Positions 1 to 64,000 of a DNA stretch of 64,000 nt are shown piece by piece. Made by a program: the position numbers and the translations under genes. Source of the stretch: Blautia sp. (GTDB lineage: Bacteria > Bacillota > Clostridia > Lachnospirales > Lachnospiraceae); contig JALEHU010000020.1 in assembly GCA_022770365.1 (NCBI GenBank), forward strand, positions 1 through 64,000, given 5' to 3'. Within the stretch, counting starts at the first letter, position 1. Every line of letters begins with the position of its first letter. Below the pieces are notes generated by a model that was given only the letters and a program-made list of their open reading frames with translations, was not told where the DNA came from and searched no databases.

Positions 1-26
1 CCGCAGTTAATTACCAATACATTCAT
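1..26 (-). CDS. ackA: Acetate kinase, N-terminal fragment at window edge
   Basis: Only the first nine codons are inside the window. Read on the minus strand from the ATG at 24-26 they give MNVLVINCG, the phosphate-binding first strand of acetate kinases. An AGGAG ribosome binding site lies just upstream. The gene follows pta on the same strand after 68 nt, the usual pta-ackA pair that turns acetyl-CoA into acetate with ATP formation. The assignment rests on this short match plus the neighbour. Confidence 0.8.
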
Positions 27-94
27 GATTATTACTCTCCTAATTTTTATTATGCGGTAACTATTCAGTTACATTATGTACCAAAAACAACGAA

Positions 95-1295
<1,201 letters not shown>

Positions 1296-1418
1296 CCGTA
1301 TGAACAAGAAGGCCGACAGGCCGGATTGTGAATACGGGCAGCGATTGCGGAGCACGCAGTGCGCAGTAATCGACTTTTATTGTATAAAAATGTCTGCGTC
1401 AGCAGACATCTCCATTTT
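1296..1418. other. Structured spacer between the two 71-bp repeats
   Basis: This 123-nt spacer holds several short inverted repeats: CCCGTAT/ATACGGG, GGCC-GACA-GGCC, and ATGTCTGC/GCAGACAT (about 1390-1409). No coding sequence is apparent. It seems to be a structured intergenic element with the flanking repeats. Confidence 0.5.
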
Positions 1419-1489
1419 AAGTCCCGGACAGCAGACATATGTCATAGCGTGTTTACACGCTATGACATATGGATATTGGACGGGCTGAC
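1419..1489 (+). repeat. 71-bp direct repeat, copy 2, in the tmcAL leader
   Basis: Second copy of the 71-bp repeat. Its inverted repeat at 1436-1471 has perfect 16-bp arms, because the one changed base restores a G-C pair that is G-T in copy 1. It ends 3 nt before the Shine-Dalgarno region of tmcAL, so the hairpin would sit in that mRNA leader if transcription starts upstream. Confidence 0.85.
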
Positions 1490-1504
1490 TTTCAGGAGGA
1501 GCTC

Positions 1505-2752
1505 ATGAAAACTGCAGGAATCATTGCGGAATACAATCCTTTTCATAATGGACACCAAAGACAGCTTTCTTTTGTCAGAGAACAGCTGGGAGCAGATTAT
1601 ATCATCGCGGTAATGAGCGGAGATTTTGTACAGAGAGGCACACCTGCCCTGCTCCCCAAGCATGTACGGGCAGAAGCCGCCCTTCGCTGCGGCGTGGACC
1701 TGGTGCTGGAGCTTCCTGTCTCTGCTTCAGGCGCCAGTGCCGAATTATTTGCCCGATGCGGTGTGGACATTCTGGATGGAATCGGTGTAACTGACGTCCT
1801 CTGTTTCGGAAGTGAAGAGGGGGAAATCCCCCTGTTTTTAAAAACGGCTGAAATCCTCCAGGCGGAACCTGAAACATACCGGAAATTGCTGAAAGGCGGG
1901 CTGAAAAGCGGTCTTTCCTTTCCTCTGGCAAGAAGCATGGCTTTATCCGCATACATGTATCAGGAAGAAATGATATCAGATCATGACGCTTATGACCAGT
2001 TTCTCACAGAACCGAATAACATTCTCGGTATTGAATACTGCAAGGCTCTGCTTCACAGAAAAAGCCGCATCCGGCCTGTCACCCTGAAGCGCATCGGAGC
2101 CGGCTATCATGAACAGGCACTTATAAAAGAAACCGCACCTTCCGCCTCCGGCATCCGCTCCTGGCTGAAGGGCAACCGTGCAGGGCATTTTACAGGAACA
2201 GCACTGAACGGATTCCTCCCGGAAGCTTCACTGAAACTGCTGATCTCATCGCAGCAGAATAACAGCCTGGTCTTTGAAAAAGATCTGGATCTCCTTCTTG
2301 CCTACTGTCTGTTTTCAGAAACACAGGAAAGCCTGTGCCAGTATCTTGATGTTTCCTCTGAACTGGCATCACGGATCATCCGGATGCGCAATCAGTATTC
2401 CGGTTTTCTGCAGTTTGCCGCTCTTTTAAAAACAAAAGAGCTTACCCAGACACGGATTCAGCGGGCACTTCTCCACATCCTTCTTCACATCCGGTCTGTT
2501 CCTGATGTTCCCGGCTATGCCCGGGTACTGGGCTTTCGAAAAAGTGCCGCACCTCTTCTTTCAGCAATAAAAAGAGAGGGAAACATCCCCCTGATTACAA
2601 AAGCCGCTGATGCATCCCGTATTCTATCGGGACAGGCATTAAGAGCTTTCGATGAAACAGTTTTTGCATCCAATATATATGGAACTCTTCTTTCAGCAAA
2701 AAATAAAAAACCTTTTGTTCATGAATATCAAAAGCCCGTCGTGATTATCTGA
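1505..2752 (+). CDS. tmcAL: tRNA(Met) cytidine acetate ligase (YlbM family)
   Basis: TmcAL activates acetate with ATP as acetyl-adenylate and places N4-acetylcytidine at the wobble base of elongator tRNA-Met. The 415-residue product has the nucleotidyltransferase motif HNGH at residues 14-17 after AEYNPF, followed by SGDFVQRG. The start at 1505 is supported by CAGGAGG 5-11 nt upstream; the reading frame is open further upstream, but only into the repeat element. The gene ends in a terminator stem that contains its stop codon. The use of acetate fits the adjacent acetate-forming pta-ackA, though that link is inference. Confidence 0.92.
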   Translation: MKTAGIIAEYNPFHNGHQRQLSFVREQLGADYIIAVMSGDFVQRGTPALLPKHVRAEAALRCGVDLVLELPVSASGASAELFARCGVDILDGIGVTDVLCFGSEEGEIPLFLKTAEILQAEPETYRKLLKGGLKSGLSFPLARSMALSAYMYQEEMISDHDAYDQFLTEPNNILGIEYCKALLHRKSRIRPVTLKRIGAGYHEQALIKETAPSASGIRSWLKGNRAGHFTGTALNGFLPEASLKLLISSQQNNSLVFEKDLDLLLAYCLFSETQESLCQYLDVSSELASRIIRMRNQYSGFLQFAALLKTKELTQTRIQRALLHILLHIRSVPDVPGYARVLGFRKSAAPLLSAIKREGNIPLITKAADASRILSGQALRAFDETVFASNIYGTLLSAKNKKPFVHEYQKPVVII

Positions 2753-2766
2753 CGGGCTTTTTTATC
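2730..2766. terminator. Bidirectional terminator between tmcAL and the ABC operon
   Basis: Stem AAAAGCCCGTC/GACGGGCTTTT around a 10-nt loop, with a T-run to the right and an A-run to the left, so it can end both convergent units. The tmcAL stop codon lies in the stem-loop. Confidence 0.85.
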
Positions 2767-2768
2767 AT

Positions 2769-3569
2769 TCAGTCTTTTTTTGTTTTAGAAAGTAAAATTC
2801 TGTCATTATCCAGTTCTTTTCCGGCACCGGCATTGAATTTTTCAAGAAGTCCGTCCACCGTCAGACCTTCCCGTTCTTTTCCGCTGATATCCAGCACAAT
2901 ATTTCCGGAATCCATCATAAGTGTACGGTTCCCCAGTTCCAGAGCAGAATGCATATTGTGTGTGATCATCAGGCAGGTAAGATGATTTTCCTCCACAATT
3001 CTCCTTGTCATATTCAGTACCTTTTCTGCTGTTCCGGGATCAAGTGCTGCTGTGTGTTCATCCAGAAGAAGGAGCTTTGGAGGAACCATGGTAGACATCA
3101 AAAGGGTAAGAGCCTGCCTCTGCCCTCCGGACAAAAGTCCCACCGGCTGATTCATCCGGTCCTCCAGGCCGATATCCAGAAGTGCCAGCTGTTCCCGAAA
3201 TCTCTGTCTGTCTGCTCTTGAAATATGAGAAAGCCATCCGCCTGATCCTGCAGCAAGAGCAAGGTTCTCTTCGATACTCATTCCCGGCGCGCTTCCCCTC
3301 ATTGGATCCTGATATAATCGCCCGATACTTTTTGCCCGGACATGCTGGGGCTGAAAAGTAATATCCACACCGTCCAGTACCACAGAGCCGGAATCTGTCA
3401 GGAAGTCGCCGCAGATTGCGTTAAACAACGTGGATTTCCCGGCGCCGTTGGAACCGATGATCGTGGCAAAATCGCCTTTTTCCAGATGAAGAGAAAGATC
3501 CTTGATGGCAACTTTTTCGTTGACTGTTCCGGGATTGAATGTTTTTGAGATATGATTCAGTTTCAGCAT
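2769..3569 (-). CDS. ABC transporter ATPase (TrpZ-like)
   Basis: Cytoplasmic ATPase of a three-component importer. Walker A GSNGAGKST is at residues 39-47, the signature LSGGQ at 146-150 and Walker B LLLLDE at 166-171, all intact in a 266-residue single domain. It starts 3 nt after the permease stop, with GGGAGGA lying inside the permease end, which implies translational coupling. It is the last gene of the T-box operon. This ATPase type accompanies BPD_transp_2 permeases and ABC_sub_bind proteins; the amino-acid substrate is inferred from the T-box. Confidence 0.88.
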   Translation of the reverse strand: MLKLNHISKTFNPGTVNEKVAIKDLSLHLEKGDFATIIGSNGAGKSTLFNAICGDFLTDSGSVVLDGVDITFQPQHVRAKSIGRLYQDPMRGSAPGMSIEENLALAAGSGGWLSHISRADRQRFREQLALLDIGLEDRMNQPVGLLSGGQRQALTLLMSTMVPPKLLLLDEHTAALDPGTAEKVLNMTRRIVEENHLTCLMITHNMHSALELGNRTLMMDSGNIVLDISGKEREGLTVDGLLEKFNAGAGKELDNDRILLSKTKKD

Positions 3570-3572
3570 AAC

Positions 3573-4514
3573 TCAAATTCCTCCCTTCTTATGCGTCAGT
3601 CTTCGTTTGATCTGCGGCCACTGGCTTTTGAGATACGGACCTGAAATTGCCAGTACAACAATAATGGAAGATACCAGTTTCAGCATAAATGCCGGCATAT
3701 TAAATCTCAGCGCAACGGTATACACCAGACGGAAAATAACTGCACCCAGAACCATACCGACAGCTCTTTTTAAGATTCCGCCCCGTCCCATGACGGTGCC
3801 TCCGATCAGCAGTGATGCCAGGGCAATTGTTACCATACCCTGACCGATATTAATATCCACGGATTTCTGTGACTGTGCCAGCAGACAGCCGGAAAGTGCG
3901 GTAAAAGAGTTGGCAATACATAATCCGACAATCGTGGTGAATACCGGGTTGATGGAAGATGATTTTACCATATCCGCATTGTTTCCGGTTGCCCGGATAG
4001 CAAGTCCCAGCCGGGTCTTCAGGAAAAATACGAGAAAGGCTATGACACAGATTACCGCGATCAGTCCGATGATCAATTCAGTCTGTCCTGCAAAAGGCGT
4101 TTCCAAAAGCAGACCTTTCATCATGGTAAAAACAGTTGTCGTCTTATTCATGTTCAAAAGAGAAGACCCGCCCATCACAGCAATATTAATTGAGTATAAA
4201 CCGGTATTTACAATAATTCCGGCAAGCAGGCTCTCCACTCCCAGCTTCGTCTGCAGGAATGCAGTGACAAATCCGGAGCAGACACCTGCCAGCATTGCCG
4301 CAATGATCGACAGGATCGGATGTCCGCTTATAGCAACTGCAGCTCCCACTGCGGCTCCCAGAGTAAAGCAGCCGTCAGTGGAAAGGTCACAGACATTTAA
4401 CATGGAATAACTTAAAAACAGGGCAAGCACGGTAAGGGAGCAGATCAGACCAAGCTTCAGAGCGGTCTGTCCAAGTGCAAGTGCGGTTGTCAGTGTCACG
4501 ATAATCTCCTCCAT
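3573..4514 (-). CDS. ABC transporter permease (TrpY-like)
   Basis: Integral membrane subunit of the importer, 313 residues with about eight or nine hydrophobic segments, of the branched-chain amino-acid type permease family (BPD_transp_2). The glycine-rich stretch AGIIVNTGLY and the late block LLIGGTVMGRGG are typical. The start codon overlaps the stop of the binding-protein gene by one base (TAATG), and the ATPase follows after 3 nt. It should form the translocation pore with two copies of the ATPase. Confidence 0.87.
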   Translation of the reverse strand: MEEIIVTLTTALALGQTALKLGLICSLTVLALFLSYSMLNVCDLSTDGCFTLGAAVGAAVAISGHPILSIIAAMLAGVCSGFVTAFLQTKLGVESLLAGIIVNTGLYSINIAVMGGSSLLNMNKTTTVFTMMKGLLLETPFAGQTELIIGLIAVICVIAFLVFFLKTRLGLAIRATGNNADMVKSSSINPVFTTIVGLCIANSFTALSGCLLAQSQKSVDINIGQGMVTIALASLLIGGTVMGRGGILKRAVGMVLGAVIFRLVYTVALRFNMPAFMLKLVSSIIVVLAISGPYLKSQWPQIKRRLTHKKGGI

Positions 4515-5539
4515 TAATTTTCCAGTTCATCAAAGCTTTCTGCAGTTGTAATTTCATTTACCTGCGTGCAGAGAGGCTCAAATGCTTTTCTGATGGTTTC
4601 AAAATCAAGTCCCAGTCCTTCACAGGTTTCTGTATTTACTGTTGCAGTACCATTGTCAAAGGTTTTCACCGGTGTTGATGCAGGATCAGCATCATTGATG
4701 AGAATGTCGGCGATCATATCTGCTGTTTCCACACCAAGATTCGCATAATCAACGCCATATCCTGCAAATGCTCCGTTAAGTGCAAAGGAATCTGCACCGG
4801 TATAGTGCGGGATGCCTGCATTGATAAATGTCTCATAGATGGAAAGTTCTGCTGTCATGATGGTATTGTCTGTTGGTGTAAAGACTGCATCCACACCATC
4901 CGCAACCAGTGCTTCTGCCGCCATCTGAACTTCATCTGTGGTCGTTCCCGTACGCTCTACATATTCAATTCCATTTTCTTCCAGATATGCTTTGGCAGCT
5001 TCAATGGCAGCTGTAGAGGAATCCTGTCCCACATCATACAGAAGACCGATCTTATCAGCATCCGGATCCGCTGCAAAAATAAGATTCATAATGGAAGCAG
5101 TATCAAGGTAGTCAGAAGTTCCGGTTATATTTGCTCCCGGTGCATCATTGGATTCTACGATTCCCGCACCCTCCGGATCAGATACAGCGGAAAATACCAC
5201 CGGTGTGTCTGTACCTTCCGTTGCAGCCTGCATACGCATTGCAACAGGAGTAGCAACACCTACCATCAGATCTACACCGTCTGCCTGGAAATCAGAAATA
5301 ATCTGATCCATAACGGATGCATCCGCATTACAGTTGTCATAAGAAATATCAAAGGTCACACCCTGTTCTTCTCCGATTTCGGCCAGACGGTTCTGGATGT
5401 TTTCCACGATCTGGTTCAGAGATGCATCATCAACATAATTACAGATACCTACTTTAAAATCATCGGCCATAACGGTGTTTGCCATCATCATAGATGCGAT
5501 AGCAGTTACAGATGCGCATGCAAGAATTCTTTTTTTCAT
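4514..5539 (-). CDS. ABC substrate-binding protein (TrpX-like)
   Basis: Exported solute-binding protein of the ABC_sub_bind family (COG2984 type), 341 residues. A signal peptide covers residues 1-25, with a likely cleavage after VMA. I see no convincing lipobox, although many relatives are lipoproteins. The body has the two-lobe pattern with GVATPVAMRMQ and FSAVSDPEGAGIV. The start at 5539 has AAAAGGAG 9 nt upstream; an upstream in-frame codon at 5560 would place the SD inside the gene. It is the first gene after a T-box leader with apparent UGG specifier, so tryptophan (or a close analogue) is the likely ligand. Substrate by sequence alone is uncertain. Confidence 0.85.
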   Translation of the reverse strand: MKKRILACASVTAIASMMMANTVMADDFKVGICNYVDDASLNQIVENIQNRLAEIGEEQGVTFDISYDNCNADASVMDQIISDFQADGVDLMVGVATPVAMRMQAATEGTDTPVVFSAVSDPEGAGIVESNDAPGANITGTSDYLDTASIMNLIFAADPDADKIGLLYDVGQDSSTAAIEAAKAYLEENGIEYVERTGTTTDEVQMAAEALVADGVDAVFTPTDNTIMTAELSIYETFINAGIPHYTGADSFALNGAFAGYGVDYANLGVETADMIADILINDADPASTPVKTFDNGTATVNTETCEGLGLDFETIRKAFEPLCTQVNEITTAESFDELEN

Positions 5540-5683
5540 AGTCTTATCTCCTTTTCTCATGGCGGTTACGCATTACCACTGCGAAATTCCGCATTATTAG
5601 TTTCAAAGGATAACTGATGATTTTGTGAAGGACATTTTTGTATTCCGGAAATATTCTTGTAATTTCAGACTTTCACAGAATAC

Positions 5684-5716
5684 AAAAAACCGTCCCAGAT
5701 GATCTATCTGAGACGG
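5684..5716 (-). terminator. T-box terminator of the ABC operon
   Basis: Minus-strand stem CCGTCTCAGAT/ATCTGGGACGG with loop AGATC, followed by TTTTTT. It is the terminator alternative to the T-box antiterminator just upstream. Confidence 0.88.
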
Positions 5717-5968
5717 TAATAATTACTTATTATCGCGGTACCACTCAACTTGGCGTATCGCCCACTTTCCAACGTACTATCATACGCTCCTGATTGATAA
5801 CGGGTTCGGTTCCCGGCGTCTCCTACTGCGGCAGTTAAAGCCTCTTCAGATCCGCCCTCAAAAGTCCATTCGGCACTCTGCTCCGTGCTGCAATCACACC
5901 ATCTGCAACTCTCTGTAACATCACATTGAATGCTTACTACTCTTTCTCATCGGTTTTATCCTTTATTG
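5684..5968 (-). promoter_or_regulatory. T-box riboswitch, apparent Trp (UGG) specifier
   Basis: The minus-strand leader has Stem I elements (GAGTAGTA, AGAGAG, GGTGTGA), a specifier loop with GAA-TGG-A where TGG lies at 5866-5868, and the T-box TGGTACCGCG at 5734-5743, followed by the intrinsic terminator. Uncharged tRNA would stabilise the antiterminator and turn on the three-gene importer. The base after TGG in the T-box is T, which pairs best with A73; bacterial tRNA-Trp normally carries G73, so either a G-U pair is used or the specifier reading is off. The leader as a whole is certain; the amino acid is likely. Confidence 0.88.
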
Positions 5969-5974
5969 TTGTAA

Positions 5975-6003
5975 AGTGTAACACCCGAACAACGTTTTGT
6001 CAA
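5975..6003 (-). promoter_or_regulatory. Promoter of the T-box ABC operon
   Basis: Minus-strand TTGACA (5998-6003), 17-nt spacer, TACACT (5975-5980). It lies directly before the T-box leader. Confidence 0.75.
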
Positions 6004-6061
6004 CACTTTCCTGAATATTTTTAACCAGTTTTGATACAGGGAACAAAACCGAATAGATATC

Positions 6062-7426
6062 TCAGTTTTTGAAGCTGTGGATCGGAGCCGGGATGCGCCC
6101 GCCTCTTTCTACAAAAGCGTCACAGGAGAACTGGTTCACCGGCATGATCGGTGCATAGCCAAGAAGTCCTCCGAATTCCACGGTTTCACCAACGTCTTTC
6201 CCGATCACCGGGATCACGCGGACGGCTGTTGTCTTCTGATTCACCATGCCAATAGCCGCCTCATCTGCAATGATTCCGGCAATTGTGGATGCTTTGGTAT
6301 CTCCCGGTATCGCAATCATATCAAGTCCTACTGAGCAGACACAGGTCATGGCTTCCAGTTTCTCAATCGTCAGGGCGCCCGCATTCACCGCATCGATCAT
6401 TCCCTGGTCTTCACTGACCGGAATAAATGCACCGCTTAACCCGCCTACAGCAGTCGCTGCCATAACACCGCCCTTTTTCACCTGGTCGTTCAAAAGTGCC
6501 AGAGCTGCCGTTGTTCCCGGTGCGCCTACTCTCTCAAGGCCGATCTCCTGAAGAATTTCAGCCACACTGTCACCGATCGCCGGTGTGGGTGCCAGAGATA
6601 AATCTACGATACCAAAAGGCACATTCAGGCGTTTGGATGCTTCCTGGGCAACCAGCTGTCCAACACGGGTTACCTTAAACGCCGTACGTTTGATCATTTC
6701 ACAGAGTGTCTCAAAATCTGCTCCACGCACTTTCTGAAGAGCTGTTTTTACGACGCCCGGACCACTGACACCCACGTTAATGATGCAGTCTGCTTCTGTC
6801 ACACCGTGAAAAGCCCCTGCCATAAACGGGTTATCATCCGGTGCATTACAGAATACCACCAACTTGGCGCAGCCGAGAGAGTCCTGTTCTCTTGTGGCTT
6901 TGGCAGTCTCAAGAACGATCTCACCCATCAGTTTCACAGCGTCCATATCAATACCTGTCTTGGTGGAACCCACATTAACAGAACTGCAGACGCGCTCTGT
7001 AACAGCCAGCGCCTGGGGAATAGAACGGATCAGAAGTTCTTCTGCCGGAGTCATTCCCTTGCTTACAAGAGCTGTATATCCGCCGATAAAGTTGACACCT
7101 ACAGTTTTGGCAGCATCATCCAGCGTTCTGGCAATAGAGACAAAGTCTTCAGAACTCTTGCACGCTGCTCCGCCGATCAGTCCGATGGGCGTTACGGAAA
7201 TACGCTTATTCACAATGGGAATACCGTATTCCATGGAAATCTTCTCACCGGTGCTCACCAGATCTCTGGCGCGGGTGGTGATTTTATTGTATATTTTATG
7301 ATTCATTGTTTCCAGGTCACTGTCAATACAGTCCAGAAGGCTGATTCCCATGGTAATGGTACGTACATCCAGGTTTTCCTGTTCAATCATCTTGTTTGTT
7401 TCGTTTACTTCGAAAATATTAATCAT
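6062..7426 (-). CDS. DUF711/UPF0210 family protein (PFL-like fold), function unknown
   Basis: 454 residues covering the full length of the UPF0210 (COG2848) family, sometimes annotated 'PFL family' because of similarity to pyruvate formate-lyase-like folds. I see no glycyl-radical motif near the C-terminus. Conserved blocks include [27 protein letters not shown] and [13 protein letters not shown]. The start has GGGGAGA upstream. It follows an ACT-domain protein (UPF0237) by 74 nt, a pairing seen widely in Firmicutes and archaea. The ACT protein may sense a small molecule for it; the reaction is not known. Confidence 0.85.
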
Positions 7427-7500
7427 AAGTCTTTCTCCCCGGAATTATTCTCTCGTTCATAACATGCCTTGACATTACATTTGCAAAATACACACTGAAA

Positions 7501-7773
7501 TCAGATTCTGTGCATCTTGTTAAAAATATCTTCATGCTGGCAGCGGATCACTACTCCGATCTCATCTCCAAGTGCGCTGAGTTCTTTGGAAATCGTTCCG
7601 GTATCTTTGTCAGAAGCACTTGTATCTGTGACCATCATCATGTTGAAGTATCCCTGAACGATTGTCTGGGAAATATCCAGAATATTTACATTGTTCTCAG
7701 CAAGATATGTACATACTTTTGCAATGATTCCTACGGTGTCGTTTCCTACTACTGTGATAATTGTTTTCTTCAT
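7501..7773 (-). CDS. ACT domain protein (UPF0237)
   Basis: A 90-residue stand-alone ACT domain: ITVVGNDTVGIIAKV at the start and the typical beta-alpha-beta-beta-alpha-beta pattern throughout. ACT domains bind amino acids or similar ligands and regulate partner proteins. It lies 13 nt after the metallo-hydrolase gene and 74 nt before the DUF711 gene, all on the minus strand, so the two uncharacterised proteins are probably made together. It is related to GcvR-type regulators, but no glycine genes are nearby. Confidence 0.88.
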   Translation of the reverse strand: MKKTIITVVGNDTVGIIAKVCTYLAENNVNILDISQTIVQGYFNMMMVTDTSASDKDTGTISKELSALGDEIGVVIRCQHEDIFNKMHRI

Positions 7774-7786
7774 GATATTTTCCTTT

Positions 7787-8584
7787 CTATACAGTAATCA
7801 GTTCTGATATGCAATCCCTTTTTACCACCTGGATTTTGAAATCCCGGGACTTATACGGGTTATCGCCAAGCGTTACCTCTGAGCAGACAGTTTCATACGC
7901 CAGTTCCTCGTAATTGTTTTCCCTGCTCAGATGGCCAAGAAAAATGGCCTTCATATTGTCATGAAGCAGGCGGCACAGAAGCCTTCCTGCATTTTCATTG
8001 GACAAATGTCCGCGGTCTCCCATGATTCTCTGTTTCAGATAGTACGGATATTTTCCCACCTGAAGCATCCGGATATCATGGTTCGCCTCCAGAAGCAATG
8101 CATCCAGATTCTGGAGATTCTCAATAATGTATTCATTGTATTTCCCAAGGTCTGTGGCTATTCCCACAGACTGGTTCCCGCATTCCAGGCGGTAGCCCAC
8201 AGGCTGTGCCGCATCATGGGGAATGGTAAAGGGATGGATGGTAAGATCTTTGATCTGAAAGGGCTCGTCTTCCCTGATCTCATGAAAAATCCCCACCGGA
8301 AGCTTCCCAATGCCGCCTGTGCGCTCGATCGCGTCCACTGTACCGCCTGTGGTATATATCGGAATCTGATATCTTCTGGCCATAACCCCAAGGCTTTTGA
8401 TATGATCGGAATGCTCATGGGTGATCAGGATCGCATCGATGTCTCTTCCGGTCAGATCAACACTGTTTAATCCCTGTTCGATTTTTTTGCCGCTGATTCC
8501 CACATCCACCAGTACATGCGTGCATTCCGAACCTGCATATATACAGTTCCCGCTGCTTCCGCTGGCTATACTACAAAGTCTCAT
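7787..8584 (-). CDS. MBL-fold metallo-hydrolase (YycJ/WalJ-like)
   Basis: 265 residues with the metallo-beta-lactamase motif THEHSDH at residues 55-61, further metal ligands in FTIPHDAAQPVG, and GHLS(R)EN near the C-terminus. The N-terminal SIASGSSGNCIY is characteristic of the YycJ/WalJ group, which in Bacillus lies beside walRK and is thought to act on nucleic acid. Here no walRK genes are adjacent. Its start overlaps the end of coaE by 14 nt. Nuclease activity is family inference. Confidence 0.87.
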   Translation of the reverse strand: MRLCSIASGSSGNCIYAGSECTHVLVDVGISGKKIEQGLNSVDLTGRDIDAILITHEHSDHIKSLGVMARRYQIPIYTTGGTVDAIERTGGIGKLPVGIFHEIREDEPFQIKDLTIHPFTIPHDAAQPVGYRLECGNQSVGIATDLGKYNEYIIENLQNLDALLLEANHDIRMLQVGKYPYYLKQRIMGDRGHLSNENAGRLLCRLLHDNMKAIFLGHLSRENNYEELAYETVCSEVTLGDNPYKSRDFKIQVVKRDCISELITV

Positions 8585-9170
8585 TTCGTCTTATCCCTTC
8601 TTCAATCTGTTCATGGGTTCTGATAAGATCGCCGTTATTTTCGATGACATAGTCAGCATGTGCACGGAAAAACTCCTCCGATGCCTGATTGTGAATGATT
8701 TTTTCCGCCCTGGCTCTTGTATAGCCCCGGCTTGCCATCAGCCTCTGAATACGGATTTCCTGATCTGTATGGATATACCAGATTTCATCGCAAAATACCT
8801 CATAATGATCCTCCAGAAGAAGTGCCGCCTCCACGACAGCAAGCTGCCTGCCGCAGCTTTTTTCTTCCTCAAGACGCCTGCGGATATATTCCTTCACTGC
8901 CGGATGGATAATTCCGTTCAGTGCAGCAAGCATCTCCCCATTACTAAATACTACATCGGAAACCCTCTTCCGGTCAATGGTTTTATCACTTTTTATTACG
9001 TCTTTTCCAAATAATTCGATAATTCTGTCATAACAGGATCCGTCCGGTTCCATAACCAGATGGCCGATTTTATCCGCCTCAATTACGCAGGCACCCAGCC
9101 GGGACTGCATATAACTGAGGACTGTGCTCTTACCGGCACCTACGCCGCCGGTGATTCCGATTGTTTTCAT
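8571..9170 (-). CDS. coaE: Dephospho-CoA kinase
   Basis: The last enzyme of coenzyme A synthesis, which phosphorylates the 3'-hydroxyl of dephospho-CoA with ATP. The product has 199 residues, the usual length, with P-loop GGVGAGKST at residues 8-16 and the LID-type block QRLMASRGYTRARAEKI. It lies 22 nt after polA, as in many Firmicutes, and overlaps the next gene by 14 nt. The other CoA genes of this window (coaBC, panT, coaX) are some 37 kb away. Confidence 0.95.
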   Translation of the reverse strand: MKTIGITGGVGAGKSTVLSYMQSRLGACVIEADKIGHLVMEPDGSCYDRIIELFGKDVIKSDKTIDRKRVSDVVFSNGEMLAALNGIIHPAVKEYIRRRLEEEKSCGRQLAVVEAALLLEDHYEVFCDEIWYIHTDQEIRIQRLMASRGYTRARAEKIIHNQASEEFFRAHADYVIENNGDLIRTHEQIEEGIRRNETL

Positions 9171-9192
9171 TTGTCAGATTTCCATTCCATGA

Positions 9193-11832
9193 TTATTTTG
9201 CTTCGTACCAGTTTGTGCCTTCATGCATGTCTACTTCCAGCTCTACCGCGAGATGCGCAGCGCCCTTCATCTCTTCTTCAAGGATACGTGATACAGCGGC
9301 AAGTTCTTCTTTTTTTGTTTCGATCAGAAGTTCATCGTGAACCTGAAGCACCAGTCTGGATTCCAATCCTTCCTGGGCCATTCGTCCGTAAACACGGTTC
9401 ATTGCGATCTTAATAATATCTGCCGCAGTTCCCTGAATAGGAGAATTCATCGCCACACGTTCTCCGAAAGAACGCTGCATGAAATTACTGGATTTCAGTT
9501 CCGGGATCGGACGTCTCCGGCCAAACATGGTAGAAACATAGCCTTTTTCTTTTCCTTCCTGTACCATACTGTCCAGAAATCCCTTGATCTTGGGATAGGT
9601 CTCAAAATATTTTTCAATATACTGCTCTGCTTCTTTTCTGGTAATACTGAGATCCTGACTGAGACCAAAGGAACTGATTCCATATACAATACCAAAATTC
9701 ACAGCTTTTGCATTTCTTCTCTGCAGGGAAGTCACTTCATCAAACGGCACATGAAATACCTGCGATGCAGTCAGCCGGTGAATGTCCTGCGCTTCTTTAT
9801 ATGCCTGGATCAGTTTCTCATCCCCGGACATATGTGCCAGCACTCTGAGTTCGATCTGGGAATAATCCGCATCCACAAACACAAACCCGTCTTCCGGCAC
9901 AAAAACCTTGCGTATCAGTCTTCCAAGCTCCATACGGACCGGAATATTCTGCAGATTTGGTTCTGTGCTGCTGATTCTTCCGGTAGCTGTGATCGTCTGG
10001 TTAAATGTGGAGTGAATACGTCCGTCTTCTTCTATCACATTTCCCAGGCCGTCTGCATAGGTGGATTTCAGTTTTGCAAGCTGGCGATATTCCAGAATAT
10101 CATTGACAATGGGATAGTCCGGTGCCAGTTTTTCCAGGATATCTGCAGCTGTAGAATAACCGGTCTTTGTCTTTTTGCCTCCCGGGATACCCATTTTTTC
10201 AAATAGTATGACTCCCAGCTGCTTTGGTGAATTGATATTGAATTCTTCCCCTGCCTGATGGTAAATCAGTTTTTCCAGCTCTTCGATGCGGACCATCAGT
10301 TTCTCACCGTATGCTTTGAGCTCCTCACCTTTGACACGGATTCCACATTTTTCCATGGAATCCAGTGTAAATACCAGGGGCAGCTCAATCTCTTCATAAA
10401 CCTTCCACATGCCGGTTTCTTTCAGAGCTTCTGTTACAGGCTCCATACAGGCAAGGACCGTGTAAGCCGTATAGCAGACAAGATTCATCAGTCCGTCAAG
10501 TCCGTCCTCCCATGCTTTGGAAACTGATGTTTTGCCAAGAAGGTCTTCTCTGGCGGGCAAAAGGAGACCGCCCAGATATTCTTTTGCAATATCATCATAG
10601 GTATAGGATGATTTCAGAGGGTTCAGAAGATAGACGCCGACACCTGCGTCAAACACCATGGACGGTTTCTCAATGGAAACATGCTTCAGTACCGATTTGA
10701 TATCCATGGCACTGATGATGGTTTTTCGGGAAAGCGCCTGGATTTTGCCGCACAGGTACTCTCCTGTAAGAAGCCCTTCTACAGGAATATAATAAGTTTC
10801 TTTTTTGTCAAGAGAGAGACCGGCACCGTAGACACGGTCACGGTCCGACATCAGTGCAAGCCCGACAACCGGTTTCTTTGCTGCTTTCTCAAACAGAGCT
10901 TCCACTCCGGATAGGTCATTGCAGATAAAGAAATCCTGTTCCAACGAATTTTCCGCTACTGCTTCCTGGTCAAATCTTCCAAGTAGATTTTTGAATTCCA
11001 GCCGTTTGCACAGTTCGTATGCTTCTTTTGTAAAAAGATTATCCATTCTGGCATCCTTATATGAGAATTCCAGCGGACTGTCTGTATTGATCGTGGCAAG
11101 AGTTTTGCTGAGGGAAGCCATATCATAATGCAGCCGCAGGGATTCTCTGGCTTTATTGGGCTTCACCTCTTCCAGATGCGCATAGGCATTCTCAATAGTT
11201 CCAAACTCCACTACCATCTTAGTTGCTGTTTTTTCTCCCACGCCGGGAATTCCGGGAATATTATCGGAGCTGTCGCCCATCAGGGCTTTCAGTTCAATGA
11301 TCTGCGGCGGAGTCACCTGATATTTCTCCAGAACCTGCTGCGCATGATAATCTTCAATCACCGTTTTTCCTTTGGTTGTCTTTGGAAGACGGATCAGAAC
11401 TTTTTCTGTAGCAAGCTGGAGAAGGTCACGGTCTCCGGAAAGGATCGTCACATCCATTCCCTCCGCTTCGCTCCTGCGGGCAAGCGTACCGAGAAGGTCG
11501 TCCGCTTCATAGCCTTCCATGGTAACGATCCTGATTCCCATTGCTGTGAGCATTTCCTTCATGAGAGGTACCTGTTCACGCAGTTCCTCAGGCATTGCCT
11601 TACGGGTGCCTTTATACGCATCATAAATCTTATGACGGAACGTGGGGGCATGCAGATCAAATGCCACAGTAAGATAATCCGGCTTCTCTTCCTCCAGAAT
11701 GCGAAACAGGATATTCAGAAATCCGTACACAGCTCCTGTATGCTTCCCTTCGGAATTTGTCAGATCCGGCAATCCGTAAAAAGCTCTGTTCAGTATGCTG
11801 TGTCCATCAATCAGTAATATTTTTTCACTCAT
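9193..11832 (-). CDS. polA: DNA polymerase I
   Basis: 879 residues in three parts. The 5'-3' exonuclease/flap domain (about 1-290) has the metal-binding pattern GDRDLLQLA and the helix-hairpin block GIPGVGEKTAT. The middle 3'-5' exonuclease domain (about 305-470) is degenerate: I do not find the D-x-E active-site motif, so proofreading is probably absent, as in Bacillus Pol I. The polymerase domain (about 500-879) has motif A DYSQIELRVLAH, motif B RRNAKAVNFGIVYG and motif C QVHDELLIE. An AGGAGG site precedes the ATG. It fills gaps in replication and repair. Confidence 0.97.
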   Translation of the reverse strand: MSEKILLIDGHSILNRAFYGLPDLTNSEGKHTGAVYGFLNILFRILEEEKPDYLTVAFDLHAPTFRHKIYDAYKGTRKAMPEELREQVPLMKEMLTAMGIRIVTMEGYEADDLLGTLARRSEAEGMDVTILSGDRDLLQLATEKVLIRLPKTTKGKTVIEDYHAQQVLEKYQVTPPQIIELKALMGDSSDNIPGIPGVGEKTATKMVVEFGTIENAYAHLEEVKPNKARESLRLHYDMASLSKTLATINTDSPLEFSYKDARMDNLFTKEAYELCKRLEFKNLLGRFDQEAVAENSLEQDFFICNDLSGVEALFEKAAKKPVVGLALMSDRDRVYGAGLSLDKKETYYIPVEGLLTGEYLCGKIQALSRKTIISAMDIKSVLKHVSIEKPSMVFDAGVGVYLLNPLKSSYTYDDIAKEYLGGLLLPAREDLLGKTSVSKAWEDGLDGLMNLVCYTAYTVLACMEPVTEALKETGMWKVYEEIELPLVFTLDSMEKCGIRVKGEELKAYGEKLMVRIEELEKLIYHQAGEEFNINSPKQLGVILFEKMGIPGGKKTKTGYSTAADILEKLAPDYPIVNDILEYRQLAKLKSTYADGLGNVIEEDGRIHSTFNQTITATGRISSTEPNLQNIPVRMELGRLIRKVFVPEDGFVFVDADYSQIELRVLAHMSGDEKLIQAYKEAQDIHRLTASQVFHVPFDEVTSLQRRNAKAVNFGIVYGISSFGLSQDLSITRKEAEQYIEKYFETYPKIKGFLDSMVQEGKEKGYVSTMFGRRRPIPELKSSNFMQRSFGERVAMNSPIQGTAADIIKIAMNRVYGRMAQEGLESRLVLQVHDELLIETKKEELAAVSRILEEEMKGAAHLAVELEVDMHEGTNWYEAK

Positions 11833-11857
11833 TTTTTCCTCCTGGATTTTTCAGGTT

Positions 11858-12205
11858 TTATATAAATTGTTTTATCTGCGTTATAATAAAGACAAAAAAG
11901 AAAGTTACCACACCGATCAGTATCACAAATAGAATTGCTGAAAGGATGTTGGTCACCTTTTTTTTGTATATGTACCGGCGCGTCTTCCTGATGTCCTGTT
12001 CAAGAAGATGTTTGAAATCAAGCATGGCGTCTTCATCCTCGTCATCAAGCTGAAGCATTGCCTCATGCACGATAAAATAGGTTTCCAGTTCTTCGTAACA
12101 GGAGCTGCATGATTCAATATGCTCCAGAAACTCTTCCAATTCTTCAAGCGATAATGTGTGACTGATATAACGCGTTACCATTCCTTCTGCAGCACGACAG
12201 TCCAT
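11858..12205 (-). CDS. zf-HC2 anti-sigma-like membrane protein
   Basis: 115 residues. The N-terminus has Cys3 and a later H-x3-C-x2-C (HIESCSSC, residues 29-36), the zinc-binding pattern of zf-HC2 anti-sigma factors. An acidic linker (LDDEDEDAM) follows, and one transmembrane helix lies near the C-terminus. No sigma factor gene is adjacent; instead it is the first gene before polA (25 nt gap) under the promoter at 12244-12272. It may bind a sigma factor encoded elsewhere; this is inference from the fold. Confidence 0.75.
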   Translation of the reverse strand: MDCRAAEGMVTRYISHTLSLEELEEFLEHIESCSSCYEELETYFIVHEAMLQLDDEDEDAMLDFKHLLEQDIRKTRRYIYKKKVTNILSAILFVILIGVVTFFFVFIITQIKQFI

Positions 12206-12243
12206 CTCCTGCCACCTTCCTTCCTGATCAGGTCTTCCTCCTG

Positions 12244-12272
12244 ATTATAACGGAAGAAAGGACAAAAAACAA
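12244..12272 (-). promoter_or_regulatory. Promoter of the zf-HC2-polA-coaE unit
   Basis: Minus-strand -35 TTGTTT (12267-12272), 17-nt spacer, -10 TATAAT (12244-12249), about 39 nt upstream of the first start codon. Confidence 0.68.
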
Positions 12273-12279
12273 GGGGCGC

Positions 12280-12326
12280 AAAAAAGGTGATTCCGGACCT
12301 CTTCCTGTCCGGTGATCACCTTTTTT
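12280..12326 (-). terminator. Terminator after ftsH
   Basis: Long stem AAAAAAGGTGAT..CCGGAC / GTCCGG..ATCACCTTTTTT with a small internal bulge, 20 nt downstream of the ftsH stop. Runs of A and T at both ends make it usable from either side. Confidence 0.82.
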
Positions 12327-12345
12327 AATGAAATCATATGTGTTT

Positions 12346-14196
12346 TTAGTTCTGCTGGAGTTCCGGCATTGGTGCCTCCAGGATTTTCATAAATTCTTCT
12401 CCTGTGATAGTCTCATGTTCATAAAGATATTTTGCCAGCTCATGAAGCTTTCCAATGTTGTCCTGAAGAATCTTCAGGGCTTTCTGGTGCTGTCCGGATA
12501 CCAGATCCACTACCTTCTTATCAAGCACGGTCTGGGTCTCAAAGGAGCATGCAAGACTGGAATCACCGCCAAGATACGGATTTGTGACATTTTCCATGGC
12601 AACCATATCAAACTCATCGCTCATACCATATCTGGTGATCATAGCTCTGGCTATCCTGGTAGCCTGTTCAATATCATTGGACGCACCTGTAGTGATCGTA
12701 TGGAAAATCAGTTCTTCAGCAGCACGGCCGCCGGTAAATGTGGCAATCTTATTCTCCAGTTCTTCCTTCGACATCAGGAAATGTTCCTTTTCATCCACCT
12801 GCATCGTATATCCGAGAGCGCCGGAAGTACGGGGGATAATCGTGATCTTGTGCACCGGTGCGGAATCGGTCTGTTTGGCTGCAACAAGTGCATGACCGAT
12901 TTCATGATAAGCAACGATCAGTTTTTCCTTGTTTGAAAGGACACGATTCTTCTTCTGGTATCCGGCAATGACTACTTCGATACTCTCTTCAAAATCTGCC
13001 TGAGTTGCAAACTTCCTGCCGTCACGGACTGCGCGAAGAGCAGCTTCATTTACAATATTGGCAAGTTCTGCACCGGAAGCTCCTGCAGCAGCCTTTGCGA
13101 TCTCGTCAAAGCGGACTGTATCAGCAATCTTGATCTTCTTTGCATGGACTTTCAGGATTTCCTCACGTCCCTGCAGATCAGGAAGTTCCACCGGTATTCT
13201 TCTGTCAAAACGTCCCGGACGAAGCAGTGCCGGATCCAGAGAATCCGGACGGTTGGTAGCTGCAAGGATAACGACACCCTTGGAACCGTCAAAACCATCC
13301 ATTTCTGTCAGAAGCTGGTTCAAGGTCTGCTCACGTTCATCATTTCCGCTGAAACCTCCTCCGTCACGCTTCTTACCGATGGTATCAATCTCATCAATAA
13401 ATACGATGCAGGGTGCCTTTTCATTAGCCTGTTTGAACAGGTCACGCACTTTGGCAGCGCCCATACCTACGAACATTTCCACAAATTCAGAACCTGAAAT
13501 GGAAAAGAACGGAACTTCCGCTTCACCGGCAACTGCTTTTGCAAGAAGGGTTTTGCCGGTTCCGGGAGGGCCTACGAGCAGGGCGCCTTTCGGCATCGAA
13601 GCACCGATCTCCGCATATTTATGAGGATTATGAAGGTAATCTACTATTTCTGTCAGCAATTCCTTTGCCTCATCTTCACCGGCTACATCCGCAAACTTAA
13701 TTCCGCTTGTGGACTTGACATATACTTTGGCATTGCTCTTGCCGAAGGACATCATGCCTCCCGGGCCATCGCCCATAGAGCTCATCATTTTCTTGCTCAG
13801 CCAGCGGCCAAGAAGAATAAAGATCGCGATCGGAATCACATAACTGAGAATAATGCTTAAAAACAAAGATTGTCTTGCCGGCTCTGCTTCCTGCATATTT
13901 ACTCCGGCCTGTCTCAGACGCTCCACAAGATTGGGATCATCCATGGCAACGGTCTTGCATTCCACGTCTCTGCCGTCTTTCCTTGCCACATAATAAATGT
14001 AATCCCCGTCTACGGTTACATCCGTCACATTTCCTCTGTCCACATTATTCAGGAAAGTACTGTAATCTGTTGTGATGATACTGCCCTCCTGAATTGTCGG
14101 AACAACCAGGAAATTCAGCAGAAAGATTACAACGATCGCTATAATGTAGTATACATATAACGGTTTTTTTTCTGGTTTTTTGTCTCCTAGATTCAT
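12346..14196 (-). CDS. ftsH: ATP-dependent zinc metalloprotease FtsH
   Basis: Membrane-anchored AAA+ protease that degrades misfolded membrane and short-lived regulatory proteins. The 616-residue product has a transmembrane helix at 14-32, an extracytoplasmic domain, a second helix near 112-130, Walker A GPPGTGKT at 209-216, Walker B CIVFIDE, the arginine-finger region RPGRFDRR and the zinc site HEIGH at 431-435. The start at 14196 is chosen because GGAGGACACT precedes it; an upstream in-frame start at 14292 has none. The 229 nt between it and tRNA-Leu are AT-rich and hold the tRNA promoter; I cannot point to a clear ftsH promoter. Confidence 0.96.
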   Translation of the reverse strand: MNLGDKKPEKKPLYVYYIIAIVVIFLLNFLVVPTIQEGSIITTDYSTFLNNVDRGNVTDVTVDGDYIYYVARKDGRDVECKTVAMDDPNLVERLRQAGVNMQEAEPARQSLFLSIILSYVIPIAIFILLGRWLSKKMMSSMGDGPGGMMSFGKSNAKVYVKSTSGIKFADVAGEDEAKELLTEIVDYLHNPHKYAEIGASMPKGALLVGPPGTGKTLLAKAVAGEAEVPFFSISGSEFVEMFVGMGAAKVRDLFKQANEKAPCIVFIDEIDTIGKKRDGGGFSGNDEREQTLNQLLTEMDGFDGSKGVVILAATNRPDSLDPALLRPGRFDRRIPVELPDLQGREEILKVHAKKIKIADTVRFDEIAKAAAGASGAELANIVNEAALRAVRDGRKFATQADFEESIEVVIAGYQKKNRVLSNKEKLIVAYHEIGHALVAAKQTDSAPVHKITIIPRTSGALGYTMQVDEKEHFLMSKEELENKIATFTGGRAAEELIFHTITTGASNDIEQATRIARAMITRYGMSDEFDMVAMENVTNPYLGGDSSLACSFETQTVLDKKVVDLVSGQHQKALKILQDNIGKLHELAKYLYEHETITGEEFMKILEAPMPELQQN

Positions 14197-14375
14197 ATAG
14201 TGTCCTCCAAAATATCTATGGCAAAATACAAAAACTGTATTTTCTATAGTTTGTTTGTCATGTACCTTATCATTTTTATTTGAAAATTTCAATGCTTATA
14301 AAATAAAAATCATAAACTTTTTATAAAAACCGGATGATATCTCTAAAAAACTCAACAATTCTATCTAAAAAATTC

Positions 14376-14404
14376 TTGCAATATATAACAATTTATGATA
14401 GTAT
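14376..14404 (+). promoter_or_regulatory. Promoter of tRNA-Leu
   Basis: -35 TTGCAA (14376-14381), 17-nt spacer, -10 TAGTAT (14399-14404), 21 nt before the tRNA 5' end. Confidence 0.7.
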
Positions 14405-14425
14405 ATAAATCGTTCGTAGGGAATT

Positions 14426-14508
14426 GCCGGCATGTCGGAATGGCAGACGAGGCAGACTCAAAATCTGTTGTAGGCAACTACGTGTGGGTTCAAGTCCCAC
14501 TGCCGGCA
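14426..14508 (+). tRNA. tRNA-Leu (anticodon CAA)
   Basis: 83-nt class II tRNA with acceptor arms GCCGGCA/TGCCGGC, anticodon loop CTCAAAA with CAA at 14459-14461, a long variable arm (GTTGTAGGCAACTAC region) and T-arm GGGTTCAAGTCCC. The discriminator base is A, as expected for Leu. The 3' CCA is not encoded. It reads UUG codons. Confidence 0.95.
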
Positions 14509-14517
14509 GTAATTGAA

Positions 14518-14565
14518 GTCCTGGAATCCAAGTAAAATCATTGGTTCCGGGATTTTTATTTTTCA
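14518..14565 (+). terminator. Terminator after tRNA-Leu
   Basis: Stem CCTGGAATCCAA / TTGGTTCCGGG with one bulge, followed by ATTTTTATTTTT, starting about 10 nt after the tRNA. Confidence 0.75.
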
Positions 14566-14625
14566 AGGCAAAAAAGTACCAGCTCGGATTGCAGGCTGGT
14601 AAGCACAGGCAGCATATCAATGTTG

Positions 14626-15183
14626 TCATTCTACATTTTCAAATATTTCTTCCAGAGTCATAGAAATATTCGGGAACTCTTTCAGAGTTATCACTGTGTC
14701 TGCGTTATAATGTTCCTCTTCTTTATCATCCTGAAGAATGAAACTGTATGTCAGGACATATGCTCCATTTTCAAGATAATATATCTCAATTCCTCTTTCT
14801 TTTGGTGAAACAATCCAATATTCCTCCACTCCTGCTTTCTGATATATTTCTTTTTTTACCGTTTTATCTTTCAGCGCTGTGGCAGGACTAAGAGTTTCAA
14901 CGATAAACCTTGGTGTTCCGGTGTAGGAACCGCCTTTTAAGTGTTTCCGATCACATACAATCATTACATCCGGAATCACATAATCATCAGTTATTTCCGG
15001 ATGATATTTATAATCCAGATTTTCCATAAATGGCAGACATAAAGAACCTTTCAGCCCATTCTTGATAACAGAATAAATATTACCATTTACTACACCATGT
15101 TGATAACTCGGTGACGGAGACATATTATATATAACACCATTGATTTTTTCTGTTTTAACGAAATCTTCTTTAAGCATTGGCAT
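14626..15183 (-). CDS. Uma2 family PD-(D/E)XK endonuclease-like protein
   Basis: 185 residues of the Uma2/DUF820 family, with a restriction-endonuclease-like fold: IPDVMIVCD carries the first acidic residue, FIVETLSP the second, and the helix KEIYQKAGVEEYWIV follows as usual. The catalytic pattern looks complete. Members are common in cyanobacteria and Firmicutes and their biological role is not settled. The start at 15183 has AGGAGG 8 nt upstream; a GTG at 15192 would overlap that site. It is a single-gene unit with its own promoter, next to a tRNA gene. Confidence 0.85.
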   Translation of the reverse strand: MPMLKEDFVKTEKINGVIYNMSPSPSYQHGVVNGNIYSVIKNGLKGSLCLPFMENLDYKYHPEITDDYVIPDVMIVCDRKHLKGGSYTGTPRFIVETLSPATALKDKTVKKEIYQKAGVEEYWIVSPKERGIEIYYLENGAYVLTYSFILQDDKEEEHYNADTVITLKEFPNISMTLEEIFENVE

Positions 15184-15206
15184 GTGAAACACCTCCTACT
15201 ACACTT

Positions 15207-15235
15207 ATCATAGCATTGAAATTTATTGCAGGCAA
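15207..15235 (-). promoter_or_regulatory. Promoter of the Uma2 gene
   Basis: Minus-strand TTGCCT (15230-15235), 17 nt, TATGAT (15207-15212), 24 nt before the start codon. Confidence 0.62.
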
Positions 15236-15312
15236 CATATTTTTGTGATGGCGGTGTCAGGCAAGGGAGGAGCAAAAATCCATTCATGAATTCATACTCC
15301 TCAACAATGCTA

Positions 15313-15371
15313 TTTATTTCGCATCAAATTCAATCTTAACAGCTGTTTATTTCGCATCAAAATCAATTTTA
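15313..15371 (-). repeat. Tandem duplication of the lysA 3' end
   Basis: Two copies of about 26 bp offset by 33 bp (15313-15338 and 15346-15371). Both encode a tail ending FDAK-stop in the same frame: the gene ends KIDFDAK and the downstream copy would read KIEFDAK-stop after the real stop codon. Confidence 0.8.
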
Positions 15372-16627
15372 TCATAAATGTCAAAGCAGTCAAATGTGGC
15401 AAAATAATCTCTCGGGGTCTCAGCACGACGGATCAATTCGAAACTGCCATCTTCATGGAGAAGAATTTCTGCTGATTTCAGCTTGCCATTATAATTATAA
15501 CCCATAGCAAAACCGTGCGCACCTGTATCATGGATCACAAGCAGATCTCCTTTGTCCACCTTAGGAAGATAACGGTCAATGGCAAATTTATCATTATTCT
15601 CACACAGAGATCCTGTTACATCATACATATGGTCACATGGCTGGTCTTCTTTTCCCATAACAGTGATATGGTGATAAGCACCATACATGGCTGGACGCAT
15701 CAGGTTTACAGCACAGGCATCCACACCGATATATTCTTTATGTGTATGCTTTTCGTGAATGGCTTTGGTTACCAGGCATCCATAGGGTCCCATCATAAAG
15801 CGTCCAAGCTCTGTATAAATAGCCACATCACCCATTCCTGCCGGAACGAGAACTTCTTCATAAACCCTGCGGACACCCTCTCCGATCGCTTTGATATCGT
15901 TAGGAGTCTGATCCGGTTTGTATGCAATTCCGATACCACCGGAAAGATTAATAAATTTAATATGTGCTCCTGTTTCTTTCTGAAGTCTGACAGCTAGTTC
16001 AAACATAACTTTTGCAAGCATTGGATAATACTCATTTGTTACAGTATTGCTTGCAAGGAATGCATGGATACCGAATTCCTGCGCGCCTTTTGATTTCAGG
16101 ATACGGAAAGCCTCAAAAATCTGCTCGGTAGTCATACCATACTTGGCATCACCCGGATTGTCCATAATATCATTGCTGATCTTGAATAATCCGCCCGGGT
16201 TATAACGGCAGCTGATGGTCTTGGGAATATAGCCTACTGCTTTTTCCACACAATCTATATGAGTAATATCATCCAGATTAATAATACCGCCGATTTCATT
16301 GGCATAGTGAAATTCCTCTGCAGGCGTATCATTGGAAGAAAACATAATGTCTCCTTCTTTGCATCCAATGGCTTTGGAAAGCATCAGCTCAGTCATGGAA
16401 GAACAATCACAGCCGCATCCATATTCCTGCAAAATCCGGATCAGATATGGATTCGGAGTCGCTTTTACAGCAAAAAACTCCTTAAATCCTTTGTTCCATG
16501 CAAATGCCTCTTTTAATTCTGCTGCATTTTCACGAATGCCCTTCTCATCATAAAGATGAAACGGAGTCGGATATTTGGCAGTAATTTCCTGCAGTTTCTC
16601 CAGTGTAACAAATGGTTGTTTTTTCAT
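15347..16627 (-). CDS. lysA: Diaminopimelate decarboxylase
   Basis: PLP enzyme (fold type III, alanine-racemase-like barrel) that decarboxylates meso-diaminopimelate to lysine. 426 residues; the PLP lysine is K55 in FFAVKATPNP, with the glycine-rich phosphate loop LSGGIGIAY and TELGR further on. The start at 16627 has GAGGAGAG upstream; the open frame before it is ignored. It stands alone on the minus strand. The family also holds carboxynorspermidine and related amino-acid decarboxylases, so substrate is likely rather than proven. A duplicated copy of its C-terminal codons lies directly downstream. Confidence 0.85.
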   Translation of the reverse strand: MKKQPFVTLEKLQEITAKYPTPFHLYDEKGIRENAAELKEAFAWNKGFKEFFAVKATPNPYLIRILQEYGCGCDCSSMTELMLSKAIGCKEGDIMFSSNDTPAEEFHYANEIGGIINLDDITHIDCVEKAVGYIPKTISCRYNPGGLFKISNDIMDNPGDAKYGMTTEQIFEAFRILKSKGAQEFGIHAFLASNTVTNEYYPMLAKVMFELAVRLQKETGAHIKFINLSGGIGIAYKPDQTPNDIKAIGEGVRRVYEEVLVPAGMGDVAIYTELGRFMMGPYGCLVTKAIHEKHTHKEYIGVDACAVNLMRPAMYGAYHHITVMGKEDQPCDHMYDVTGSLCENNDKFAIDRYLPKVDKGDLLVIHDTGAHGFAMGYNYNGKLKSAEILLHEDGSFELIRRAETPRDYFATFDCFDIYDKIDFDAK

Positions 16628-16695
16628 TTTTTTCTCTCCTCGTATGCCGCATGCTATGACTGAAAAATTAAATGTCACAACTTATACAGCGTATT

Positions 16696-17574
16696 TTATT
16701 TGACATGCTCATGAGTAAACAGATGATCCTGGCAATACTCATAATTTCCATTGCATCTGGAACAGAAACGAAATTCCAGATTGGGATCATCCAGTTCCGT
16801 ACGGCCGCATATCGCACATTTATGTTTGGTCACCCTGCCTTGACCGGATCCTGCACGGCTTCCTGCAACTGCTTTTTTGAACTGCTGTTTCCTGCGGATT
16901 TCTTTGGGATTGTAGCGGTACAGATCCCTGGTACTCAGGAAATAGATCACAAAATTCAAAAGAGAAGCTACAATGGGAACAGCCATAAACCACATTCCGC
17001 CGCGGATATAACTGAAAATATCATAGAGAATCACTGCCACATAGTAGACTGCCATCCAGCTCATTTTAATCGGAATAACAAACATCAGCAGTACCCGCAT
17101 ATCTGGGTAAGTCACCGCCAGTGCAAGGAAAATGGACATGCTGATATAATAGGTGGAATAAATGCTTCCGCCCAGAGCAAACGTATATCCGCCGATTGTT
17201 ACATATCCGCCTGTAATAAAATAGAGCAGAAATGCACTGATAATGGTAAATATTATTCCGGAAAAAATATACAGCGTGTACCGGAAAGCTCCCCAGGTGC
17301 GTTCAAGCGCAGTGCCGATCGGATAGTAAAAAAAGGCAATAGAAACAACAAACCACAGAATATTCTGAGATCCCGGCGGATAGATGACCCATGTGATCAG
17401 CCGCCATATCTGCCCGTGCAGGATCTTCGATACATCCAGGCTCAGCATACTGAGGATACCCGGATTAATATACATCAGAAGATAACCGACCACATAACAG
17501 ATCACGACATACATCGTCAGATTGGGAATCCCATACCTGCCGTATTTCCTCTCTAATTTGTCAATCCATTTCAT
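16696..17574 (-). CDS. Rhomboid-like membrane protein with C-terminal zinc ribbon, probably inactive
   Basis: 292 residues with about six transmembrane helices over 20-220, including WRLITWVIYP and IGTALERTWGAFRY, which match the first half of the rhomboid core. I do not find the GxSG serine motif in the fourth helix (the region reads GGSIYSTYYISMS) nor the catalytic His of the last helix (LLNFVIYFL), so it is probably a pseudoprotease. The C-terminus (about 250-292) has KCAICG and FCSRCNG, a four-Cys zinc ribbon. It lies downstream of the CorA gene (116 nt gap) on the same strand. Role unknown. Confidence 0.72.
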   Translation of the reverse strand: MKWIDKLERKYGRYGIPNLTMYVVICYVVGYLLMYINPGILSMLSLDVSKILHGQIWRLITWVIYPPGSQNILWFVVSIAFFYYPIGTALERTWGAFRYTLYIFSGIIFTIISAFLLYFITGGYVTIGGYTFALGGSIYSTYYISMSIFLALAVTYPDMRVLLMFVIPIKMSWMAVYYVAVILYDIFSYIRGGMWFMAVPIVASLLNFVIYFLSTRDLYRYNPKEIRRKQQFKKAVAGSRAGSGQGRVTKHKCAICGRTELDDPNLEFRFCSRCNGNYEYCQDHLFTHEHVK

Positions 17575-17690
17575 ATAAAATCCTTCATCTCCTTCAAAGT
17601 TGATAGACGAACCTCAAATCATACAATCCATTCAGAATCCATATCCTGACTGCAGATCATCCGTTCATCGAGGATAGATGTCCGGCATTG

Positions 17691-18632
17691 TCAGAAAAAT
17701 CGTTTCTTTGAAAGTACGATTGCTGCAATAATACTGAGCGCCACGGAAAACAGAATAATGATCAGAAATCCCCACTGCGTAAAAGAAAACGGCATCCCTG
17801 CTGCATTCAGGTTCATTCCATATGCACTGAAAATAATTGTAGGGATGCTCATCACAATGGTAATAACAGACAAAACCTTCATGACGTCATTCAGATTATT
17901 GGAAATAACAGATGCAAACGCATCCATCATACTCTTTACAATTCCACTGTAAATATTCGCCATCTCGATTGCCTGTGTATTTTCAATGATGACATCATCC
18001 AGAAGCTCTGTATCTTCCGGGTACTTCTTGATACTGTCAATCTTCATCAGTTTTTCCAGTACAGCTTCATTGGAACGAAGAGAAGTAGTAAAGTATACCA
18101 GTGATTTCTCCAGCTCCAGAAGTTCGATCAGTTCCTGATTTCTGGGGGAAAGATGGAGCTTCTCTTCCACCTGTTCGCTCTTTTTATCTATGATACGCAG
18201 ATAACGCAGATACATACTTGCATTGCGGTAAAGGATCTGCAGGATAAAGCGTGTTTTCATATAAGTATAAAAATTGCGCACACGGCCTTCCATGAAACGG
18301 GTAAGAACCTGTGTATCTTCCAGACATACTGTAAAAATCATTTTATTTGTCAGAATAATACCAAGAGGAATCGTGCCATACCAGTCTTTGTCGTTACGTT
18401 CCTCAATCATCGGTACATCCACAAGAATCAGCGTATACGTATCTTCTACCTGAATACGTGAACGTTCTTCCACATCCAAAGGGGCTCGCAGATCGTCAAC
18501 CTCTATATCGAACTGTTCAGAAATTTCAAAAACTTCCGTTGCTGTAGGATTCGTCAAAGCAATCCAGCACCCTTCCTGCGGTTCCTGAATCTGATGGATT
18601 GCACCATCAATTGACTTAAACATCCGTATCAC
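17691..18632 (-). CDS. CorA-family magnesium/divalent cation transporter
   Basis: 313 residues with a long cytoplasmic alpha/beta and helical N-terminal part and two C-terminal transmembrane helices. The signature GMN (residues 272-274, in SAYGMNLNAAG) closes the first helix, as in CorA channels. The start is taken as GTG at 18632 (MIRMFKSIDG), matching relatives that begin M-I-R-hydrophobic; an ATG at 18623 is possible. It imports Mg2+ or another divalent ion; the exact metal cannot be read from sequence. Confidence 0.88.
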   Translation of the reverse strand: MIRMFKSIDGAIHQIQEPQEGCWIALTNPTATEVFEISEQFDIEVDDLRAPLDVEERSRIQVEDTYTLILVDVPMIEERNDKDWYGTIPLGIILTNKMIFTVCLEDTQVLTRFMEGRVRNFYTYMKTRFILQILYRNASMYLRYLRIIDKKSEQVEEKLHLSPRNQELIELLELEKSLVYFTTSLRSNEAVLEKLMKIDSIKKYPEDTELLDDVIIENTQAIEMANIYSGIVKSMMDAFASVISNNLNDVMKVLSVITIVMSIPTIIFSAYGMNLNAAGMPFSFTQWGFLIIILFSVALSIIAAIVLSKKRFF

Positions 18633-18691
18633 GATTCCACTTCCCTTCCACTATCTATTTCCCCACTGGTTTTCAAAAAAATTCTTTCTCC

Positions 18692-18720
18692 ATTATAAAG
18701 AGTAGAGAGTTTTTTGTCAA
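18692..18720 (-). promoter_or_regulatory. Promoter of the CorA gene
   Basis: Minus-strand TTGACA (18715-18720), 17 nt, TATAAT (18692-18697): a full consensus promoter about 60 nt upstream of the start. Confidence 0.82.
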
Positions 18721-18735
18721 TTCTAATGGTTTCGG

Positions 18736-18764
18736 TTTACAAACTTTTTACAGTTCGTTATAAT
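18736..18764 (+). promoter_or_regulatory. Promoter of aroC
   Basis: TTTACA (18736-18741), 17 nt, TATAAT (18759-18764), divergent from the CorA promoter 16 nt away. It gives a leader of roughly 85 nt before aroC. Confidence 0.78.
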
Positions 18765-18854
18765 AATCACGGACCACATATGGGAAACCGGTTTTAATAC
18801 TGACATGTTCCGGCGAATATATGTTTTCTATACCAGAGAAAGACGAGGAATATT

Positions 18855-19952
18855 ATGGGAAAATCAACATTTGGAAATACATTTACTGTAACAACATGGG
18901 GGGAATCCCACGGAAAGGCCATAGGAGCCGTCATTGACGGCTGTCCGGCAGGACTTCCCCTTTTGGAAGAGGATCTTCAGAAATACCTGAACCGGCGCAA
19001 ACCCGGTCAAAGCCGTTTTACTACTGCACGTAAGGAAGATGATCTTGTAGAAATCCTGTCCGGTGTATTTGAAGGCAGAACCACCGGCACACCAATCTCC
19101 ATCATTGTACATAATACCGATCAGCGCTCCAGGGATTATGGCAATATCGCCGCATCCTACCGTCCGGGACACGCAGATTATACATTTGATCAGAAATATG
19201 GCTTCCGTGATTACCGGGGCGGCGGCCGGTCATCAGCAAGAGAAACCATCGGACGTGTGGCTGCAGGAGCCATTGCATCCAGAATCCTCGGGGAAATCGG
19301 AATCCGTTTTTGTACCTACTGCAAATCCATCGGACCTGTTTCCATCCGTAATTTTAATCCTGATGAGATCAATCAGAATGTTTTATATATGCCGGATGCG
19401 CAGGCGGCGGCAGAAGCTGCTTCTTATCTTGAAGAATGCATGAGCCGTCAGGACAGCGCAGGCGGCGTGGTGGAATGCCGCATCACCGGCGTTCCTGCCG
19501 GCCTTGGTGACCCTGTTTTCGGAAAGCTTGATGCAGTTCTCGCTCAGGCAGTCATGTCCATCGGTGCTGTCAAAGCCGTTGAAATCGGCGATGGAATAAA
19601 TGTAACTGCCATGAATGGTTCTACTGACAATGACGGTTTCTGTAATAAAAACGGACAGATCACCAAAACTTCCAACCATGCCGGAGGTATTATGGGCGGC
19701 ATCAGCGACGGCAGTGAGATTATTCTCCGCGCATCCATCAAGCCGACCCCGTCTATCAGCCAGCCTCAGCAGACGGTTTCCAGAGACGGCGAAGAGCTCT
19801 CACTTGAAATTCACGGACGCCACGATCCGATCATCGTCCCGAGAGCAGTCGTAGTCGTGGAATCCATGTGCGCCCTCACCCTTGTGGATGCACTTTTCTC
19901 CAACATGAGCGCCCGTATGGACCGCGTTAAGGATTTCTATCTCAAAAAGTAA
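18855..19952 (+). CDS. aroC: Chorismate synthase
   Basis: Final shikimate-pathway enzyme: FMN-dependent elimination of phosphate from EPSP to chorismate. 365 residues, full length. Signatures seen are TWGESHGKAIGAVIDGCPAG at the N-terminus, RPGHADYTFDQKYG in the middle, RGGGRSSARET and the C-terminal RHDPIIVPRAV. GACGAGGAA precedes the ATG. It stands alone between two promoters and a terminator; no other aro genes are in the window. Confidence 0.97.
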   Translation: MGKSTFGNTFTVTTWGESHGKAIGAVIDGCPAGLPLLEEDLQKYLNRRKPGQSRFTTARKEDDLVEILSGVFEGRTTGTPISIIVHNTDQRSRDYGNIAASYRPGHADYTFDQKYGFRDYRGGGRSSARETIGRVAAGAIASRILGEIGIRFCTYCKSIGPVSIRNFNPDEINQNVLYMPDAQAAAEAASYLEECMSRQDSAGGVVECRITGVPAGLGDPVFGKLDAVLAQAVMSIGAVKAVEIGDGINVTAMNGSTDNDGFCNKNGQITKTSNHAGGIMGGISDGSEIILRASIKPTPSISQPQQTVSRDGEELSLEIHGRHDPIIVPRAVVVVESMCALTLVDALFSNMSARMDRVKDFYLKK

Positions 19953-19960
19953 AGAATAAT

Positions 19961-20006
19961 ATAACTGTCAAAAACCACTATCTGTGAAGGTACTGAACAG
20001 ATACAG
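19961..20006 (-). repeat. Dispersed intergenic repeat, copy C
   Basis: Read on the minus strand it matches copies at 27807-27857 and 32616-32669: core GTATCTGTTCAGTACCTTC followed by an ACAGTTA-type block some 25 nt on. It lies between the aroC stop and its terminator. Confidence 0.7.
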
Positions 20007-20012
20007 AATAAT

Positions 20013-20047
20013 AAAAACGGGCTGTCACTGAAACAGCCCGTTTTTAT
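20013..20047. terminator. Bidirectional terminator between aroC and lactonase gene
   Basis: Stem AAAAACGGGCTGT/ACAGCCCGTTTTT with a short loop, T-runs on both sides, between two convergent genes. Confidence 0.88.
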
Positions 20048-21165
20048 TATTCTTCATAATCTTCATCATCAAAATCACTGTCAGCTTCCTCATGCACAAT
20101 ATCCGGATCCGGCACCGGCCAGATGTGGATGCTGTTCGGGGTTTCTACCTTAAGAGGCTTGCCGTGCATCACAATGATGTTCTTCTCATAATCCACCTTG
20201 AAGGTTGTTATGGAATTGCTGGCATGATTGGCAATCGCAATGTGCTGATTATCCGGGAAAATCACAAGATCCTTGGGATAATCGCCACTGATGGGAAGCG
20301 TGAATTTCTTTTCCAGAAGCCCTGTCTCCTGATCGATCTCATACATGGAAACCGTATTCTCACCGGCAGTTGTACAGAACAGATGCTTGCCGTCCGGTGC
20401 GAGTGCAAGCCCGGAAGCTGCATTATGGATCGCGTCCTCGTCAATTTTCTTCAGAGTAGAGACCGTCTGAAGGAGTTCAAATTCCGGTGTGTTTCCGCTG
20501 CCGTCATAGCTGTAGACCTTGATCTCGTTGCTCAGCTCAAAAAGCAGATACGCGAAACGTCCGTCCGCACTGAAACGGATGATACGGGGACCGCTCTCAC
20601 GGGGGCATCTTAAAATATCCACCAGTTCCAGTTTATGTCTTCTCTTATTAATACGGTAAATCTTCACCTGGTCGATTCCGTTGTCAACTGCGCATAGATA
20701 TTTATTATCCGGAGTCGGACGCACACAATTAACATGCGGACGGAAATTGCGCTCAGCAACACTTCCGAGGCCTTTGTGGAAAACACCATCCATCAGGCTT
20801 CCAAGTCTTCCGTCTCTGTGGGTATGTACAACCGTCACCTTACCGTCATGATAACCGGCTACATATAAATACTTGCCGTCTACATCCGTAGCAAGAAAAC
20901 ATCCGCGCATTCCATCGATATCCACACTGTTGATGCGCGTCAGATCACCGTTCTCATCTCTCTCAAAAACAGCAACACCTTCATCTTCAATAGAATAAAG
21001 GAATCTGCCATTCTTGGAAATCGCTGTATGAGATGCATTGCTCACTGTCACCTCACCGCGTTCCTTCAATGTTCCATCTTCCACATCTACATCATAGACA
21101 TGGATTCCTTTACTGTTCCCATGTGTATAAGTTCCTACATAGGCCACATATTTCTTATTCTCCAT
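20047..21165 (-). CDS. Lactonase family beta-propeller protein (YbhE/Pgl-like)
   Basis: 372 residues of the seven-bladed propeller lactonase family whose known members include 6-phosphogluconolactonase Pgl. Starts with YVAYVGTYT; repeated blade motifs of the type DGKYLYVAGY, DNKYLCAVDN, DGRFAYLLFE, DGKHLFCTTA and DNQHIAIANH are easy to see. The C-terminus is strongly acidic (DSDFDDEDYEE). No pentose-phosphate genes are adjacent, so the lactone substrate is not clear. Confidence 0.85.
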   Translation of the reverse strand: MENKKYVAYVGTYTHGNSKGIHVYDVDVEDGTLKERGEVTVSNASHTAISKNGRFLYSIEDEGVAVFERDENGDLTRINSVDIDGMRGCFLATDVDGKYLYVAGYHDGKVTVVHTHRDGRLGSLMDGVFHKGLGSVAERNFRPHVNCVRPTPDNKYLCAVDNGIDQVKIYRINKRRHKLELVDILRCPRESGPRIIRFSADGRFAYLLFELSNEIKVYSYDGSGNTPEFELLQTVSTLKKIDEDAIHNAASGLALAPDGKHLFCTTAGENTVSMYEIDQETGLLEKKFTLPISGDYPKDLVIFPDNQHIAIANHASNSITTFKVDYEKNIIVMHGKPLKVETPNSIHIWPVPDPDIVHEEADSDFDDEDYEE

Positions 21166-21220
21166 AAGTACTGCCTCCTACTGTCCTATCTCGTCCAAAC
21201 GCCGATCAATATCTTCCGTA

Positions 21221-21249
21221 ATTATAGCACAAAGATTTTATAAGAACAA
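21221..21249 (-). promoter_or_regulatory. Promoter of the lactonase gene
   Basis: Minus-strand TTGTTC (21244-21249), 17 nt, TATAAT (21221-21226). Confidence 0.68.
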
Positions 21250-21337
21250 GATTACAATCTTTATCCGGTGTATTTTCTCAAATGCATTAACATCCGGGCA
21301 GACAGAACGTTAACAGAATTCCGGCTCTTTGCAGGCT

Positions 21338-22615
21338 TTATACTTTCAGGCACTTTCTCACTGCATCCAGCGTCTCTTCGATCACTTCCTCTGTATGTGC
21401 ATTGGAAAGGAACATTGCCTCGAACTGTGATGGCGCCATATGGATACCGCTTTTCAGCATAGCCTTGAAATACTCCACAAATGCCTTCGTATCGGATGTT
21501 TTTGCAGAAGTATAATCAACAACCGGCTGATCTGTAAAGAAAACACAGCCAAGGGATTCCACAGAATTGAGCTGATAACGGATTCCTTTTTCTTCCAGTA
21601 TTTTCCTCATGCCGCCGTAAAGCATCCGGCCTTTTTCGGAAAGATTCGTGTAAACCTCCGGATGGCTGTAAAGATATTTCAGCTGGGTAAGACCTGCTGC
21701 CATGGCAATGGGATTTCCGCTCAATGTTCCGGCCTGATAAACTTTTCCTACCGGAGACACCATTTCCATGATTTCTCTTCGTCCGCCATAAGCCCCTACA
21801 GGCATTCCTGCGCCGATGATCTTGCCGTAAGTCACAATGTCCGGACGAATGCCGAAATACTCTGCAGCACCTCCGAATGCCAGACGGAACCCGGTAATGA
21901 CTTCATCAAAAATAAGCAGTGCTCCGTTTTCATCACAGAGAGTTCTGAGTCCTTCCAGAAATCCTGCTGAAGGAGGAACCACGCCCATGTTGGCACCAAC
22001 CGGCTCAACAATCACTGCTGCCACCTCTCCCGGTGCCTGCTCTATCAGAGTCCGTACACTTTCCAGATCATTATAAACAGCGGTCATCGTATCCTGTGTA
22101 CAGCCTTTGGGAACACCGGCACTATCCGGGACACCGCTTGTCATCACGCCGGATCCTGCGCTTACCAGCATGGCATCACTGTGTCCATGATAGCAGCCGG
22201 CAAATTTAATGATTTTATTTCTGCCGGTAAATCCTCTTGCCGCACGGATGGCACTCATCACTGCCTCTGTACCGGAATTTACCATTCTGACCATATCGAT
22301 ATGCGGAATTCTCTCACAGATAAATTCCGCCATTTCCACTTCGATTTCTGTCGCACATCCGAAGCTCAGACCGTTTTCACAGGCCTTTACAACACTTTCC
22401 CTGATCTCGGGGAAATTATGCCCGAGGATCATCGGTCCCCAGGAATCTATATAGTCTATGTAGCGGTTTCCATCCACATCATAAATATAACAGCCGTCCG
22501 CACGCTCAATAAATCTTGGTGCCTCACCGATCGCACCATAGGCACGTACCGGACTGTTCACGCCGCCGGGGATTCTTTTTACCGCACGTTCAAATAATGC
22601 TTCTGATTTTGTCAT
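21338..22615 (-). CDS. hemL: Glutamate-1-semialdehyde 2,1-aminomutase
   Basis: PLP/PMP enzyme that turns glutamate-1-semialdehyde into 5-aminolevulinate. 425 residues; N-terminal KRIPGGVNSPVRAY and substrate-site block GFTGRNKIIKFAGCYHG are typical, and the PLP lysine is in TYGKIIGAGMPVG. Its ATG shares one base with the hemB stop (TGATG), so translation is coupled. Last gene of the hemA operon; with hemA and hemB it forms the C5 route to porphobilinogen. No obvious terminator follows. Confidence 0.96.
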   Translation of the reverse strand: MTKSEALFERAVKRIPGGVNSPVRAYGAIGEAPRFIERADGCYIYDVDGNRYIDYIDSWGPMILGHNFPEIRESVVKACENGLSFGCATEIEVEMAEFICERIPHIDMVRMVNSGTEAVMSAIRAARGFTGRNKIIKFAGCYHGHSDAMLVSAGSGVMTSGVPDSAGVPKGCTQDTMTAVYNDLESVRTLIEQAPGEVAAVIVEPVGANMGVVPPSAGFLEGLRTLCDENGALLIFDEVITGFRLAFGGAAEYFGIRPDIVTYGKIIGAGMPVGAYGGRREIMEMVSPVGKVYQAGTLSGNPIAMAAGLTQLKYLYSHPEVYTNLSEKGRMLYGGMRKILEEKGIRYQLNSVESLGCVFFTDQPVVDYTSAKTSDTKAFVEYFKAMLKSGIHMAPSQFEAMFLSNAHTEEVIEETLDAVRKCLKV

Positions 22616-23598
22616 CAGCCGATTCTCCCTTCATCCATGAATTTCGCCAGTTCTTTAGCAAAGTAAGTAATATAGATCTGCGCGCCTGCACGGTAAGTTC
22701 CCACTGCCATCTCGCAGATGATCCTGTCTTCCTCGATCCAACCCATCTTAGCCGCTGCTTTTACCATAGCATACTCGCCGCTGACACTGTATGCCGCAAC
22801 CGGGACATTTGTAGCCTTCGTGACCTCGGAAATAATATCCAGATAGGACATGGCAGGTTTTACCATAATGATATCCGCACCTTCTTCAATATCTGTAAGT
22901 GCTTCCTTCATGCCCTCCCTGCGGTTGTGGAAATCCATCTGGTAGCTCTTCCGGTCTCCGAAAGACGGCGCAGAACCTGCCGCATCACGGAACGGACCGT
23001 AAAAAGCAGACGCATATTTCACTGCGTAAGACATGATCGGCGTATTCTTGTGCCCATGACCGTCCAGACATTCACGGATCGCACGCACACGACCGTCCAT
23101 CATATCGGAAGGGGCTACCATATCCGCTCCTGCCTCCACATGGGAAAGCGCTGTTTTTGCCAGAAGCTCCAGTGTGGCATCGTTATCCACATCATGGCCG
23201 CAGAGCACGCCGCAATGTCCGTGGGAAGTGTATTCGCACATGCAGACATCGGTAATATAGTACATGTCCGGGAACTGCTTCTTCGCTTCCATAAGAGCCC
23301 TCTGAACAATACCATCCTGTGCATAGGCACCGCTCCCGGTCTCATCCTTGTGATCCGGAATTCCGAACAGCATCACGCTGCTCACACCTGCTTTTGTCAG
23401 ACGCTCCAGCTCATAGGGCAGGCGGTCCACGCTATAACGGTACTGTCCCTCCATGGAAGGAATTTCTTCTTCAATACCGGTGCCTTCTTTTACAAACAGG
23501 GGATAAATCAGAGAAGATTTATCCATCCTGGTCTCTCTTACCATCTTACGCAGTGTCTCACTGCCTCTCAATCTTCTTGGTCTCTGAATCAGTTCCAT
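22615..23598 (-). CDS. hemB: Delta-aminolevulinic acid dehydratase (porphobilinogen synthase)
   Basis: Condenses two ALA molecules to porphobilinogen. 327 residues with both Schiff-base lysines in context (SYAVKYASAFYGPFRDA and IMVKPAMSYLD) and a zinc-type cysteine cluster DVCMCEYTSHGHCG. An AAGGAG site precedes the ATG. It follows cobA/hemD by 12 nt and overlaps hemL by one base. Confidence 0.97.
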   Translation of the reverse strand: MELIQRPRRLRGSETLRKMVRETRMDKSSLIYPLFVKEGTGIEEEIPSMEGQYRYSVDRLPYELERLTKAGVSSVMLFGIPDHKDETGSGAYAQDGIVQRALMEAKKQFPDMYYITDVCMCEYTSHGHCGVLCGHDVDNDATLELLAKTALSHVEAGADMVAPSDMMDGRVRAIRECLDGHGHKNTPIMSYAVKYASAFYGPFRDAAGSAPSFGDRKSYQMDFHNRREGMKEALTDIEEGADIIMVKPAMSYLDIISEVTKATNVPVAAYSVSGEYAMVKAAAKMGWIEEDRIICEMAVGTYRAGAQIYITYFAKELAKFMDEGRIG

Positions 23599-23610
23599 TT
23601 TTTTCGCTCC

Positions 23611-25122
23611 TTACTTGTCTTCTTCCGCTTTCATGCGGACCACCAGAGATATCAGACTATCTATGGTTGCTTTTTCTGCCATATATGTTTTCATGCCATA
23701 TGCATCGGCTGCTGCCTTTGTCTGCTTCCCGATACATGCGGCGAGGATACCGGAATAGTCTTCACATTTCGTTCCTTCCACAAACCCTCTCACTGTGGAC
23801 GCACTGGTAAATACCACACAGTCAATGCTTCCGGATTCCAGTTCTTTCTTTTCATCGATCAGGGCACTGCTTTCATAAATTGTATGATAAGTGGGAATGT
23901 CATCCGCCTGTGCCCCTGTTTTTTCTATGAGTTTTACCAGGTTCTCATTGCCCTTTTCCGCACGGGGGATCAAAACCTTTTCGGTTCCCTCAAGGACCGC
24001 TGCAAGCGCTTCGCCCAGAGAATCTCCGTCATAAACTTCCGGCATCAGATCTGCAAGGATTCCCCGCTCAGCCAGTTTTTTGCGTGTTCCCTCTCCGATA
24101 GCCGCAGCTTTTATCATGCCTAGGGCACGAATGTCTTTTCCATAATCCTGCATTTCCCGGAAAAACACATCCACGCCTGTGGGACTTGTAAATACCAGCC
24201 ACTGATAATCTCCGATCCTGTCCAATGCCTCTCTTATCAGCGTATTATCTTCCAGCGCTTCCGTTCGGATGGCCGGGAGTTCCAACACCTCCGCACCTTT
24301 TTCACGGAGTGCGGCAGCTGTCTTTGATATCATATTTTTCGGTCTTGTCACCAGCACTTTCCATCCTGCCAGAGGAAGTTCCTCATACCAGGCAAATTTA
24401 TCTGCAAGCGTACAGACTTTCCCGACCACAATGATCGCAGGTGTCTCAATGCCCTGACGCTCCACCTCGGCCTTCAGCGTAGAAACGGTTGCCACGATCC
24501 TCTTCTGATCCGCTGTGGTCCCTTTCTGAAGGATCGCAGCCGGCATATCAGGATCCATTCCGCAGCCAAGAAGCCCGTTCATGATATCCTCAAGCGCGCT
24601 CACCCCCATAAGAAACACCAGGGTGCCTTTTGTGCGGACAAGCGCTTCAAAATCAATATCATAATCCTCTCCTGCTCTCTTGTGCCCTGTGATGATATGC
24701 AAAGAGGAGCAGAAATCTCTGTGTGTCACAGGAATGCCATTATAGGCAGGAACCGACAGCGGGGAAGTCACTCCCGGGACAACTTCATACGGAATGCCGT
24801 TTTCTTTCAGAAGCTCCAGTTCTTCCCCGCCTCTTCCAAACAGAAACGGATCCCCGCCTTTCAGCCTCACTACACGGTATCCTTTCAGGGCTTCCTCCAG
24901 AAGGACTTTATTGATTTCCTCCTGGGGCATCGTGTGATGATTTGCACGTTTTCCCACATTGATCAGTTTTACTGAAGCAGGCACTTTTGACAGGACTCCC
25001 TGTCCCACAAGGCTGTCGTAGACCACAACTTCAGCCTGGTTCAGCACTTCCATTCCTTTCAGAGTAAAAAGGCCGATATCGCCCGGGCCTGCGCCTACCA
25101 GCCATACCTTACCAACTCCCAT
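23611..25122 (-). CDS. cobA/hemD: Uroporphyrinogen-III C-methyltransferase / uroporphyrinogen-III synthase fusion
   Basis: Bifunctional 503-residue protein. Residues 1 to about 245 are the SUMT (CobA/SirA) domain: VWLVGAGPGDIGLFT, VVRLKGGDPFLFGRGGEE and the SAM-site GVSALEDIMNG. Residues about 250-503 are HemD, with WKVLVTRPKNM and a weakly conserved remainder ending in FTSASTVRGF. It closes hydroxymethylbilane to uroporphyrinogen III and methylates it twice to precorrin-2, which sends flux to corrinoids and siroheme. This fusion is common in Clostridia. It overlaps hemC by one base (TAATG). Confidence 0.96.
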   Translation of the reverse strand: MGVGKVWLVGAGPGDIGLFTLKGMEVLNQAEVVVYDSLVGQGVLSKVPASVKLINVGKRANHHTMPQEEINKVLLEEALKGYRVVRLKGGDPFLFGRGGEELELLKENGIPYEVVPGVTSPLSVPAYNGIPVTHRDFCSSLHIITGHKRAGEDYDIDFEALVRTKGTLVFLMGVSALEDIMNGLLGCGMDPDMPAAILQKGTTADQKRIVATVSTLKAEVERQGIETPAIIVVGKVCTLADKFAWYEELPLAGWKVLVTRPKNMISKTAAALREKGAEVLELPAIRTEALEDNTLIREALDRIGDYQWLVFTSPTGVDVFFREMQDYGKDIRALGMIKAAAIGEGTRKKLAERGILADLMPEVYDGDSLGEALAAVLEGTEKVLIPRAEKGNENLVKLIEKTGAQADDIPTYHTIYESSALIDEKKELESGSIDCVVFTSASTVRGFVEGTKCEDYSGILAACIGKQTKAAADAYGMKTYMAEKATIDSLISLVVRMKAEEDK

Positions 25123-26027
25123 TATGATTCTCCTTCATTTTCATTTTGACAGGAGCTGCGAAGATTTTCAGCCAGCTCTTCACCCAGCGTTTCTGCATCC
25201 GATACATTCCCCCGGATACTTCCTTTCTTCCATGTCCCATCCGATTCATTATAATACAATCCCCGCAAAAAAAGATGATCTTCCTCCACCTCTGCATAGG
25301 CAGCCACAGGAGAAGAACATCCTCCATTCAGATACCTGACAAAAGCCCTCTCTGCACTTCCGGCAATCCATGCGTCACGGTCGCAGTACCCCTCCAGAAA
25401 TCCGTAATCTTCTCCTTCAATTCCCTGGACTGCCAGAATTCCCTGACCGGCAGCGGGGATCATCTCATCCGGAGTGAAACAGCGGCAGATCCGTTCGGTA
25501 AATCCCATGCGCTTCAGTCCCGCAGCTGCCAGAATCAGAGCACTGTACTCTCCGCTGTCCAGCTTGCGCAGTCTTGTCTGCAGATTTCCGCGAATGCTTT
25601 TCACTTCCATGTCCGGATAAAGCTCTTTAAGCTGCAGAGTCCGGCGAAGGCTGGAACAGCCAATGGGCTTTGATGGATCCAGTTCCTTCACTCCCTCCGG
25701 CAATACCAGAACATCCCTCGGATCTTCTCTTTTTGAAAAAGCCAGCAGCGGCAGATTCTTTGGAACCTCCATGGGCATATCCTTCAGGCTGTGAACCGAA
25801 AGCTGACTTCTGCCGTCAAGAAGCGCCAGATCCAGTTCTTTTACAAAAAGTCCCTTGCCTCCAACCTTGTCCAGAGTTCTGTCCAGAATCCTGTCGCCGG
25901 TGGTCTTCATGGTCAGGATTTCCACGGACAATCCGGGATGCTGTTCTGTGATATACTCCCTCACCATCTCGCTCTGAAGCACTGCCAGAGCACTTTCGCG
26001 GCTTCCAATGATAATTTTTTCTCTCAT
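25122..26027 (-). CDS. hemC: Hydroxymethylbilane synthase (porphobilinogen deaminase)
   Basis: Polymerises four porphobilinogens to hydroxymethylbilane. 301 residues; IIIGSRESALAVLQSE at the N-terminus, HSLKDMP, and the dipyrromethane-cofactor cysteine C237 in YLNGGCSSPVA. I place the start at 26027, one base after the preceding stop, because an AGGA lies 5 nt upstream; the in-frame ATG at 26039 has no SD. Confidence 0.95.
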   Translation of the reverse strand: MREKIIIGSRESALAVLQSEMVREYITEQHPGLSVEILTMKTTGDRILDRTLDKVGGKGLFVKELDLALLDGRSQLSVHSLKDMPMEVPKNLPLLAFSKREDPRDVLVLPEGVKELDPSKPIGCSSLRRTLQLKELYPDMEVKSIRGNLQTRLRKLDSGEYSALILAAAGLKRMGFTERICRCFTPDEMIPAAGQGILAVQGIEGEDYGFLEGYCDRDAWIAGSAERAFVRYLNGGCSSPVAAYAEVEEDHLFLRGLYYNESDGTWKKGSIRGNVSDAETLGEELAENLRSSCQNENEGES

Positions 26028-26028
26028 A

Positions 26029-26502
26029 TCAATCCTCATTTGATGCGTCTGTCATTGCCTGTTCAATGGCAATGCGCACCCTTCTCGCCTTCTTATGATC
26101 AAGTCCGCTGGCTGTGATTCCAACCACCAGCTCGTCCTGCATAAAAATGCCCGGAAAATAAAAATCACATTTTTCCTTGTCATCTGCAATATTTACATAT
26201 ATTCCTTCTTCCTTGCAGACACGGTAAATCTCATCATTCAGCTTATGGTCATTGGTAGCTGCAATGACCATATACGCCATGGCTAAATCTGAATGCTTCA
26301 CAGGGCGCTGCTGGATCGTGACCATTCCTGCCTTGCCAAGCTCGACCAGTTCCGGAGTCATCCGGGGAGCCACAGCCATTACATTTCTGGTAAACTGCAG
26401 CAGTGTTTTGACTCTTCTGGTGGCAATATTTCCGCCGCCGACCACTACTACATTCTTATCAGATAAATCCACAAACATGGGAAAATATCGTTTATTCTTC
26501 AT
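26029..26502 (-). CDS. Precorrin-2 dehydrogenase (SirC/CysG-N type)
   Basis: 157-residue NAD-dependent dehydrogenase that oxidises precorrin-2 to sirohydrochlorin: NVVVVGGGNIATRRVKTLL is the Rossmann motif and GITASGLDHKKARRVR the later family block. It lacks the C-terminal helical domain that gives Met8p/CysG ferrochelatase activity, so it resembles the dehydrogenase-only SirC. The start at 26502 has TGGAGAG upstream; it overlaps the hemA end by 11 nt. A separate chelatase must add Co or Fe, and none is in the window. Confidence 0.9.
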   Translation of the reverse strand: MKNKRYFPMFVDLSDKNVVVVGGGNIATRRVKTLLQFTRNVMAVAPRMTPELVELGKAGMVTIQQRPVKHSDLAMAYMVIAATNDHKLNDEIYRVCKEEGIYVNIADDKEKCDFYFPGIFMQDELVVGITASGLDHKKARRVRIAIEQAMTDASNED

Positions 26503-27721
26503 AAATTCTCTCCAGTCCTGCCACACAATCCAGAAAAGCTTCCTGCTTCAGGTTGTCCCTGAGGCCGAAGATCAGCTTGTTTACGACCTTGCCGGCTGCA
26601 GTATCCACAGCCTTTTCCAGCTTTTCACGGTCAGCTGCATCCATGGGGGTATTCTTCAGTATCTTTGCAATCCGCAGGTTCAGATCATGAACCGCTTCCT
26701 CACGGATTTCCTGAATCCGCGGAATCACATCACGTCCGTCCAGCCACACATAAAACTCATCCATCTGCGCCCGGACGATCGCACCGGCTGCTTCCAGATT
26801 TTTTTCCAGTTCTTTCGGCGTTTCCTCCATATGGAAACTGTCCATATCATAAAGGGTGATCCCCTCTTTTTGGCCAAGGGACGGTTCGATATCGCGGGGA
26901 ACTGCCAGATCGATCAGGATCAGTTGTTCTTTGCGCTCCACACCCTCAAACAGTTCCTCACGGAGTGTATAATTAGGGCTGGCTGTCGCACTTACCACCA
27001 GATCACATTCCGGAAGATAATCCATGCGCTCGCCGTAATTAATACGCCTGCAGCCCACGGGGATATTGACCATTCCGCTTCGGTACTGGCGTACGGTCAC
27101 CGTCACATCGGCACCGCATTCCTTCAGAGTCTGCGCGGCAACTTTGCCCATTTCGCCGTTTCCGATCACAAGACAGACCCTGTCTCTGACGGAGTATCCT
27201 CCCTCCTCCAGAAACCGGATCGCCTGATGGATCACAGACGGATTTCCATGAGCGAATGGAACCTCCGTTTTTATTTTTTTTCCTGCTGTCACTGCCATAC
27301 GGAACAGAACCTCCAGAACACCGTCTGTGGCAAAATGTTCTCTCGCAAGATTCAGCGCATCTTTCACCTGTGTCAGGATCTGATCCTCTCCAAGAATCTG
27401 TGATTTCAGCCCGCTGGCAAGATAAAACAGATGCTCCACTGCCTCTCTGTCTTCTCTTTTTACAAAATAATTCTCATAAGATCGGTCTTCAATACCTTTC
27501 ATCCTGCACAGGCAGTCATACAGGGAAATATCAACATCATCCTCTGTACTCACCCAGATCTCCAGGCGGTTGCAGGTGGACAGGATAATACAGCCCAGGA
27601 TTCCCTTCTGTTCCTTCAGCTTCGCCATTGCCTCTCCGGCATTTTTCTTAGAAAAGGCAAAAAGTGCCCTGATATCCAGGGGAGCTCTGCTGTGATCAAC
27701 TCCGATCATGGAAATACTCAT
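26492..27721 (-). CDS. hemA: Glutamyl-tRNA reductase
   Basis: Reduces Glu-tRNA(Glu) to glutamate-1-semialdehyde with NADPH, the first committed tetrapyrrole step. 409 residues; catalytic Cys50 in ILSTCNRLE, GEDQILTQVKDA, and the NADPH-domain glycine pattern VIGNGEMGKVAAQTL. An AAAGGAG site precedes the ATG, and a strong promoter lies 37-65 nt upstream. First gene of hemA-(sirC-like)-hemC-cobA/hemD-hemB-hemL. Confidence 0.96.
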   Translation of the reverse strand: MSISMIGVDHSRAPLDIRALFAFSKKNAGEAMAKLKEQKGILGCIILSTCNRLEIWVSTEDDVDISLYDCLCRMKGIEDRSYENYFVKREDREAVEHLFYLASGLKSQILGEDQILTQVKDALNLAREHFATDGVLEVLFRMAVTAGKKIKTEVPFAHGNPSVIHQAIRFLEEGGYSVRDRVCLVIGNGEMGKVAAQTLKECGADVTVTVRQYRSGMVNIPVGCRRINYGERMDYLPECDLVVSATASPNYTLREELFEGVERKEQLILIDLAVPRDIEPSLGQKEGITLYDMDSFHMEETPKELEKNLEAAGAIVRAQMDEFYVWLDGRDVIPRIQEIREEAVHDLNLRIAKILKNTPMDAADREKLEKAVDTAAGKVVNKLIFGLRDNLKQEAFLDCVAGLERIYEE

Positions 27722-27757
27722 AATCTATCGTTCTCCTTTGTACTACTTATCTATATC

Positions 27758-27786
27758 ATCATAATCATTCGGCTGGTCGATGTCAA
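27758..27786 (-). promoter_or_regulatory. Promoter of the hemA operon
   Basis: Minus-strand TTGACA (27781-27786), 17 nt, TATGAT (27758-27763). The leader is too short for a riboswitch and none is visible. Confidence 0.82.
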
Positions 27787-27806
27787 TTCCCACCGATTTT
27801 TTTGTT

Positions 27807-27857
27807 GTTCGTATCTGTTCAGTACCTTCACAGAATAGCAGCTTCTAAGCAGTTACT
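27807..27857 (+). repeat. Dispersed intergenic repeat, copy A
   Basis: Starts GTTCGTATCTGTTCAGTACC and ends near CAGTTACT. It shares its first 20 bases exactly with the copy at 32616 and its core with the inverted copy at 19961-20006. It sits between the hemA promoter and the mocR promoter region. Confidence 0.72.
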
Positions 27858-27858
27858 A

Positions 27859-27887
27859 TTGCTCACTGTTAAAAATTGGAGTACACT
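27859..27887 (+). promoter_or_regulatory. Possible promoter of the MocR-type gene
   Basis: TTGCTC (27859-27864), 17 nt, TACACT (27882-27887). Weaker match than its neighbours; it would give a leader of about 80 nt. Confidence 0.45.
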
Positions 27888-27973
27888 AAGAAATAACTAT
27901 CTTCTGTCACAAGGAAATGCGCAGCACTTTGTGGTGGCAGAAAAATACAATGCTCTGTGAAAGGAACCTCTCT

Positions 27974-29314
27974 ATGAGCCTGAATCTTGATAAAACCGAA
28001 AAAAACGAACATTTATACATGCAAATCTACCATTATTACCGTAATCTGATACTGGAGCACAAACTGCTTCCGGGAAGTAAAATGCCGTCTCTTCGCAAAT
28101 GTGCCCGGGAGCTGAAACTCAGCCGCACGACGATCGAAAATGCCTATCTTCAGCTTGCTGCCGACGGCTATATCATATCAAAAGCCCAGAGCGGATATTA
28201 TGTTACAAATATCGCTGCCAGACAAACTCCCATCCAAAGCCCGGGCATCACCCGTCAGCCTGCCTGCAGATACGATTTCGCTTCCTCGGGCGCAGACCGG
28301 GAAAGTTTCCGGTTCGATCTGTGGCGCCGCTACATCAAAAGCGCCTTCAGGCAGGATGAACGCCTTCTTTCCTACGGAGAACCTCAGGGTGAAGCTGATT
28401 TTCGTCAGGTTCTTTCCGAGTATATCCGTGAGCGGCGCAATATCCTGTGCAGCCCGGATGATATTGTAGTGGGTGCCGGCGTGCAGAGCCTTCTGCATAT
28501 TCTCTGTCCGCTTCTGAAAGACAAAAATACCGTTTCCTTTCCTACACCTTCCTTTGTCCAGGGCAGTACCGTGTTCCGGGATTACGGTTTTGATGTGCGA
28601 TACCGGAATAAAGACAGCGGAGTCATCTATGTTTCTCCTGCGCACATGACAAAATGGGGCGATATCATGCCCATTTCACGGCGTCTGGAACTCATCCGTT
28701 ATGCCGCAGAGCATAACAGCCTGATCATTGAAGATGACTTTGAAAACGAATTTGTCTATCTTCAGAAGCCAACGCCGTCCCTTCACAGTCTGGCTGGAGG
28801 ACAGGGCATTGTATATATCGGTTCTTTTTCAAGGCTTCTGCTTCCGTCCATCCGAATCAGCTTCATGGTTCTCCCTGAGCCGCTGAAAAGCGCTTACCTG
28901 CAAAAAGCTGCCTGTTATAATCAGACAGCCTCAAAAGCAGAGCAGATCGCTCTTTGTCAGTTCATCCGCGATGGTCACCTGGCTGCACAGACACGAAAAC
29001 TGAAGCGTCTGTATTCCGTCAAACTGAAGAAGCTGCTTACCACTGTGGAGGTTATTTTCGGAAGAGACAGCCGCATTCAGATCGGTGATGCAGGTACCAG
29101 CCTGGCTCTTACCCTTCCCGTTTCCCTCACCGGAAAAGAGCTGAAAGAGAAAACCCGGGAACAGGGTCTGCGGATACAGACCCTGAAAGAAACCCCGGGA
29201 GAAGTAACCGTCATTCTTTCCTGTTCGTCTATGCCGGCAGAAGATTTTCCGCCTGCATGCAGGATCCTGCACGAAGTATGCAGCAGGTATCCTGTACAGG
29301 GAGCATATTCTTAA
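27974..29314 (+). CDS. MocR/PdxR-type GntR regulator with aminotransferase-like domain, PLP lysine replaced
   Basis: 446 residues. The N-terminal winged helix (about 10-78; MPSLRKCARELKLSRTTIENAY) is GntR-type. A class I aminotransferase-fold domain follows. In MocR proteins the PLP-binding lysine lies in a GTFSK-type motif; here the same place reads GSFSRLLLPS, with Arg at residue 287 (codon AGG, 28832-28834). PLP could not form the usual Schiff base. The start at 27974 has AAAGGAA upstream. It is divergent from hemA and its stop overlaps the cbiC stop on the other strand. It may control hemA, cob genes or B6 functions; the target is not known. Confidence 0.85.
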   Translation: MSLNLDKTEKNEHLYMQIYHYYRNLILEHKLLPGSKMPSLRKCARELKLSRTTIENAYLQLAADGYIISKAQSGYYVTNIAARQTPIQSPGITRQPACRYDFASSGADRESFRFDLWRRYIKSAFRQDERLLSYGEPQGEADFRQVLSEYIRERRNILCSPDDIVVGAGVQSLLHILCPLLKDKNTVSFPTPSFVQGSTVFRDYGFDVRYRNKDSGVIYVSPAHMTKWGDIMPISRRLELIRYAAEHNSLIIEDDFENEFVYLQKPTPSLHSLAGGQGIVYIGSFSRLLLPSIRISFMVLPEPLKSAYLQKAACYNQTASKAEQIALCQFIRDGHLAAQTRKLKRLYSVKLKKLLTTVEVIFGRDSRIQIGDAGTSLALTLPVSLTGKELKEKTREQGLRIQTLKETPGEVTVILSCSSMPAEDFPPACRILHEVCSRYPVQGAYS

Positions 29315-29952
29315 TCTCTCTTATTATCTATCATATAGAGCAGCGCATTGCAGATGCAGGCTGCGATGTTGCTGCCGCCCTTTCTTCCACGTGCCACAAT
29401 ATACGGAACCTCCGTCTCCATGATCAGCTCCTTTGACTGCACCACATTTACAAAGCCTACCGGCACACCGATGATCAGCTCCGGATTCAGCTTTCCATCC
29501 TCGATCAGCTCATAAAGACGTACCAGAGCGGTCGGCGCATTGCCGATGGCAAAAATCAGTTTCTTGTCAAGAGAGGCAGCCTTGTCCATGCTGGCTGTTG
29601 CTCTTGTAGTACCGTTCTTTTTGGCAATTTCCGCTACGTCTTCATCAGACATAAAGCAATATACCTCTCCGCCGTAACGTGCCAGTGCACGCTTATTAAT
29701 TCCCGATTTCGCCATCTGCGTGTCTGTTACAATACAGGCGCCATGTTTGATCGCTTCCATTGCCTTCTCCACCGCATTCGGTGAAAAACAGAGATTTCCG
29801 GCATAATCAAAATCCGCGCTTGTATGAATACAGCGTTTTACCACCAGCTCTGTTCCTGGAATCAAAGGTGTATCCCCAAGCTCTTCCGTAATAATCTGAA
29901 AGCTTCTTTTCTCAATGTCCATCGGTTTTACGTTTTCCAATTCTACTTTCAT
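29311..29952 (-). CDS. cbiC: Cobalt-precorrin-8 methylmutase
   Basis: Moves the C11 methyl to C12, giving cobyrinic acid. 213 residues; the substrate-handling region RCIHTSADFDYAGNLCF holds the expected His, and GVPVGFVNVVQSKE and RGRKGGSNIAA are family blocks. The start at 29952 has GGAGGAGGG upstream; the open frame before it is ignored. It is the last gene of the cob operon. Its TAA overlaps the TAA of the convergent MocR gene, leaving no room for a terminator between them. Confidence 0.95.
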   Translation of the reverse strand: MKVELENVKPMDIEKRSFQIITEELGDTPLIPGTELVVKRCIHTSADFDYAGNLCFSPNAVEKAMEAIKHGACIVTDTQMAKSGINKRALARYGGEVYCFMSDEDVAEIAKKNGTTRATASMDKAASLDKKLIFAIGNAPTALVRLYELIEDGKLNPELIIGVPVGFVNVVQSKELIMETEVPYIVARGRKGGSNIAACICNALLYMIDNKRD

Positions 29953-29953
29953 G

Positions 29954-31462
29954 TCAAATTCCCTCCTCCAGAATCTGGTAGATTTTATCCATATCCAGGT
30001 GTTTACGCAGTTCTGCCGCAAGTATATCATACTGAGTCTGTTTGAATGCTGCAAAATCCACACCTGTCATCTCCTGAACATCAATACCCTTTTTGCGGCC
30101 AAGGGCACGGATCATTGCCTCCGCGGCGCCTTCGCTGTCAAATACACCGTGGACATAGGTACCGCAGACATTTCCTCTCCAGGCGCCTTCCTCTTTTTCT
30201 TCTCCGGTCACACTGTCTTTGATCCTGGTAAACGGTACCGCGCCTTCTTTCAAAATGGAATCTCCCATATGGATCTCGTATCCGTATAGGGAAACACCGT
30301 CAAACTCTTCCATTTCCCCTTCCAGCTTACGGAAACTGCCGGAAACCCTGGTTCTTGTTTTTGACTTTGCAAATTCCGTATCCATGGGAAGAAGTCCCAT
30401 TCCCCGCATGGAACCGCCGGCTTCCACGCCATACGGGTCACTTAATGTCTGACCAAGCATCTGATAACCGCCGCAGATTCCAAAAATCATCTTTCCTGCA
30501 GCAGCCTCCTTGAGAATGGCAGCTTCCATGCCGGTTTCTCTCATCCATTTCAGGTCATCCATCGTATTTTTCGTTCCCGGAAGAACGATCATATCAGGAT
30601 TTCCAAGCTCACTGACATGTTTTACATAACGAAGAGATACGCCGGGGATGCTTTCCAGCGGATTAAAGTCTGTAAAATTAGAAATCCTCGGTACACGCAC
30701 AACGGCAATATCGATCTGTCCAACTTCCTGATTTCTGTCAAATCGTTCTGTCAGGCTGTCTTCATCCTCCACCTGGATCTGCAGATAAGGCGCTACACCC
30801 ACCACGGGAATTCCGCTTCGCTGTTCCAGCATTTCCACTCCCGGATCCAGGATAGTCTTATCACCGCGGAATTTATTGATGATCAGCCCCTTTACCATGG
30901 CTCGTTCCTCTTCTTCCAGAAGCTCCACCGTACCAATAAGCTGTGCAAAGACACCGCCGCGGTCGATATCCCCTACAAGAAGAACCGGAGCTTTGGCCAT
31001 TCTGGCCATGCCCATATTCACGATATCCTCTTCCTTTAAATTGATTTCCGCAGGACTTCCTGCTCCTTCGATCACAATGATATCGTTTTCATCGGACAGC
31101 TTCTGAAAGGCCTTCATAATATCCGGCACCAGTTTTTTCTTGTATTTAAAATAATCCCGGGCACTCATGGTTCCAAGAACTTCTCCGTTTACAATGACCT
31201 GAGACCCCACATCATTTGTAGGCTTTAATAGGATGGGATTCATAAGTACGGACGGTGTGATGCCCGCCGCTTCCGCCTGCATTACCTGAGCCCGTCCCAT
31301 CTCCAGTCCTTCTTCTGTAATAAAAGAATTCAGTGCCATATTCTGAGATTTAAAAGGTGCCACCCGATAACCGTCCTGATGAAAAATCCGGCACAGTCCC
31401 GCAGCCAGCAGGCTTTTCCCCGCATTAGACATGGTTCCCTGGATCATAATTGTCTTCGCCAT
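29954..31462 (-). CDS. cobQ: Cobyric acid synthase (CobQ/CbiP)
   Basis: Glutamine-dependent amidation of four side chains of adenosyl-cobyrinate a,c-diamide. 502 residues: N-terminal P-loop-like domain ([26 protein letters not shown]) and a C-terminal type-1 glutamine amidotransferase-like domain with CGGYQMLG and the THGVFDS-type His ([10 protein letters not shown]). The start is taken at 31462 because AGGAAGG lies 9 nt upstream; an ATG at 31468 is too close. It is separated from cobD by a stretch made of 11-bp tandem repeats. Confidence 0.94.
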
Positions 31463-31475
31463 TGCCATCTTCCTT

Positions 31476-31530
31476 CCTGATTGTTTTCTGATTATTACCT
31501 GATCGTTTCCTGATTATTTTCTGAATTGTT
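31476..31530 (-). repeat. 11-bp tandem repeat (5 units) at the cobD/cobQ junction
   Basis: Five consecutive 11-bp units on the + strand of the pattern YCTGATTRTTT (31476-31486, 31487-31497, 31498-31508, 31509-31519, 31520-31530), with 1-3 changes each. They encode the last CobD residues (about SENNQETIR), contain its stop codon and run up to the cobQ ribosome binding site. Confidence 0.78.
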
Positions 31531-32589
31531 TCGTAATGATTCACAATTTTTTTGAAGGATCCTGCCAAATGCCCGGACCAGTTTTGCATTCTCTTCCGGA
31601 AGCTTTACCGCTATTCTGTAATATCCTTCGGATAACCCCGGATAATTGCTGCAGCTGCGGATTAGAATTCCCTCTTTCACACAGTCTTCAAAAAAGCCTT
31701 CCGGTCCTTTAAAAAAGATATAATTGGCCTGGGAAGGAAATACTTTCAGACCCAGATCCGCCAGAGTTTTCTGTAAATATGCTGACTCCCGGAAGATCAG
31801 CTGCCTTCCCCTTTCCACATATTCCTTCTCTTTCAGTGCGGCAATTCCTGCAGCCTGTGCGACTGTGGAAACATTCCACGGCTGTGTCACTGCCTCCATT
31901 TTCTCCAGCAGCTCTCTGTCTGCGCACATGCCATATCCCAGGCGGATCCCCGCCATAGCATAGCGCTTGGTAAATGCCTTCAGGAGAAAAAGATTTTTAT
32001 GTAACGAAAGCTGTGCTTTCAATGTATACTTATCCGGCTCTTTCACAAAATCCAGGAAACATTCATCCATAACCAGCAATATGTCTTTCCTGTCACAGAT
32101 CTTCAGAACCTTCATGAAAAACTCTCTCTGTGTTAAAATCCCTGTAGGATTGTTGGGATTGCAGAGAAAAACCATATCCAGATCTTCCCGGAGCAGCTCC
32201 AGAAATTCTTCCTGCAGAGAAAAGTTCTCTTCCTCTTTCAGACAAGCGTATTCCACCTGACAGTCCACACTTCGAAGTGCCTGCTCATATTCTGCAAAAG
32301 TCGGAGCCGGAACAAGCGCACGTTCCGGCTTCACTGCCCTGCAAAGAGAAAATATCAGTTCTGCAGCGCCATTTCCGCAGATAATATTTTCCTCATCAAT
32401 ATCCTCATATTCACCAATTGCTCTTCGAAGGGGCGCACATCCCACTCTGGGATACTCCGATATCCGCTCCAGGCTCTCTGCTGCCGCCCTTTTCACACTC
32501 TCCGGCGTACCAAGCGGATTGCAGTTGGCAGAAAAATCCAGGCAGTTTTCATATTGATAAATATTTCCCCCATGAATATGCTTCTTCAT
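31495..32589 (-). CDS. cobD: L-threonine-O-3-phosphate decarboxylase (CobD-type aminotransferase)
   Basis: PLP enzyme making (R)-1-amino-2-propanol phosphate for the corrinoid nucleotide loop. 364 residues, the length of Salmonella Cob[21 protein letters not shown] at the start is characteristic; the PLP lysine is in [19 protein letters not shown]. The start at 32589 has GGGAG upstream. Distinguished from histidinol-phosphate aminotransferase by context and N-terminus. The last ten or so residues come from an 11-bp tandem repeat. Confidence 0.92.
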
Positions 32590-32615
32590 GATTTTTTCTC
32601 CCGAAATGTTTTTTA

Positions 32616-32669
32616 GTTCGTATCTGTTCAGTACCATCGCAGATGCCGCACCGGCTTTTGAACAGTTAC
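32616..32669 (+). repeat. Dispersed intergenic repeat, copy B
   Basis: GTTCGTATCTGTTCAGTACC followed by ATCGCAGA and, about 25 nt on, ACAGTTAC. It fills most of the 86-nt gap between cbiB and cobD inside the cob operon. Confidence 0.72.
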
Positions 32670-32675
32670 ATGTAT

Positions 32676-33650
32676 TCACATATGCATCGCATATGCCAGC
32701 AAAAACCGCAGAGCCAGAAATACAAGCACTCCAAGCACGGATGTCGCGTACAGAAGACGGTTTGCCCGTCTGATATCCTCGATTTCCACACAGCGAACGG
32801 GATCACCAATCGTTGGCTTTTCATATAATTTTCCAAAATACCATGCATTTCCCGCAAGCTGTACATCCAGGGCGCCTGCCATGACTGCTTCTGTCTGGGC
32901 GGAATTCGGACTTGCATGATTAAATCTGTCTCTCCGGAAAATTTTCACGGCATTTTTTCCATCCAGTCCGATCAGAAAAGACGCCGCTGCCATCAGCCAT
33001 CCTGAAATCCTGGAGGGAAGAAAATTCACCGCGTCATCCAGTTTCGCCGCACATCTGCCAAAGTATAAATATTTCTCATTTTTATATCCCAGCATGGAAT
33101 CCATGGTATTGATGCCTTTGTAAAGAAACATCAGAGGTGCACCACCGATTGCCATATAAAACATGGGGGCAATGATTCCGTCTGAAGTATTTTCCGCAAT
33201 CGTTTCCACTGCCGCTTTTGTCACGCCTTCTTCTGTCAGTGACTGCGTATCACGTCCTACGATCATGGAAACCGCATACCTTGCTTCCTCAATGGTACCG
33301 TTTTTCAGACGGTCATAGACCTTCGTACTCTCTGTTTTTAAAGATCTGGTGGCAAGAAGCTGATAACACCAGAACGTTTCCAGAATAAGGGCAAGCCACG
33401 GCACATACCGGTACAGTATTCCAAGAATCACCAGAGGTATACCGCCGCACAACAGACATACAAGTACCACTTCCAGGACTCCGCCTGCAAGTTCCCCGTT
33501 TTCTGTCTTTGGAAACACCTTACGAATCTGTTTTTCCAGAACCGCGATAAGTTTTCCGATCAGGCATACCGGATGATAAAGCCATCCTGGATCGCCCGCG
33601 ATCAAATCTATAAGAAACCCTGCTGCCAGGGCAATGATTCCGTATTTCAT
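32676..33650 (-). CDS. cbiB: Adenosylcobinamide-phosphate synthase
   Basis: Membrane enzyme that attaches aminopropanol (phosphate) to cobyric acid. 324 residues with four or five hydrophobic segments; N-terminal LIDLIAGDPGWLYHPVCLIG, SMIVGRDTQSL and AENTSDGIIAPMFY are family blocks. ATAGGAG precedes the ATG. It works with CobD, whose gene follows. Confidence 0.95.
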   Translation of the reverse strand: MKYGIIALAAGFLIDLIAGDPGWLYHPVCLIGKLIAVLEKQIRKVFPKTENGELAGGVLEVVLVCLLCGGIPLVILGILYRYVPWLALILETFWCYQLLATRSLKTESTKVYDRLKNGTIEEARYAVSMIVGRDTQSLTEEGVTKAAVETIAENTSDGIIAPMFYMAIGGAPLMFLYKGINTMDSMLGYKNEKYLYFGRCAAKLDDAVNFLPSRISGWLMAAASFLIGLDGKNAVKIFRRDRFNHASPNSAQTEAVMAGALDVQLAGNAWYFGKLYEKPTIGDPVRCVEIEDIRRANRLLYATSVLGVLVFLALRFLLAYAMHM

Positions 33651-33684
33651 GTTCTGCTCCTATGTATCATATTTCCATATATTA

Positions 33685-33740
33685 TTAACTGCGAATGTCT
33701 TTTACATTTCCTTTAATTACGAATGTTTTCGCGTTCTCTT
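33685..33740 (-). repeat. Imperfect tandem duplication of the cbiA 3' end
   Basis: Minus-strand cbiA ends with a segment encoding ERENIRN-stop; about 28 nt further on a diverged copy, in another frame, encodes KDIRS-stop. ACATTCG occurs in both, followed by a TAA. Confidence 0.45.
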
Positions 33741-35167
33741 TTATATTCCAGACATTTTTCCAGAAAAGTCTCAGGAATACACGGATTTCCGTAATAATAC
33801 AGATGAGGGAAGCCTGCCAGGAGCCGTTTTTCACTGTGCATACAGTCCCAGCCTCTTGTGCTGGCCGGTTTTGATGCGTGAAACGCAGTTCCGCAGTTTT
33901 CCGAATCAAAATAGTGGAACTCATGAGCCTGGATTTTTCCCGGATCACAGCTGTCAAAAAAATCCGCACAGGGATTTTCCTGTCCCGGAAGATTTTCGGA
34001 TTCCTCCTGCCCGTCCGTTTTTTCACCGGAGTGGTTTCTCTCCAGTGTTATATAACCGAATCGGGTAAGTTTCGGTGTGCGATACACCTTTCCCGGAATC
34101 ACACCGGTCATATGGTAATATTTCCCGTCCATTCCCTCCATTTTCTCATGAAGGTACATAAAACCGCCGCATTCTGCCATGCAGGGCATTCCATCACGAA
34201 TTGCTTCCGAAACAGCCTGACGCATGGTTTCATTTTGCTCCAGCAGCGAGCCGTTCAGCTCCGGATAACCGCCATAAAGCAGCATTCCATCCAGATCATC
34301 CGGAAGGTTCCTGTCATGAAGCGGGGAAAACGGCACAAGTTCCGCACCCATATTCCGAAGCAGCCGGAAATTATCTTCATAGAAGAAACAGAAAGCCTCA
34401 TCATCCGCCACACCAATGCGGACCTTTTCGGGCAGGTGCCATGTATCATCCGGTGTGTTCTCCTTCACTTCCAAAGGCTCTGCACTTTCTGCCAGAGCAA
34501 GAATTCCATCCATATCCAGCGTCTTTTCCAGAACGCCGGCAAGCTTCATTAGACGGTTTTTCAGCTCCGGAATTTCATCAGGCAGCACAAGACCAAGATG
34601 ACGGCTTTCGATCACGCAGTCCTCCACCTTCGGCACATAGCCCAGAACCTGAACGCCAAACTCTTCTTCCAGAAGCTTTTTCATCCTGGGATAAAGCATC
34701 GGGGACATCTGATTCAGAATCACGCCCCGGATATGGCTGTTTTTGCGGTATTCCAGAAACCCCTTCACATAAGCAGCCAGAGAAATGCTCATTCCTCTGC
34801 TGTTCACAATAAAGATTACCGGCGTATCTGTGGTATCTGCCAGATCGTAGGCACTGGCTTTATCCGTGATTCCGCCAACCCCGTCATAATATCCCATAAC
34901 ACCTTCGATCACCGCAATATCGCAGTCTGCCGCATTTTCCGCCAGCAGATATTTCGTGGTTTCTCTGTCTGTGAAGAAGGTGTCCAGATTCCGTGATTTC
35001 GTTCCGATCACACGGCTGTGGAACATAGGATCGATATAGTCCGGGCCGCATTTAAACGATGCAACCTTTTTTCCCCGATTTACCAGTGCCTGCAAAATCC
35101 CGCAGGTAATCAGAGTCTTTCCGCTTCCGCTTGCGCCTGCAGCCAGAAGTATCCTTGGTATATTCAT
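33713..35167 (-). CDS. cbiA: Cobyrinic acid a,c-diamide synthase
   Basis: Amidates the a and c side chains of cobyrinate with glutamine and ATP. 484 residues: P-loop AAGASGSGKTLITCG at the N-terminus, FKCGPDYIDPMFH, VIEGVMGYYDG, and a C-terminal amidotransferase domain with the nucleophile in MAECGGFMYLHE and a late HEFHYF. An insertion rich in Glu/Gln/Ser (GEKTDGQEESENLPGQE) lies between the last two blocks. It is 19 nt after cbiJET. Confidence 0.95.
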   Translation of the reverse strand: MNIPRILLAAGASGSGKTLITCGILQALVNRGKKVASFKCGPDYIDPMFHSRVIGTKSRNLDTFFTDRETTKYLLAENAADCDIAVIEGVMGYYDGVGGITDKASAYDLADTTDTPVIFIVNSRGMSISLAAYVKGFLEYRKNSHIRGVILNQMSPMLYPRMKKLLEEEFGVQVLGYVPKVEDCVIESRHLGLVLPDEIPELKNRLMKLAGVLEKTLDMDGILALAESAEPLEVKENTPDDTWHLPEKVRIGVADDEAFCFFYEDNFRLLRNMGAELVPFSPLHDRNLPDDLDGMLLYGGYPELNGSLLEQNETMRQAVSEAIRDGMPCMAECGGFMYLHEKMEGMDGKYYHMTGVIPGKVYRTPKLTRFGYITLERNHSGEKTDGQEESENLPGQENPCADFFDSCDPGKIQAHEFHYFDSENCGTAFHASKPASTRGWDCMHSEKRLLAGFPHLYYYGNPCIPETFLEKCLEYKRERENIRN

Positions 35168-35186
35168 AACGCAGCCCCTTTCCTTG

Positions 35187-37151
35187 TTATTTCTGACACG
35201 TAATAATATAAATCGGATTTTCGCCCATCATCAGATGATAGCGCCCGATTTCTTTTGCTCGTGATGCGGCAAGCTGTACCACTTCTGTTTCCCTGAAATC
35301 AAATTTCCGGATCGCGCAGAGAGCTTCGGAAATCGTTTCCAGTGTAATACAGTTGATCACAATGCGAACATGCTCATTCTTATCAAGCAGCACCTGAAGA
35401 ATCTCATGAAGATTTCCGGAGGATCCGCCGATAAATGCATGAGTCGGCACAGGCAGATTTTCCAGTGCTTCCGGAGCAGTTCCGAGGATAATCTCCAGAT
35501 TATCTGCCGCGAATTTCTTTTTATTCTGAAGAAGAAGACCGGCTGCCTCCTCCTTTTTTTCTATCGCGTAAACCATTCCCTGATGAGCACGCAGAGCCAT
35601 TTCCACAGACACAGATCCTGTTCCGGCTCCTACATCATAACAAACAGAATCCTCTGTAAGCTTCAGCTTGGACAGAGAAACTGTCCGCACTTCCTCTTTT
35701 GTCATAGGCGCTTTTCCACGGATAAATTCTTCATCCGGGATTCCGTGTGTTTCCGGTCGCGGAAGTGCATTTTCGTTGTACGCACATACCACGCTCAGGG
35801 GATCGCCCTGATATTTTGTCAGCTCCTTTGCGGGAGCAGCAAAAACCTTTTCATTTTCGTAGGAAAGATTTTCTCCCACATGGAGAACCACCTCTCCCAT
35901 TCCGTAATCTGTCAGTTTCCGGGCAAGCTGTGAGGTTCCATCAGAAGTTCCCAGAATAGCAAACACTTTTTTATGGCAGCGGATCAGCGAAATCAGATTG
36001 CAGCTTCTTCCATGTGCACTGACGATCTTCGCGTCATCCCAGGATAAACCGGCTTTTGCCATAAAGTAAACAACCGATGAGATTCCGCAGATCACTTCCG
36101 TATCCTCTCCCAGCAGGGAAAGAAGCTTTCTGGCTCCGCTGTAAAATCCCACATCACCGGAAAGAGCCACCACTACATGCTCATACTCCGGATGGGCAGC
36201 GATATAATCTGCAATGACATCGCTCCGGTATTCATAAATCACCTGATGATGAGGAAGCTTTACCGAGTCCGCGATGCGTTTCGCACCGATAAGAAGCTCC
36301 GCCCGCTCAAGCGCTTTCTGACCCTGTACGGTCAGCGTCTCCCTGCTTCCCATCCCGATCCCGAGAAGAGTTACCTGAGGTTTCCTTTCTACGGCAAAAC
36401 GGTCACTCAGCATCTTTTTGCATTCTGCCAGGGAAAGCCCCTCTTCCTTCAGAGGACGTCCGATTATGACCATCTGTACATTGCATTCCATGGCTGCTTC
36501 CGCTTTTTCCAGAAAGCCGCCTGCTTTGCCGGAATCCTTTGTCACCAGATATCTGCAGTCATACTGTCGGAGCATTGCCGCATTCAGTTCCCTGGAAAAC
36601 GGCCCCTGCATTCCGATCAGATGTTTTCCCTCCAGCCCCAGAGAGGCACAGGCCGTCATCACAGACGGAAGGGAAAGCACCCTTGCAAAAATCCTCTCCC
36701 GGTATCCCGGAAGTGCGGTAAATTTCCCCAGTTCCTTGCTGCCTGTGGTTAACAGTATATTTCCTTCTGTATTTTTCAGGTATTCTGCAGCAGCCTCGGG
36801 GCTGTCCACATAAACTGCCGTTTCCTGCTCCCGGCATCTTCCCTCTTCCCGAAGGACGCGCTGATAAACAGTACCTGTATTCTCGCATGCCTTTCGTATG
36901 TTCTTTGTCACTTCCGACGCGTAAGGATGCGTGGCATCCAGTACCATTTCCGGATGCAGTTCCTGAAAAAGTGCCTCCATCTCTTCACCGGAAAGCCGGG
37001 CAGCATGCACTTTCAGACAGGAATTTTCTTCCACAGATCTGCTTCCGTACTCTGTTGCCACGCAGGCAAACACCGGAATTTTATTCTTTGATAAAAAACG
37101 GCACAGATCATATCCTTCTGTTGTACCTGCAAAAACAATGACGTTGTACAT
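35187..37151 (-). CDS. cbiJET: Precorrin-6A reductase / precorrin-6Y C5,15-methyltransferase fusion (CbiJ-CbiE-CbiT)
   Basis: Three corrin enzymes in one 654-residue chain. Residues about 1-250 are CbiJ/CobK (VIVFAGTTEGYDLCRFL, LDATHPYASEVTKNI, YLVTKDSGKAGG). About 258-450 is the CbiE methyltransferase (VTLLGIGMGSRETLTVQG, ALSGDVGFYSGAR). About 465-654 is CbiT with the SAM loop VGAGTGSVSVEMA and FIGGSSGNL. CbiE-CbiT fusions (CobL) are common; the added CbiJ is less so. It reduces cobalt-precorrin-6A, methylates C5 and C15 and decarboxylates. 2 nt after cbiH. Confidence 0.95.
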   Translation of the reverse strand: MYNVIVFAGTTEGYDLCRFLSKNKIPVFACVATEYGSRSVEENSCLKVHAARLSGEEMEALFQELHPEMVLDATHPYASEVTKNIRKACENTGTVYQRVLREEGRCREQETAVYVDSPEAAAEYLKNTEGNILLTTGSKELGKFTALPGYRERIFARVLSLPSVMTACASLGLEGKHLIGMQGPFSRELNAAMLRQYDCRYLVTKDSGKAGGFLEKAEAAMECNVQMVIIGRPLKEEGLSLAECKKMLSDRFAVERKPQVTLLGIGMGSRETLTVQGQKALERAELLIGAKRIADSVKLPHHQVIYEYRSDVIADYIAAHPEYEHVVVALSGDVGFYSGARKLLSLLGEDTEVICGISSVVYFMAKAGLSWDDAKIVSAHGRSCNLISLIRCHKKVFAILGTSDGTSQLARKLTDYGMGEVVLHVGENLSYENEKVFAAPAKELTKYQGDPLSVVCAYNENALPRPETHGIPDEEFIRGKAPMTKEEVRTVSLSKLKLTEDSVCYDVGAGTGSVSVEMALRAHQGMVYAIEKKEEAAGLLLQNKKKFAADNLEIILGTAPEALENLPVPTHAFIGGSSGNLHEILQVLLDKNEHVRIVINCITLETISEALCAIRKFDFRETEVVQLAASRAKEIGRYHLMMGENPIYIITCQK

Positions 37152-37153
37152 GA

Positions 37154-37882
37154 TTATCTCCGATATCCTCTGGGTGTGACCATTTTTCCATTGATTTCCT
37201 TTGTCTGGGAATTTCCGATGAATACGGTCGTAAACATATCCACCTGCGTGTCACGCAGTTCTTTCAGCGTCATCACTCTGGATGTTTCCCCTTCACGTGC
37301 GATATTTGCCACGATGCCGCAAACGGTATCCGGTGATTTGTACTGCATCATCAGATCGCATGCTTTCTGCAGATAATCGTGACGTTTGCGGCTGGACGGG
37401 TTGTAAAGACAGATGACAAAATCCGCCTGGGACGCGCCGAGAAGTCTGGCTTCGATTTTTTCCCACGGAGTAAGCAGGTCACTAAGGCTGATCAGACAGA
37501 AATCGTGGATCAGCGGCGCACCGAGAACAGCTGCTCCGCCGGTAGCCGCAGTGACTCCCGGAATGATCTCCAGTTCCACATCCGGATAATCCGCGCCAAC
37601 TTCATACATCAGACCTGCCATTCCATAAACACCGGCATCTCCGCTACAGATCATGGAAACAGTTTTGCCTTTCTGAGCTTCCTCAAAAGCCAGGACACAG
37701 CGGTCTACTTCTTTTTTCATCGGAGTTGTCATAAATTCCTTGCCCGCAAAATGTTCTTTTACAAGATCCACATATACGGTATAGCCGATGATCACATCAC
37801 TTTCTTCAAGGGCACGGATTGCTTTTCCGGTCATCTGGTCGTATGCTCCCGGTCCGATGCCTGCCACATATATTTTACTCAA
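37154..37882 (-). CDS. cbiH: Cobalt-precorrin-3B C17-methyltransferase
   Basis: SAM-dependent ring-contracting methyltransferase of the anaerobic route. 242 residues; KIYVAGIGPGAYDQMTGKA, ICSGDAGVYGMAGL and YNPSSRKRHDYL mark the CbiH/CobJ group. The start codon is TTG at 37882, supported by GGAGG 7 nt upstream, and it overlaps the cbiG end by 8 nt. No C-terminal extension is present. Confidence 0.94.
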   Translation of the reverse strand: MSKIYVAGIGPGAYDQMTGKAIRALEESDVIIGYTVYVDLVKEHFAGKEFMTTPMKKEVDRCVLAFEEAQKGKTVSMICSGDAGVYGMAGLMYEVGADYPDVELEIIPGVTAATGGAAVLGAPLIHDFCLISLSDLLTPWEKIEARLLGASQADFVICLYNPSSRKRHDYLQKACDLMMQYKSPDTVCGIVANIAREGETSRVMTLKELRDTQVDMFTTVFIGNSQTKEINGKMVTPRGYRR

Positions 37883-38918
37883 AACGAATCCTCCAATCCC
37901 GGACTGCCATCGCTGTTGTCACGCCGCAGCCGCATGTTTTTTTCTGTATCAGACGGCCATGCCCGCTGGCAAGAACCGCACTTCTCTCACATACATTATC
38001 CACGCCCGTCACCTTTCTTACAAAAGAAGACGGCGTAAATTCTCCGGGTACCGCATTCAGCTCTTCCCCGGTATAAGTTTCAAAGGGAACCTGCCATTTT
38101 TCACTGAGACTTTGAAGCGCAGGTTCCTTTTTTTTCAGGTCCACACTGGCCAGCACAGCGATCGACTCCCGGAATATGCCCTTTTCTTTCAGACTTTCAG
38201 ACACTGTTTCCAGAACCTCTTTTGAATCCTTGTCTTTTTTGCACCCGATCCCAACGGAAACAATCCGGGGAACGATCTGAACAGTGGATGTAAACGGCAG
38301 AACATCCTGATAAATCGTCACTGCGATCCCGATCTCCGGTTTTTCTGCTTCATTTTTATCACAAAGAACCAGCCCTTCCGGCAATGGACCGTCATAAGGA
38401 AATTCACTGTAAAATCCCACCTGTTTCCCTGCCAGAAGCGCGGCAGAAACTTCCTTCGCTGCTTTCATATGGAAAATACTGCACCCGTTTTTTCTGGCAA
38501 AATTATCCACTGCAAAACGTCCGTGAAGGTCTGTGGCTGTAGTCACTACGGGCTGTGCCCCGAGGATCGCGGAAGCCTTTAGTGCAAGCTCATTTGCGCC
38601 TCCCAGATGTCCGGATAAAAGAGAAATTACAAATTCCCCGCATTCATCGATGACCAGTACCGCAGGATCCGTCTTTTTGCTTTTGACAAAAGGTGCGATA
38701 CTGCGCACGGCAATCCCGCACGCTCCTACAAAAATTACGGCATCCGCTTCCCGGAACTGTATTTCTGTCCATGCCTGATGGCTCACAGTGATGGATTCCG
38801 GCAGATATTTACTTTTTGCATCCAGAGTAACCTGCCATCCATGATCCTGAAGTCCGGACATCAGACGCTGACCTGTCTGATATCCGGTAAGACTGAAGCA
38901 AAGAATTGCTGCTTTCAT
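37875..38918 (-). CDS. cbiG: Cobalt-precorrin-5A hydrolase
   Basis: Opens the delta-lactone of cobalt-precorrin-5A and releases acetaldehyde; specific to the oxygen-independent pathway. 347 residues: N-terminal AILCFSLTGYQTGQRL, central VFVGACGIAVRSIAPFV and SGHLGGANELALKAS, then the CobE-like C-terminal domain with VSVGIGCKKD. The start at 38918 has GGGGTGAG six nt upstream; an ATG at 38924 lies in that site. Confidence 0.94.
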   Translation of the reverse strand: MKAAILCFSLTGYQTGQRLMSGLQDHGWQVTLDAKSKYLPESITVSHQAWTEIQFREADAVIFVGACGIAVRSIAPFVKSKKTDPAVLVIDECGEFVISLLSGHLGGANELALKASAILGAQPVVTTATDLHGRFAVDNFARKNGCSIFHMKAAKEVSAALLAGKQVGFYSEFPYDGPLPEGLVLCDKNEAEKPEIGIAVTIYQDVLPFTSTVQIVPRIVSVGIGCKKDKDSKEVLETVSESLKEKGIFRESIAVLASVDLKKKEPALQSLSEKWQVPFETYTGEELNAVPGEFTPSSFVRKVTGVDNVCERSAVLASGHGRLIQKKTCGCGVTTAMAVRDWRIRFE

Positions 38919-39007
38919 TTCCATCTCACCCCATTACTTTTGCCCTGCTGATTTCTCTATAAACATTTCCGCCTTACTGTTTCACCTGAAATATCACGGA
39001 TCTCTCC

Positions 39008-39766
39008 TTATTTGGACGCTTTCCTGAATTCCGTAGTAAACGTGGGATCATACAGTTTCGAACGGTCATAATGAGCTGCATTTACCACATCGCCGATGAT
39101 CATGAGTGCTGTTTTTGTAATATTGTTTTCTTTCGCGGTCTGCGCAAGAGTTCCTACTGTGCAGATAAATGTTTTCTCGTCTTCCCATGTTGCTTTGTAG
39201 ACGATAGCCGCAGGTGTATCTGCCGTATAACCGCCCTCGATCAGTCTGCGGCTCAGTTCCTCCAGCATGCCGGTACTTAAGAAAACGACCATCGTTGCCT
39301 GATGCGCTGCAAAAGACTGGATGCTTTCTTTGGCCGGAACCGGTGTTCTTCCTTCCATTCTGGTGATGATCACGCTCTGGGAAATATCCGGCAGTGTATA
39401 CTCCAGATTCAATGCTCCCGCAGCACCGCAGAAAGAGCTGACACCCGGACAGGAATCATAGGCAATTCCCTTTTCGTCCAGAATATCCATCTGCTCACGG
39501 ATCGCTCCGTAAAGGCAGGGATCTCCGGTATGAAGACGGACGGTTGTTTTTCCTGCAGCTTCTGCTTTTTCAATCACAGAAATGACTTCCTCCAGCGTCA
39601 TTTTGGCACTGTTATAGATGGTGCAGACATCTTTGCTGTATTCCAGAAGCTTCGGATTTACAAGAGATCCTGCATAAATAATCACATCCGCTTCTTCCAG
39701 ATGCTGTTTTCCTCTGATTGTGATAAGATCCGGTGCTCCCGGACCAGCTCCTACAAAATGTACCAT
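39008..39766 (-). CDS. cbiF: Cobalt-precorrin-4 C11-methyltransferase
   Basis: SAM-dependent methylation at C11. 252 residues with VHFVGAGPGAPDLITIRG, VRLHTGDPCLYGAIREQ and the family block STGMLEELSRRL. AAGGAG precedes the ATG. The 76 nt between it and cbiL are made largely of degenerate 10-bp repeats. Confidence 0.95.
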   Translation of the reverse strand: MVHFVGAGPGAPDLITIRGKQHLEEADVIIYAGSLVNPKLLEYSKDVCTIYNSAKMTLEEVISVIEKAEAAGKTTVRLHTGDPCLYGAIREQMDILDEKGIAYDSCPGVSSFCGAAGALNLEYTLPDISQSVIITRMEGRTPVPAKESIQSFAAHQATMVVFLSTGMLEELSRRLIEGGYTADTPAAIVYKATWEDEKTFICTVGTLAQTAKENNITKTALMIIGDVVNAAHYDRSKLYDPTFTTEFRKASK

Positions 39767-39777
39767 TTTATATTCTC

Positions 39778-39847
39778 CTTACTGTTACTTACTGTTCTTA
39801 ATTGTTCCTTGCAATTCCTTACTATTCTTAGCTATTCTTATTTCATT
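39778..39847 (-). repeat. Degenerate 10-bp tandem repeats between cbiL and cbiF
   Basis: On the + strand, seven successive 10-mers of the form CTTACTGTTC (39778-39787 onward; for example CTTACTGTTA, CTTACTGTTC, TTAATTGTTC, CTTACTATTC, TTAGCTATTC). They reach from the cbiF ribosome binding site to the cbiL stop. Confidence 0.65.
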
Positions 39848-40529
39848 TCGTTTCTTTTACAATGATCAGAGAATAGTATCCTGCATCCTCCGGGATTTCT
39901 TCCACCGATCTGTAAATTTTTTCATCCGGCATTCCGCAGTTTTCGATCATGACACCTTCCGCTCCCTGCGCTTTGATCTGTGCCTTCACTTCTTTCATTT
40001 TTTTGCCCGCTTTCATCAGGACCTTTGTTCCCGGGAGTTTCAGGGCTTCTTCTATCTGGTAAGAAGCAGGGATCACATGCAGCGGCTCTGCTTTTTCCAC
40101 AAGGCTCATATTCAATCTGGCTGCAACCGCGCAGAAAGACGGGATTCCGGAAACAATTTCTGTTTCATAGCCCAGTTCACAGATGCGCTTATGTACATAA
40201 ATATAGGTAGAATAAACAGTCGGATCGCCCAGCGTCAGAAATACCATGTCCTGTCCCCGCTCCAGTACTCCCCGCACCATTTCGGTGCCCTGTACATGAG
40301 CTTTTTCCAAAATATCCTTATCTTTTGTCATGGGCATTGGAATCGATATGATTTCCTTCTCATCCAGTTCAGGATAAGCACCCTTTACGATTTTGTATGC
40401 AACACTTTCTTTCGGGTCATTGCCCGGCACTGCGATCACATCCGCCTCACGAATCAGTCTCAGTGCTTTTAATGTAAGCAGCTCCGGATCTCCGGGACCC
40501 ACACCTACTCCGTATAATTTTCCACTCAT
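39843..40529 (-). CDS. cbiL: Cobalt-precorrin-2 C20-methyltransferase
   Basis: First dedicated corrin methylation, at C20, using SAM. 228 residues: KLYGVGVGPGDPELLTLKAL, IAVPGNDPKES, FLTLGDPTVYSTYIY and GIPSFCAVAARL match CbiL/CobI. AGGAG precedes the ATG. 76 nt downstream of cbiD. Substrate is cobalt-factor II, which needs a chelatase encoded outside the window. Confidence 0.95.
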   Translation of the reverse strand: MSGKLYGVGVGPGDPELLTLKALRLIREADVIAVPGNDPKESVAYKIVKGAYPELDEKEIISIPMPMTKDKDILEKAHVQGTEMVRGVLERGQDMVFLTLGDPTVYSTYIYVHKRICELGYETEIVSGIPSFCAVAARLNMSLVEKAEPLHVIPASYQIEEALKLPGTKVLMKAGKKMKEVKAQIKAQGAEGVMIENCGMPDEKIYRSVEEIPEDAGYYSLIIVKETK

Positions 40530-40605
40530 CTTTCATTTCTCCTGTTACTAATAATTTTATAATCCTTTTATGATTCTGCTGTTATGCTTCCTGATTACCC
40601 GGTTT

Positions 40606-41754
40606 TCACTGAGACAATCTTCTGATCAGTTCCGCCGCATCTTTGGTCTGTCCCAGATATCCGCATGTATTGTTGAATATCACTGCACCGAGAAGAATCT
40701 GTTCGTAAGACCGGTGATCCAGATAAAACTGAATTCTGTCCGTGATCTCTTTCATGGTCGGTGTGAGTATCTCATCCTTCTTGAGAATCTCCAGTGCTTC
40801 ATCCGTCGTTCCCGCGTCCAGAATCCTCCGGGCACAGTCCAGATCCGCACCCGCGCGGATCGCATTGGAAGCCAGTATTTCCATACGTCCGTCCGCACTG
40901 TGAGAATGCGTATTCATAATTCCGGCAGCAACTTTTACAAATTTACCGATATGGGATACAAAAAGGATCCCCTTTACTCCCATATCGATCGCCATATCAA
41001 TGGTTTCCCCCACATAATTGCTGCATTTGATATTCTTTTCAAACGGAAGTGTCATATGCTCCCTGAGATAATCAGCACCGTAATTTCCCGGGGTCACAAG
41101 AAGGTATTCTTCTCCGGAAGCCACATGCTGCTTCATTTCCACCCTTATACTCTCGATCAGAGCCTTTTCACTCATTGGTTCCACGATTCCGGAGGTTCCG
41201 AGAATCGAGATCCCCCCGACAATGCCAAGTCTTGGATTGAAGGTTTTTCCGGCGATTTCCTCACCCCCGGGGACCGAAACCGTTATTTTAAGGCCGCCTT
41301 CATAATCAAAGCGGTCAGCAGCTTCCCGGACACTTCGCAGGATCATCGACCTGGGAACCGGATTAATGGCAGCCTCTCCAATATTCTGCGAAAGCCCCGG
41401 TCTGGTCACACGCCCCACACCAGGCCCTCCATCTAACACAAACCCTTCCACATTCGCTTTTTCCACTCTGGCATATACCAGAATCCCGTTCGTAGTATCC
41501 GGATCATCGCCCGCATCTTTGCGTACCGCACAGGAAACATAATCTTTCCCGGTCTGAATATCCAGAAGCTCCAGATGAAGAAGAATTCCCTTAGGGGTCA
41601 TAAGGTCTACCCGGGTGAGCATTTCTCCGCCAAGAAGTATGAGCGCCGCCCCCTTGCCGGCTGCCGCCGCACAGGAACCTGTGGTATAGCCAAAACGCAT
41701 TTTTTTCTGATTTCGGATGACGTAAAAGTCCTCCAGTCCGGTTTTATGTTCCAT
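40606..41754 (-). CDS. cbiD: Cobalt-precorrin-5B C1-methyltransferase
   Basis: Anaerobic-pathway C1 methyltransferase, diagnostic for the oxygen-independent route. 382 residues with RFGYTTGSCAAAAGKGAAL near the N-terminus, PGVGRVTRPGL, and GTSGIVEPMSE. The start at 41754 has GAAGGAG upstream; the longer open frame to 41907 runs into the cobalamin riboswitch and is not used. It is the first gene of the cob operon. Confidence 0.95.
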   Translation of the reverse strand: MEHKTGLEDFYVIRNQKKMRFGYTTGSCAAAAGKGAALILLGGEMLTRVDLMTPKGILLHLELLDIQTGKDYVSCAVRKDAGDDPDTTNGILVYARVEKANVEGFVLDGGPGVGRVTRPGLSQNIGEAAINPVPRSMILRSVREAADRFDYEGGLKITVSVPGGEEIAGKTFNPRLGIVGGISILGTSGIVEPMSEKALIESIRVEMKQHVASGEEYLLVTPGNYGADYLREHMTLPFEKNIKCSNYVGETIDMAIDMGVKGILFVSHIGKFVKVAAGIMNTHSHSADGRMEILASNAIRAGADLDCARRILDAGTTDEALEILKKDEILTPTMKEITDRIQFYLDHRSYEQILLGAVIFNNTCGYLGQTKDAAELIRRLSQ

Positions 41755-41834
41755 GGATTTCTCCTTCAAAATAATTTCCGTATAATCCTTACAAATATAT
41801 CTGATATCAGAAAACTTCATTAAAATTAAAAAAG

Positions 41835-41995
41835 AAGTTTCGCCGCGACAACAAAACTCCCCCTCGAAATGCAGAATTTCCCGGTTGCCGCAGGATCCTC
41901 CGTGCATGAAAACAGCAATCAGTATCTGGCTTTTACAGTAACGGACTTGTGCAGGAGTTCCACCTGCTTCCTGAATGCAATTTCCTTATAATTCG
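41835..41995 (-). promoter_or_regulatory. Cobalamin riboswitch upstream of cbiD
   Basis: Minus-strand leader with the conserved core: CAGGAAGCAGGTGGAA, then CTCCTGCACAAGTCCG, TTACTGTAA and AAGCCAGATACTG, in the order of the B12 aptamer; GGAGGATCCTGC follows. Core at about 41915-41985. Adenosylcobalamin binding would shut the cob operon. The 3' limit and expression platform are not clear by eye. Confidence 0.88.
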
Positions 41996-42001
41996 ATAAT
42001 C

Positions 42002-42030
42002 ATTATATATTCTGCCCATAGAAAAGTCAA
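42002..42030 (-). promoter_or_regulatory. Promoter of the cob operon
   Basis: Minus-strand TTGACT (42025-42030), 17 nt, TATAAT (42002-42007), directly before the riboswitch. Confidence 0.82.
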
Positions 42031-42086
42031 TTGGATTAAAATCATTATGTAAAATATCTACTAATATTCCTGAAGAAATTACAAAT

Positions 42087-42115
42087 TTGACAATTCCAGG
42101 AAAACGTGATAAGGT
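42087..42115 (+). promoter_or_regulatory. Promoter of the small Ala/Lys-rich protein gene
   Basis: TTGACA (42087-42092), 17 nt, TAAGGT (42110-42115). Good -35, weaker -10. Confidence 0.55.
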
Positions 42116-42147
42116 AATCCGGAAAATGAAAGAAAAGGATGATAAAT

Positions 42148-42543
42148 ATGAGAAAAAAAAGAACAACTCAAAAAGCAACTGAAACCATTATGAATGCCGC
42201 TTCCAGAGCAGCCGATGCCGTAAAAGCCGCTCCGATTTCCGAAACTGCTGAAAAAGCCGCAGCTGTCGTAAAAGAAACCGCCGAAAAAGTTGTTGAAAAA
42301 GTAGCAGAAGAAGCTCCTGAAATTGCAGCCGCAGTACGTACAAGAGTATCCGATGTGACTATTGAAATTTTTGAAACATGCGTCGATCTTGCTGCTGTAG
42401 AAAAAGCAGTAAAGAAAGATGCTGCCGATAAAAATCTCAAAGGTGAGATAAAAATATATATCAACGCTGAAAGACGTGCCGCTTACTATACTGTAAACGG
42501 AGAAGGTTCTGAAGTCAATAAAATCGACCTGACAAAACTCTAA
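42148..42543 (+). CDS. Small Ala/Lys-rich protein, DUF6465-like
   Basis: 131 residues. The first 70 are a low-complexity Ala/Lys/Glu helix (repeats of the type EKAAAVVKETAEKVVEKVAEEA). The C-terminal part ends in a small alpha/beta unit, IKIYINAERRAAYYTVNGEG, which resembles a Lachnospiraceae family I know as DUF6465. No function is known. The start at 42148 has AAGGAT 8 nt upstream; an ATG at 42139 lies in that site. Divergent from the cob operon, with its own terminator. Confidence 0.75.
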   Translation: MRKKRTTQKATETIMNAASRAADAVKAAPISETAEKAAAVVKETAEKVVEKVAEEAPEIAAAVRTRVSDVTIEIFETCVDLAAVEKAVKKDAADKNLKGEIKIYINAERRAAYYTVNGEGSEVNKIDLTKL

Positions 42544-42577
42544 AGAGCCTTGCATATATCAAATAACAATTTCTATA

Positions 42578-42617
42578 AACAAAGAGCCGGGTACAGTCCA
42601 TGCTCTTTGTTTTTTTC
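42578..42617 (+). terminator. Terminator after the small protein gene
   Basis: Stem AACAAAGAGC/GCTCTTTGTT around a 14-nt loop, followed by TTTTTTC. Confidence 0.85.
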
Positions 42618-42668
42618 TTTTGTCGAATTATAATAAAATTTTTTATAAATCTACTGCCGTAAAATCCA

Positions 42669-42697
42669 TTGTATAAAACTATGATTTCTGATATAGT
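42669..42697 (+). promoter_or_regulatory. Promoter of the RluA gene
   Basis: TTGTAT (42669-42674), 17 nt, TATAGT (42692-42697). Confidence 0.6.
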
Positions 42698-42771
42698 ATC
42701 AATAGATTTTCCGGCAGTTCTGTCTGCCCGAATGGTTATTTCTTTATTTTTATCACAGGGAGGCGCTCAGA

Positions 42772-43701
42772 TTGGACAGGACTGTTTTTTATCAGATTGA
42801 AGAGAACGATATGGGAATGGATATCCTTTCCTTTCTTCGAAGCAGGGGATTTTCCAGGCATATTCTCACGGGAATGAAAGCTGACAAACAGGCAATTCTC
42901 CTGAACGGCGAACGGGGATACGGTCACAGCCTTCTGAAAGCAGGCGATCAGCTTCAGGTACGCATTCTGGAAACAGAATCTTCCCCGAAGATCACTCCGG
43001 TTAAAATGCCTCTCTCCATTCTTTACGAAGACGAGGATCTTCTGGTGGTAAATAAACCGGCAGACATGCCGATCCACCCTTCTTTTGGAAATTATGAAAA
43101 TACACTGGCCAATGGAGTGGCCTATTATTTTGCCCAAAAAAGCGAACCATTTGTATATCGCTGTGTCAACCGGCTTGACCGGAATACTACAGGAGCTCTG
43201 ATTCTGGCAAAAAATGCCTTAAGTGCCGCTGTTCTTTCCCGGCAGATGCGAAGCCGTCAGATCCGGCGGACTTATCTTGCTCTTGTGGAAGGGATTTCTC
43301 CGGAAAAAGGAACCATTTTCGCCCCCATTGCACGTGCTGCGGGCTCCACTATAGAACGGGAAGTGAATTTTACATCCGGAGAAACTGCTGTTACGCATTT
43401 TAAGCGGCTTGCCCTGGGTAATGGCTGTTCACTGATAGAACTCCATCTGGAAACAGGACGTACGCATCAGATCCGTGTACATATGAATTATCTCGGCTGC
43501 CCTATTCCGGGCGATTACCTTTATCATCCGGTGTATAACCGGATCCGCAGACAGCCGCTGCACTCCTATCAGCTGGAATTTATCCATCCGCTGACAGGAA
43601 AACACATGTGCTTTACCGCACCTGTTCCTGATGATTTTCAGAGAGCATTTGCTTATCCAAAGCAGCCGGATTACCGTGTTTGTCCGCTCCATTCACAGTA
43701 A
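42772..43701 (+). CDS. RluA family pseudouridine synthase
   Basis: 309 residues. The catalytic block CVNRLDRNTTGALILAK carries the active-site Asp of the RluA superfamily; TGRTHQIRVHMNYLGCPI is the other signature. An S4-like N-terminal region (LRSRGFSRHILTGM) precedes it. The start codon is TTG at 42772, supported by GGGAGG 9 nt upstream; the next Met is well inside the domain. Target uridine (rRNA or tRNA) cannot be told. A MATE gene follows after 31 nt. Confidence 0.9.
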   Translation: MDRTVFYQIEENDMGMDILSFLRSRGFSRHILTGMKADKQAILLNGERGYGHSLLKAGDQLQVRILETESSPKITPVKMPLSILYEDEDLLVVNKPADMPIHPSFGNYENTLANGVAYYFAQKSEPFVYRCVNRLDRNTTGALILAKNALSAAVLSRQMRSRQIRRTYLALVEGISPEKGTIFAPIARAAGSTIEREVNFTSGETAVTHFKRLALGNGCSLIELHLETGRTHQIRVHMNYLGCPIPGDYLYHPVYNRIRRQPLHSYQLEFIHPLTGKHMCFTAPVPDDFQRAFAYPKQPDYRVCPLHSQ

Positions 43702-43732
43702 CGGATGATATCAACTTCAGGAGGCATTCATC

Positions 43733-45097
43733 ATGAAACGACAGATAAACGCAGGAAACCAGATCACAGAAGGTGTCATCTGGAAACAGCTCCTGTTCTT
43801 TTTCTTTCCGATTCTGCTGGGAATCTTTTTTCAGCAGTTTTATAACACTATAGATATGGTCATTGTCGGACGCTTTGTAGGAAAAGAGGCGCTGGCAAGT
43901 GTAGGCGGCTCCGCGGGACAGATCGCCAATCTTGTCATCGGATTTTTTGCAGGTCTGTCCACAGGTGCAGGAGTTGTTATCTCCCAGTATTACGGAGCCA
44001 GAGATTCCAGGAGCCTGAATGACAGTCTTCATACAGCTTACGCTTTCTCCATTGCAGGCGGCATCCTTTTTATGATTCCCGGCATCCTCTGTTCCCCTGC
44101 GCTCCTTCGCCGGATGAACACTTCACCGGAGCTTATGGCTTCTTCCGAGGTTTATCTCCGGATCTACTTTGCAGGCATTGTTTTTATGTTCATTTACAAT
44201 ATCGGCTCAGGAATCCTTCGTGCCACCGGGGATTCCAGACGGCCGCTGTATTACCTGATCATCTGCTGTATTTTGAACATTATTCTGGATCTTGTCATGG
44301 TTGTGGTCTTTCATCTGGGAGTTGCCGGAGCCGCCATTGCAACGGTACTGGCTCAGGCTGTCAGCGCGGTTCTTGTCACGGCCGCTCTCATGCGGTCATC
44401 GGACATCTATCAGCTGCAGCTACATAAAATCCGCATCCACCGCCGTGTACTGAAATCCCAGCTTTATCTCGGCCTTCCCGGAGGATTTCAATCGGTCATG
44501 TACAGCCTTTCCAATATTATCATCCAGGCATTCATCAATGTTTTCGGAACCGATACCACAGCCGCATGGGCTGCCTACGGCAAACTGGATGCCGTGTTCT
44601 GGATGATCAGCAGCGCATTCGGAATGTCCATTACCACTTTTGTCGGACAGAATTACGGAGCCGGCAGACACGACCGTATCCGCAAAAGCACACGTATCTG
44701 TCTCCTTATGGATCTGGGCACATCCATATTCGTTTCCGCCTTCCTGATCCTTTTTCGCATGCCGCTGTTCCGGATTTTCACAGATGATCAGAACGTGATC
44801 CGGACCGGTGCCTACATGCTGAAACTGATCACGCCAACCTACGCCGTCTTTGTTTTTGTTGAGGTACTCGCCGGCGCGCTTCGGGGAATCAGTGATGTTA
44901 TGATTCCTACGTTTCTTACGCTGTTCGGTACCTGTCTTCTCCGTATTGCGTGGATGTTCATCGCCGTACCGAAAAATCCATGTATCGAGATGATCATCAT
45001 TGCCTACCCGATCACATGGACCATGACCGCAATCCTGTATATCATCTATTATCAATATAAAATGAAGCGTTTTGAAAGGAAAAAACGGGAGTTATGA
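43733..45097 (+). CDS. MATE family efflux transporter
   Basis: 454-residue membrane protein with about twelve helices in two homologous halves (FFFPILLGIFFQQFYNTIDM near the N-terminus; LYLGLPGGFQSVMYSLSNI starting the second half). MATE proteins export drugs or metabolites using Na+ or H+ gradients. Probably co-transcribed with the RluA gene. It is not closely alike to the other MATE at 55131. Substrate unknown. Confidence 0.9.
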   Translation: MKRQINAGNQITEGVIWKQLLFFFFPILLGIFFQQFYNTIDMVIVGRFVGKEALASVGGSAGQIANLVIGFFAGLSTGAGVVISQYYGARDSRSLNDSLHTAYAFSIAGGILFMIPGILCSPALLRRMNTSPELMASSEVYLRIYFAGIVFMFIYNIGSGILRATGDSRRPLYYLIICCILNIILDLVMVVVFHLGVAGAAIATVLAQAVSAVLVTAALMRSSDIYQLQLHKIRIHRRVLKSQLYLGLPGGFQSVMYSLSNIIIQAFINVFGTDTTAAWAAYGKLDAVFWMISSAFGMSITTFVGQNYGAGRHDRIRKSTRICLLMDLGTSIFVSAFLILFRMPLFRIFTDDQNVIRTGAYMLKLITPTYAVFVFVEVLAGALRGISDVMIPTFLTLFGTCLLRIAWMFIAVPKNPCIEMIIIAYPITWTMTAILYIIYYQYKMKRFERKKREL

Positions 45098-45128
45098 TTC
45101 ATCATCACAGCTCCCATTTCTTTTTATT
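45082..45128. terminator. Probable terminator between convergent MATE and coaX
   Basis: CGGGAG/CTCCC stem with a long loop containing the MATE stop codon, followed by ATTTCTTTTTATTT; on the other strand the stem is followed by T-rich sequence. The short stem makes this moderate. Confidence 0.5.
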
Positions 45129-45888
45129 TATTCTTCTCGTAGATTACCAGAAGTCCTTTCAGAAGCAGGTCTTCATCCAGAATAATCTCCCGTTTGCAGT
45201 GGGGAACGATTTTCCTTGCCATTCCTCCGGTGGCAATGACTGTCACCTTTTCTCCCAGTTCTTCCTCGATTCTGTCGATGATACCGTCGACCGCTGCCGC
45301 ATTGCCGTACAGTACGCCGCTCTTCATACAATCTATGGTGTTCTTTCCAATCAGCTTCTTCGGTTCTTCAATGCTGATCCCGCTGAGCTGAGATGCACGG
45401 GCAACCAGTGCATCCAGAGAAACACGGACTCCCGGCATGATCATTCCGCCAATATAGCGTTTTTTGGAATCCACAACGGAAAATGTGGTAGCAGTTCCCA
45501 TATCTACCGTAACAAAAGGAACCGGATACTGTGAAAGTGCCGCAACAGCGTCTGCTACACGGTCTGCCCCCATTTCGCTGGGATTGTCCAGCATGATATT
45601 CAACCCTGTTTTCAGTCCCGGACCGATGACCATCACTTCTTTTTTCAGGATTTTTTCTGCTGCCCGGATGACCACATTGGTAATCTGCGGAACTACGGAC
45701 GAAATAATACATCCTTCGATATCTGCTTTTTTGATATGATAAATGTCAAGAACTGTTTTCAGATCAATGGCATACTCCAGTTCCGTCTTGGTGCGGACGG
45801 TGGAAAGACGTTCAATAAAATACGTCTTTTCATGATCAATACAGCCTACTACAATATTGGTATTTCCGATATCAATCGCTAAAATCAT
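45124..45888 (-). CDS. coaX: Type III pantothenate kinase
   Basis: Phosphorylates pantothenate, the first CoA step. 254 residues with the ASKHA phosphate motif LAIDIGNTNIVVG at the N-terminus, GADRVADAVAAL and VDMGTATTFSVVD. The start at 45888 has GGAGTGG upstream. It is the last of coaBC-panT-coaX, which brings uptake, phosphorylation and the two middle steps of CoA synthesis together. Confidence 0.95.
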   Translation of the reverse strand: MILAIDIGNTNIVVGCIDHEKTYFIERLSTVRTKTELEYAIDLKTVLDIYHIKKADIEGCIISSVVPQITNVVIRAAEKILKKEVMVIGPGLKTGLNIMLDNPSEMGADRVADAVAALSQYPVPFVTVDMGTATTFSVVDSKKRYIGGMIMPGVRVSLDALVARASQLSGISIEEPKKLIGKNTIDCMKSGVLYGNAAAVDGIIDRIEEELGEKVTVIATGGMARKIVPHCKREIILDEDLLLKGLLVIYEKNK

Positions 45889-45916
45889 ATTTTCCACTCC
45901 CGGTAGTTCGCTTCTT

Positions 45917-46573
45917 TTATTCCAAAGCTCCTTTTGCAAGCTTGTCTCCTGTCATCTGAGATGCAGGGATCAGATGTGCCTTAGACAGCGCAGCACCTAC
46001 CGCTCCGGTAAGAACTGTTGCGGAAACCATCTCGCATACTGCATTCACGCCAACGAAGGTGCATACGAATACGATAATGTTTCTTCCTCCGATCAGTCCC
46101 TGTACATATTCTGTATTTCCAAAAAGAAGAACCAGCGCGCTCATAAAGAACAGCGTGTTAAGAAATGCAGAGAAAAATCCGGTTACAGCACAGGAAACAT
46201 AAGTATTGGTTCTTTTTTTCATTCCTCTGAAGATATATCCCAGAAGCAGTCCGTCCAGGAATCGCGGTACGAATCTCTGGATAAAGGCAAGAACCGGATT
46301 AATACTGAAAAGCATTGCGCCCATAGCGCTGGTGCCTCCGATGCCGATACACTGGAGAAAACTGGTAAGACCAAAAATGGAGCCTGCAACTGCGCCTCCG
46401 ACAGGCCCTAATACAATGGCGCTGATCGCGACCGGGATCATGTTAAACGTGATCGCCAGAGGTCCGATATTCAGATACCCCAGCGGCGTATACGCCATCA
46501 GCAAAAGGATCGCAGCCATAAGGCCGAGCATTGTGATCTGTGTTGTTGTCAATTTCGTTTGTTTCGTTTTCAT
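45917..46573 (-). CDS. panT: ECF transporter S component, probable pantothenate transporter
   Basis: 218-residue membrane protein with about six helices, of the ECF substrate-binding (S) type; LGYLNIGPLAITFNMIPVAI and GPVGGAVAGSIFGLTSFLQ are typical. Lying between coaBC and coaX it is very likely the vitamin B5 importer PanT, using the shared ECF energising module encoded elsewhere. The start at 46573 has AAGGAGG upstream. Confidence 0.85.
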   Translation of the reverse strand: MKTKQTKLTTTQITMLGLMAAILLLMAYTPLGYLNIGPLAITFNMIPVAISAIVLGPVGGAVAGSIFGLTSFLQCIGIGGTSAMGAMLFSINPVLAFIQRFVPRFLDGLLLGYIFRGMKKRTNTYVSCAVTGFFSAFLNTLFFMSALVLLFGNTEYVQGLIGGRNIIVFVCTFVGVNAVCEMVSATVLTGAVGAALSKAHLIPASQMTGDKLAKGALE

Positions 46574-46664
46574 GTTTTTTTCCTCCTTGTTATCATTCCC
46601 CGAAGGGATACAATACGGTGGTGGAACAGCGGGCATGAAAGATGATTTACCCGCTTCCTGATGT
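46574..46664 (-). other. Leader with hairpins between coaBC and panT
   Basis: Minus-strand arms GGAAGCGGG and CCCGCTGTTCC can pair across about 16 nt, and a smaller TCCC-TTCG-GGGA hairpin lies before the panT ribosome binding site. No U-tract follows the first stem, so it does not look like a simple terminator. It may tune panT expression or be an mRNA processing site. Confidence 0.45.
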
Positions 46665-47876
46665 TTACGGGTTACTTTTTCCACCCTCTGTGAGGGAAAG
46701 AATTTTATCCAGGATTTTTAAGGCTGCATCCTCCTTGCTCATCAGCTGGAGTGATACGTCTTCGTCCTGTGTAATCAGGGTCAGTACATTGGTGTCTCCC
46801 TGGAATCCGGCTCCCGGCACTTTCAGATTATTTGCCGCTACCATATCCAGATGCTTTTTCTCAAGTTTGGCCCTGGAATTACCGATCATATTTTGCGTTT
46901 CCATGGAAAAGCCGCACAGGAACTGCCCCGGACGGCGGTGTTCTCCAAGATATTTCAAAATATCATCTGTTCTCTCTAATTCAACAGACAATTCACTGTC
47001 GTGTTTTTTCACTTTTTCATCACTGACCTGCTTGGGACGGTAATCCGCCACAGCAGCAGCTTTGATGATAATATCCTGCTCATCACTTACCGATGTCACA
47101 GCTTCAAACATATCCCTTGCCGTTACAACCGGCACGGTTTTCACAAACATAGGCGGAGTCAATGCGACAGGTCCGCTCACCAGAGTCACATCCGCCCCCC
47201 GCAGCATCGCCATTTTTGCCAGTGCATAACCCATTTTGCCGGAGGAATGATTCGTAATGTAACGTACCGGATCAATGGACTCCTGGGTAGGTCCTGCAGT
47301 AACGAGAACCTTTTTGCCTGCCATATCCTTTGGATATGCAATTTCTTTCAGAATATACTGAAGAAGTACATCCGGCTCCGGCATCTTGCCGGCACCCACA
47401 TCGCCGCAGGCAAGATATCCACTGGCAGGCTGGATTACCTCAAATCCATAATGTTCCAGCGTTTTCAGATTATCCTGAAGGATAGGGTTCTCAAACATAT
47501 TGGTGTTCATGGCAGGTGAAATGATCTTATGACATTTGCATGCCATAATAGTAGTCGTCAGCATATCATCTGCTATGCCATGAGTCAGCTTGCCGATCAC
47601 ATTGGCACTTGCCGGTGCGATCAAAGCAACATCTGCCTTCTTTGCAATGGACACATGTTCTACCTGAAACTGGAAATTCCGGTCAAAAGTGTCCACCAGA
47701 CATTTCGTTCCCGTGAGAGACTCAAAGGTAACAGGCGTGATAAAATTTGTGGCATTTTCGGTCATGAGCACATGAACTTCTGCATGAAGTTTCTTTAACG
47801 CACTTGCAAGATTTGCAATTTTATATGCGGCAATACTTCCGGTCACTCCCAGAAGAACTGTTTTTCCCTTGAGCAT
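46665..47876 (-). CDS. coaBC: Phosphopantothenoylcysteine decarboxylase / phosphopantothenate-cysteine ligase
   Basis: Bifunctional 403-residue CoA enzyme. The N-terminal flavin-dependent decarboxylase (CoaC, about 1-185) starts VLLGVTGSIAAYK and has ISPAMNTNMFENP and SGYLACGDVGAGKMPEP. The C-terminal ligase (CoaB) has VLVTAGPTQESIDPVRYITN and AAAVADYRP, with KLEKK..DMVAANNL. First gene of the CoA group under the promoter at 47921-47949. Confidence 0.96.
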   Translation of the reverse strand: MLKGKTVLLGVTGSIAAYKIANLASALKKLHAEVHVLMTENATNFITPVTFESLTGTKCLVDTFDRNFQFQVEHVSIAKKADVALIAPASANVIGKLTHGIADDMLTTTIMACKCHKIISPAMNTNMFENPILQDNLKTLEHYGFEVIQPASGYLACGDVGAGKMPEPDVLLQYILKEIAYPKDMAGKKVLVTAGPTQESIDPVRYITNHSSGKMGYALAKMAMLRGADVTLVSGPVALTPPMFVKTVPVVTARDMFEAVTSVSDEQDIIIKAAAVADYRPKQVSDEKVKKHDSELSVELERTDDILKYLGEHRRPGQFLCGFSMETQNMIGNSRAKLEKKHLDMVAANNLKVPGAGFQGDTNVLTLITQDEDVSLQLMSKEDAALKILDKILSLTEGGKSNP

Positions 47877-47920
47877 AACATCTGTCTCCTTCCGCTTTTC
47901 TCTGTGTCTGAAGCGTATTT

Positions 47921-47949
47921 ATTATAAAACAAAGTCTGTGTGTATGCAA
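47921..47949 (-). promoter_or_regulatory. Promoter of coaBC-panT-coaX
   Basis: Minus-strand TTGCAT (47944-47949), 17 nt, TATAAT (47921-47926). Between here and the pheT terminator (47950-48079) I see nothing else. Confidence 0.75.
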
Positions 47950-48079
47950 TCAGTTTTTCCCGTGTTTAAGTTTTTGTACATATTTTTGTTACTATACACA
48001 GATAAAGAGCGGCAGCAACCTCTGACACAACCAGTCAATATGTCAGCTGCTTATTGTTCGCTGTACCAGTATTTCCGCA

Positions 48080-48132
48080 AAATAAAAGGTGCAGAATGAT
48101 ATCCTATACAGATTCTCAAACTGCACCTTTCT
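48080..48132 (-). terminator. Terminator after pheT
   Basis: Minus-strand stem AAAGGTGCAG/CTGCACCTTTT with a loop of about 25 nt, followed by ATTTTG. It closes the pheST unit. Confidence 0.7.
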
Positions 48133-48177
48133 CCAAAACAATATTCCATTTACAGGGTTACACAACCCCGTTTTCTG

Positions 48178-50589
48178 TTATACTCTCATCTGGGCATCGA
48201 ATTTTTCACGAAGATGAGCTACTACTTTTTCTACTATCTCTCCTGCCATCTCATCTGTTACATCAGAATCCGGAGATTCCATCTGAATCTTGAACGCCAT
48301 ACTCTTCTTATCAAATCCGAATTTCTCACTCTCAAAGAGGTCGAACAGAGTAACCTCTGTGATTACCGGATCAGCTGCCTTGATCTCATTTACGATTGTT
48401 CCGCAGTCGAATTTCTTGGAGATCAGCATGGAAATGTCACGGCTGTTCTTCGCAAAACCGGTTTCCGGAATGTATTTGATTTCCTGCTTGAACTGTTTTG
48501 CAAGGGCATCATAGTTGATTTCCGCAATAAAGATTCTGGTATCTGCCTTTTTGCCTTCCGCGATCGCCATACTGTTTACAATTTCATAACGAAGCTGTCC
48601 GAATTTACCGATCAGCTCTCCATTGCAGTAAACACCTGCGGTTCTTCCCGGATGAAGATATGGAACCTCATCCCTCTGATAAGTAAAGGTCAGTCCATTG
48701 GATGCTGCCAGATTTTCCAGTGTCTTTTTCAGTTCAAAGAAGTCTTCGTCTGCACCGCAGGTACCAAGACACAGTGTTTTTCTTTCGATAGGCGGCTCTG
48801 TAAGAGGAAGTGCCTTCGGAAGATAAACATTGGCAAGCTCAAAGAATCTCAGTTCTTCATGACCGTTCTTAATATTATTTTCAATTGCTCTGACCATAGC
48901 CGGTGCCATGAGAGTTCTCATGATACTTAAGTTCTCTGTGATCGGATTTAACAGCTGTACAACATTTCTTTCCGGTGCGTCTGCCGGGATCAGGAACTGA
49001 TCAAATTCTGCAGCTGCTGTCATGGCAATACTCTGAATTTCAAAATAACCCTGTGTGCAGAGGAACTGCTTCACGCTGAGTTCCTTGCTCTGTGCGGCAT
49101 TGAGACCGCCATTTGTAACGAGAGCTTCTCCAAGGAAGGTAGGAACCACTTTATCATAGCCATACTCACGAATGATTTCCTCCGCGATATCCTGATAGCC
49201 TTCGATATCTTCACGATATCTCGGAATTCCAAGTGTCATCACGCCATCCTGAAGTTCCACATCAAAAGCAAGATTCTTGAGGATGCGTACCATTTCTTCT
49301 TCCGGAACTTCAATTCCAAGAACATAATTTACTTTTGCGGTTTCCACTTTGATGACTCTCTTTTCTGTGGAAGCACCGGCAGAAACATCAAAATGTGTGG
49401 AGCTGATCTTTGCCACGCCAAGAGTCTGAACGAGATTCAGCGCTCTCGCCATACCGCACTTCACAGAGTACTCGTCAATACCCTTTTCATATCTGGCTGC
49501 TGCGTCAGACTGAAGACCAAGTCCTCTGGAAGTTTTGCGGATATTGTCCTTCATGAATTTCGCGGATTCAAATAAAACTTCATGAGTATTTTCGGTAATC
49601 TCGCTGTTCAGTCCGCCCATTACTCCGGCAAGACCCACACCTTTTACTTTGTCACAGATGAGAAGATTGCTGGTGTCCAGTACTCGTTTTTTCTCATCCA
49701 GAGTTACCAGTTCCTCGCCTTTTGCAGCTCTTCTGACAACAATAGAAGAGCCTTCCAGAGTACTCAGGTCAAAGGCATGCATAGGCTGACCGATTTCCAC
49801 CAGCACATAGTTGGTAATATCCACGATTGCATTCAGGGCGTTATGTCCCACTGCAAGCAGTCTTCTCTTCATCCACAGAGGGGATTCCATATATTTTACA
49901 TCATAAATATAATGACCTAAATAGCGCGGACAGATATCTTTATCAATCACCTCTACGCTGATATCCGGATTTATAGTACCGTCTCCGCTATAAGACATGT
50001 CCGGATTTTTCACCTCTTTGCCAAGGAAAGCAGCTACTTCTCTGGCAATACCAAGTACAGACTGGCAGTCCGGACGGTTGGCTGTGATGGAAATATCAAA
50101 TACATAATCATCCAGTCCGAGATAAGTTTTGATATCTTCACCAACCGGTGCATCTTCATCCAGGATCATGATTCCGTTTACATCAGCTCCCGGATACCAG
50201 TCCCCTGAAATGCCAAGTTCCTCTCCGGAACAGAGCATACCGTAGGACATCATATCTTTCATCTTTCTTGGGGTGATCTCCATGCCGTTTGGAAGCTTCG
50301 CTCCAACAATGCAGGCCGGAACCTTTGCACCTTTAAACACATTGTCCGCACCAGTCAGGATCAGATGATCCTCACCGTGAACGCCGCAGTTTACATGGCA
50401 GATATACAGATGGGTTCCTTCATATTTCTCAATGGATGTTACTTCACCAACATAGATTTTCTCAATATTTTCACCGAGATATTCTACGCCCTCAACTTCA
50501 AAACCTGTGGAAAAAAGTTTTTCTTCCAGTTCTTTGGGGGAAATATCAATATCTACATATTCTTTTAACCAACTCAGTAATACTTTCAT
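48178..50589 (-). CDS. pheT: Phenylalanine-tRNA ligase beta subunit
   Basis: 803 residues, full-length bacterial PheT. Domains in order: EMAP/OB tRNA-binding (about 40-150, GEVTSIEKYEGTHLYICHV), B3/B4 editing region (about 210-360), B5 (about 400-475), the catalytic-like core, and the C-terminal anticodon-binding FDX-ACB fold (about 710-803, YIPETGFAKNSRDISML). It forms the alpha2-beta2 enzyme with PheS, whose gene lies 14 nt upstream. T-box controlled. Confidence 0.97.
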   Translation of the reverse strand: MKVLLSWLKEYVDIDISPKELEEKLFSTGFEVEGVEYLGENIEKIYVGEVTSIEKYEGTHLYICHVNCGVHGEDHLILTGADNVFKGAKVPACIVGAKLPNGMEITPRKMKDMMSYGMLCSGEELGISGDWYPGADVNGIMILDEDAPVGEDIKTYLGLDDYVFDISITANRPDCQSVLGIAREVAAFLGKEVKNPDMSYSGDGTINPDISVEVIDKDICPRYLGHYIYDVKYMESPLWMKRRLLAVGHNALNAIVDITNYVLVEIGQPMHAFDLSTLEGSSIVVRRAAKGEELVTLDEKKRVLDTSNLLICDKVKGVGLAGVMGGLNSEITENTHEVLFESAKFMKDNIRKTSRGLGLQSDAAARYEKGIDEYSVKCGMARALNLVQTLGVAKISSTHFDVSAGASTEKRVIKVETAKVNYVLGIEVPEEEMVRILKNLAFDVELQDGVMTLGIPRYREDIEGYQDIAEEIIREYGYDKVVPTFLGEALVTNGGLNAAQSKELSVKQFLCTQGYFEIQSIAMTAAAEFDQFLIPADAPERNVVQLLNPITENLSIMRTLMAPAMVRAIENNIKNGHEELRFFELANVYLPKALPLTEPPIERKTLCLGTCGADEDFFELKKTLENLAASNGLTFTYQRDEVPYLHPGRTAGVYCNGELIGKFGQLRYEIVNSMAIAEGKKADTRIFIAEINYDALAKQFKQEIKYIPETGFAKNSRDISMLISKKFDCGTIVNEIKAADPVITEVTLFDLFESEKFGFDKKSMAFKIQMESPDSDVTDEMAGEIVEKVVAHLREKFDAQMRV

Positions 50590-50603
50590 GCCGACACCTC
50601 CGA

Positions 50604-51623
50604 TTACGCTTTAAACTGCTTCAAAAAGTCAATATCATTTTCAAAAAGCTTGCCCATATGATTGATTCCGTATTTCAGCATTGCAATACGCTCAATACCG
50701 ATACCAAAAGCAAGTCCGGAATATTCACTGGAATCAATGCCGCAGTTTTCAAGGACTTTGTTATTTACCACACCGCCGCCGAGGACCTCGATCCAGCCTG
50801 TGCCTTTGCACAGAGAACAGCCCTTGCCGCCGCATTTGAAGCAGCTTACGTCTACTTCCACAGACGGCTCTGTGAACGGAAAATAGGAGGGGCGCAGTCT
50901 TGTCTTCGCCGCATCGGAGAACATATTTTTTACAAATTCATCCAGCATACCCTGAAGGTCGCAGAGGGTAATATGTTTATCAACGACAAGTCCTTCCATC
51001 TGGCTGAACATCGGAGAATGAGTCGCGTCAGAGTCAGAGCGGAATACTTTTCCCGGTACAAGGACTTTGATCGGAGGTTTCTGTGCATCCATCACACGAA
51101 TCTGTCCCGGTGACGTATGGGTACGCAGAAGCAGATCTTCTGTCAGCCAGAAAGTATCCTGCATATCTCTGGATGGATGATCTTTCAGTACATTCAGTCT
51201 TGTAAAGTTGTGGTCATCATCTTCGATTTCCGGACCTTCAAAAATTTCAAATCCCATACCGGCGAACACGTTCATCATCTCATGCTTCACAGCAGTAAGC
51301 GGATGAAGATTGCCCATCGGTCTCATTTTCACAGGAAGTGTTACATCGATAGTTTCTTTTTCGTATTTTTTCAATAATGCCTGTTTTTCAATTTCTTCTT
51401 TCTTTTCATCATACAGAGCCTGAGCCCAGTTTTTAATCTCATTAACGGTCTGTCCATATGCTTTTTTCTCTTCTTTTGCCACCTGTTTGATTCCATTCAT
51501 CAGGCCCTGGATCGTTCCGCCTTTACCAAGGCATTTTTTCCAGAATTCAGAAAGCTGGGCTTCGTTTTCTGCTAATTTTAAGTCTTCTGAAATGGCTTTT
51601 TTTACTTCATCAACATTTAACAT
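50604..51623 (-). CDS. pheS: Phenylalanine-tRNA ligase alpha subunit
   Basis: 339 residues. Class II synthetase core with N-terminal coiled coil; [31 protein letters not shown] and [14 protein letters not shown] (motif 3) are present. A Cys-rich patch [17 protein letters not shown] lies near 245-265, as in many PheS. It charges tRNA-Phe. Preceded by a Phe T-box leader. Confidence 0.97.
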
Positions 51624-51726
51624 TCCTCTGTCTCCTTATCGTTTTATATTTCCTGCTGAATCATTACTTTCCAGACACATTTTGCGCAAATCGCATTTCC
51701 ATATCACCAGACGAACTCTGTGACAT

Positions 51727-51760
51727 AAAAAAATCCCACAGCACAAAATATGCCATGGGA
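51727..51760 (-). terminator. T-box terminator of pheST
   Basis: Minus-strand stem TCCCATGGCA/TGCTGTGGGA, then TTTTTTT. Alternative to the antiterminator formed with the T-box. Confidence 0.9.
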
Positions 51761-52032
51761 CGAATTTCTCCGCGGTACCACCCAAATTCAGATATTTCCG
51801 GTGAATATCTACTCTCTTTTTGCTTTCATGCAGCAACTACATCCGCTTAATCAGAATCCACTGTTTTCACGGAAGACTCCAATGCTGAAATTCACCTGCA
51901 GGCGACTGGAATACTTACAGCAGATGTACTCCTCTCTGAAAATCGCTTGTGCAGACTACTTACACACCTTCACAGTCCTGATTGATATGAAAGCCGCTAT
52001 CCTGTGTACTTCGGCGGCTTCCAGATACACTT
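51727..52032 (-). promoter_or_regulatory. T-box riboswitch, Phe (UUC) specifier
   Basis: Minus-strand leader with AAGTAGT and AGAGAGG of Stem I, specifier context GAAT-TTC-AGC with TTC at 51887-51889, and T-box GGTGGTACCGCGG ending near 51770. UGGU pairs with an A73 discriminator, correct for tRNA-Phe. It induces pheST when tRNA-Phe is uncharged. Confidence 0.93.
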
Positions 52033-52037
52033 TAGTC

Positions 52038-52066
52038 ATTATATCGTTTTTGTTTTTGAAAGTCAA
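52038..52066 (-). promoter_or_regulatory. Promoter of pheST
   Basis: Minus-strand TTGACT (52061-52066), 17 nt, TATAAT (52038-52043). Confidence 0.82.
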
Positions 52067-52132
52067 GACGCAAAGAACGGAAGGTTAAGCAAAACAGACT
52101 GTCAGATTATTCTGATTTTGTTCAGAGCAGGG

Positions 52133-52199
52133 GCTATTTAGTTCAGTAGGCTTTCGCCGGGATTTTAGTACAAGGCGGAAGACAAATTAACTAAATAGC
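52133..52199. repeat. 67-nt palindromic element
   Basis: Perfect 11-bp terminal arms GCTATTTAGTT (52133-52143) and AACTAAATAGC (52189-52199), with an inner pair CTTTCGCC/GGCGGAAG (one mismatch). It lies between the pheST promoter and the mnmM promoter. No coding capacity. Confidence 0.75.
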
Positions 52200-52208
52200 G
52201 ATTTCACA

Positions 52209-52237
52209 TTGAAAATGCTCTCACAATAACGTATAGT
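52209..52237 (+). promoter_or_regulatory. Promoter of mnmM
   Basis: TTGAAA (52209-52214), 17 nt, TATAGT (52232-52237), starting 9 nt after the palindromic element. Confidence 0.75.
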
Positions 52238-52297
52238 ATTCTTATTGATTTGAGAGAATTTCTGGTTTCAATACACCTTCAGGAGGAACATCATATT

Positions 52298-52864
52298 ATG
52301 AAAAACTTCAGGATCACAGAATGGTGCTCACGTTTCATACAAGAGCAGGTAAACGAAGGGGACATCTGTATCGATGCCACCATGGGAAACGGAAATGATA
52401 CATTGCTGCTGTGCAGTCTCTGCGGTGAGACAGGAACCGTACTGGCTTTTGATATCCAGGATCTGGCGCTGGAGCATACAAAAAAACTTCTGGACAGCCA
52501 TCACGCACTGCAAAACTACCGGCTGATTCTGGATTCCCACACAAACATGCGGCATTATGCCAGTGAGGAAACCGTAAGCTGTATTGTCTTTAACCTTGGT
52601 TATCTTCCGGGCGGTGACCATGCGCTGGCCACCAGAAGTGAAACAAGCATACAGGCTCTGGAAGAATCCCTCGTTCTTCTGAAAAAGGGAGGTATGATAT
52701 CTCTTTGTATTTACAGCGGCGGAGATTCCGGCTTTGAAGAGCGTGATGCAGTACTGAGCTGGCTTTCCTCTCTGGACTCCCGGAAATATCTTGTACTGAA
52801 AACCGAATACTATAATCGTCCCAATAACCCGCCAATCCCTGTCATAATCTTGAAACTTAACTAA
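52298..52864 (+). CDS. mnmM: tRNA mnm5s2U methyltransferase (YtqB/MnmM family)
   Basis: 188 residues; class I SAM methyltransferase with motif I DATMGNGNDTLLL and motif IV region VFNLGYLPGGDHAL, which matches Bacillus YtqB, shown to methylate aminomethyl-thiouridine at the tRNA wobble position. The start at 52298 has CAGGAGGAA upstream; an in-frame start at 52250 is less likely. Single-gene unit. The C-terminal NRPNNPPIPVIILK fits the family. Confidence 0.87.
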   Translation: MKNFRITEWCSRFIQEQVNEGDICIDATMGNGNDTLLLCSLCGETGTVLAFDIQDLALEHTKKLLDSHHALQNYRLILDSHTNMRHYASEETVSCIVFNLGYLPGGDHALATRSETSIQALEESLVLLKKGGMISLCIYSGGDSGFEERDAVLSWLSSLDSRKYLVLKTEYYNRPNNPPIPVIILKLN

Positions 52865-52942
52865 ACAGAAATGTCTGTTACGTAGATATCACCAATAAAG
52901 TTTCTGCGCATATTACTGAAAGATTGAATTCCGGCTGTTGTT

Positions 52943-53785
52943 TTATTCCACCCACTCCAGGGTGATTCTGCCAAGTCTTCCGCTTCGGAAATCATCGAAC
53001 AGGATTCCGGCTGTCTTGCCATAGTCCAGTTCTTCTCCTTTTTTCAGGCAGCCGCGGGCACGGGCAATGGCTTCCATAACTTCCAGAGAAGTTCCCTCCT
53101 CCGGTATTCCATAACGCTTTTCCAGGACACCCTGATACTTTATGCGAAGATAATCAATAAGGCTCAGAGACAGTTCTTCCATATTCAGAACATCATCTTT
53201 AATCGAACCGATATAAGCAAGGCGGATTCCCACCTCCTGATCCTCAAACTTCGGCCAGAGAATACCCGGTGTATCCAGAAGTTCCACACCTTTATTCAGG
53301 CGGATCCACTGCTTTCCTTTTGTCACTCCGGGCTTGTTTCCGGTCTTTGCACAGGCTTTACCGGCAAAAGTATTGATGAAAGTGGATTTCCCAACATTCG
53401 GGATTCCAACTACCATAGCACGGATCGGACGATTTTTGATTCCTCTTCTCCGGTCTCTCTCAATCTTTTCTTTGCAGGCTTCCTGGATAACATTCTGGAT
53501 CATTTTCATTCCGGAACCGGAACGGGAATCTACCTTCACCACAAAGTATCCTTTTTTTTGAAAATATTCTTTCCATGCTTCGTTCTGCCGTTCATCAGCC
53601 AGATCAGCCTTGTTCAGCAGAATCAGTCTTGATTTGTTTTTGCCCAGCTCATCAATATCAGGATTGCGGCTGGAAAGAGGCACGCGGGCATCCACAAGCT
53701 CGATGATCAGATCTATCAGCTTGATGTCTTCCTGCATCTGTCTCCTTGCTTTGGTCATATGACCGGGATACCATTGTACATTCAT
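52943..53785 (-). CDS. rbgA: Ribosome biogenesis GTPase A (YlqF)
   Basis: 280-residue circularly permuted GTPase that matures the 50S subunit. G4 (LLNKADLAD) comes before G1 (GIPNVGKSTFIN) and G3 (LLDTPGILWP), the permuted order. The N-terminal WYPGHMTKARRQM is diagnostic. The C-terminal helical domain is present. It follows lepB by 15 nt; the rplS-lepB-rbgA order is conserved in Firmicutes. Confidence 0.96.
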   Translation of the reverse strand: MNVQWYPGHMTKARRQMQEDIKLIDLIIELVDARVPLSSRNPDIDELGKNKSRLILLNKADLADERQNEAWKEYFQKKGYFVVKVDSRSGSGMKMIQNVIQEACKEKIERDRRRGIKNRPIRAMVVGIPNVGKSTFINTFAGKACAKTGNKPGVTKGKQWIRLNKGVELLDTPGILWPKFEDQEVGIRLAYIGSIKDDVLNMEELSLSLIDYLRIKYQGVLEKRYGIPEEGTSLEVMEAIARARGCLKKGEELDYGKTAGILFDDFRSGRLGRITLEWVE

Positions 53786-53800
53786 AAGATTATTCTCCTG

Positions 53801-54394
53801 CTAGTTTTCCAGAAAACCGAGTTTTTTCACCGGATAACAGGTGAACCAGAGTTTTCCGGAAATATATTTTTTCCTGACAATACCGATATCACCATATCGG
53901 CTGTCTTCACTGTTGTTCCGGTTATCTCCCAGAACAAAGTATTCTCCCGCTTCCAGTGTAATGGGACTGGCTGCCAGTCCGGCATTGCTGATTGTCGGAA
54001 AATCTCTGCCTTCTTTATAAGTTTCCCCATTAATCAGGATGCGCCCGTCCACGATCTGGATGGTTTCTCCGGGAAGACCGATCACTCGTCGGATATGCAG
54101 CGCTGCCTCGTCACTTGCATTGGTACGGAATACGATAATATCTCCTCTCTGCGGAGAGGATACACGATAAATCACACGATTGATAAAAAAACGATCCCCA
54201 ACGGATAATGTGGGCTCCATGGAACTTTCCTGCATGGTAACCGACTGAAACATGGCAATCGCCACAAGAGCAGCAAATGCCAGCGTAACAGCAATTTCAA
54301 AAATCAGACTCACTGCATTCCTCAGTTTACCGTTTTCCAGTTTCTCACGGGCATCTTTTACTTTTTGGTTTTCTTTCCATTTTCTTAAATCCAT
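53801..54394 (-). CDS. lepB: Signal peptidase I, Arg at the catalytic Lys position
   Basis: 197 residues; one N-terminal membrane helix (about 28-50), then the S26 peptidase body. Box B is intact with Ser58 in ESSMEPTL, and box C (SPQRGDIIVFR) is clear. Box D normally reads Y-x-KRVIG with Lys as general base; here it reads HIRRVIGLPGE, with Arg102 at that place (codons CGA CGA). Box E (LGDNRNNSEDSR) is normal. It removes signal peptides at the outer membrane face if active. Lies between rplS and rbgA as usual. Confidence 0.9.
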   Translation of the reverse strand: MDLRKWKENQKVKDAREKLENGKLRNAVSLIFEIAVTLAFAALVAIAMFQSVTMQESSMEPTLSVGDRFFINRVIYRVSSPQRGDIIVFRTNASDEAALHIRRVIGLPGETIQIVDGRILINGETYKEGRDFPTISNAGLAASPITLEAGEYFVLGDNRNNSEDSRYGDIGIVRKKYISGKLWFTCYPVKKLGFLEN

Positions 54395-54411
54395 ATACAG
54401 TTCTCCATAAG

Positions 54412-54447
54412 GAAAAAGAGGGACAATAGCGTATGTTATTGTCCCTT
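54412..54447 (-). terminator. Terminator between rplS and lepB
   Basis: Minus-strand stem GGGACAATA/TATTGTCCC (8-nt loop), then TCTTTTT. It probably lowers read-through from rplS into lepB-rbgA. Confidence 0.82.
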
Positions 54448-54471
54448 CTCTTAATCACTGTGAAATTTTCA

Positions 54472-54819
54472 TTATCTAACGCGCTCTTTAACCTTTGCAG
54501 ATTTACCTACGCGGTCTCTTAAGTAGTTCAGTTTTGCACGGCGAACTTTACCATGACGGACAACTTCTACTTTTACTACATGCGGAGAATGCATCGGCCA
54601 TGTTTTCTCAACGCCAACGCCATTGGAGCTCTTTCTTACTGTGAAAGTTTCTCTGTTGCTTCCGCCCTGTTTCTTCAAAACAGTTCCTTCAAAAATCTGA
54701 ACACGTTCACGGTTTCCTTCTTTGATCAGTGCGTGTACTCTTACAGTATCACCAACGTTGAACTGCGGTACTTCTGCTTTTAACTGAGCAGCTTCGATGT
54801 TTTTGATAATTTCGTTCAT
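54472..54819 (-). CDS. rplS: 50S ribosomal protein L19
   Basis: 115 residues, normal length. [29 protein letters not shown] and the C-terminal [20 protein letters not shown] are standard L19. It sits at the 30S-50S interface. An AGGAGAG site precedes the ATG, and a strong promoter lies about 80-108 nt upstream. Confidence 0.98.
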
Positions 54820-54898
54820 TTTATTCTCTCCTATTCTATTTGGATGTTCTTAATACATGATTTGTAACAGAGGACCATCTTTTTTTACAACACAAGTG

Positions 54899-54927
54899 AT
54901 TATACAATAGAACGCTCTCTATTGCAA
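54899..54927 (-). promoter_or_regulatory. Promoter of rplS
   Basis: Minus-strand TTGCAA (54922-54927), 17 nt, TATAAT (54899-54904). Confidence 0.78.
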
Positions 54928-55077
54928 GATTTTTTTACAGGAAGTTTCATTAATTTTATATACATGCTGCACTTCTGCCGAAATGTCTTGCCCAATTATT
55001 CCAGACATGTTATACTTCTTTCTGCTATTTAAAGATACCGGCATATCGTCCGCAAGCCCGGAAGCATCAATAACATT

Positions 55078-55105
55078 TTGATACATCTTTTGCCCTCGTT
55101 ATACT
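55078..55105 (+). promoter_or_regulatory. Possible promoter of the second MATE gene
   Basis: TTGATA (55078-55083), 16 nt, TATACT (55100-55105). An alternative is TTGCCC (54988-54993), 17 nt, TATACT (55011-55016). I cannot choose between them. Confidence 0.5.
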
Positions 55106-55130
55106 GGTCGATCACAACAGGAGGAATACT

Positions 55131-56501
55131 ATGCAGCAATCTAGAGATGAAAAGCTCGGAACTATGCCGATCCCAAAACTGATGCTGAGTCTTGCCATTC
55201 CATCAGTTATTGCCCAGCTGATTAACGTACTTTACAACATTGTGGATCGTATGTACATCGGACACATCGCAGACATAGGACATATTGCCTTGACAGGTGT
55301 CGGACTTACCTTTCCCGTTATAATGATCATTTCCGCATTCAGCGCTTTTATCGGAGCCGGCGGGGCACCTCTGGCTGCCATCGCCCTTGGCAAGAAGGAC
55401 AAAGAAAGAGCCGAAAAAATCCTTGGAAACGGAACCACAGTGCTTTTCTGCTTTTCCGTTATCCTGACAATCTTTTTTCTTATCTTTAAACGGCCTCTCC
55501 TTTATATGTTCGGGGCCAGCGATGAAACCATTGTCTATGCGATAAATTATATATCCATTTATTTGCTTGGCACTATTTTTGTTCAGTTTGCCCTTGGACT
55601 GAATATGTTTATTTCCTCTCAGGGACAGGCCAGAACAGCCATGCTTTCTGTTCTGATCGGTGCTGTGATCAATATTGTCCTGGATCCGGTATTTATTTTC
55701 ATACTTCATATGGGTGTACAGGGTGCAGCACTGGCAACAATCATATCACAGGCATGCAGCGCTGTATGGGTCGTAAATTTCCTTTGCTCCTCCAGATCCG
55801 CAATCCGTATACGCCGGAAACATCTCCTACCGGAATGGAATATAATTAAGAGTGTCATGTCACTGGGTATCTCACCTTTTATCATGCAGGCTACGGAAAG
55901 TGCTATTACCATCGTACTGAACAGCGGGCTGCAGACTTACGGCGGTGACCTTTATGTTGGCTCTATGACAATCCTTCAGAGTGTAATGCAGCTTGTCTGT
56001 ACTCCTATTAATGGCTTTACTCAGGGAATACAACCAATCATCAGCTATAATTTCGGAGCCCGTAAGTATGATCGTGTCAAAAAAACCTATCGGCTGACCA
56101 TTGCCATCACATTCACAGTTGCTACCATTTTCTGCCTGTGTACTGTTAATTGTCCTACACTCTTTGCAAGAATCTTTACTACTAACAACGAACTGATTTC
56201 ACTGGTTGGTAAAGTGATGCCTGTTTTCATGGCAGGTGTCTGGATTTTTGGTATTCAAATGGGATGCCAGACCACTTTTATGGGTCTTGGACAGGCTAAG
56301 ATTTCACTGTTCATTGCTCTTCTCAGAAAAGTTTTTCTTCTCATTCCTCTGGCTATTATTCTTCCTAATTTTTTCGGAGTTATGGGAATCTACTATGCAG
56401 AGCCGATTTCTGATATCACTGCTGCCACTACTGCCGGAATCATTTTCCTGACTGTACGCAAAAAAATTGTTTCTGATGAAGCATTGAAAAAAATAAAATA
56501 G
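55131..56501 (+). CDS. MATE family efflux transporter
   Basis: 456 residues, about twelve membrane helices in two halves: MLSLAIPSVIAQLINVLYNI begins the first and VMSLGISPFIMQATESAITI the second, with GFTQGIQPIISYNFGA as a family block. It resembles the MepA branch of multidrug MATE pumps. An AGGAGG site precedes the ATG. Single-gene unit with its own terminator. Substrate unknown. Confidence 0.9.
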   Translation: MQQSRDEKLGTMPIPKLMLSLAIPSVIAQLINVLYNIVDRMYIGHIADIGHIALTGVGLTFPVIMIISAFSAFIGAGGAPLAAIALGKKDKERAEKILGNGTTVLFCFSVILTIFFLIFKRPLLYMFGASDETIVYAINYISIYLLGTIFVQFALGLNMFISSQGQARTAMLSVLIGAVINIVLDPVFIFILHMGVQGAALATIISQACSAVWVVNFLCSSRSAIRIRRKHLLPEWNIIKSVMSLGISPFIMQATESAITIVLNSGLQTYGGDLYVGSMTILQSVMQLVCTPINGFTQGIQPIISYNFGARKYDRVKKTYRLTIAITFTVATIFCLCTVNCPTLFARIFTTNNELISLVGKVMPVFMAGVWIFGIQMGCQTTFMGLGQAKISLFIALLRKVFLLIPLAIILPNFFGVMGIYYAEPISDITAATTAGIIFLTVRKKIVSDEALKKIK

Positions 56502-56508
56502 ACCCGGT

Positions 56509-56562
56509 AAAAACAGCCTGCCTCAGGACGAATGTTTCCTGCAGACAGGCTGTTTGTCTTTT
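56509..56562 (+). terminator. Terminator after the second MATE gene
   Basis: Stem AAACAGCCTG/CAGGCTGTTT with an intervening loop of about 25 nt, followed by GTCTTTT. Confidence 0.75.
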
Positions 56563-56629
56563 CACATTGTATATTTATGCCTTTATTTCAGAAATTCTAC
56601 GTATTGAATCACTGACGATGACTTTATGA

Positions 56630-57265
56630 CTATGATTTCAGTTTTTCGATTATGCTCACAGCGTCATCCTCTTCAATCCAGATGTGATCCTCCAGATTCA
56701 TGGATACAATCTGCTGTTTCTGCCGGAACAGTTCCAGACATCCATCAAGAACCTCCTGCGAGACAGATGCCTTCACAACCATCTCACCTACCTGAATCTC
56801 ACCCTTGATATTATAGTAAGGCATTTTCAGGTATCGAAGCTCGCTCAGGGAAAGCCCGCTTTTGTCAGGGTTGATCCTGCTTTCAGCACGCTGATAAATC
56901 TCATCTCCGTCAAAAATCTGCTGGGCTGTAAAATAAATACCGGGATTATCCATATATAACGACGATTCCTTCAAAGTTTCCCCCTGCAGGCAATCCAGAA
57001 TACTGACCAGAAGCGACTCTGGTGTGGGACTTGGTTCCGGTTCGGATATGTCTGCAGTCTCCGTATCAATTGCTGCTTCCTGTTCCTTTAATTTGTCAAT
57101 AGTCTCTCTGGTTTTTTCCTGTTCCTGGGCAAACTGTTCATCCAGTGCACGCGTTTCACGATTCAGACGAAGTGTACCCACCAGAAGATAAATAATACTG
57201 CCTGCCAGAACCAGACAGATCACAGACGTAAAGATCATGACAGTTTTGCTGTTACGTTTGTTCAT
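56630..57265 (-). CDS. Unrecognised membrane-anchored coiled-coil protein, third gene of the motor operon
   Basis: 211 residues; I do not recognise the family. A transmembrane helix covers about 8-32, a charged coiled coil about 33-65, then an acidic/proline linker (ISEPEPSPTPES), and a C-terminal globular part (about 86-211) with GEIQVGEMVVKASVSQEVL and a Trp/acid-rich end (EDHIWIEEDDAV). It lies 17 nt after the OmpA/MotB-like gene, with GGGAGATGA as ribosome binding site, so it belongs to that operon. With the anchor N-in, the globular part would face outside the membrane, where it could contact the stator plug or peptidoglycan. This is inference. Confidence 0.75.
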   Translation of the reverse strand: MNKRNSKTVMIFTSVICLVLAGSIIYLLVGTLRLNRETRALDEQFAQEQEKTRETIDKLKEQEAAIDTETADISEPEPSPTPESLLVSILDCLQGETLKESSLYMDNPGIYFTAQQIFDGDEIYQRAESRINPDKSGLSLSELRYLKMPYYNIKGEIQVGEMVVKASVSQEVLDGCLELFRQKQQIVSMNLEDHIWIEEDDAVSIIEKLKS

Positions 57266-57282
57266 GGTGTATCATCTCCCAA

Positions 57283-58284
57283 TCAGTCCTGTGATTTTTC
57301 CTGATTGCCTGCATTATCTGCACTGTCTGTATTCTCTGTGATTTCTGCATCTGTCATAATCTTATTCAGTTCATCGATCATCTCATCGTCTTTCAAACGG
57401 AATTTTACTTCTACACGGCGCGATGCATCCTTATCTACATTTCCCTCCGCATCCAGAATGGGGTTGGCCATGGAATGTCCATTCACAGTAAGATAATTCT
57501 CCAGACTTGAAATCTGATCTGCATCCAGGAACTGATCCTGAATGTCAAGCAGATACTGTGCTACAGCCAGAGAACGCCGCTGTGATAATTCCAGATTATA
57601 ACTGTAATCACCATCTGTATCCGTATATCCGTCAATAATGATTTCCGCCAGATAAGGCAGATGCTGATCTTCCAGAAGAACTTTACAGTAAATCGGAAGG
57701 ACTGCTTCCAGCGCCGCTTTACCTTCTTCCGTAAGCTCCGCCTCATCATACGCAAACATGACATTGGCATCCAGTGTCAAAGCACCTGTCTGCGAATCAA
57801 TATCCACATTGACATTGTTTTTGGAGAATTCCTTTTTCAGGGATTCTACTACCTCTGCCTTGACACCAATAATCTGGTCGATCTGCGCCTGCTGATCTGC
57901 AAGAAGTGCTGTTTTTTCGTCAAGGTCGGACTGCTGCTGTGTCAAAGTCGCTTCCTGTTCTTTGAGCTTTGCTGCCAGCTCAGCAAGAAGCTGCTTCTGC
58001 TCTTCCAGCTTTTCATCCTGGGTTTTCAGCTGCTCATCCTGATCTTTTAACTGACCTTCTTTTTCTTCAAGAGCGGACTGCTGTGCCAGAATTTCCAGTG
58101 TATATTCTTCCTGCATGGCAATCTTTTCATCCCGTTCTTTGATACTCTCGTCATAGCTTTTCTGGGCCTGAAAAAGTGTAACGCACATGATCAGCACAAA
58201 AAGAAGCATGACACCCGCCATCATATCCGAATAGGAACGCCAGATATTAAATCCATTGTTCTCTGATTTTTTTCTTTTACGCAT
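57283..58284 (-). CDS. MotB/ZorB-like OmpA-domain stator protein
   Basis: 333 residues. Residues 1-17 are basic and cytoplasmic. One transmembrane helix (about 18-39) carries an early Asp20 in SYSDMMAGVMLL, the place of the proton-binding Asp of MotB. A long coiled coil (about 40-150; heptads such as LKDQDEQLKTQDEKLEEQ) follows. The C-terminal OmpA peptidoglycan-binding domain (about 175-300) has GYTDTDGDYSYNLELSQRR. It is 11 nt after the MotA-like gene. It should pair with it as an ion-driven motor anchored to the cell wall; not a flagellar MotB, as no flagellar genes are present. Confidence 0.85.
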   Translation of the reverse strand: MRKRKKSENNGFNIWRSYSDMMAGVMLLFVLIMCVTLFQAQKSYDESIKERDEKIAMQEEYTLEILAQQSALEEKEGQLKDQDEQLKTQDEKLEEQKQLLAELAAKLKEQEATLTQQQSDLDEKTALLADQQAQIDQIIGVKAEVVESLKKEFSKNNVNVDIDSQTGALTLDANVMFAYDEAELTEEGKAALEAVLPIYCKVLLEDQHLPYLAEIIIDGYTDTDGDYSYNLELSQRRSLAVAQYLLDIQDQFLDADQISSLENYLTVNGHSMANPILDAEGNVDKDASRRVEVKFRLKDDEMIDELNKIMTDAEITENTDSADNAGNQEKSQD

Positions 58285-58295
58285 GTGTCTCTCCT

Positions 58296-59939
58296 TTATT
58301 TAAATAAGCCGAATTTTCCTTTCTGTGCAGTTCTGGAAAGATTTCTGATACTCTGGTTCATTTCATCAAGTGCAGCCTGCTGGCGTTCATTCTGTTCTTC
58401 CAGCATAGTCTGCATTTTATTCAGTGCTTCTTTACTCAGATTCTGTGTATTGCCGCTGCCGCTCATCAGATAGATATCTCTGTTGTTCTTTGCAACTGTA
58501 ATATCACTCAGAAGCGCGCGGACCTGTTCCATAGTCTGATAAGACTTCTTCTGATATACCATGTATTCCTGCATTTTGGCTTCAAATTCTTCAACAACGC
58601 GCTTATTTGCTTTTATCACATCACTGCCGGACTGATTAAAAGCAGAAATACGTTCCGTACTCTGTGTAGCTGCCTCCACATATTTCTGCATTGTCTGATT
58701 GCAGGCTACCCAGAATTTGGCAGAGGATCTTTCGGCATCCTTCAGATATTCAGCAATATGCTGATAATCTGCCTGCTGCATCTTCTGTATCTCTCTGTTT
58801 TCCTGAAGAATACGATTGGCTGTATCCATGTATTTTCCCTGACTGCGGCTCATCTGATCCATAAGATCTTTCATCATCTTCTCCTGTTTCGCATAAGAAT
58901 CAGTAAGCTGTCTGGTCATGGTCTGATATAATTCGCTTGTATAAGCGGCATTTTCATTCTGGACACTCTTCAGCCGGGCAAGAGATTCATTAAAGTCCTG
59001 GAATTCCATATCAAAGGATGAATGCATTTCCTTCAGGAAGGTATCCAGAATCTCTTTCACCGCATCCTGCTGACATCTCAGTACAGAAGTAGAAAGCATG
59101 TCCAGAGACTCGTTCATTTTAACAAATGTAGGTGTGATCACTTTCTCAAAACTGTCAGCCATCTGTACAGAAAACTGTTCCGCCATCTGTTCCATTGCTG
59201 CCGTCTGATTCTTCTGGCTGGCAACCAGAAGATTGCGTGATTCGTTCTCTGCAGTAGGCATTACACAAGAGTGAAATTTCTCAAGAAATGCCTGCAGACT
59301 CTCTGTCATAGAAGAATATTCACTCTTCATGCCAAATGTGTAAACAATAGAAAGTGCAATTCCATAAATAGAGGTGAGAAATGCAACCTTAATACCATCA
59401 ACCAGACTGGCAACAGAAGTAGTCATCGTTCCGTAATCATTTGGCTGAAAATTCTTCAGACCCCATACAAGACCCACAAATGTTCCCAGGATACCAAGAC
59501 TTGTAAAGATATCCGGAATCATTTCCAGAATACGCTTGTGAATGTGATTGTCCAGTTCTTCTTCATTCAAATAGTCTTCAATTTCACCGATACCTTCTTC
59601 ACTTCTTGTGACGCTTGCTGTAAAATTCTCCATTTTACGGTCAAGATATGTATGATTAAAAATATCATTCAGATGAACAAGTTTATCAGCAGCAACCTTG
59701 CCATTGGTCTTGAAAATACCGGACAATTCTTCAGTTGCGCTGCGCAGAGCTTCAGCTATGGCACTCATCCGGAACATTCCGCCGATCATACCGCAAAGAT
59801 ACATGATGACCATAATTCCCAGGAAAACAAAGTTATAAATCATAACGCTTGTAGCTCCCTGGCCTACATAAATTGTCATACCTGCCGCTCCTGCAACAAC
59901 TGCAAGAAATAAAATGATGTTAATTATTTTTTTTCCCAT
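58296..59939 (-). CDS. MotA/TolQ/ExbB-family stator protein with long helical tail (ZorA-like)
   Basis: 547 residues. Membrane helices at about 5-25, 33-56, 141-162 and 183-204; the last two form the MotA_ExbB channel unit (PDIFTSLGILGTFVGLVWGL and DGIKVAFLTSIYGIALSIVY). A cytoplasmic tail of about 340 residues, almost all predicted helix, follows (for example MEQMAEQFSVQMADSFEKV). Flagellar MotA and ExbB lack such a tail, while ZorA of the Zorya antiphage system has one. The start at 59939 has GAGGAGG 6 nt upstream; an ATG at 59954 lies in that site. First gene of a three-gene operon. Confidence 0.85.
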   Translation of the reverse strand: MGKKIINIILFLAVVAGAAGMTIYVGQGATSVMIYNFVFLGIMVIMYLCGMIGGMFRMSAIAEALRSATEELSGIFKTNGKVAADKLVHLNDIFNHTYLDRKMENFTASVTRSEEGIGEIEDYLNEEELDNHIHKRILEMIPDIFTSLGILGTFVGLVWGLKNFQPNDYGTMTTSVASLVDGIKVAFLTSIYGIALSIVYTFGMKSEYSSMTESLQAFLEKFHSCVMPTAENESRNLLVASQKNQTAAMEQMAEQFSVQMADSFEKVITPTFVKMNESLDMLSTSVLRCQQDAVKEILDTFLKEMHSSFDMEFQDFNESLARLKSVQNENAAYTSELYQTMTRQLTDSYAKQEKMMKDLMDQMSRSQGKYMDTANRILQENREIQKMQQADYQHIAEYLKDAERSSAKFWVACNQTMQKYVEAATQSTERISAFNQSGSDVIKANKRVVEEFEAKMQEYMVYQKKSYQTMEQVRALLSDITVAKNNRDIYLMSGSGNTQNLSKEALNKMQTMLEEQNERQQAALDEMNQSIRNLSRTAQKGKFGLFK

Positions 59940-59991
59940 AATCAGCCTCCTCATCGCTGGTGTTTCTGCATTTGTTTCTGCTTTTCATTTA

Positions 59992-60027
59992 TGTTCAGCA
60001 TTTCATGGATATAATGACTGCTGAACA
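59992..60027 (-). promoter_or_regulatory. Inverted repeat in the motor-operon leader
   Basis: Perfect 9-bp arms TGTTCAGCA (59992-60000) and TGCTGAACA (60019-60027) with an 18-nt spacer, between promoter and start codon. It could be an operator or an mRNA hairpin. Confidence 0.5.
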
Positions 60028-60040
60028 GCTGCTTTTTATT

Positions 60041-60069
60041 ATGATATCATATCACTTTTTGAGGAACAA
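60041..60069 (-). promoter_or_regulatory. Probable promoter of the motor operon
   Basis: Minus-strand TTGTTC (60064-60069), 17 nt, TATCAT (60041-60046). The remaining stretch to 60167 holds only a small GTCTGC/GCAGAC hairpin at about 60144-60158. Confidence 0.55.
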
Positions 60070-60167
60070 GATGGTAATTTCCAATTTTCCATTCCGGAAT
60101 ACCGTAACAGGAATCAGATCAGCCTGACTTTTATAAAATTGTAAGTCTGCATAGCAGACATTTCCGT

Positions 60168-60791
60168 TTAGCATCCTGTATGGAAAATCTTATCCTGTGC
60201 AAGGAGACAGGTCCCGTCCTCATCCACTCTCACAATATTTACTGCGCAGTTAGGCGGAACACAGCCATTCCAGAATGGAGTTCCCTCCGGATAAACATTC
60301 CTCAGAAGTGCCCTTACAGCACATCCATGGGAAGCAATCAGAACTGTTTTATCTGCAAGTGACGGATCCATCATTTTTTCCAGCCAGAATTCCCTGGTTC
60401 TCGCACAGATGTCCCTGATATTCTCTCCCTGATCCGGGCGTTCAAAATGTTCAGGATCATTAAAAAAAATCTCCATCTGTTCATTTACGACTTTTCCTTT
60501 TTCATCCTTGAAACGGGTACCTTCCAGAATACCGAAATTTATTTCCCTGATGCGAGGATCTTCAATGATCGGAACCGAAGAGCATCTGCTTCCGAGTACC
60601 AGCTCTGCAGTACGCCGGGCACGGACCAGCGGACTTGTAAAGCAGATATCAAAAGGAATCTCCTTCAATGCTTCTCCCGTCTCCCGCGCAAGCCGGATCC
60701 CTTCTTCTGCCAGAGGAATATCTGCAATTCCCTGGACTTTTTTCAGCGCGTTCCATTCTGTAACGCCGTGTCTTATAATATAAATCAGCAT
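60168..60791 (-). CDS. Histidine phosphatase family protein
   Basis: 207 residues of the phosphoglycerate-mutase-like superfamily. The phosphohistidine motif is IIRHGVTEWN at residues 5-14, followed by TSPLVRARRTAELV, EINFGILEG and the second His in IASHGCAVRALL. Members include GpmB, broad phosphatases and alpha-ribazole phosphatase CobC. The corrinoid operon is 18 kb away, so CobC is possible but not supported by context. It starts 3 nt after the YihY gene. Confidence 0.88.
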   Translation of the reverse strand: MLIYIIRHGVTEWNALKKVQGIADIPLAEEGIRLARETGEALKEIPFDICFTSPLVRARRTAELVLGSRCSSVPIIEDPRIREINFGILEGTRFKDEKGKVVNEQMEIFFNDPEHFERPDQGENIRDICARTREFWLEKMMDPSLADKTVLIASHGCAVRALLRNVYPEGTPFWNGCVPPNCAVNIVRVDEDGTCLLAQDKIFHTGC

Positions 60792-60794
60792 TTG

Positions 60795-61685
60795 TTACTC
60801 ACCTTCTTTATTTTTTTCACGGGTAAGAAGATCCTGAACAGATTTCTGTGCCTGACGGAACTGCTTCTCAAAATACGCATTGATTTCAGCACCGTAAAGA
60901 AGCATCGTCATACAGATATACATCCACATCATGACCATAATAACCGCAGTCAAACTTCCGTACATATTGCTGAATCCCGGAAAAAACGAAAAATACAGCG
61001 AGAAAAAATACGAAAACAGTGACCATGCAACCGCTGTGATCAAAGCTCCGGGAACCTGGCTCTTAAAAGTTGCTTTTCGGTTTGGCATCACTTTGTAAAG
61101 AATAAGGAAAATAAAAAAAAGCACCAAAAATACAATCAGAGTTCTGGCGCTGATAATCCTTGCTATGATTCTCCCCAGAAACGGAAAATATTTTGCCAGT
61201 TCAAGCTGGATCCGGTTGCCAAGAACCAGTAAAAACAGACTTACAATCAATGCTATCGCAAAAAGCAGTGTATAAAAAGCAGCCTGTATTCGCCTTATCA
61301 GCCAGTTTCGTGTCTCATGAACATGATAGATGCTGTTCAGTCCGGTGATCAAAGCCATCAATGCCTTTCCGGCGGACCAGATTGCCACAGCCACTGAGGT
61401 AATAGAATAGACCGTTGTATTCCTTCCATATACTTCTGCCACAATCCCCATGATAAACTCCTGAAGATTCTGTGGTATCACACTGATAATTGCCTGACGC
61501 ATCATCCCATAAGTTAAAGGTGTATATTTTATCATTGCAGTTAAGAACATTATAAATGGGATAAATGACATGATCATAAAAAAAGCGGCCTGCGCAGCAA
61601 ATGCCGTTACATGATCCCCGCTTGTCCGTTCCACAAATCCTTTTAACAAAGAGATCAAAGACCTGTTCATTTTATTTCTCATCAT
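60795..61685 (-). CDS. YihY/UPF0761 family membrane protein
   Basis: 296 residues with about six membrane helices; AAQAAFFMIMSFIPFIMFL, YHVHETRNWLIRR and the late PGALITAVAWSLFSYFFSLYFSFF are family marks. Older databases call it 'ribonuclease BN', which is wrong for this family; its role is unknown. AAAGG precedes the ATG. The C-terminal tail is charged and cytoplasmic. Co-transcribed with the histidine phosphatase gene. Confidence 0.87.
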   Translation of the reverse strand: MMRNKMNRSLISLLKGFVERTSGDHVTAFAAQAAFFMIMSFIPFIMFLTAMIKYTPLTYGMMRQAIISVIPQNLQEFIMGIVAEVYGRNTTVYSITSVAVAIWSAGKALMALITGLNSIYHVHETRNWLIRRIQAAFYTLLFAIALIVSLFLLVLGNRIQLELAKYFPFLGRIIARIISARTLIVFLVLFFIFLILYKVMPNRKATFKSQVPGALITAVAWSLFSYFFSLYFSFFPGFSNMYGSLTAVIMVMMWMYICMTMLLYGAEINAYFEKQFRQAQKSVQDLLTREKNKEGE

Positions 61686-61715
61686 TCTGACCTTTCTTTT
61701 CCTGAATGTCTTTTT

Positions 61716-61744
61716 ATTTTACCATGAAACGCTATTTGTGACAA
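61716..61744 (-). promoter_or_regulatory. Promoter of the YihY-phosphatase pair
   Basis: Minus-strand TTGTCA (61739-61744), 17 nt, TAAAAT (61716-61721). Confidence 0.65.
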
Positions 61745-61760
61745 GAAGGAAACAACTATA

Positions 61761-63098
61761 CTAATTGTCGGTGCTGTTTTTTGATAAAATCTCAACATTC
61801 CTAAAAAAATAATCAAGTATTTCCTTATAATCATATCCCTGTTCTGCCATCTCACTGGCAGCGGTCTGACTCATGCCGACTCCGTGTCCGTACCCCTTGC
61901 CATAAATCAGAATACTTTCACCCGGACTGGCTTTCATGGTAAAATAAGCGCTTGGAAGAAGTGTTCCGCCCTGTACGACAGTGCCGTCTTTTTCCGTAAT
62001 CGTACAGCCTGAAGGCGAGAGAAATTCCCGTACGGAATATTCTTCTGTCAGATCAAAGGAGCCGGTATCTGCGGCAACATGAAGGCCTGTAACAGCTCCG
62101 CTCTGATTCTTCCTTGTAATTTCCACTGTTTTTAAAGCACAGCGGACAGATTCTGTTGTTTCTTCATCATTATAAGTGTCCTTTATATAATCCGTACACC
62201 TGTCCTCAAGTGTTCTCCATGGAATCGATACAGTCCATAAGCTCCACGGCTGTTCCTGATCAAATTCACACGGCACTGAATTCAGATACGAAGCTGCCTG
62301 TGCAGCGCCCCAGATTTCGTCAGTACTGGTAACACCCGCAGAAGTCGAAAAATAATATGCCTGTATCAGTTCTCCGTTCTGACATAATACTTGTCCTCGC
62401 GTTTCTCGCACCGCATTTGTCGTACTGTCACATGGCGCAGTATTTCCGTAAACCTGGAAACGGACACTGTCATCCACATCTGCATTATATTTCTTTAGTG
62501 TTCCTTTTTCTATCTGATAATAAGCATAGGTTCTGGCACAAACAGCCTGGGCTTTGAGAGCTTCCATTTCATAAGAAGACGGCATTTCACTTGGAACCAC
62601 CGACTCAAGGTAAGTTTCCAGCGGCAGTTCATTAATCAGAAGAAGTCCCTGATCCGTATTTCGCACTTCCAGACATCCCCTGTAAGCCGGATTTCCCTGC
62701 TGACGTTCAATGGATGTTATGGTAATGCCGTTTTGCTGTTCCGGAAAGATCAGCATACCCCCTGAAAGTTCCGGACTGGCTGTTGTATATGTCACTTCCT
62801 CGCTGCCGCAGATAACTGATACCTTCTGATGATAATAGGACTGATACCCTGTATCCATCAGCAGCACGCGGATCAGTGAATCCGCGGAGTCTGCTATATC
62901 TGTACATGTTTCTTCTGCAAGAACCGCCACATTCTGAACTTCTTCTTTTTGATCCGCTTCCTCTGCATCATCAGTTATCAGATTCGTTTTTTCTTCACGG
63001 CCCATATTTATCTTTACAGCTTCCTCAAGCAGAGCCATCCATATCAGAAGTATCAGCAGCATAAGTTTTATACTATAAAAAAAACTGGTTCTCTTCAT
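61761..63098 (-). CDS. spoIID: SpoIID/LytB domain cell-wall hydrolase
   Basis: 445 residues with an N-terminal signal-anchor (about 8-24), an acidic linker, then the SpoIID domain. The catalytic Glu lies in ESVVPSEMPSSYEMEALKAQ, and the C-terminal GYGHGVGMSQTAASEMAEQG is diagnostic. SpoIID is a lytic transglycosylase acting on denuded glycan strands during engulfment; this protein is longer than typical SpoIID, so a vegetative paralogue is possible. No Shine-Dalgarno is visible before the ATG; instead the start codon sits in the stem of a terminator-like hairpin, and codons 6-8 are part of its U-tract. Confidence 0.82.
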   Translation of the reverse strand: MKRTSFFYSIKLMLLILLIWMALLEEAVKINMGREEKTNLITDDAEEADQKEEVQNVAVLAEETCTDIADSADSLIRVLLMDTGYQSYYHQKVSVICGSEEVTYTTASPELSGGMLIFPEQQNGITITSIERQQGNPAYRGCLEVRNTDQGLLLINELPLETYLESVVPSEMPSSYEMEALKAQAVCARTYAYYQIEKGTLKKYNADVDDSVRFQVYGNTAPCDSTTNAVRETRGQVLCQNGELIQAYYFSTSAGVTSTDEIWGAAQAASYLNSVPCEFDQEQPWSLWTVSIPWRTLEDRCTDYIKDTYNDEETTESVRCALKTVEITRKNQSGAVTGLHVAADTGSFDLTEEYSVREFLSPSGCTITEKDGTVVQGGTLLPSAYFTMKASPGESILIYGKGYGHGVGMSQTAASEMAEQGYDYKEILDYFFRNVEILSKNSTDN

Positions 63099-63123
63099 AT
63101 ATTAATTATATGAAAAGAACCAG
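63077..63123 (-). terminator. Terminator-like hairpin overlapping the spoIID start
   Basis: Minus-strand arms CTGGTTCTTTTCATAT (63108-63123) and ATATGAAGAGAACCAG (63085-63100), 16 bp with one G-T pair, 7-nt loop, then eight T. It is well placed to end galM transcription. The ATG of spoIID (63096-63098) is in the second arm. Confidence 0.75.
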
Positions 63124-63151
63124 AAAACATGGCAGTTTTGTGAAAAAACTT

Positions 63152-64000
63152 TTATAATTTTTCTCGAATATAAAATTTATAGGATGTATCAGATCTGTAG
63201 GTATCTCCCTCTTCAAGAAGCGGGGAATGGAAGGACTCTACATTCACTGCATTGGGTTCTGCCTGTGTCTCCAGACAGAATCCATCTCTCCTGCCATAAA
63301 TATGTCCGTTTTTACCTGCTTCCTTCTCAATGAAATTTCCGGCATAGAACTGTACTCCGGGACAATCCGAAACAACATCCATAGCAATACCTGTAACCGG
63401 TGAATAAGCACTTGCGATATTTCTCTTATGTCCTTCGGAATAGTTATCTGTCACATAATTATGATCGTATCCGCCGGTAAACTTAAGCTGATCATAATCA
63501 GCTTCAATATCCTGACCGATCGGTTTCATCCTGGTGAAATCCATAGGGGTTCCGGCTACCGGTGCATATTCGCCGGTAGGAATGGACTGGCTGTCTCTTA
63601 CAGGAGTGAAATATCCGGCATGAATGGTCAGATACTGTCCCAGAACATTACCGCTTCCTTCACCCGAAAGATTAAAATAAGAATGGTTCGTCATGTTTGC
63701 AACTGTTGTCTTGTCGCTGACGCCCTGATATGTAATCTTAAGCTCATTTTCATCTGTAAATTCATATTTCACAGAAATGCGCAGCTCACCCGGAAAGCCA
63801 TTCTCTCCATCCGGACTGATCCGGAAAAAGGTAACACTGTTTTTCTTTTCATCAATATTTTCTACTTCCCACATTTTCTTCTCGAAACCATCAGGACCGC
63901 TGTGCAGGTTATTACAGTTCTCATTCCGGGCAAGAACAACTTCCTCCCCATAAATCGAAAATCTGGCATCTTCAATACGGTTGCCGTTTCTTCCGATGGT
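63152..64000 (-). CDS. galM: Aldose 1-epimerase (galactose mutarotase), N-terminus beyond window
   Basis: Interconverts alpha and beta anomers of galactose/glucose. 282 codons are visible and the frame stays open to the window edge, so the first part (around 60 residues) is missing. Seen motifs: NCNNLHSGPDGF with the first active His region, ANMTNHSYFNLSGEG with the catalytic His, and the late YGRRDGFCLETQ with the Glu. A Met at 63874 is internal, not the start, because conserved residues lie before it. Confidence 0.93.
   Translation of the reverse strand, partial: TIGRNGNRIEDARFSIYGEEVVLARNENCNNLHSGPDGFEKKMWEVENIDEKKNSVTFFRISPDGENGFPGELRISVKYEFTDENELKITYQGVSDKTTVANMTNHSYFNLSGEGSGNVLGQYLTIHAGYFTPVRDSQSIPTGEYAPVAGTPMDFTRMKPIGQDIEADYDQLKFTGGYDHNYVTDNYSEGHKRNIASAYSPVTGIAMDVVSDCPGVQFYAGNFIEKEAGKNGHIYGRRDGFCLETQAEPNAVNVESFHSPLLEEGDTYRSDTSYKFYIREKL

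Follow-up and report, generated by a model that had tools for sequence, protein, structure and literature searches.

The 5:2 motors have been discussed as flagellar, gliding, Ton/Tol, or phage-defense machines, and the accessible portions of the same two papers present the non-flagellar 5:2 motors of single-membrane bacteria as either untested or probably nonfunctional (PMC9389320, PMC12204202). For Zorya I and Zorya II, deleting each component abolished protection against the phages tested, and Zorya is differentially distributed across strains, at least in the available text of PMC11890865; in what is available of a further study, ZorAB was not sufficient for protection (PMC8565338). Here we consider a ZorAB-type gene pair from Blautia, no account of which was found among the papers listed in a literature search that took in few subscription papers. 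On balance, we lean toward reading it as an ion-driven ZorAB-type 5:2 motor that is a core housekeeping machine of its genus and not a Zorya defense system.

The window, by which we mean the whole 64,000-nucleotide stretch of DNA that was analyzed, has three minus-strand open reading frames (ORFs) in the region 56630-59939, spaced 11 and 17 nt apart; these coordinates confirm the arrangement given in a first-pass annotation made from the sequence. The first, ZorA-like ORF (58296-59954) has two in-frame ATGs, giving 552 aa from 59954 or 547 aa from 59939. It matches MotA_ExbB (PF01618, 33.7 bits against a cutoff of 22.9) and aligns with ZorA of PDB 8qyy and 8vvn, bearing out a MotA/ExbB-type channel with a long, ZorA-like cytoplasmic tail. 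In the 547-aa form, the membrane part covers residues 1 to ~235 and the helical cytoplasmic tail ~236 to 547 (~310 residues). Within the tail, a patch around W410 (KFWVACNQTMQKY) is conserved in an alignment of rows of at least 500 aa that excludes the paralogous pairs L154-L156. The annotation had noted the lack of flagellar, Tol, or Ton genes; to this, a profile search adds that no other PF01618 gene, and so no further MotA/ExbB-family motor, was found in the window's genome, which is 85% complete.

The second ORF (57283..58284, minus strand, 333 aa) is the ZorB-like axle. It matches OmpA (PF00691, 47.3 bits against a cutoff of 27.2), with a MotB_plug match under the cutoff, and the PADLOC model PDLC00609 at 5e-65; the 217 bits that it scores with the PADLOC ZorB1 model count against a housekeeping reading. 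Its membrane Asp is D20 (WRSYSD), the counterpart of the E. coli-type ZorB Asp in an alignment with PDB 8qyd, and an OmpA-like wall-binding domain occupies residues ~158-297, with GYTD at 219. A MotB-type protein with an early membrane Asp and an OmpA domain was thus correctly recognized at first pass. WxSYSD is kept in 57 of 57 ZorB-like proteins of the genus. The span from this Asp to GxTD is 199 residues in the genus (185-227; 56 of 57 parsed), compared to 126 and 124 in the two complete Zorya systems taken from other Clostridia as controls (L255 and L256) and ~115 in the ZorB of 8qyd; it is 172 at locus L247. The axle is, then, ~73-84 residues longer than true ZorB, the two Clostridia controls included. 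The long coiled coil originally proposed corresponds to a predicted single helix over residues 15-152 (AlphaFold; mean pLDDT 70, moderate confidence); the heptad signal by itself was not significant (177 of 1000 shuffles were equally strong).

By gene content, the pair is not a Zorya system. PADLOC found no ZorC, ZorD, or ZorE among 10 window neighbors, and it does find all three at the complete Zorya loci L255 and L256; ZorF and ZorG were also absent from the 10 neighbors, in a scan without a positive control. One methyltransferase among these neighbors matched mad2. When the ZorC, ZorD, and ZorE of L255 and L256 were used as queries, none was found among the ORFs of 57 genus loci; the same queries gave a single weak ZorD match (L250, 6e-6) at 28 other loci, and L255 and L256 recovered themselves. 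The observation that no ZorC, ZorD, or ZorE lies beside the pair therefore stands. Farther afield, ZorE was not found in the window's genome and had one partial match in 64 genomes (G170), and ZorC, sought through PF15611, was found in 0 of 64, though the controls gave no match either. The ZorA/ZorB-like architecture recognized at first pass is borne out; in profile searches, the pair falls far under the curated NCBIfam cutoffs: the best ZorA score was 62.6 of 250 bits, with 54.2 of 100 for another model, and the best ZorB score was 90.4 of 400.

The distribution of the pair is that of a core, mostly syntenic, and vertically inherited element of its genus. The ZorB-like gene is present in 57 of 64 species of Blautia and near kin, and in 32 of 34 good genomes; the seven species with no match include two good genomes (G151 and G159), so the pair is dispensable somewhere. 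ZorA lies within 2.2 kb before ZorB in all 51 genus loci with enough flank, mostly in the order pheS-pheT-PGM-zorA-zorB-rplS-lepB-ylqF. In the window, Pfam places the histidine-phosphatase (PGM-type) gene upstream of the pair at 60168..60791 and the genes for the ylqF-type GTPase, signal peptidase (lepB), and L19 (rplS) at 52943..54819, all on the minus strand. Among genus loci with enough flank, pheT was found in 36 of 44, pheS in 35 of 41, and PGM in 35 of 47 on one side and rplS in 32 of 44, lepB in 32 of 44, and ylqF in 31 of 42 on the right side, with neighbors named by Pfam and genes counted from a search of all ORFs at the loci. These flanking genes are, in most of the genus, uninformative about a wall role. 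Distances of ZorA and ZorB track those of PheT (Mantel r of 0.83 and 0.81; 0 of 999 permutations) across the 23 of 57 genomes with all genes, and among the five species that carry the third gene, all 16 pairs give a dN/dS of 0.03-0.07 for ZorA and ZorB, dS being close to saturated in every pair except one.

Above the genus, the picture is patchy: a ZorA core profile was found in 27 of 397 family genomes and 12 of 391 class genomes, the window's genome being in both sets. Such patchiness resembles that of accessory systems and counts against a housekeeping reading. Of the alternatives offered by the first-pass annotation, a housekeeping wall-associated motor is the best fit to the genus survey. 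Calling it a motor of Lachnospiraceae is apt for this genus, where it is near fixed, but too broad for the family, and the further suggestion that defense types derive from it gains nothing from the ZorA tree, which has no reliable root.

It seems unlikely that the pair is instead an antiphage motor, sensing envelope disturbance as ZorAB does and then either calling an unlinked effector or acting by itself through ion influx. The whole architecture matches ZorA/ZorB, the cytoplasmic tail is retained and its conserved patch could dock an effector, and the patchiness above the genus would fit. The window's genome also has an unlinked SNF2 helicase (G000:C101) that matches the ZorD model over the helicase part only (E of 1e-66), and the model has a match in 37 of 64 genus genomes, but 9 of the 14 control genomes match it too, so that this protein is probably a generic SNF2 helicase, though it might yet be a partner of the pair. 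Against an antiphage role, the known Zorya I and II need every component and ZorAB is insufficient, as far as the text cited above goes (PMC11890865, PMC8565338), whereas no ZorC, ZorD, or ZorE is found among the 10 neighbors scanned; a core, mostly syntenic, vertical pair also contrasts with the differential distribution of Zorya. Nor was there a mobile-element match of at least 60% identity, with ZorA sought in plasmids and phages and ZorB in plasmids. ZorB had no plasmid match; ZorA had matches in 37 plasmid records and 2 in phages, all below 60% identity, and 14 of the 15 plasmid matches listed are annotated ZorA, at 21%.

The third ORF (T3; 56630..57265, minus strand, 211 aa) has an N-terminal membrane anchor, a coiled region, a linker, and a domain at 88-200. 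It is followed by a probable intrinsic terminator, read by eye (AAACAGCCTG...CAGGCTGTTT plus a T run; 56509..56555, minus strand); a simple terminator scan, whose loop limit it exceeds, missed it. A convergent MATE gene lies 128 nt beyond T3. An Rfam scan of 54000-62000 gave no match at gathering score, and promoter-like sites were about as frequent as in shuffles (12 versus 8.9, standard deviation 2.9). T3 was first described as unassignable, and this holds for Pfam, where no match rose above cutoff, and for NCBIfam, PADLOC, and PDB sequence searches. Its relatives do assign it: judged by sequence, T3 is an M15 D-Ala-D-Ala carboxypeptidase reduced to its N-terminal half, with the zinc-binding half missing. 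The anchor and domain 88-200 match the N-terminal half of anchored M15 D,D-carboxypeptidases (E down to 2e-29). Of 42 places in the family with a T3 match, the survey of relatives took in those for which a locus was available, 13 having none; PF13539 (Peptidase_M15_4) was found in 9 of 9 relatives scanned and the SxHxxGxAxD zinc motif in 43 of 44 examined outside the locus. This motif and the C-terminal HxE are absent from all five T3 proteins, and PF13539 has no match in the window's genome. The possibility that the catalytic half persists as a remnant beyond T3 was considered and rejected, given how close the MATE gene lies. A fold search of PDB with the T3 model gave 584 weak matches and none at an E of ≤0.001, so the link between T3 and M15 is one of sequence only; PDB relatives of one full-length M15 homologue cover just its C-terminal end.

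T3 is a lineage-specific add-on to the motor pair. It was found next to the pair in 5 of 55 genus loci, in one clade of five species, so this is not a three-gene system. The first-pass annotation had proposed such a system and had itself named a third gene not conserved with the pair as grounds for giving the idea up. A constant third gene of any kind was rejected as well, since ZorB is followed by MetAP in 23 of 54 loci and by ZIP in 14 of 54.

The pair might also power an exported enzyme or a protein of the cell surface, each lineage having outer partners of its own (T3, CAP/choline-binding, or transglutaminase/Fn3 proteins), a reading that we regard as improbable. SiiAB, its model, works for a secreted adhesin. 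T3 would be outward facing by homology, and wall or surface proteins adjoin the pair in close relatives: in L045 and L237, which belong to one genus, ZorB is followed after 20-28 nt by CAP plus choline-binding repeats; in L046 and L047, transglutaminase plus Fn3 precedes ZorA by 39-77 nt; and L046 and L239 have NlpC/P60 plus choline-binding close to the pair. Such neighbors are, however, limited to five of the eight nearest-relative loci, in three genera, and those scanned at more distant loci are mostly metabolic (20 + 10 proteins from other genera, plus 3 by PADLOC, besides the ZorC/D/E test); in the genus itself, the ordinary MetAP and ZIP genes just mentioned trail ZorB. A wall enzyme as a constant neighbor was likewise rejected, being seen in the nearest relatives only.

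That T3 is a decaying, functionless gene, a peptidase without its catalytic half that is now drifting, is suggested by the missing zinc-binding motifs, by its presence in so few loci, and by a dN that, pair for pair, is ~4 to 17 times that of ZorA and ZorB, but it is rather doubtful given frames open over 210-280 aa in five species (38-77% identical, 47 invariant columns), a start 5-17 nt after ZorB in 5 of 5, a dN/dS that stays under 1 (0.11-0.46) in all 8 pairs, of 10, that allowed a value, and a domain most of which is modeled at a pLDDT of >90. The five T3 proteins form one clade (UFboot 90) in a T3/M15 tree from which L176 was left out.

We imagine the housekeeping motor as follows. By homology, five ZorA-like subunits would surround a ZorB-like dimer, and ions passing Asp20 would turn the pentamer around the axle while the OmpA-like domains grip the wall. 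The predicted single long helix would let these domains span the membrane-wall zone of a single-membrane cell, and from the turning part a helical tail would reach into the cytoplasm, like that of ZorA. In one five-species clade, the operon appears to have gained T3, anchored and, by homology, facing outward, the descendant of an M15 D,D-carboxypeptidase stripped of its zinc half; T3 would most likely be a noncatalytic adaptor at the outer face of the motor. The likely, if putative, job would be to monitor the condition of the wall or to act upon it. More tentatively, and with less than even confidence, one can picture single-membrane gut bacteria keeping as standard cell equipment a rotary motor that is neither flagellar nor defensive, has an extra-long, wall-spanning axle, and links the ion gradient with the cell wall, and lineages adding different outer partners, here a dead carboxypeptidase. 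A near-fixed ZorAB-type motor with a longer axle and no adjacent effectors in gut commensals would be a housekeeping use of such machines and, if true, a candidate for a role of ZorAB before or beside defense. Annotation pipelines could mislead if homology is their sole ground for labeling pairs of this kind anti-phage ZorAB.

Of the known systems, the M15 D,D-carboxypeptidases with an N-terminal anchor resemble T3 in its anchor and domain 88-200 and differ in that all five T3 proteins end before SxHxxGxAxD and HxE, without a catalytic half. MotAB and MotPS flagellar stators share the PF01618 core and an OmpA-type wall domain with the pair, which has only weak MotP/PomA matches, is the sole PF01618 gene found, and carries its ~310-residue tail in place of the short cytoplasmic domain of MotA. 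The generic ion transporter (GIT) 5:2 motors are also non-flagellar A/B pairs with an extended A subunit; as the available text of PMC12505986 describes them, their B subunits are without an OmpA-type domain and Zorya is more distantly related, whereas the ZorB-like protein here has the OmpA domain. With ZorA-ZorB of Zorya types I and II (PDB 8qyd/8qyh/8qyk/8qyy, 8vvn, and 8vvi), the pair shares a channel core that has the TM3-TM4 segments (PDIFTSLGILGTFVGL and GIKVAFLTSIYG), the long helical ZorA tail, the membrane Asp in WxSxxD, and an OmpA-like wall domain that contains GxTDTDG and ASRRVE. It differs from them in having no adjacent ZorC, ZorD, or ZorE, scores under the curated cutoffs, a longer axle, and a core, mostly syntenic place in its genus.

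Across Blautia and near kin, the ZorA-like and ZorB-like genes behave as core equipment. The ZorB-like gene was present in 57 of the 64 genomes of this genus-level set, the window's genome counted, and in 32/34 of those with completeness of at least 90% and contamination of at most 5%; ZorA lay no more than 2.2 kb ahead of ZorB in all 51 loci with sufficient flank. With names assigned from Pfam families, and again in loci with sufficient flank, the upstream neighbors were pheT (36/44), pheS (35/41), and PGM (35/47), and those downstream were rplS (32/44), lepB (32/44), and ylqF (31/42); in the window, pheT is not at that upstream place. In the 23 of the 57 genomes that had all of the genes, pairwise distances of ZorA and ZorB correlated with those of PheT (r of 0.83 and 0.81) and of YlqF (0.74 for both), and 0 of 999 permutations were equally high; PheT versus YlqF gave 0.92. 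Among the five species bearing the third gene, T3, dN/dS for ZorA and ZorB was 0.03-0.07, and all but one of the pairs had dS close to saturation. Seven genomes had no ZorB match. The ylqF locus was recovered in four of them (G159, G161, G151, and G210), and ZorA and ZorB were absent from it though lepB and ylqF were present; rplS was also seen there in G151 and G210. The ylqF of the pair's locus was not found in G172, G174, or G200. Second ZorB-like genes with regulatory neighbors occur in two genomes of the genus (L155 in G209 and L156 in G180), followed in one by a VWA+FHA protein and in the other by a protein-kinase-domain protein with Sel1 repeats.

In the window, the ZorA-like gene (58296-59939, minus strand; MotA/ExbB domain above cut-off), the ZorB-like gene (57283-58284, minus strand; OmpA domain above cut-off), and T3 (56630-57265, minus strand; no Pfam family above cut-off) are separated by gaps of 11 and 17 nt, and a hairpin and short T run were spotted by eye 3′ of T3. 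The closest solved structures to the ZorA-like protein are ZorA chains (8qyy, 9e-14; 8vvn, 2e-13), and the closest to the ZorB-like protein is ZorB (8qyd, 9e-19), with D20 aligning with the Asp of 8qyd ZorB and GYTDTDG with GFTDTDG. The ZorA-like gene is the one MotA_ExbB family gene found in the window's genome (3.0 Mb, 85% complete).

Is this a Zorya system? The NCBIfam models scored far under their cut-offs (ZorA, 62.6 of 250 bits; ZorB, 90.4 of 400 bits); PADLOC models, for which no cut-off is supplied, matched the pair (ZorB, E of 5e-65; ZorA, 5e-20). The PADLOC scan found no ZorC, ZorD, or ZorE among 10 window neighbors, one of which, a methyltransferase at 52250-52864, matched mad2. That the scan works is indicated by its detecting effectors in two control systems of other Clostridia caught by the ZorA profile: L255, with ZorA-ZorB-ZorC-ZorD (ZorC, 1e-14; ZorD, E of 0), and L256, with ZorA-ZorB-ZorE (ZorE, 4e-70). 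When every ORF at 87 loci (57 in the genus plus 30 others, L255 and L256 among them) was searched with the ZorC, ZorD, and ZorE proteins of these controls, the matches were confined to the controls themselves and a weak ZorD match to a 195-aa ORF in L250 (6e-6). In whole genomes of the genus, the ZorE model had a partial match in 1/64 (G170) and none in the window's genome; the ZorC family PF15611 had 0/64, a zero that proves little because it was also silent in every control genome.

An SNF2 helicase encoded apart from the pair could conceivably act as its partner. The ZorD model matched in 37/64 genomes of the genus, the window's genome included (G000:C101:3444-4772, outside the window; E of 1e-66; helicase part, 495-949 of 1171). 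This match is an SNF2-helicase stretch inside a 1467-aa open frame and covers the middle of the model. Most matches in the genus are likely generic SNF2 helicases, since 9/14 control genomes matched too. Judged by gene content, the pair is not a Zorya system.

T3 corresponds to the N-terminal half of an M15 D,D-carboxypeptidase. Counting T3 itself, matches were found in 42/150 family and 20/64 genus genomes. Of 44 T3-like loci examined apart from the pair (29/42 family places and 15/15 in the genus), 43 continue beyond the T3-like part into the M15 motif SxHxxGxAxD; the lone locus without it, L176, is a weak match and probably spurious. Peptidase_M15_4 was present in 9/9 relatives scanned with Pfam. 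This motif half is missing from T3 in 5/5 species, and PF13539 had no match in the window's genome. Because the five T3 proteins form one clade (UFboot 90) adjoining Blautia enzymes, one capture and one loss make the simplest history. T3 stands behind ZorB in 5/55 loci, 5-17 nt away, and its frame is open in all five species. It evolves fast, outpacing ZorA and ZorB some 4- to 17-fold in dN; its dN/dS was 0.46 in the closest pair and 0.11-0.40 in seven other computable pairs, where dS is high. The model of its domain, with pLDDT above 90 over most of its length, had no match in PDB. T3-type M15 enzymes occur in 5/7 genus genomes without a ZorB match versus 9/57 with ZorB, as raw counts uncorrected for kinship.

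Above the genus level, the ZorA-like gene is patchy, given 11/150 family genomes in a single-sequence search and, with the ZorA core profile at E<=1e-10, 27/397 family and 12/391 class genomes (window's genome counted in each). The ZorA tree has several deep groups; its root was placed by hand on L255, and the branches of L053 and L256 are very long, so we claim no order of origin from it. Elsewhere in the family, L050 (G129) encodes a MotA/ExbB channel with an EAL domain as its cytoplasmic tail (8625-10169; E of 2e-52), possibly a motor joined to cyclic-di-GMP turnover; a ZorB-like protein of 557 aa and a Wzz/AAA_31 gene come after it. At L048, a 940-aa SF1 helicase (10436-13258; AAA_11/AAA_12; PADLOC MkoA/MkoC matches) lies 149 nt ahead of a distant ZorA-like gene, which could be a defense-type association in that genus. 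Adjoining 552-aa ZorA-like and 561-aa ZorB-like genes also occur in L257, an unverified record from human feces labeled bacteriophage (MT835828.1); it may be a bacterial contig, since its neighbors, judged by eye only, are not phage-like.

By analogy with ZorAB and MotAB, as treated in one study (PMC11890865), the pair would form a 5:2 assembly that is anchored to the wall, lets ions pass the Asp, and bundles its tails. This analysis establishes which genes are there and how conserved they are, the Asp and the wall domain, a long helix as a prediction, and where T3 came from. Motor output may concern the wall, as hinted by the ancestry of T3 and by wall-type proteins adjoining the pair in its nearest relatives, and T3 would be a non-catalytic adaptor. 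Such proteins were seen at 5/8 loci nearest in the ZorA tree, in three genera (neighbors were scanned at all eight but L245): CAP with choline-binding repeats at L045 and L237, transglutaminase with Fn3 at L046 and L047, and NlpC/P60 at L046 and L239. There were none among four neighbors scanned at L044 or the one at L251, and scanned neighbors of more distant relatives were mostly metabolic.

Over 50 genus sequences, ZorA is best conserved at 141-160 in the TM3 segment (mean identity, 0.94), at 181-200 in the TM4 segment (0.90), at 261-280, where the tail begins (0.90), and in a distal tail patch at 401-420 (0.85). The W-x-x-C-N patch was seen in 50/55 genus sequences; outside the genus, L044, L045, L237, and L245 have it as well. 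Hydrophobicity along the tail repeats with a period of ~3.6 (3 of 1000 shuffles were equally strong). The ZorB axle is predicted, with moderate confidence, as a single helix (15-152).

The motor type is already known. In the portions available of six papers taken together (PMC11890865, PMC12505986, PMC9389320, PMC12204202, PMC8565338, and PMC12905483), ZorAB is handled as a defense motor or, alternatively, non-flagellar motors of single-membrane bacteria are considered untested or probably non-functional. We found no description of such a pair in Blautia in the literature searched, and nothing in those portions describes a single-membrane genus that keeps a long-axled motor as core equipment with no effectors next to it. 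A longer axle would suit a single-membrane wall. From membrane Asp to wall motif, the span is 185-227 residues in the genus (56/57 sequences parsed). Across 22 pairs from other genera in which the effector queries gave no clear match, it is 172-248; L050 and L253 showed no such motif. True Zorya ZorB proteins differ, with spans of 126 and 124 in L255 and L256 and ~115 in 8qyd, compared to 199 in the window's pair.
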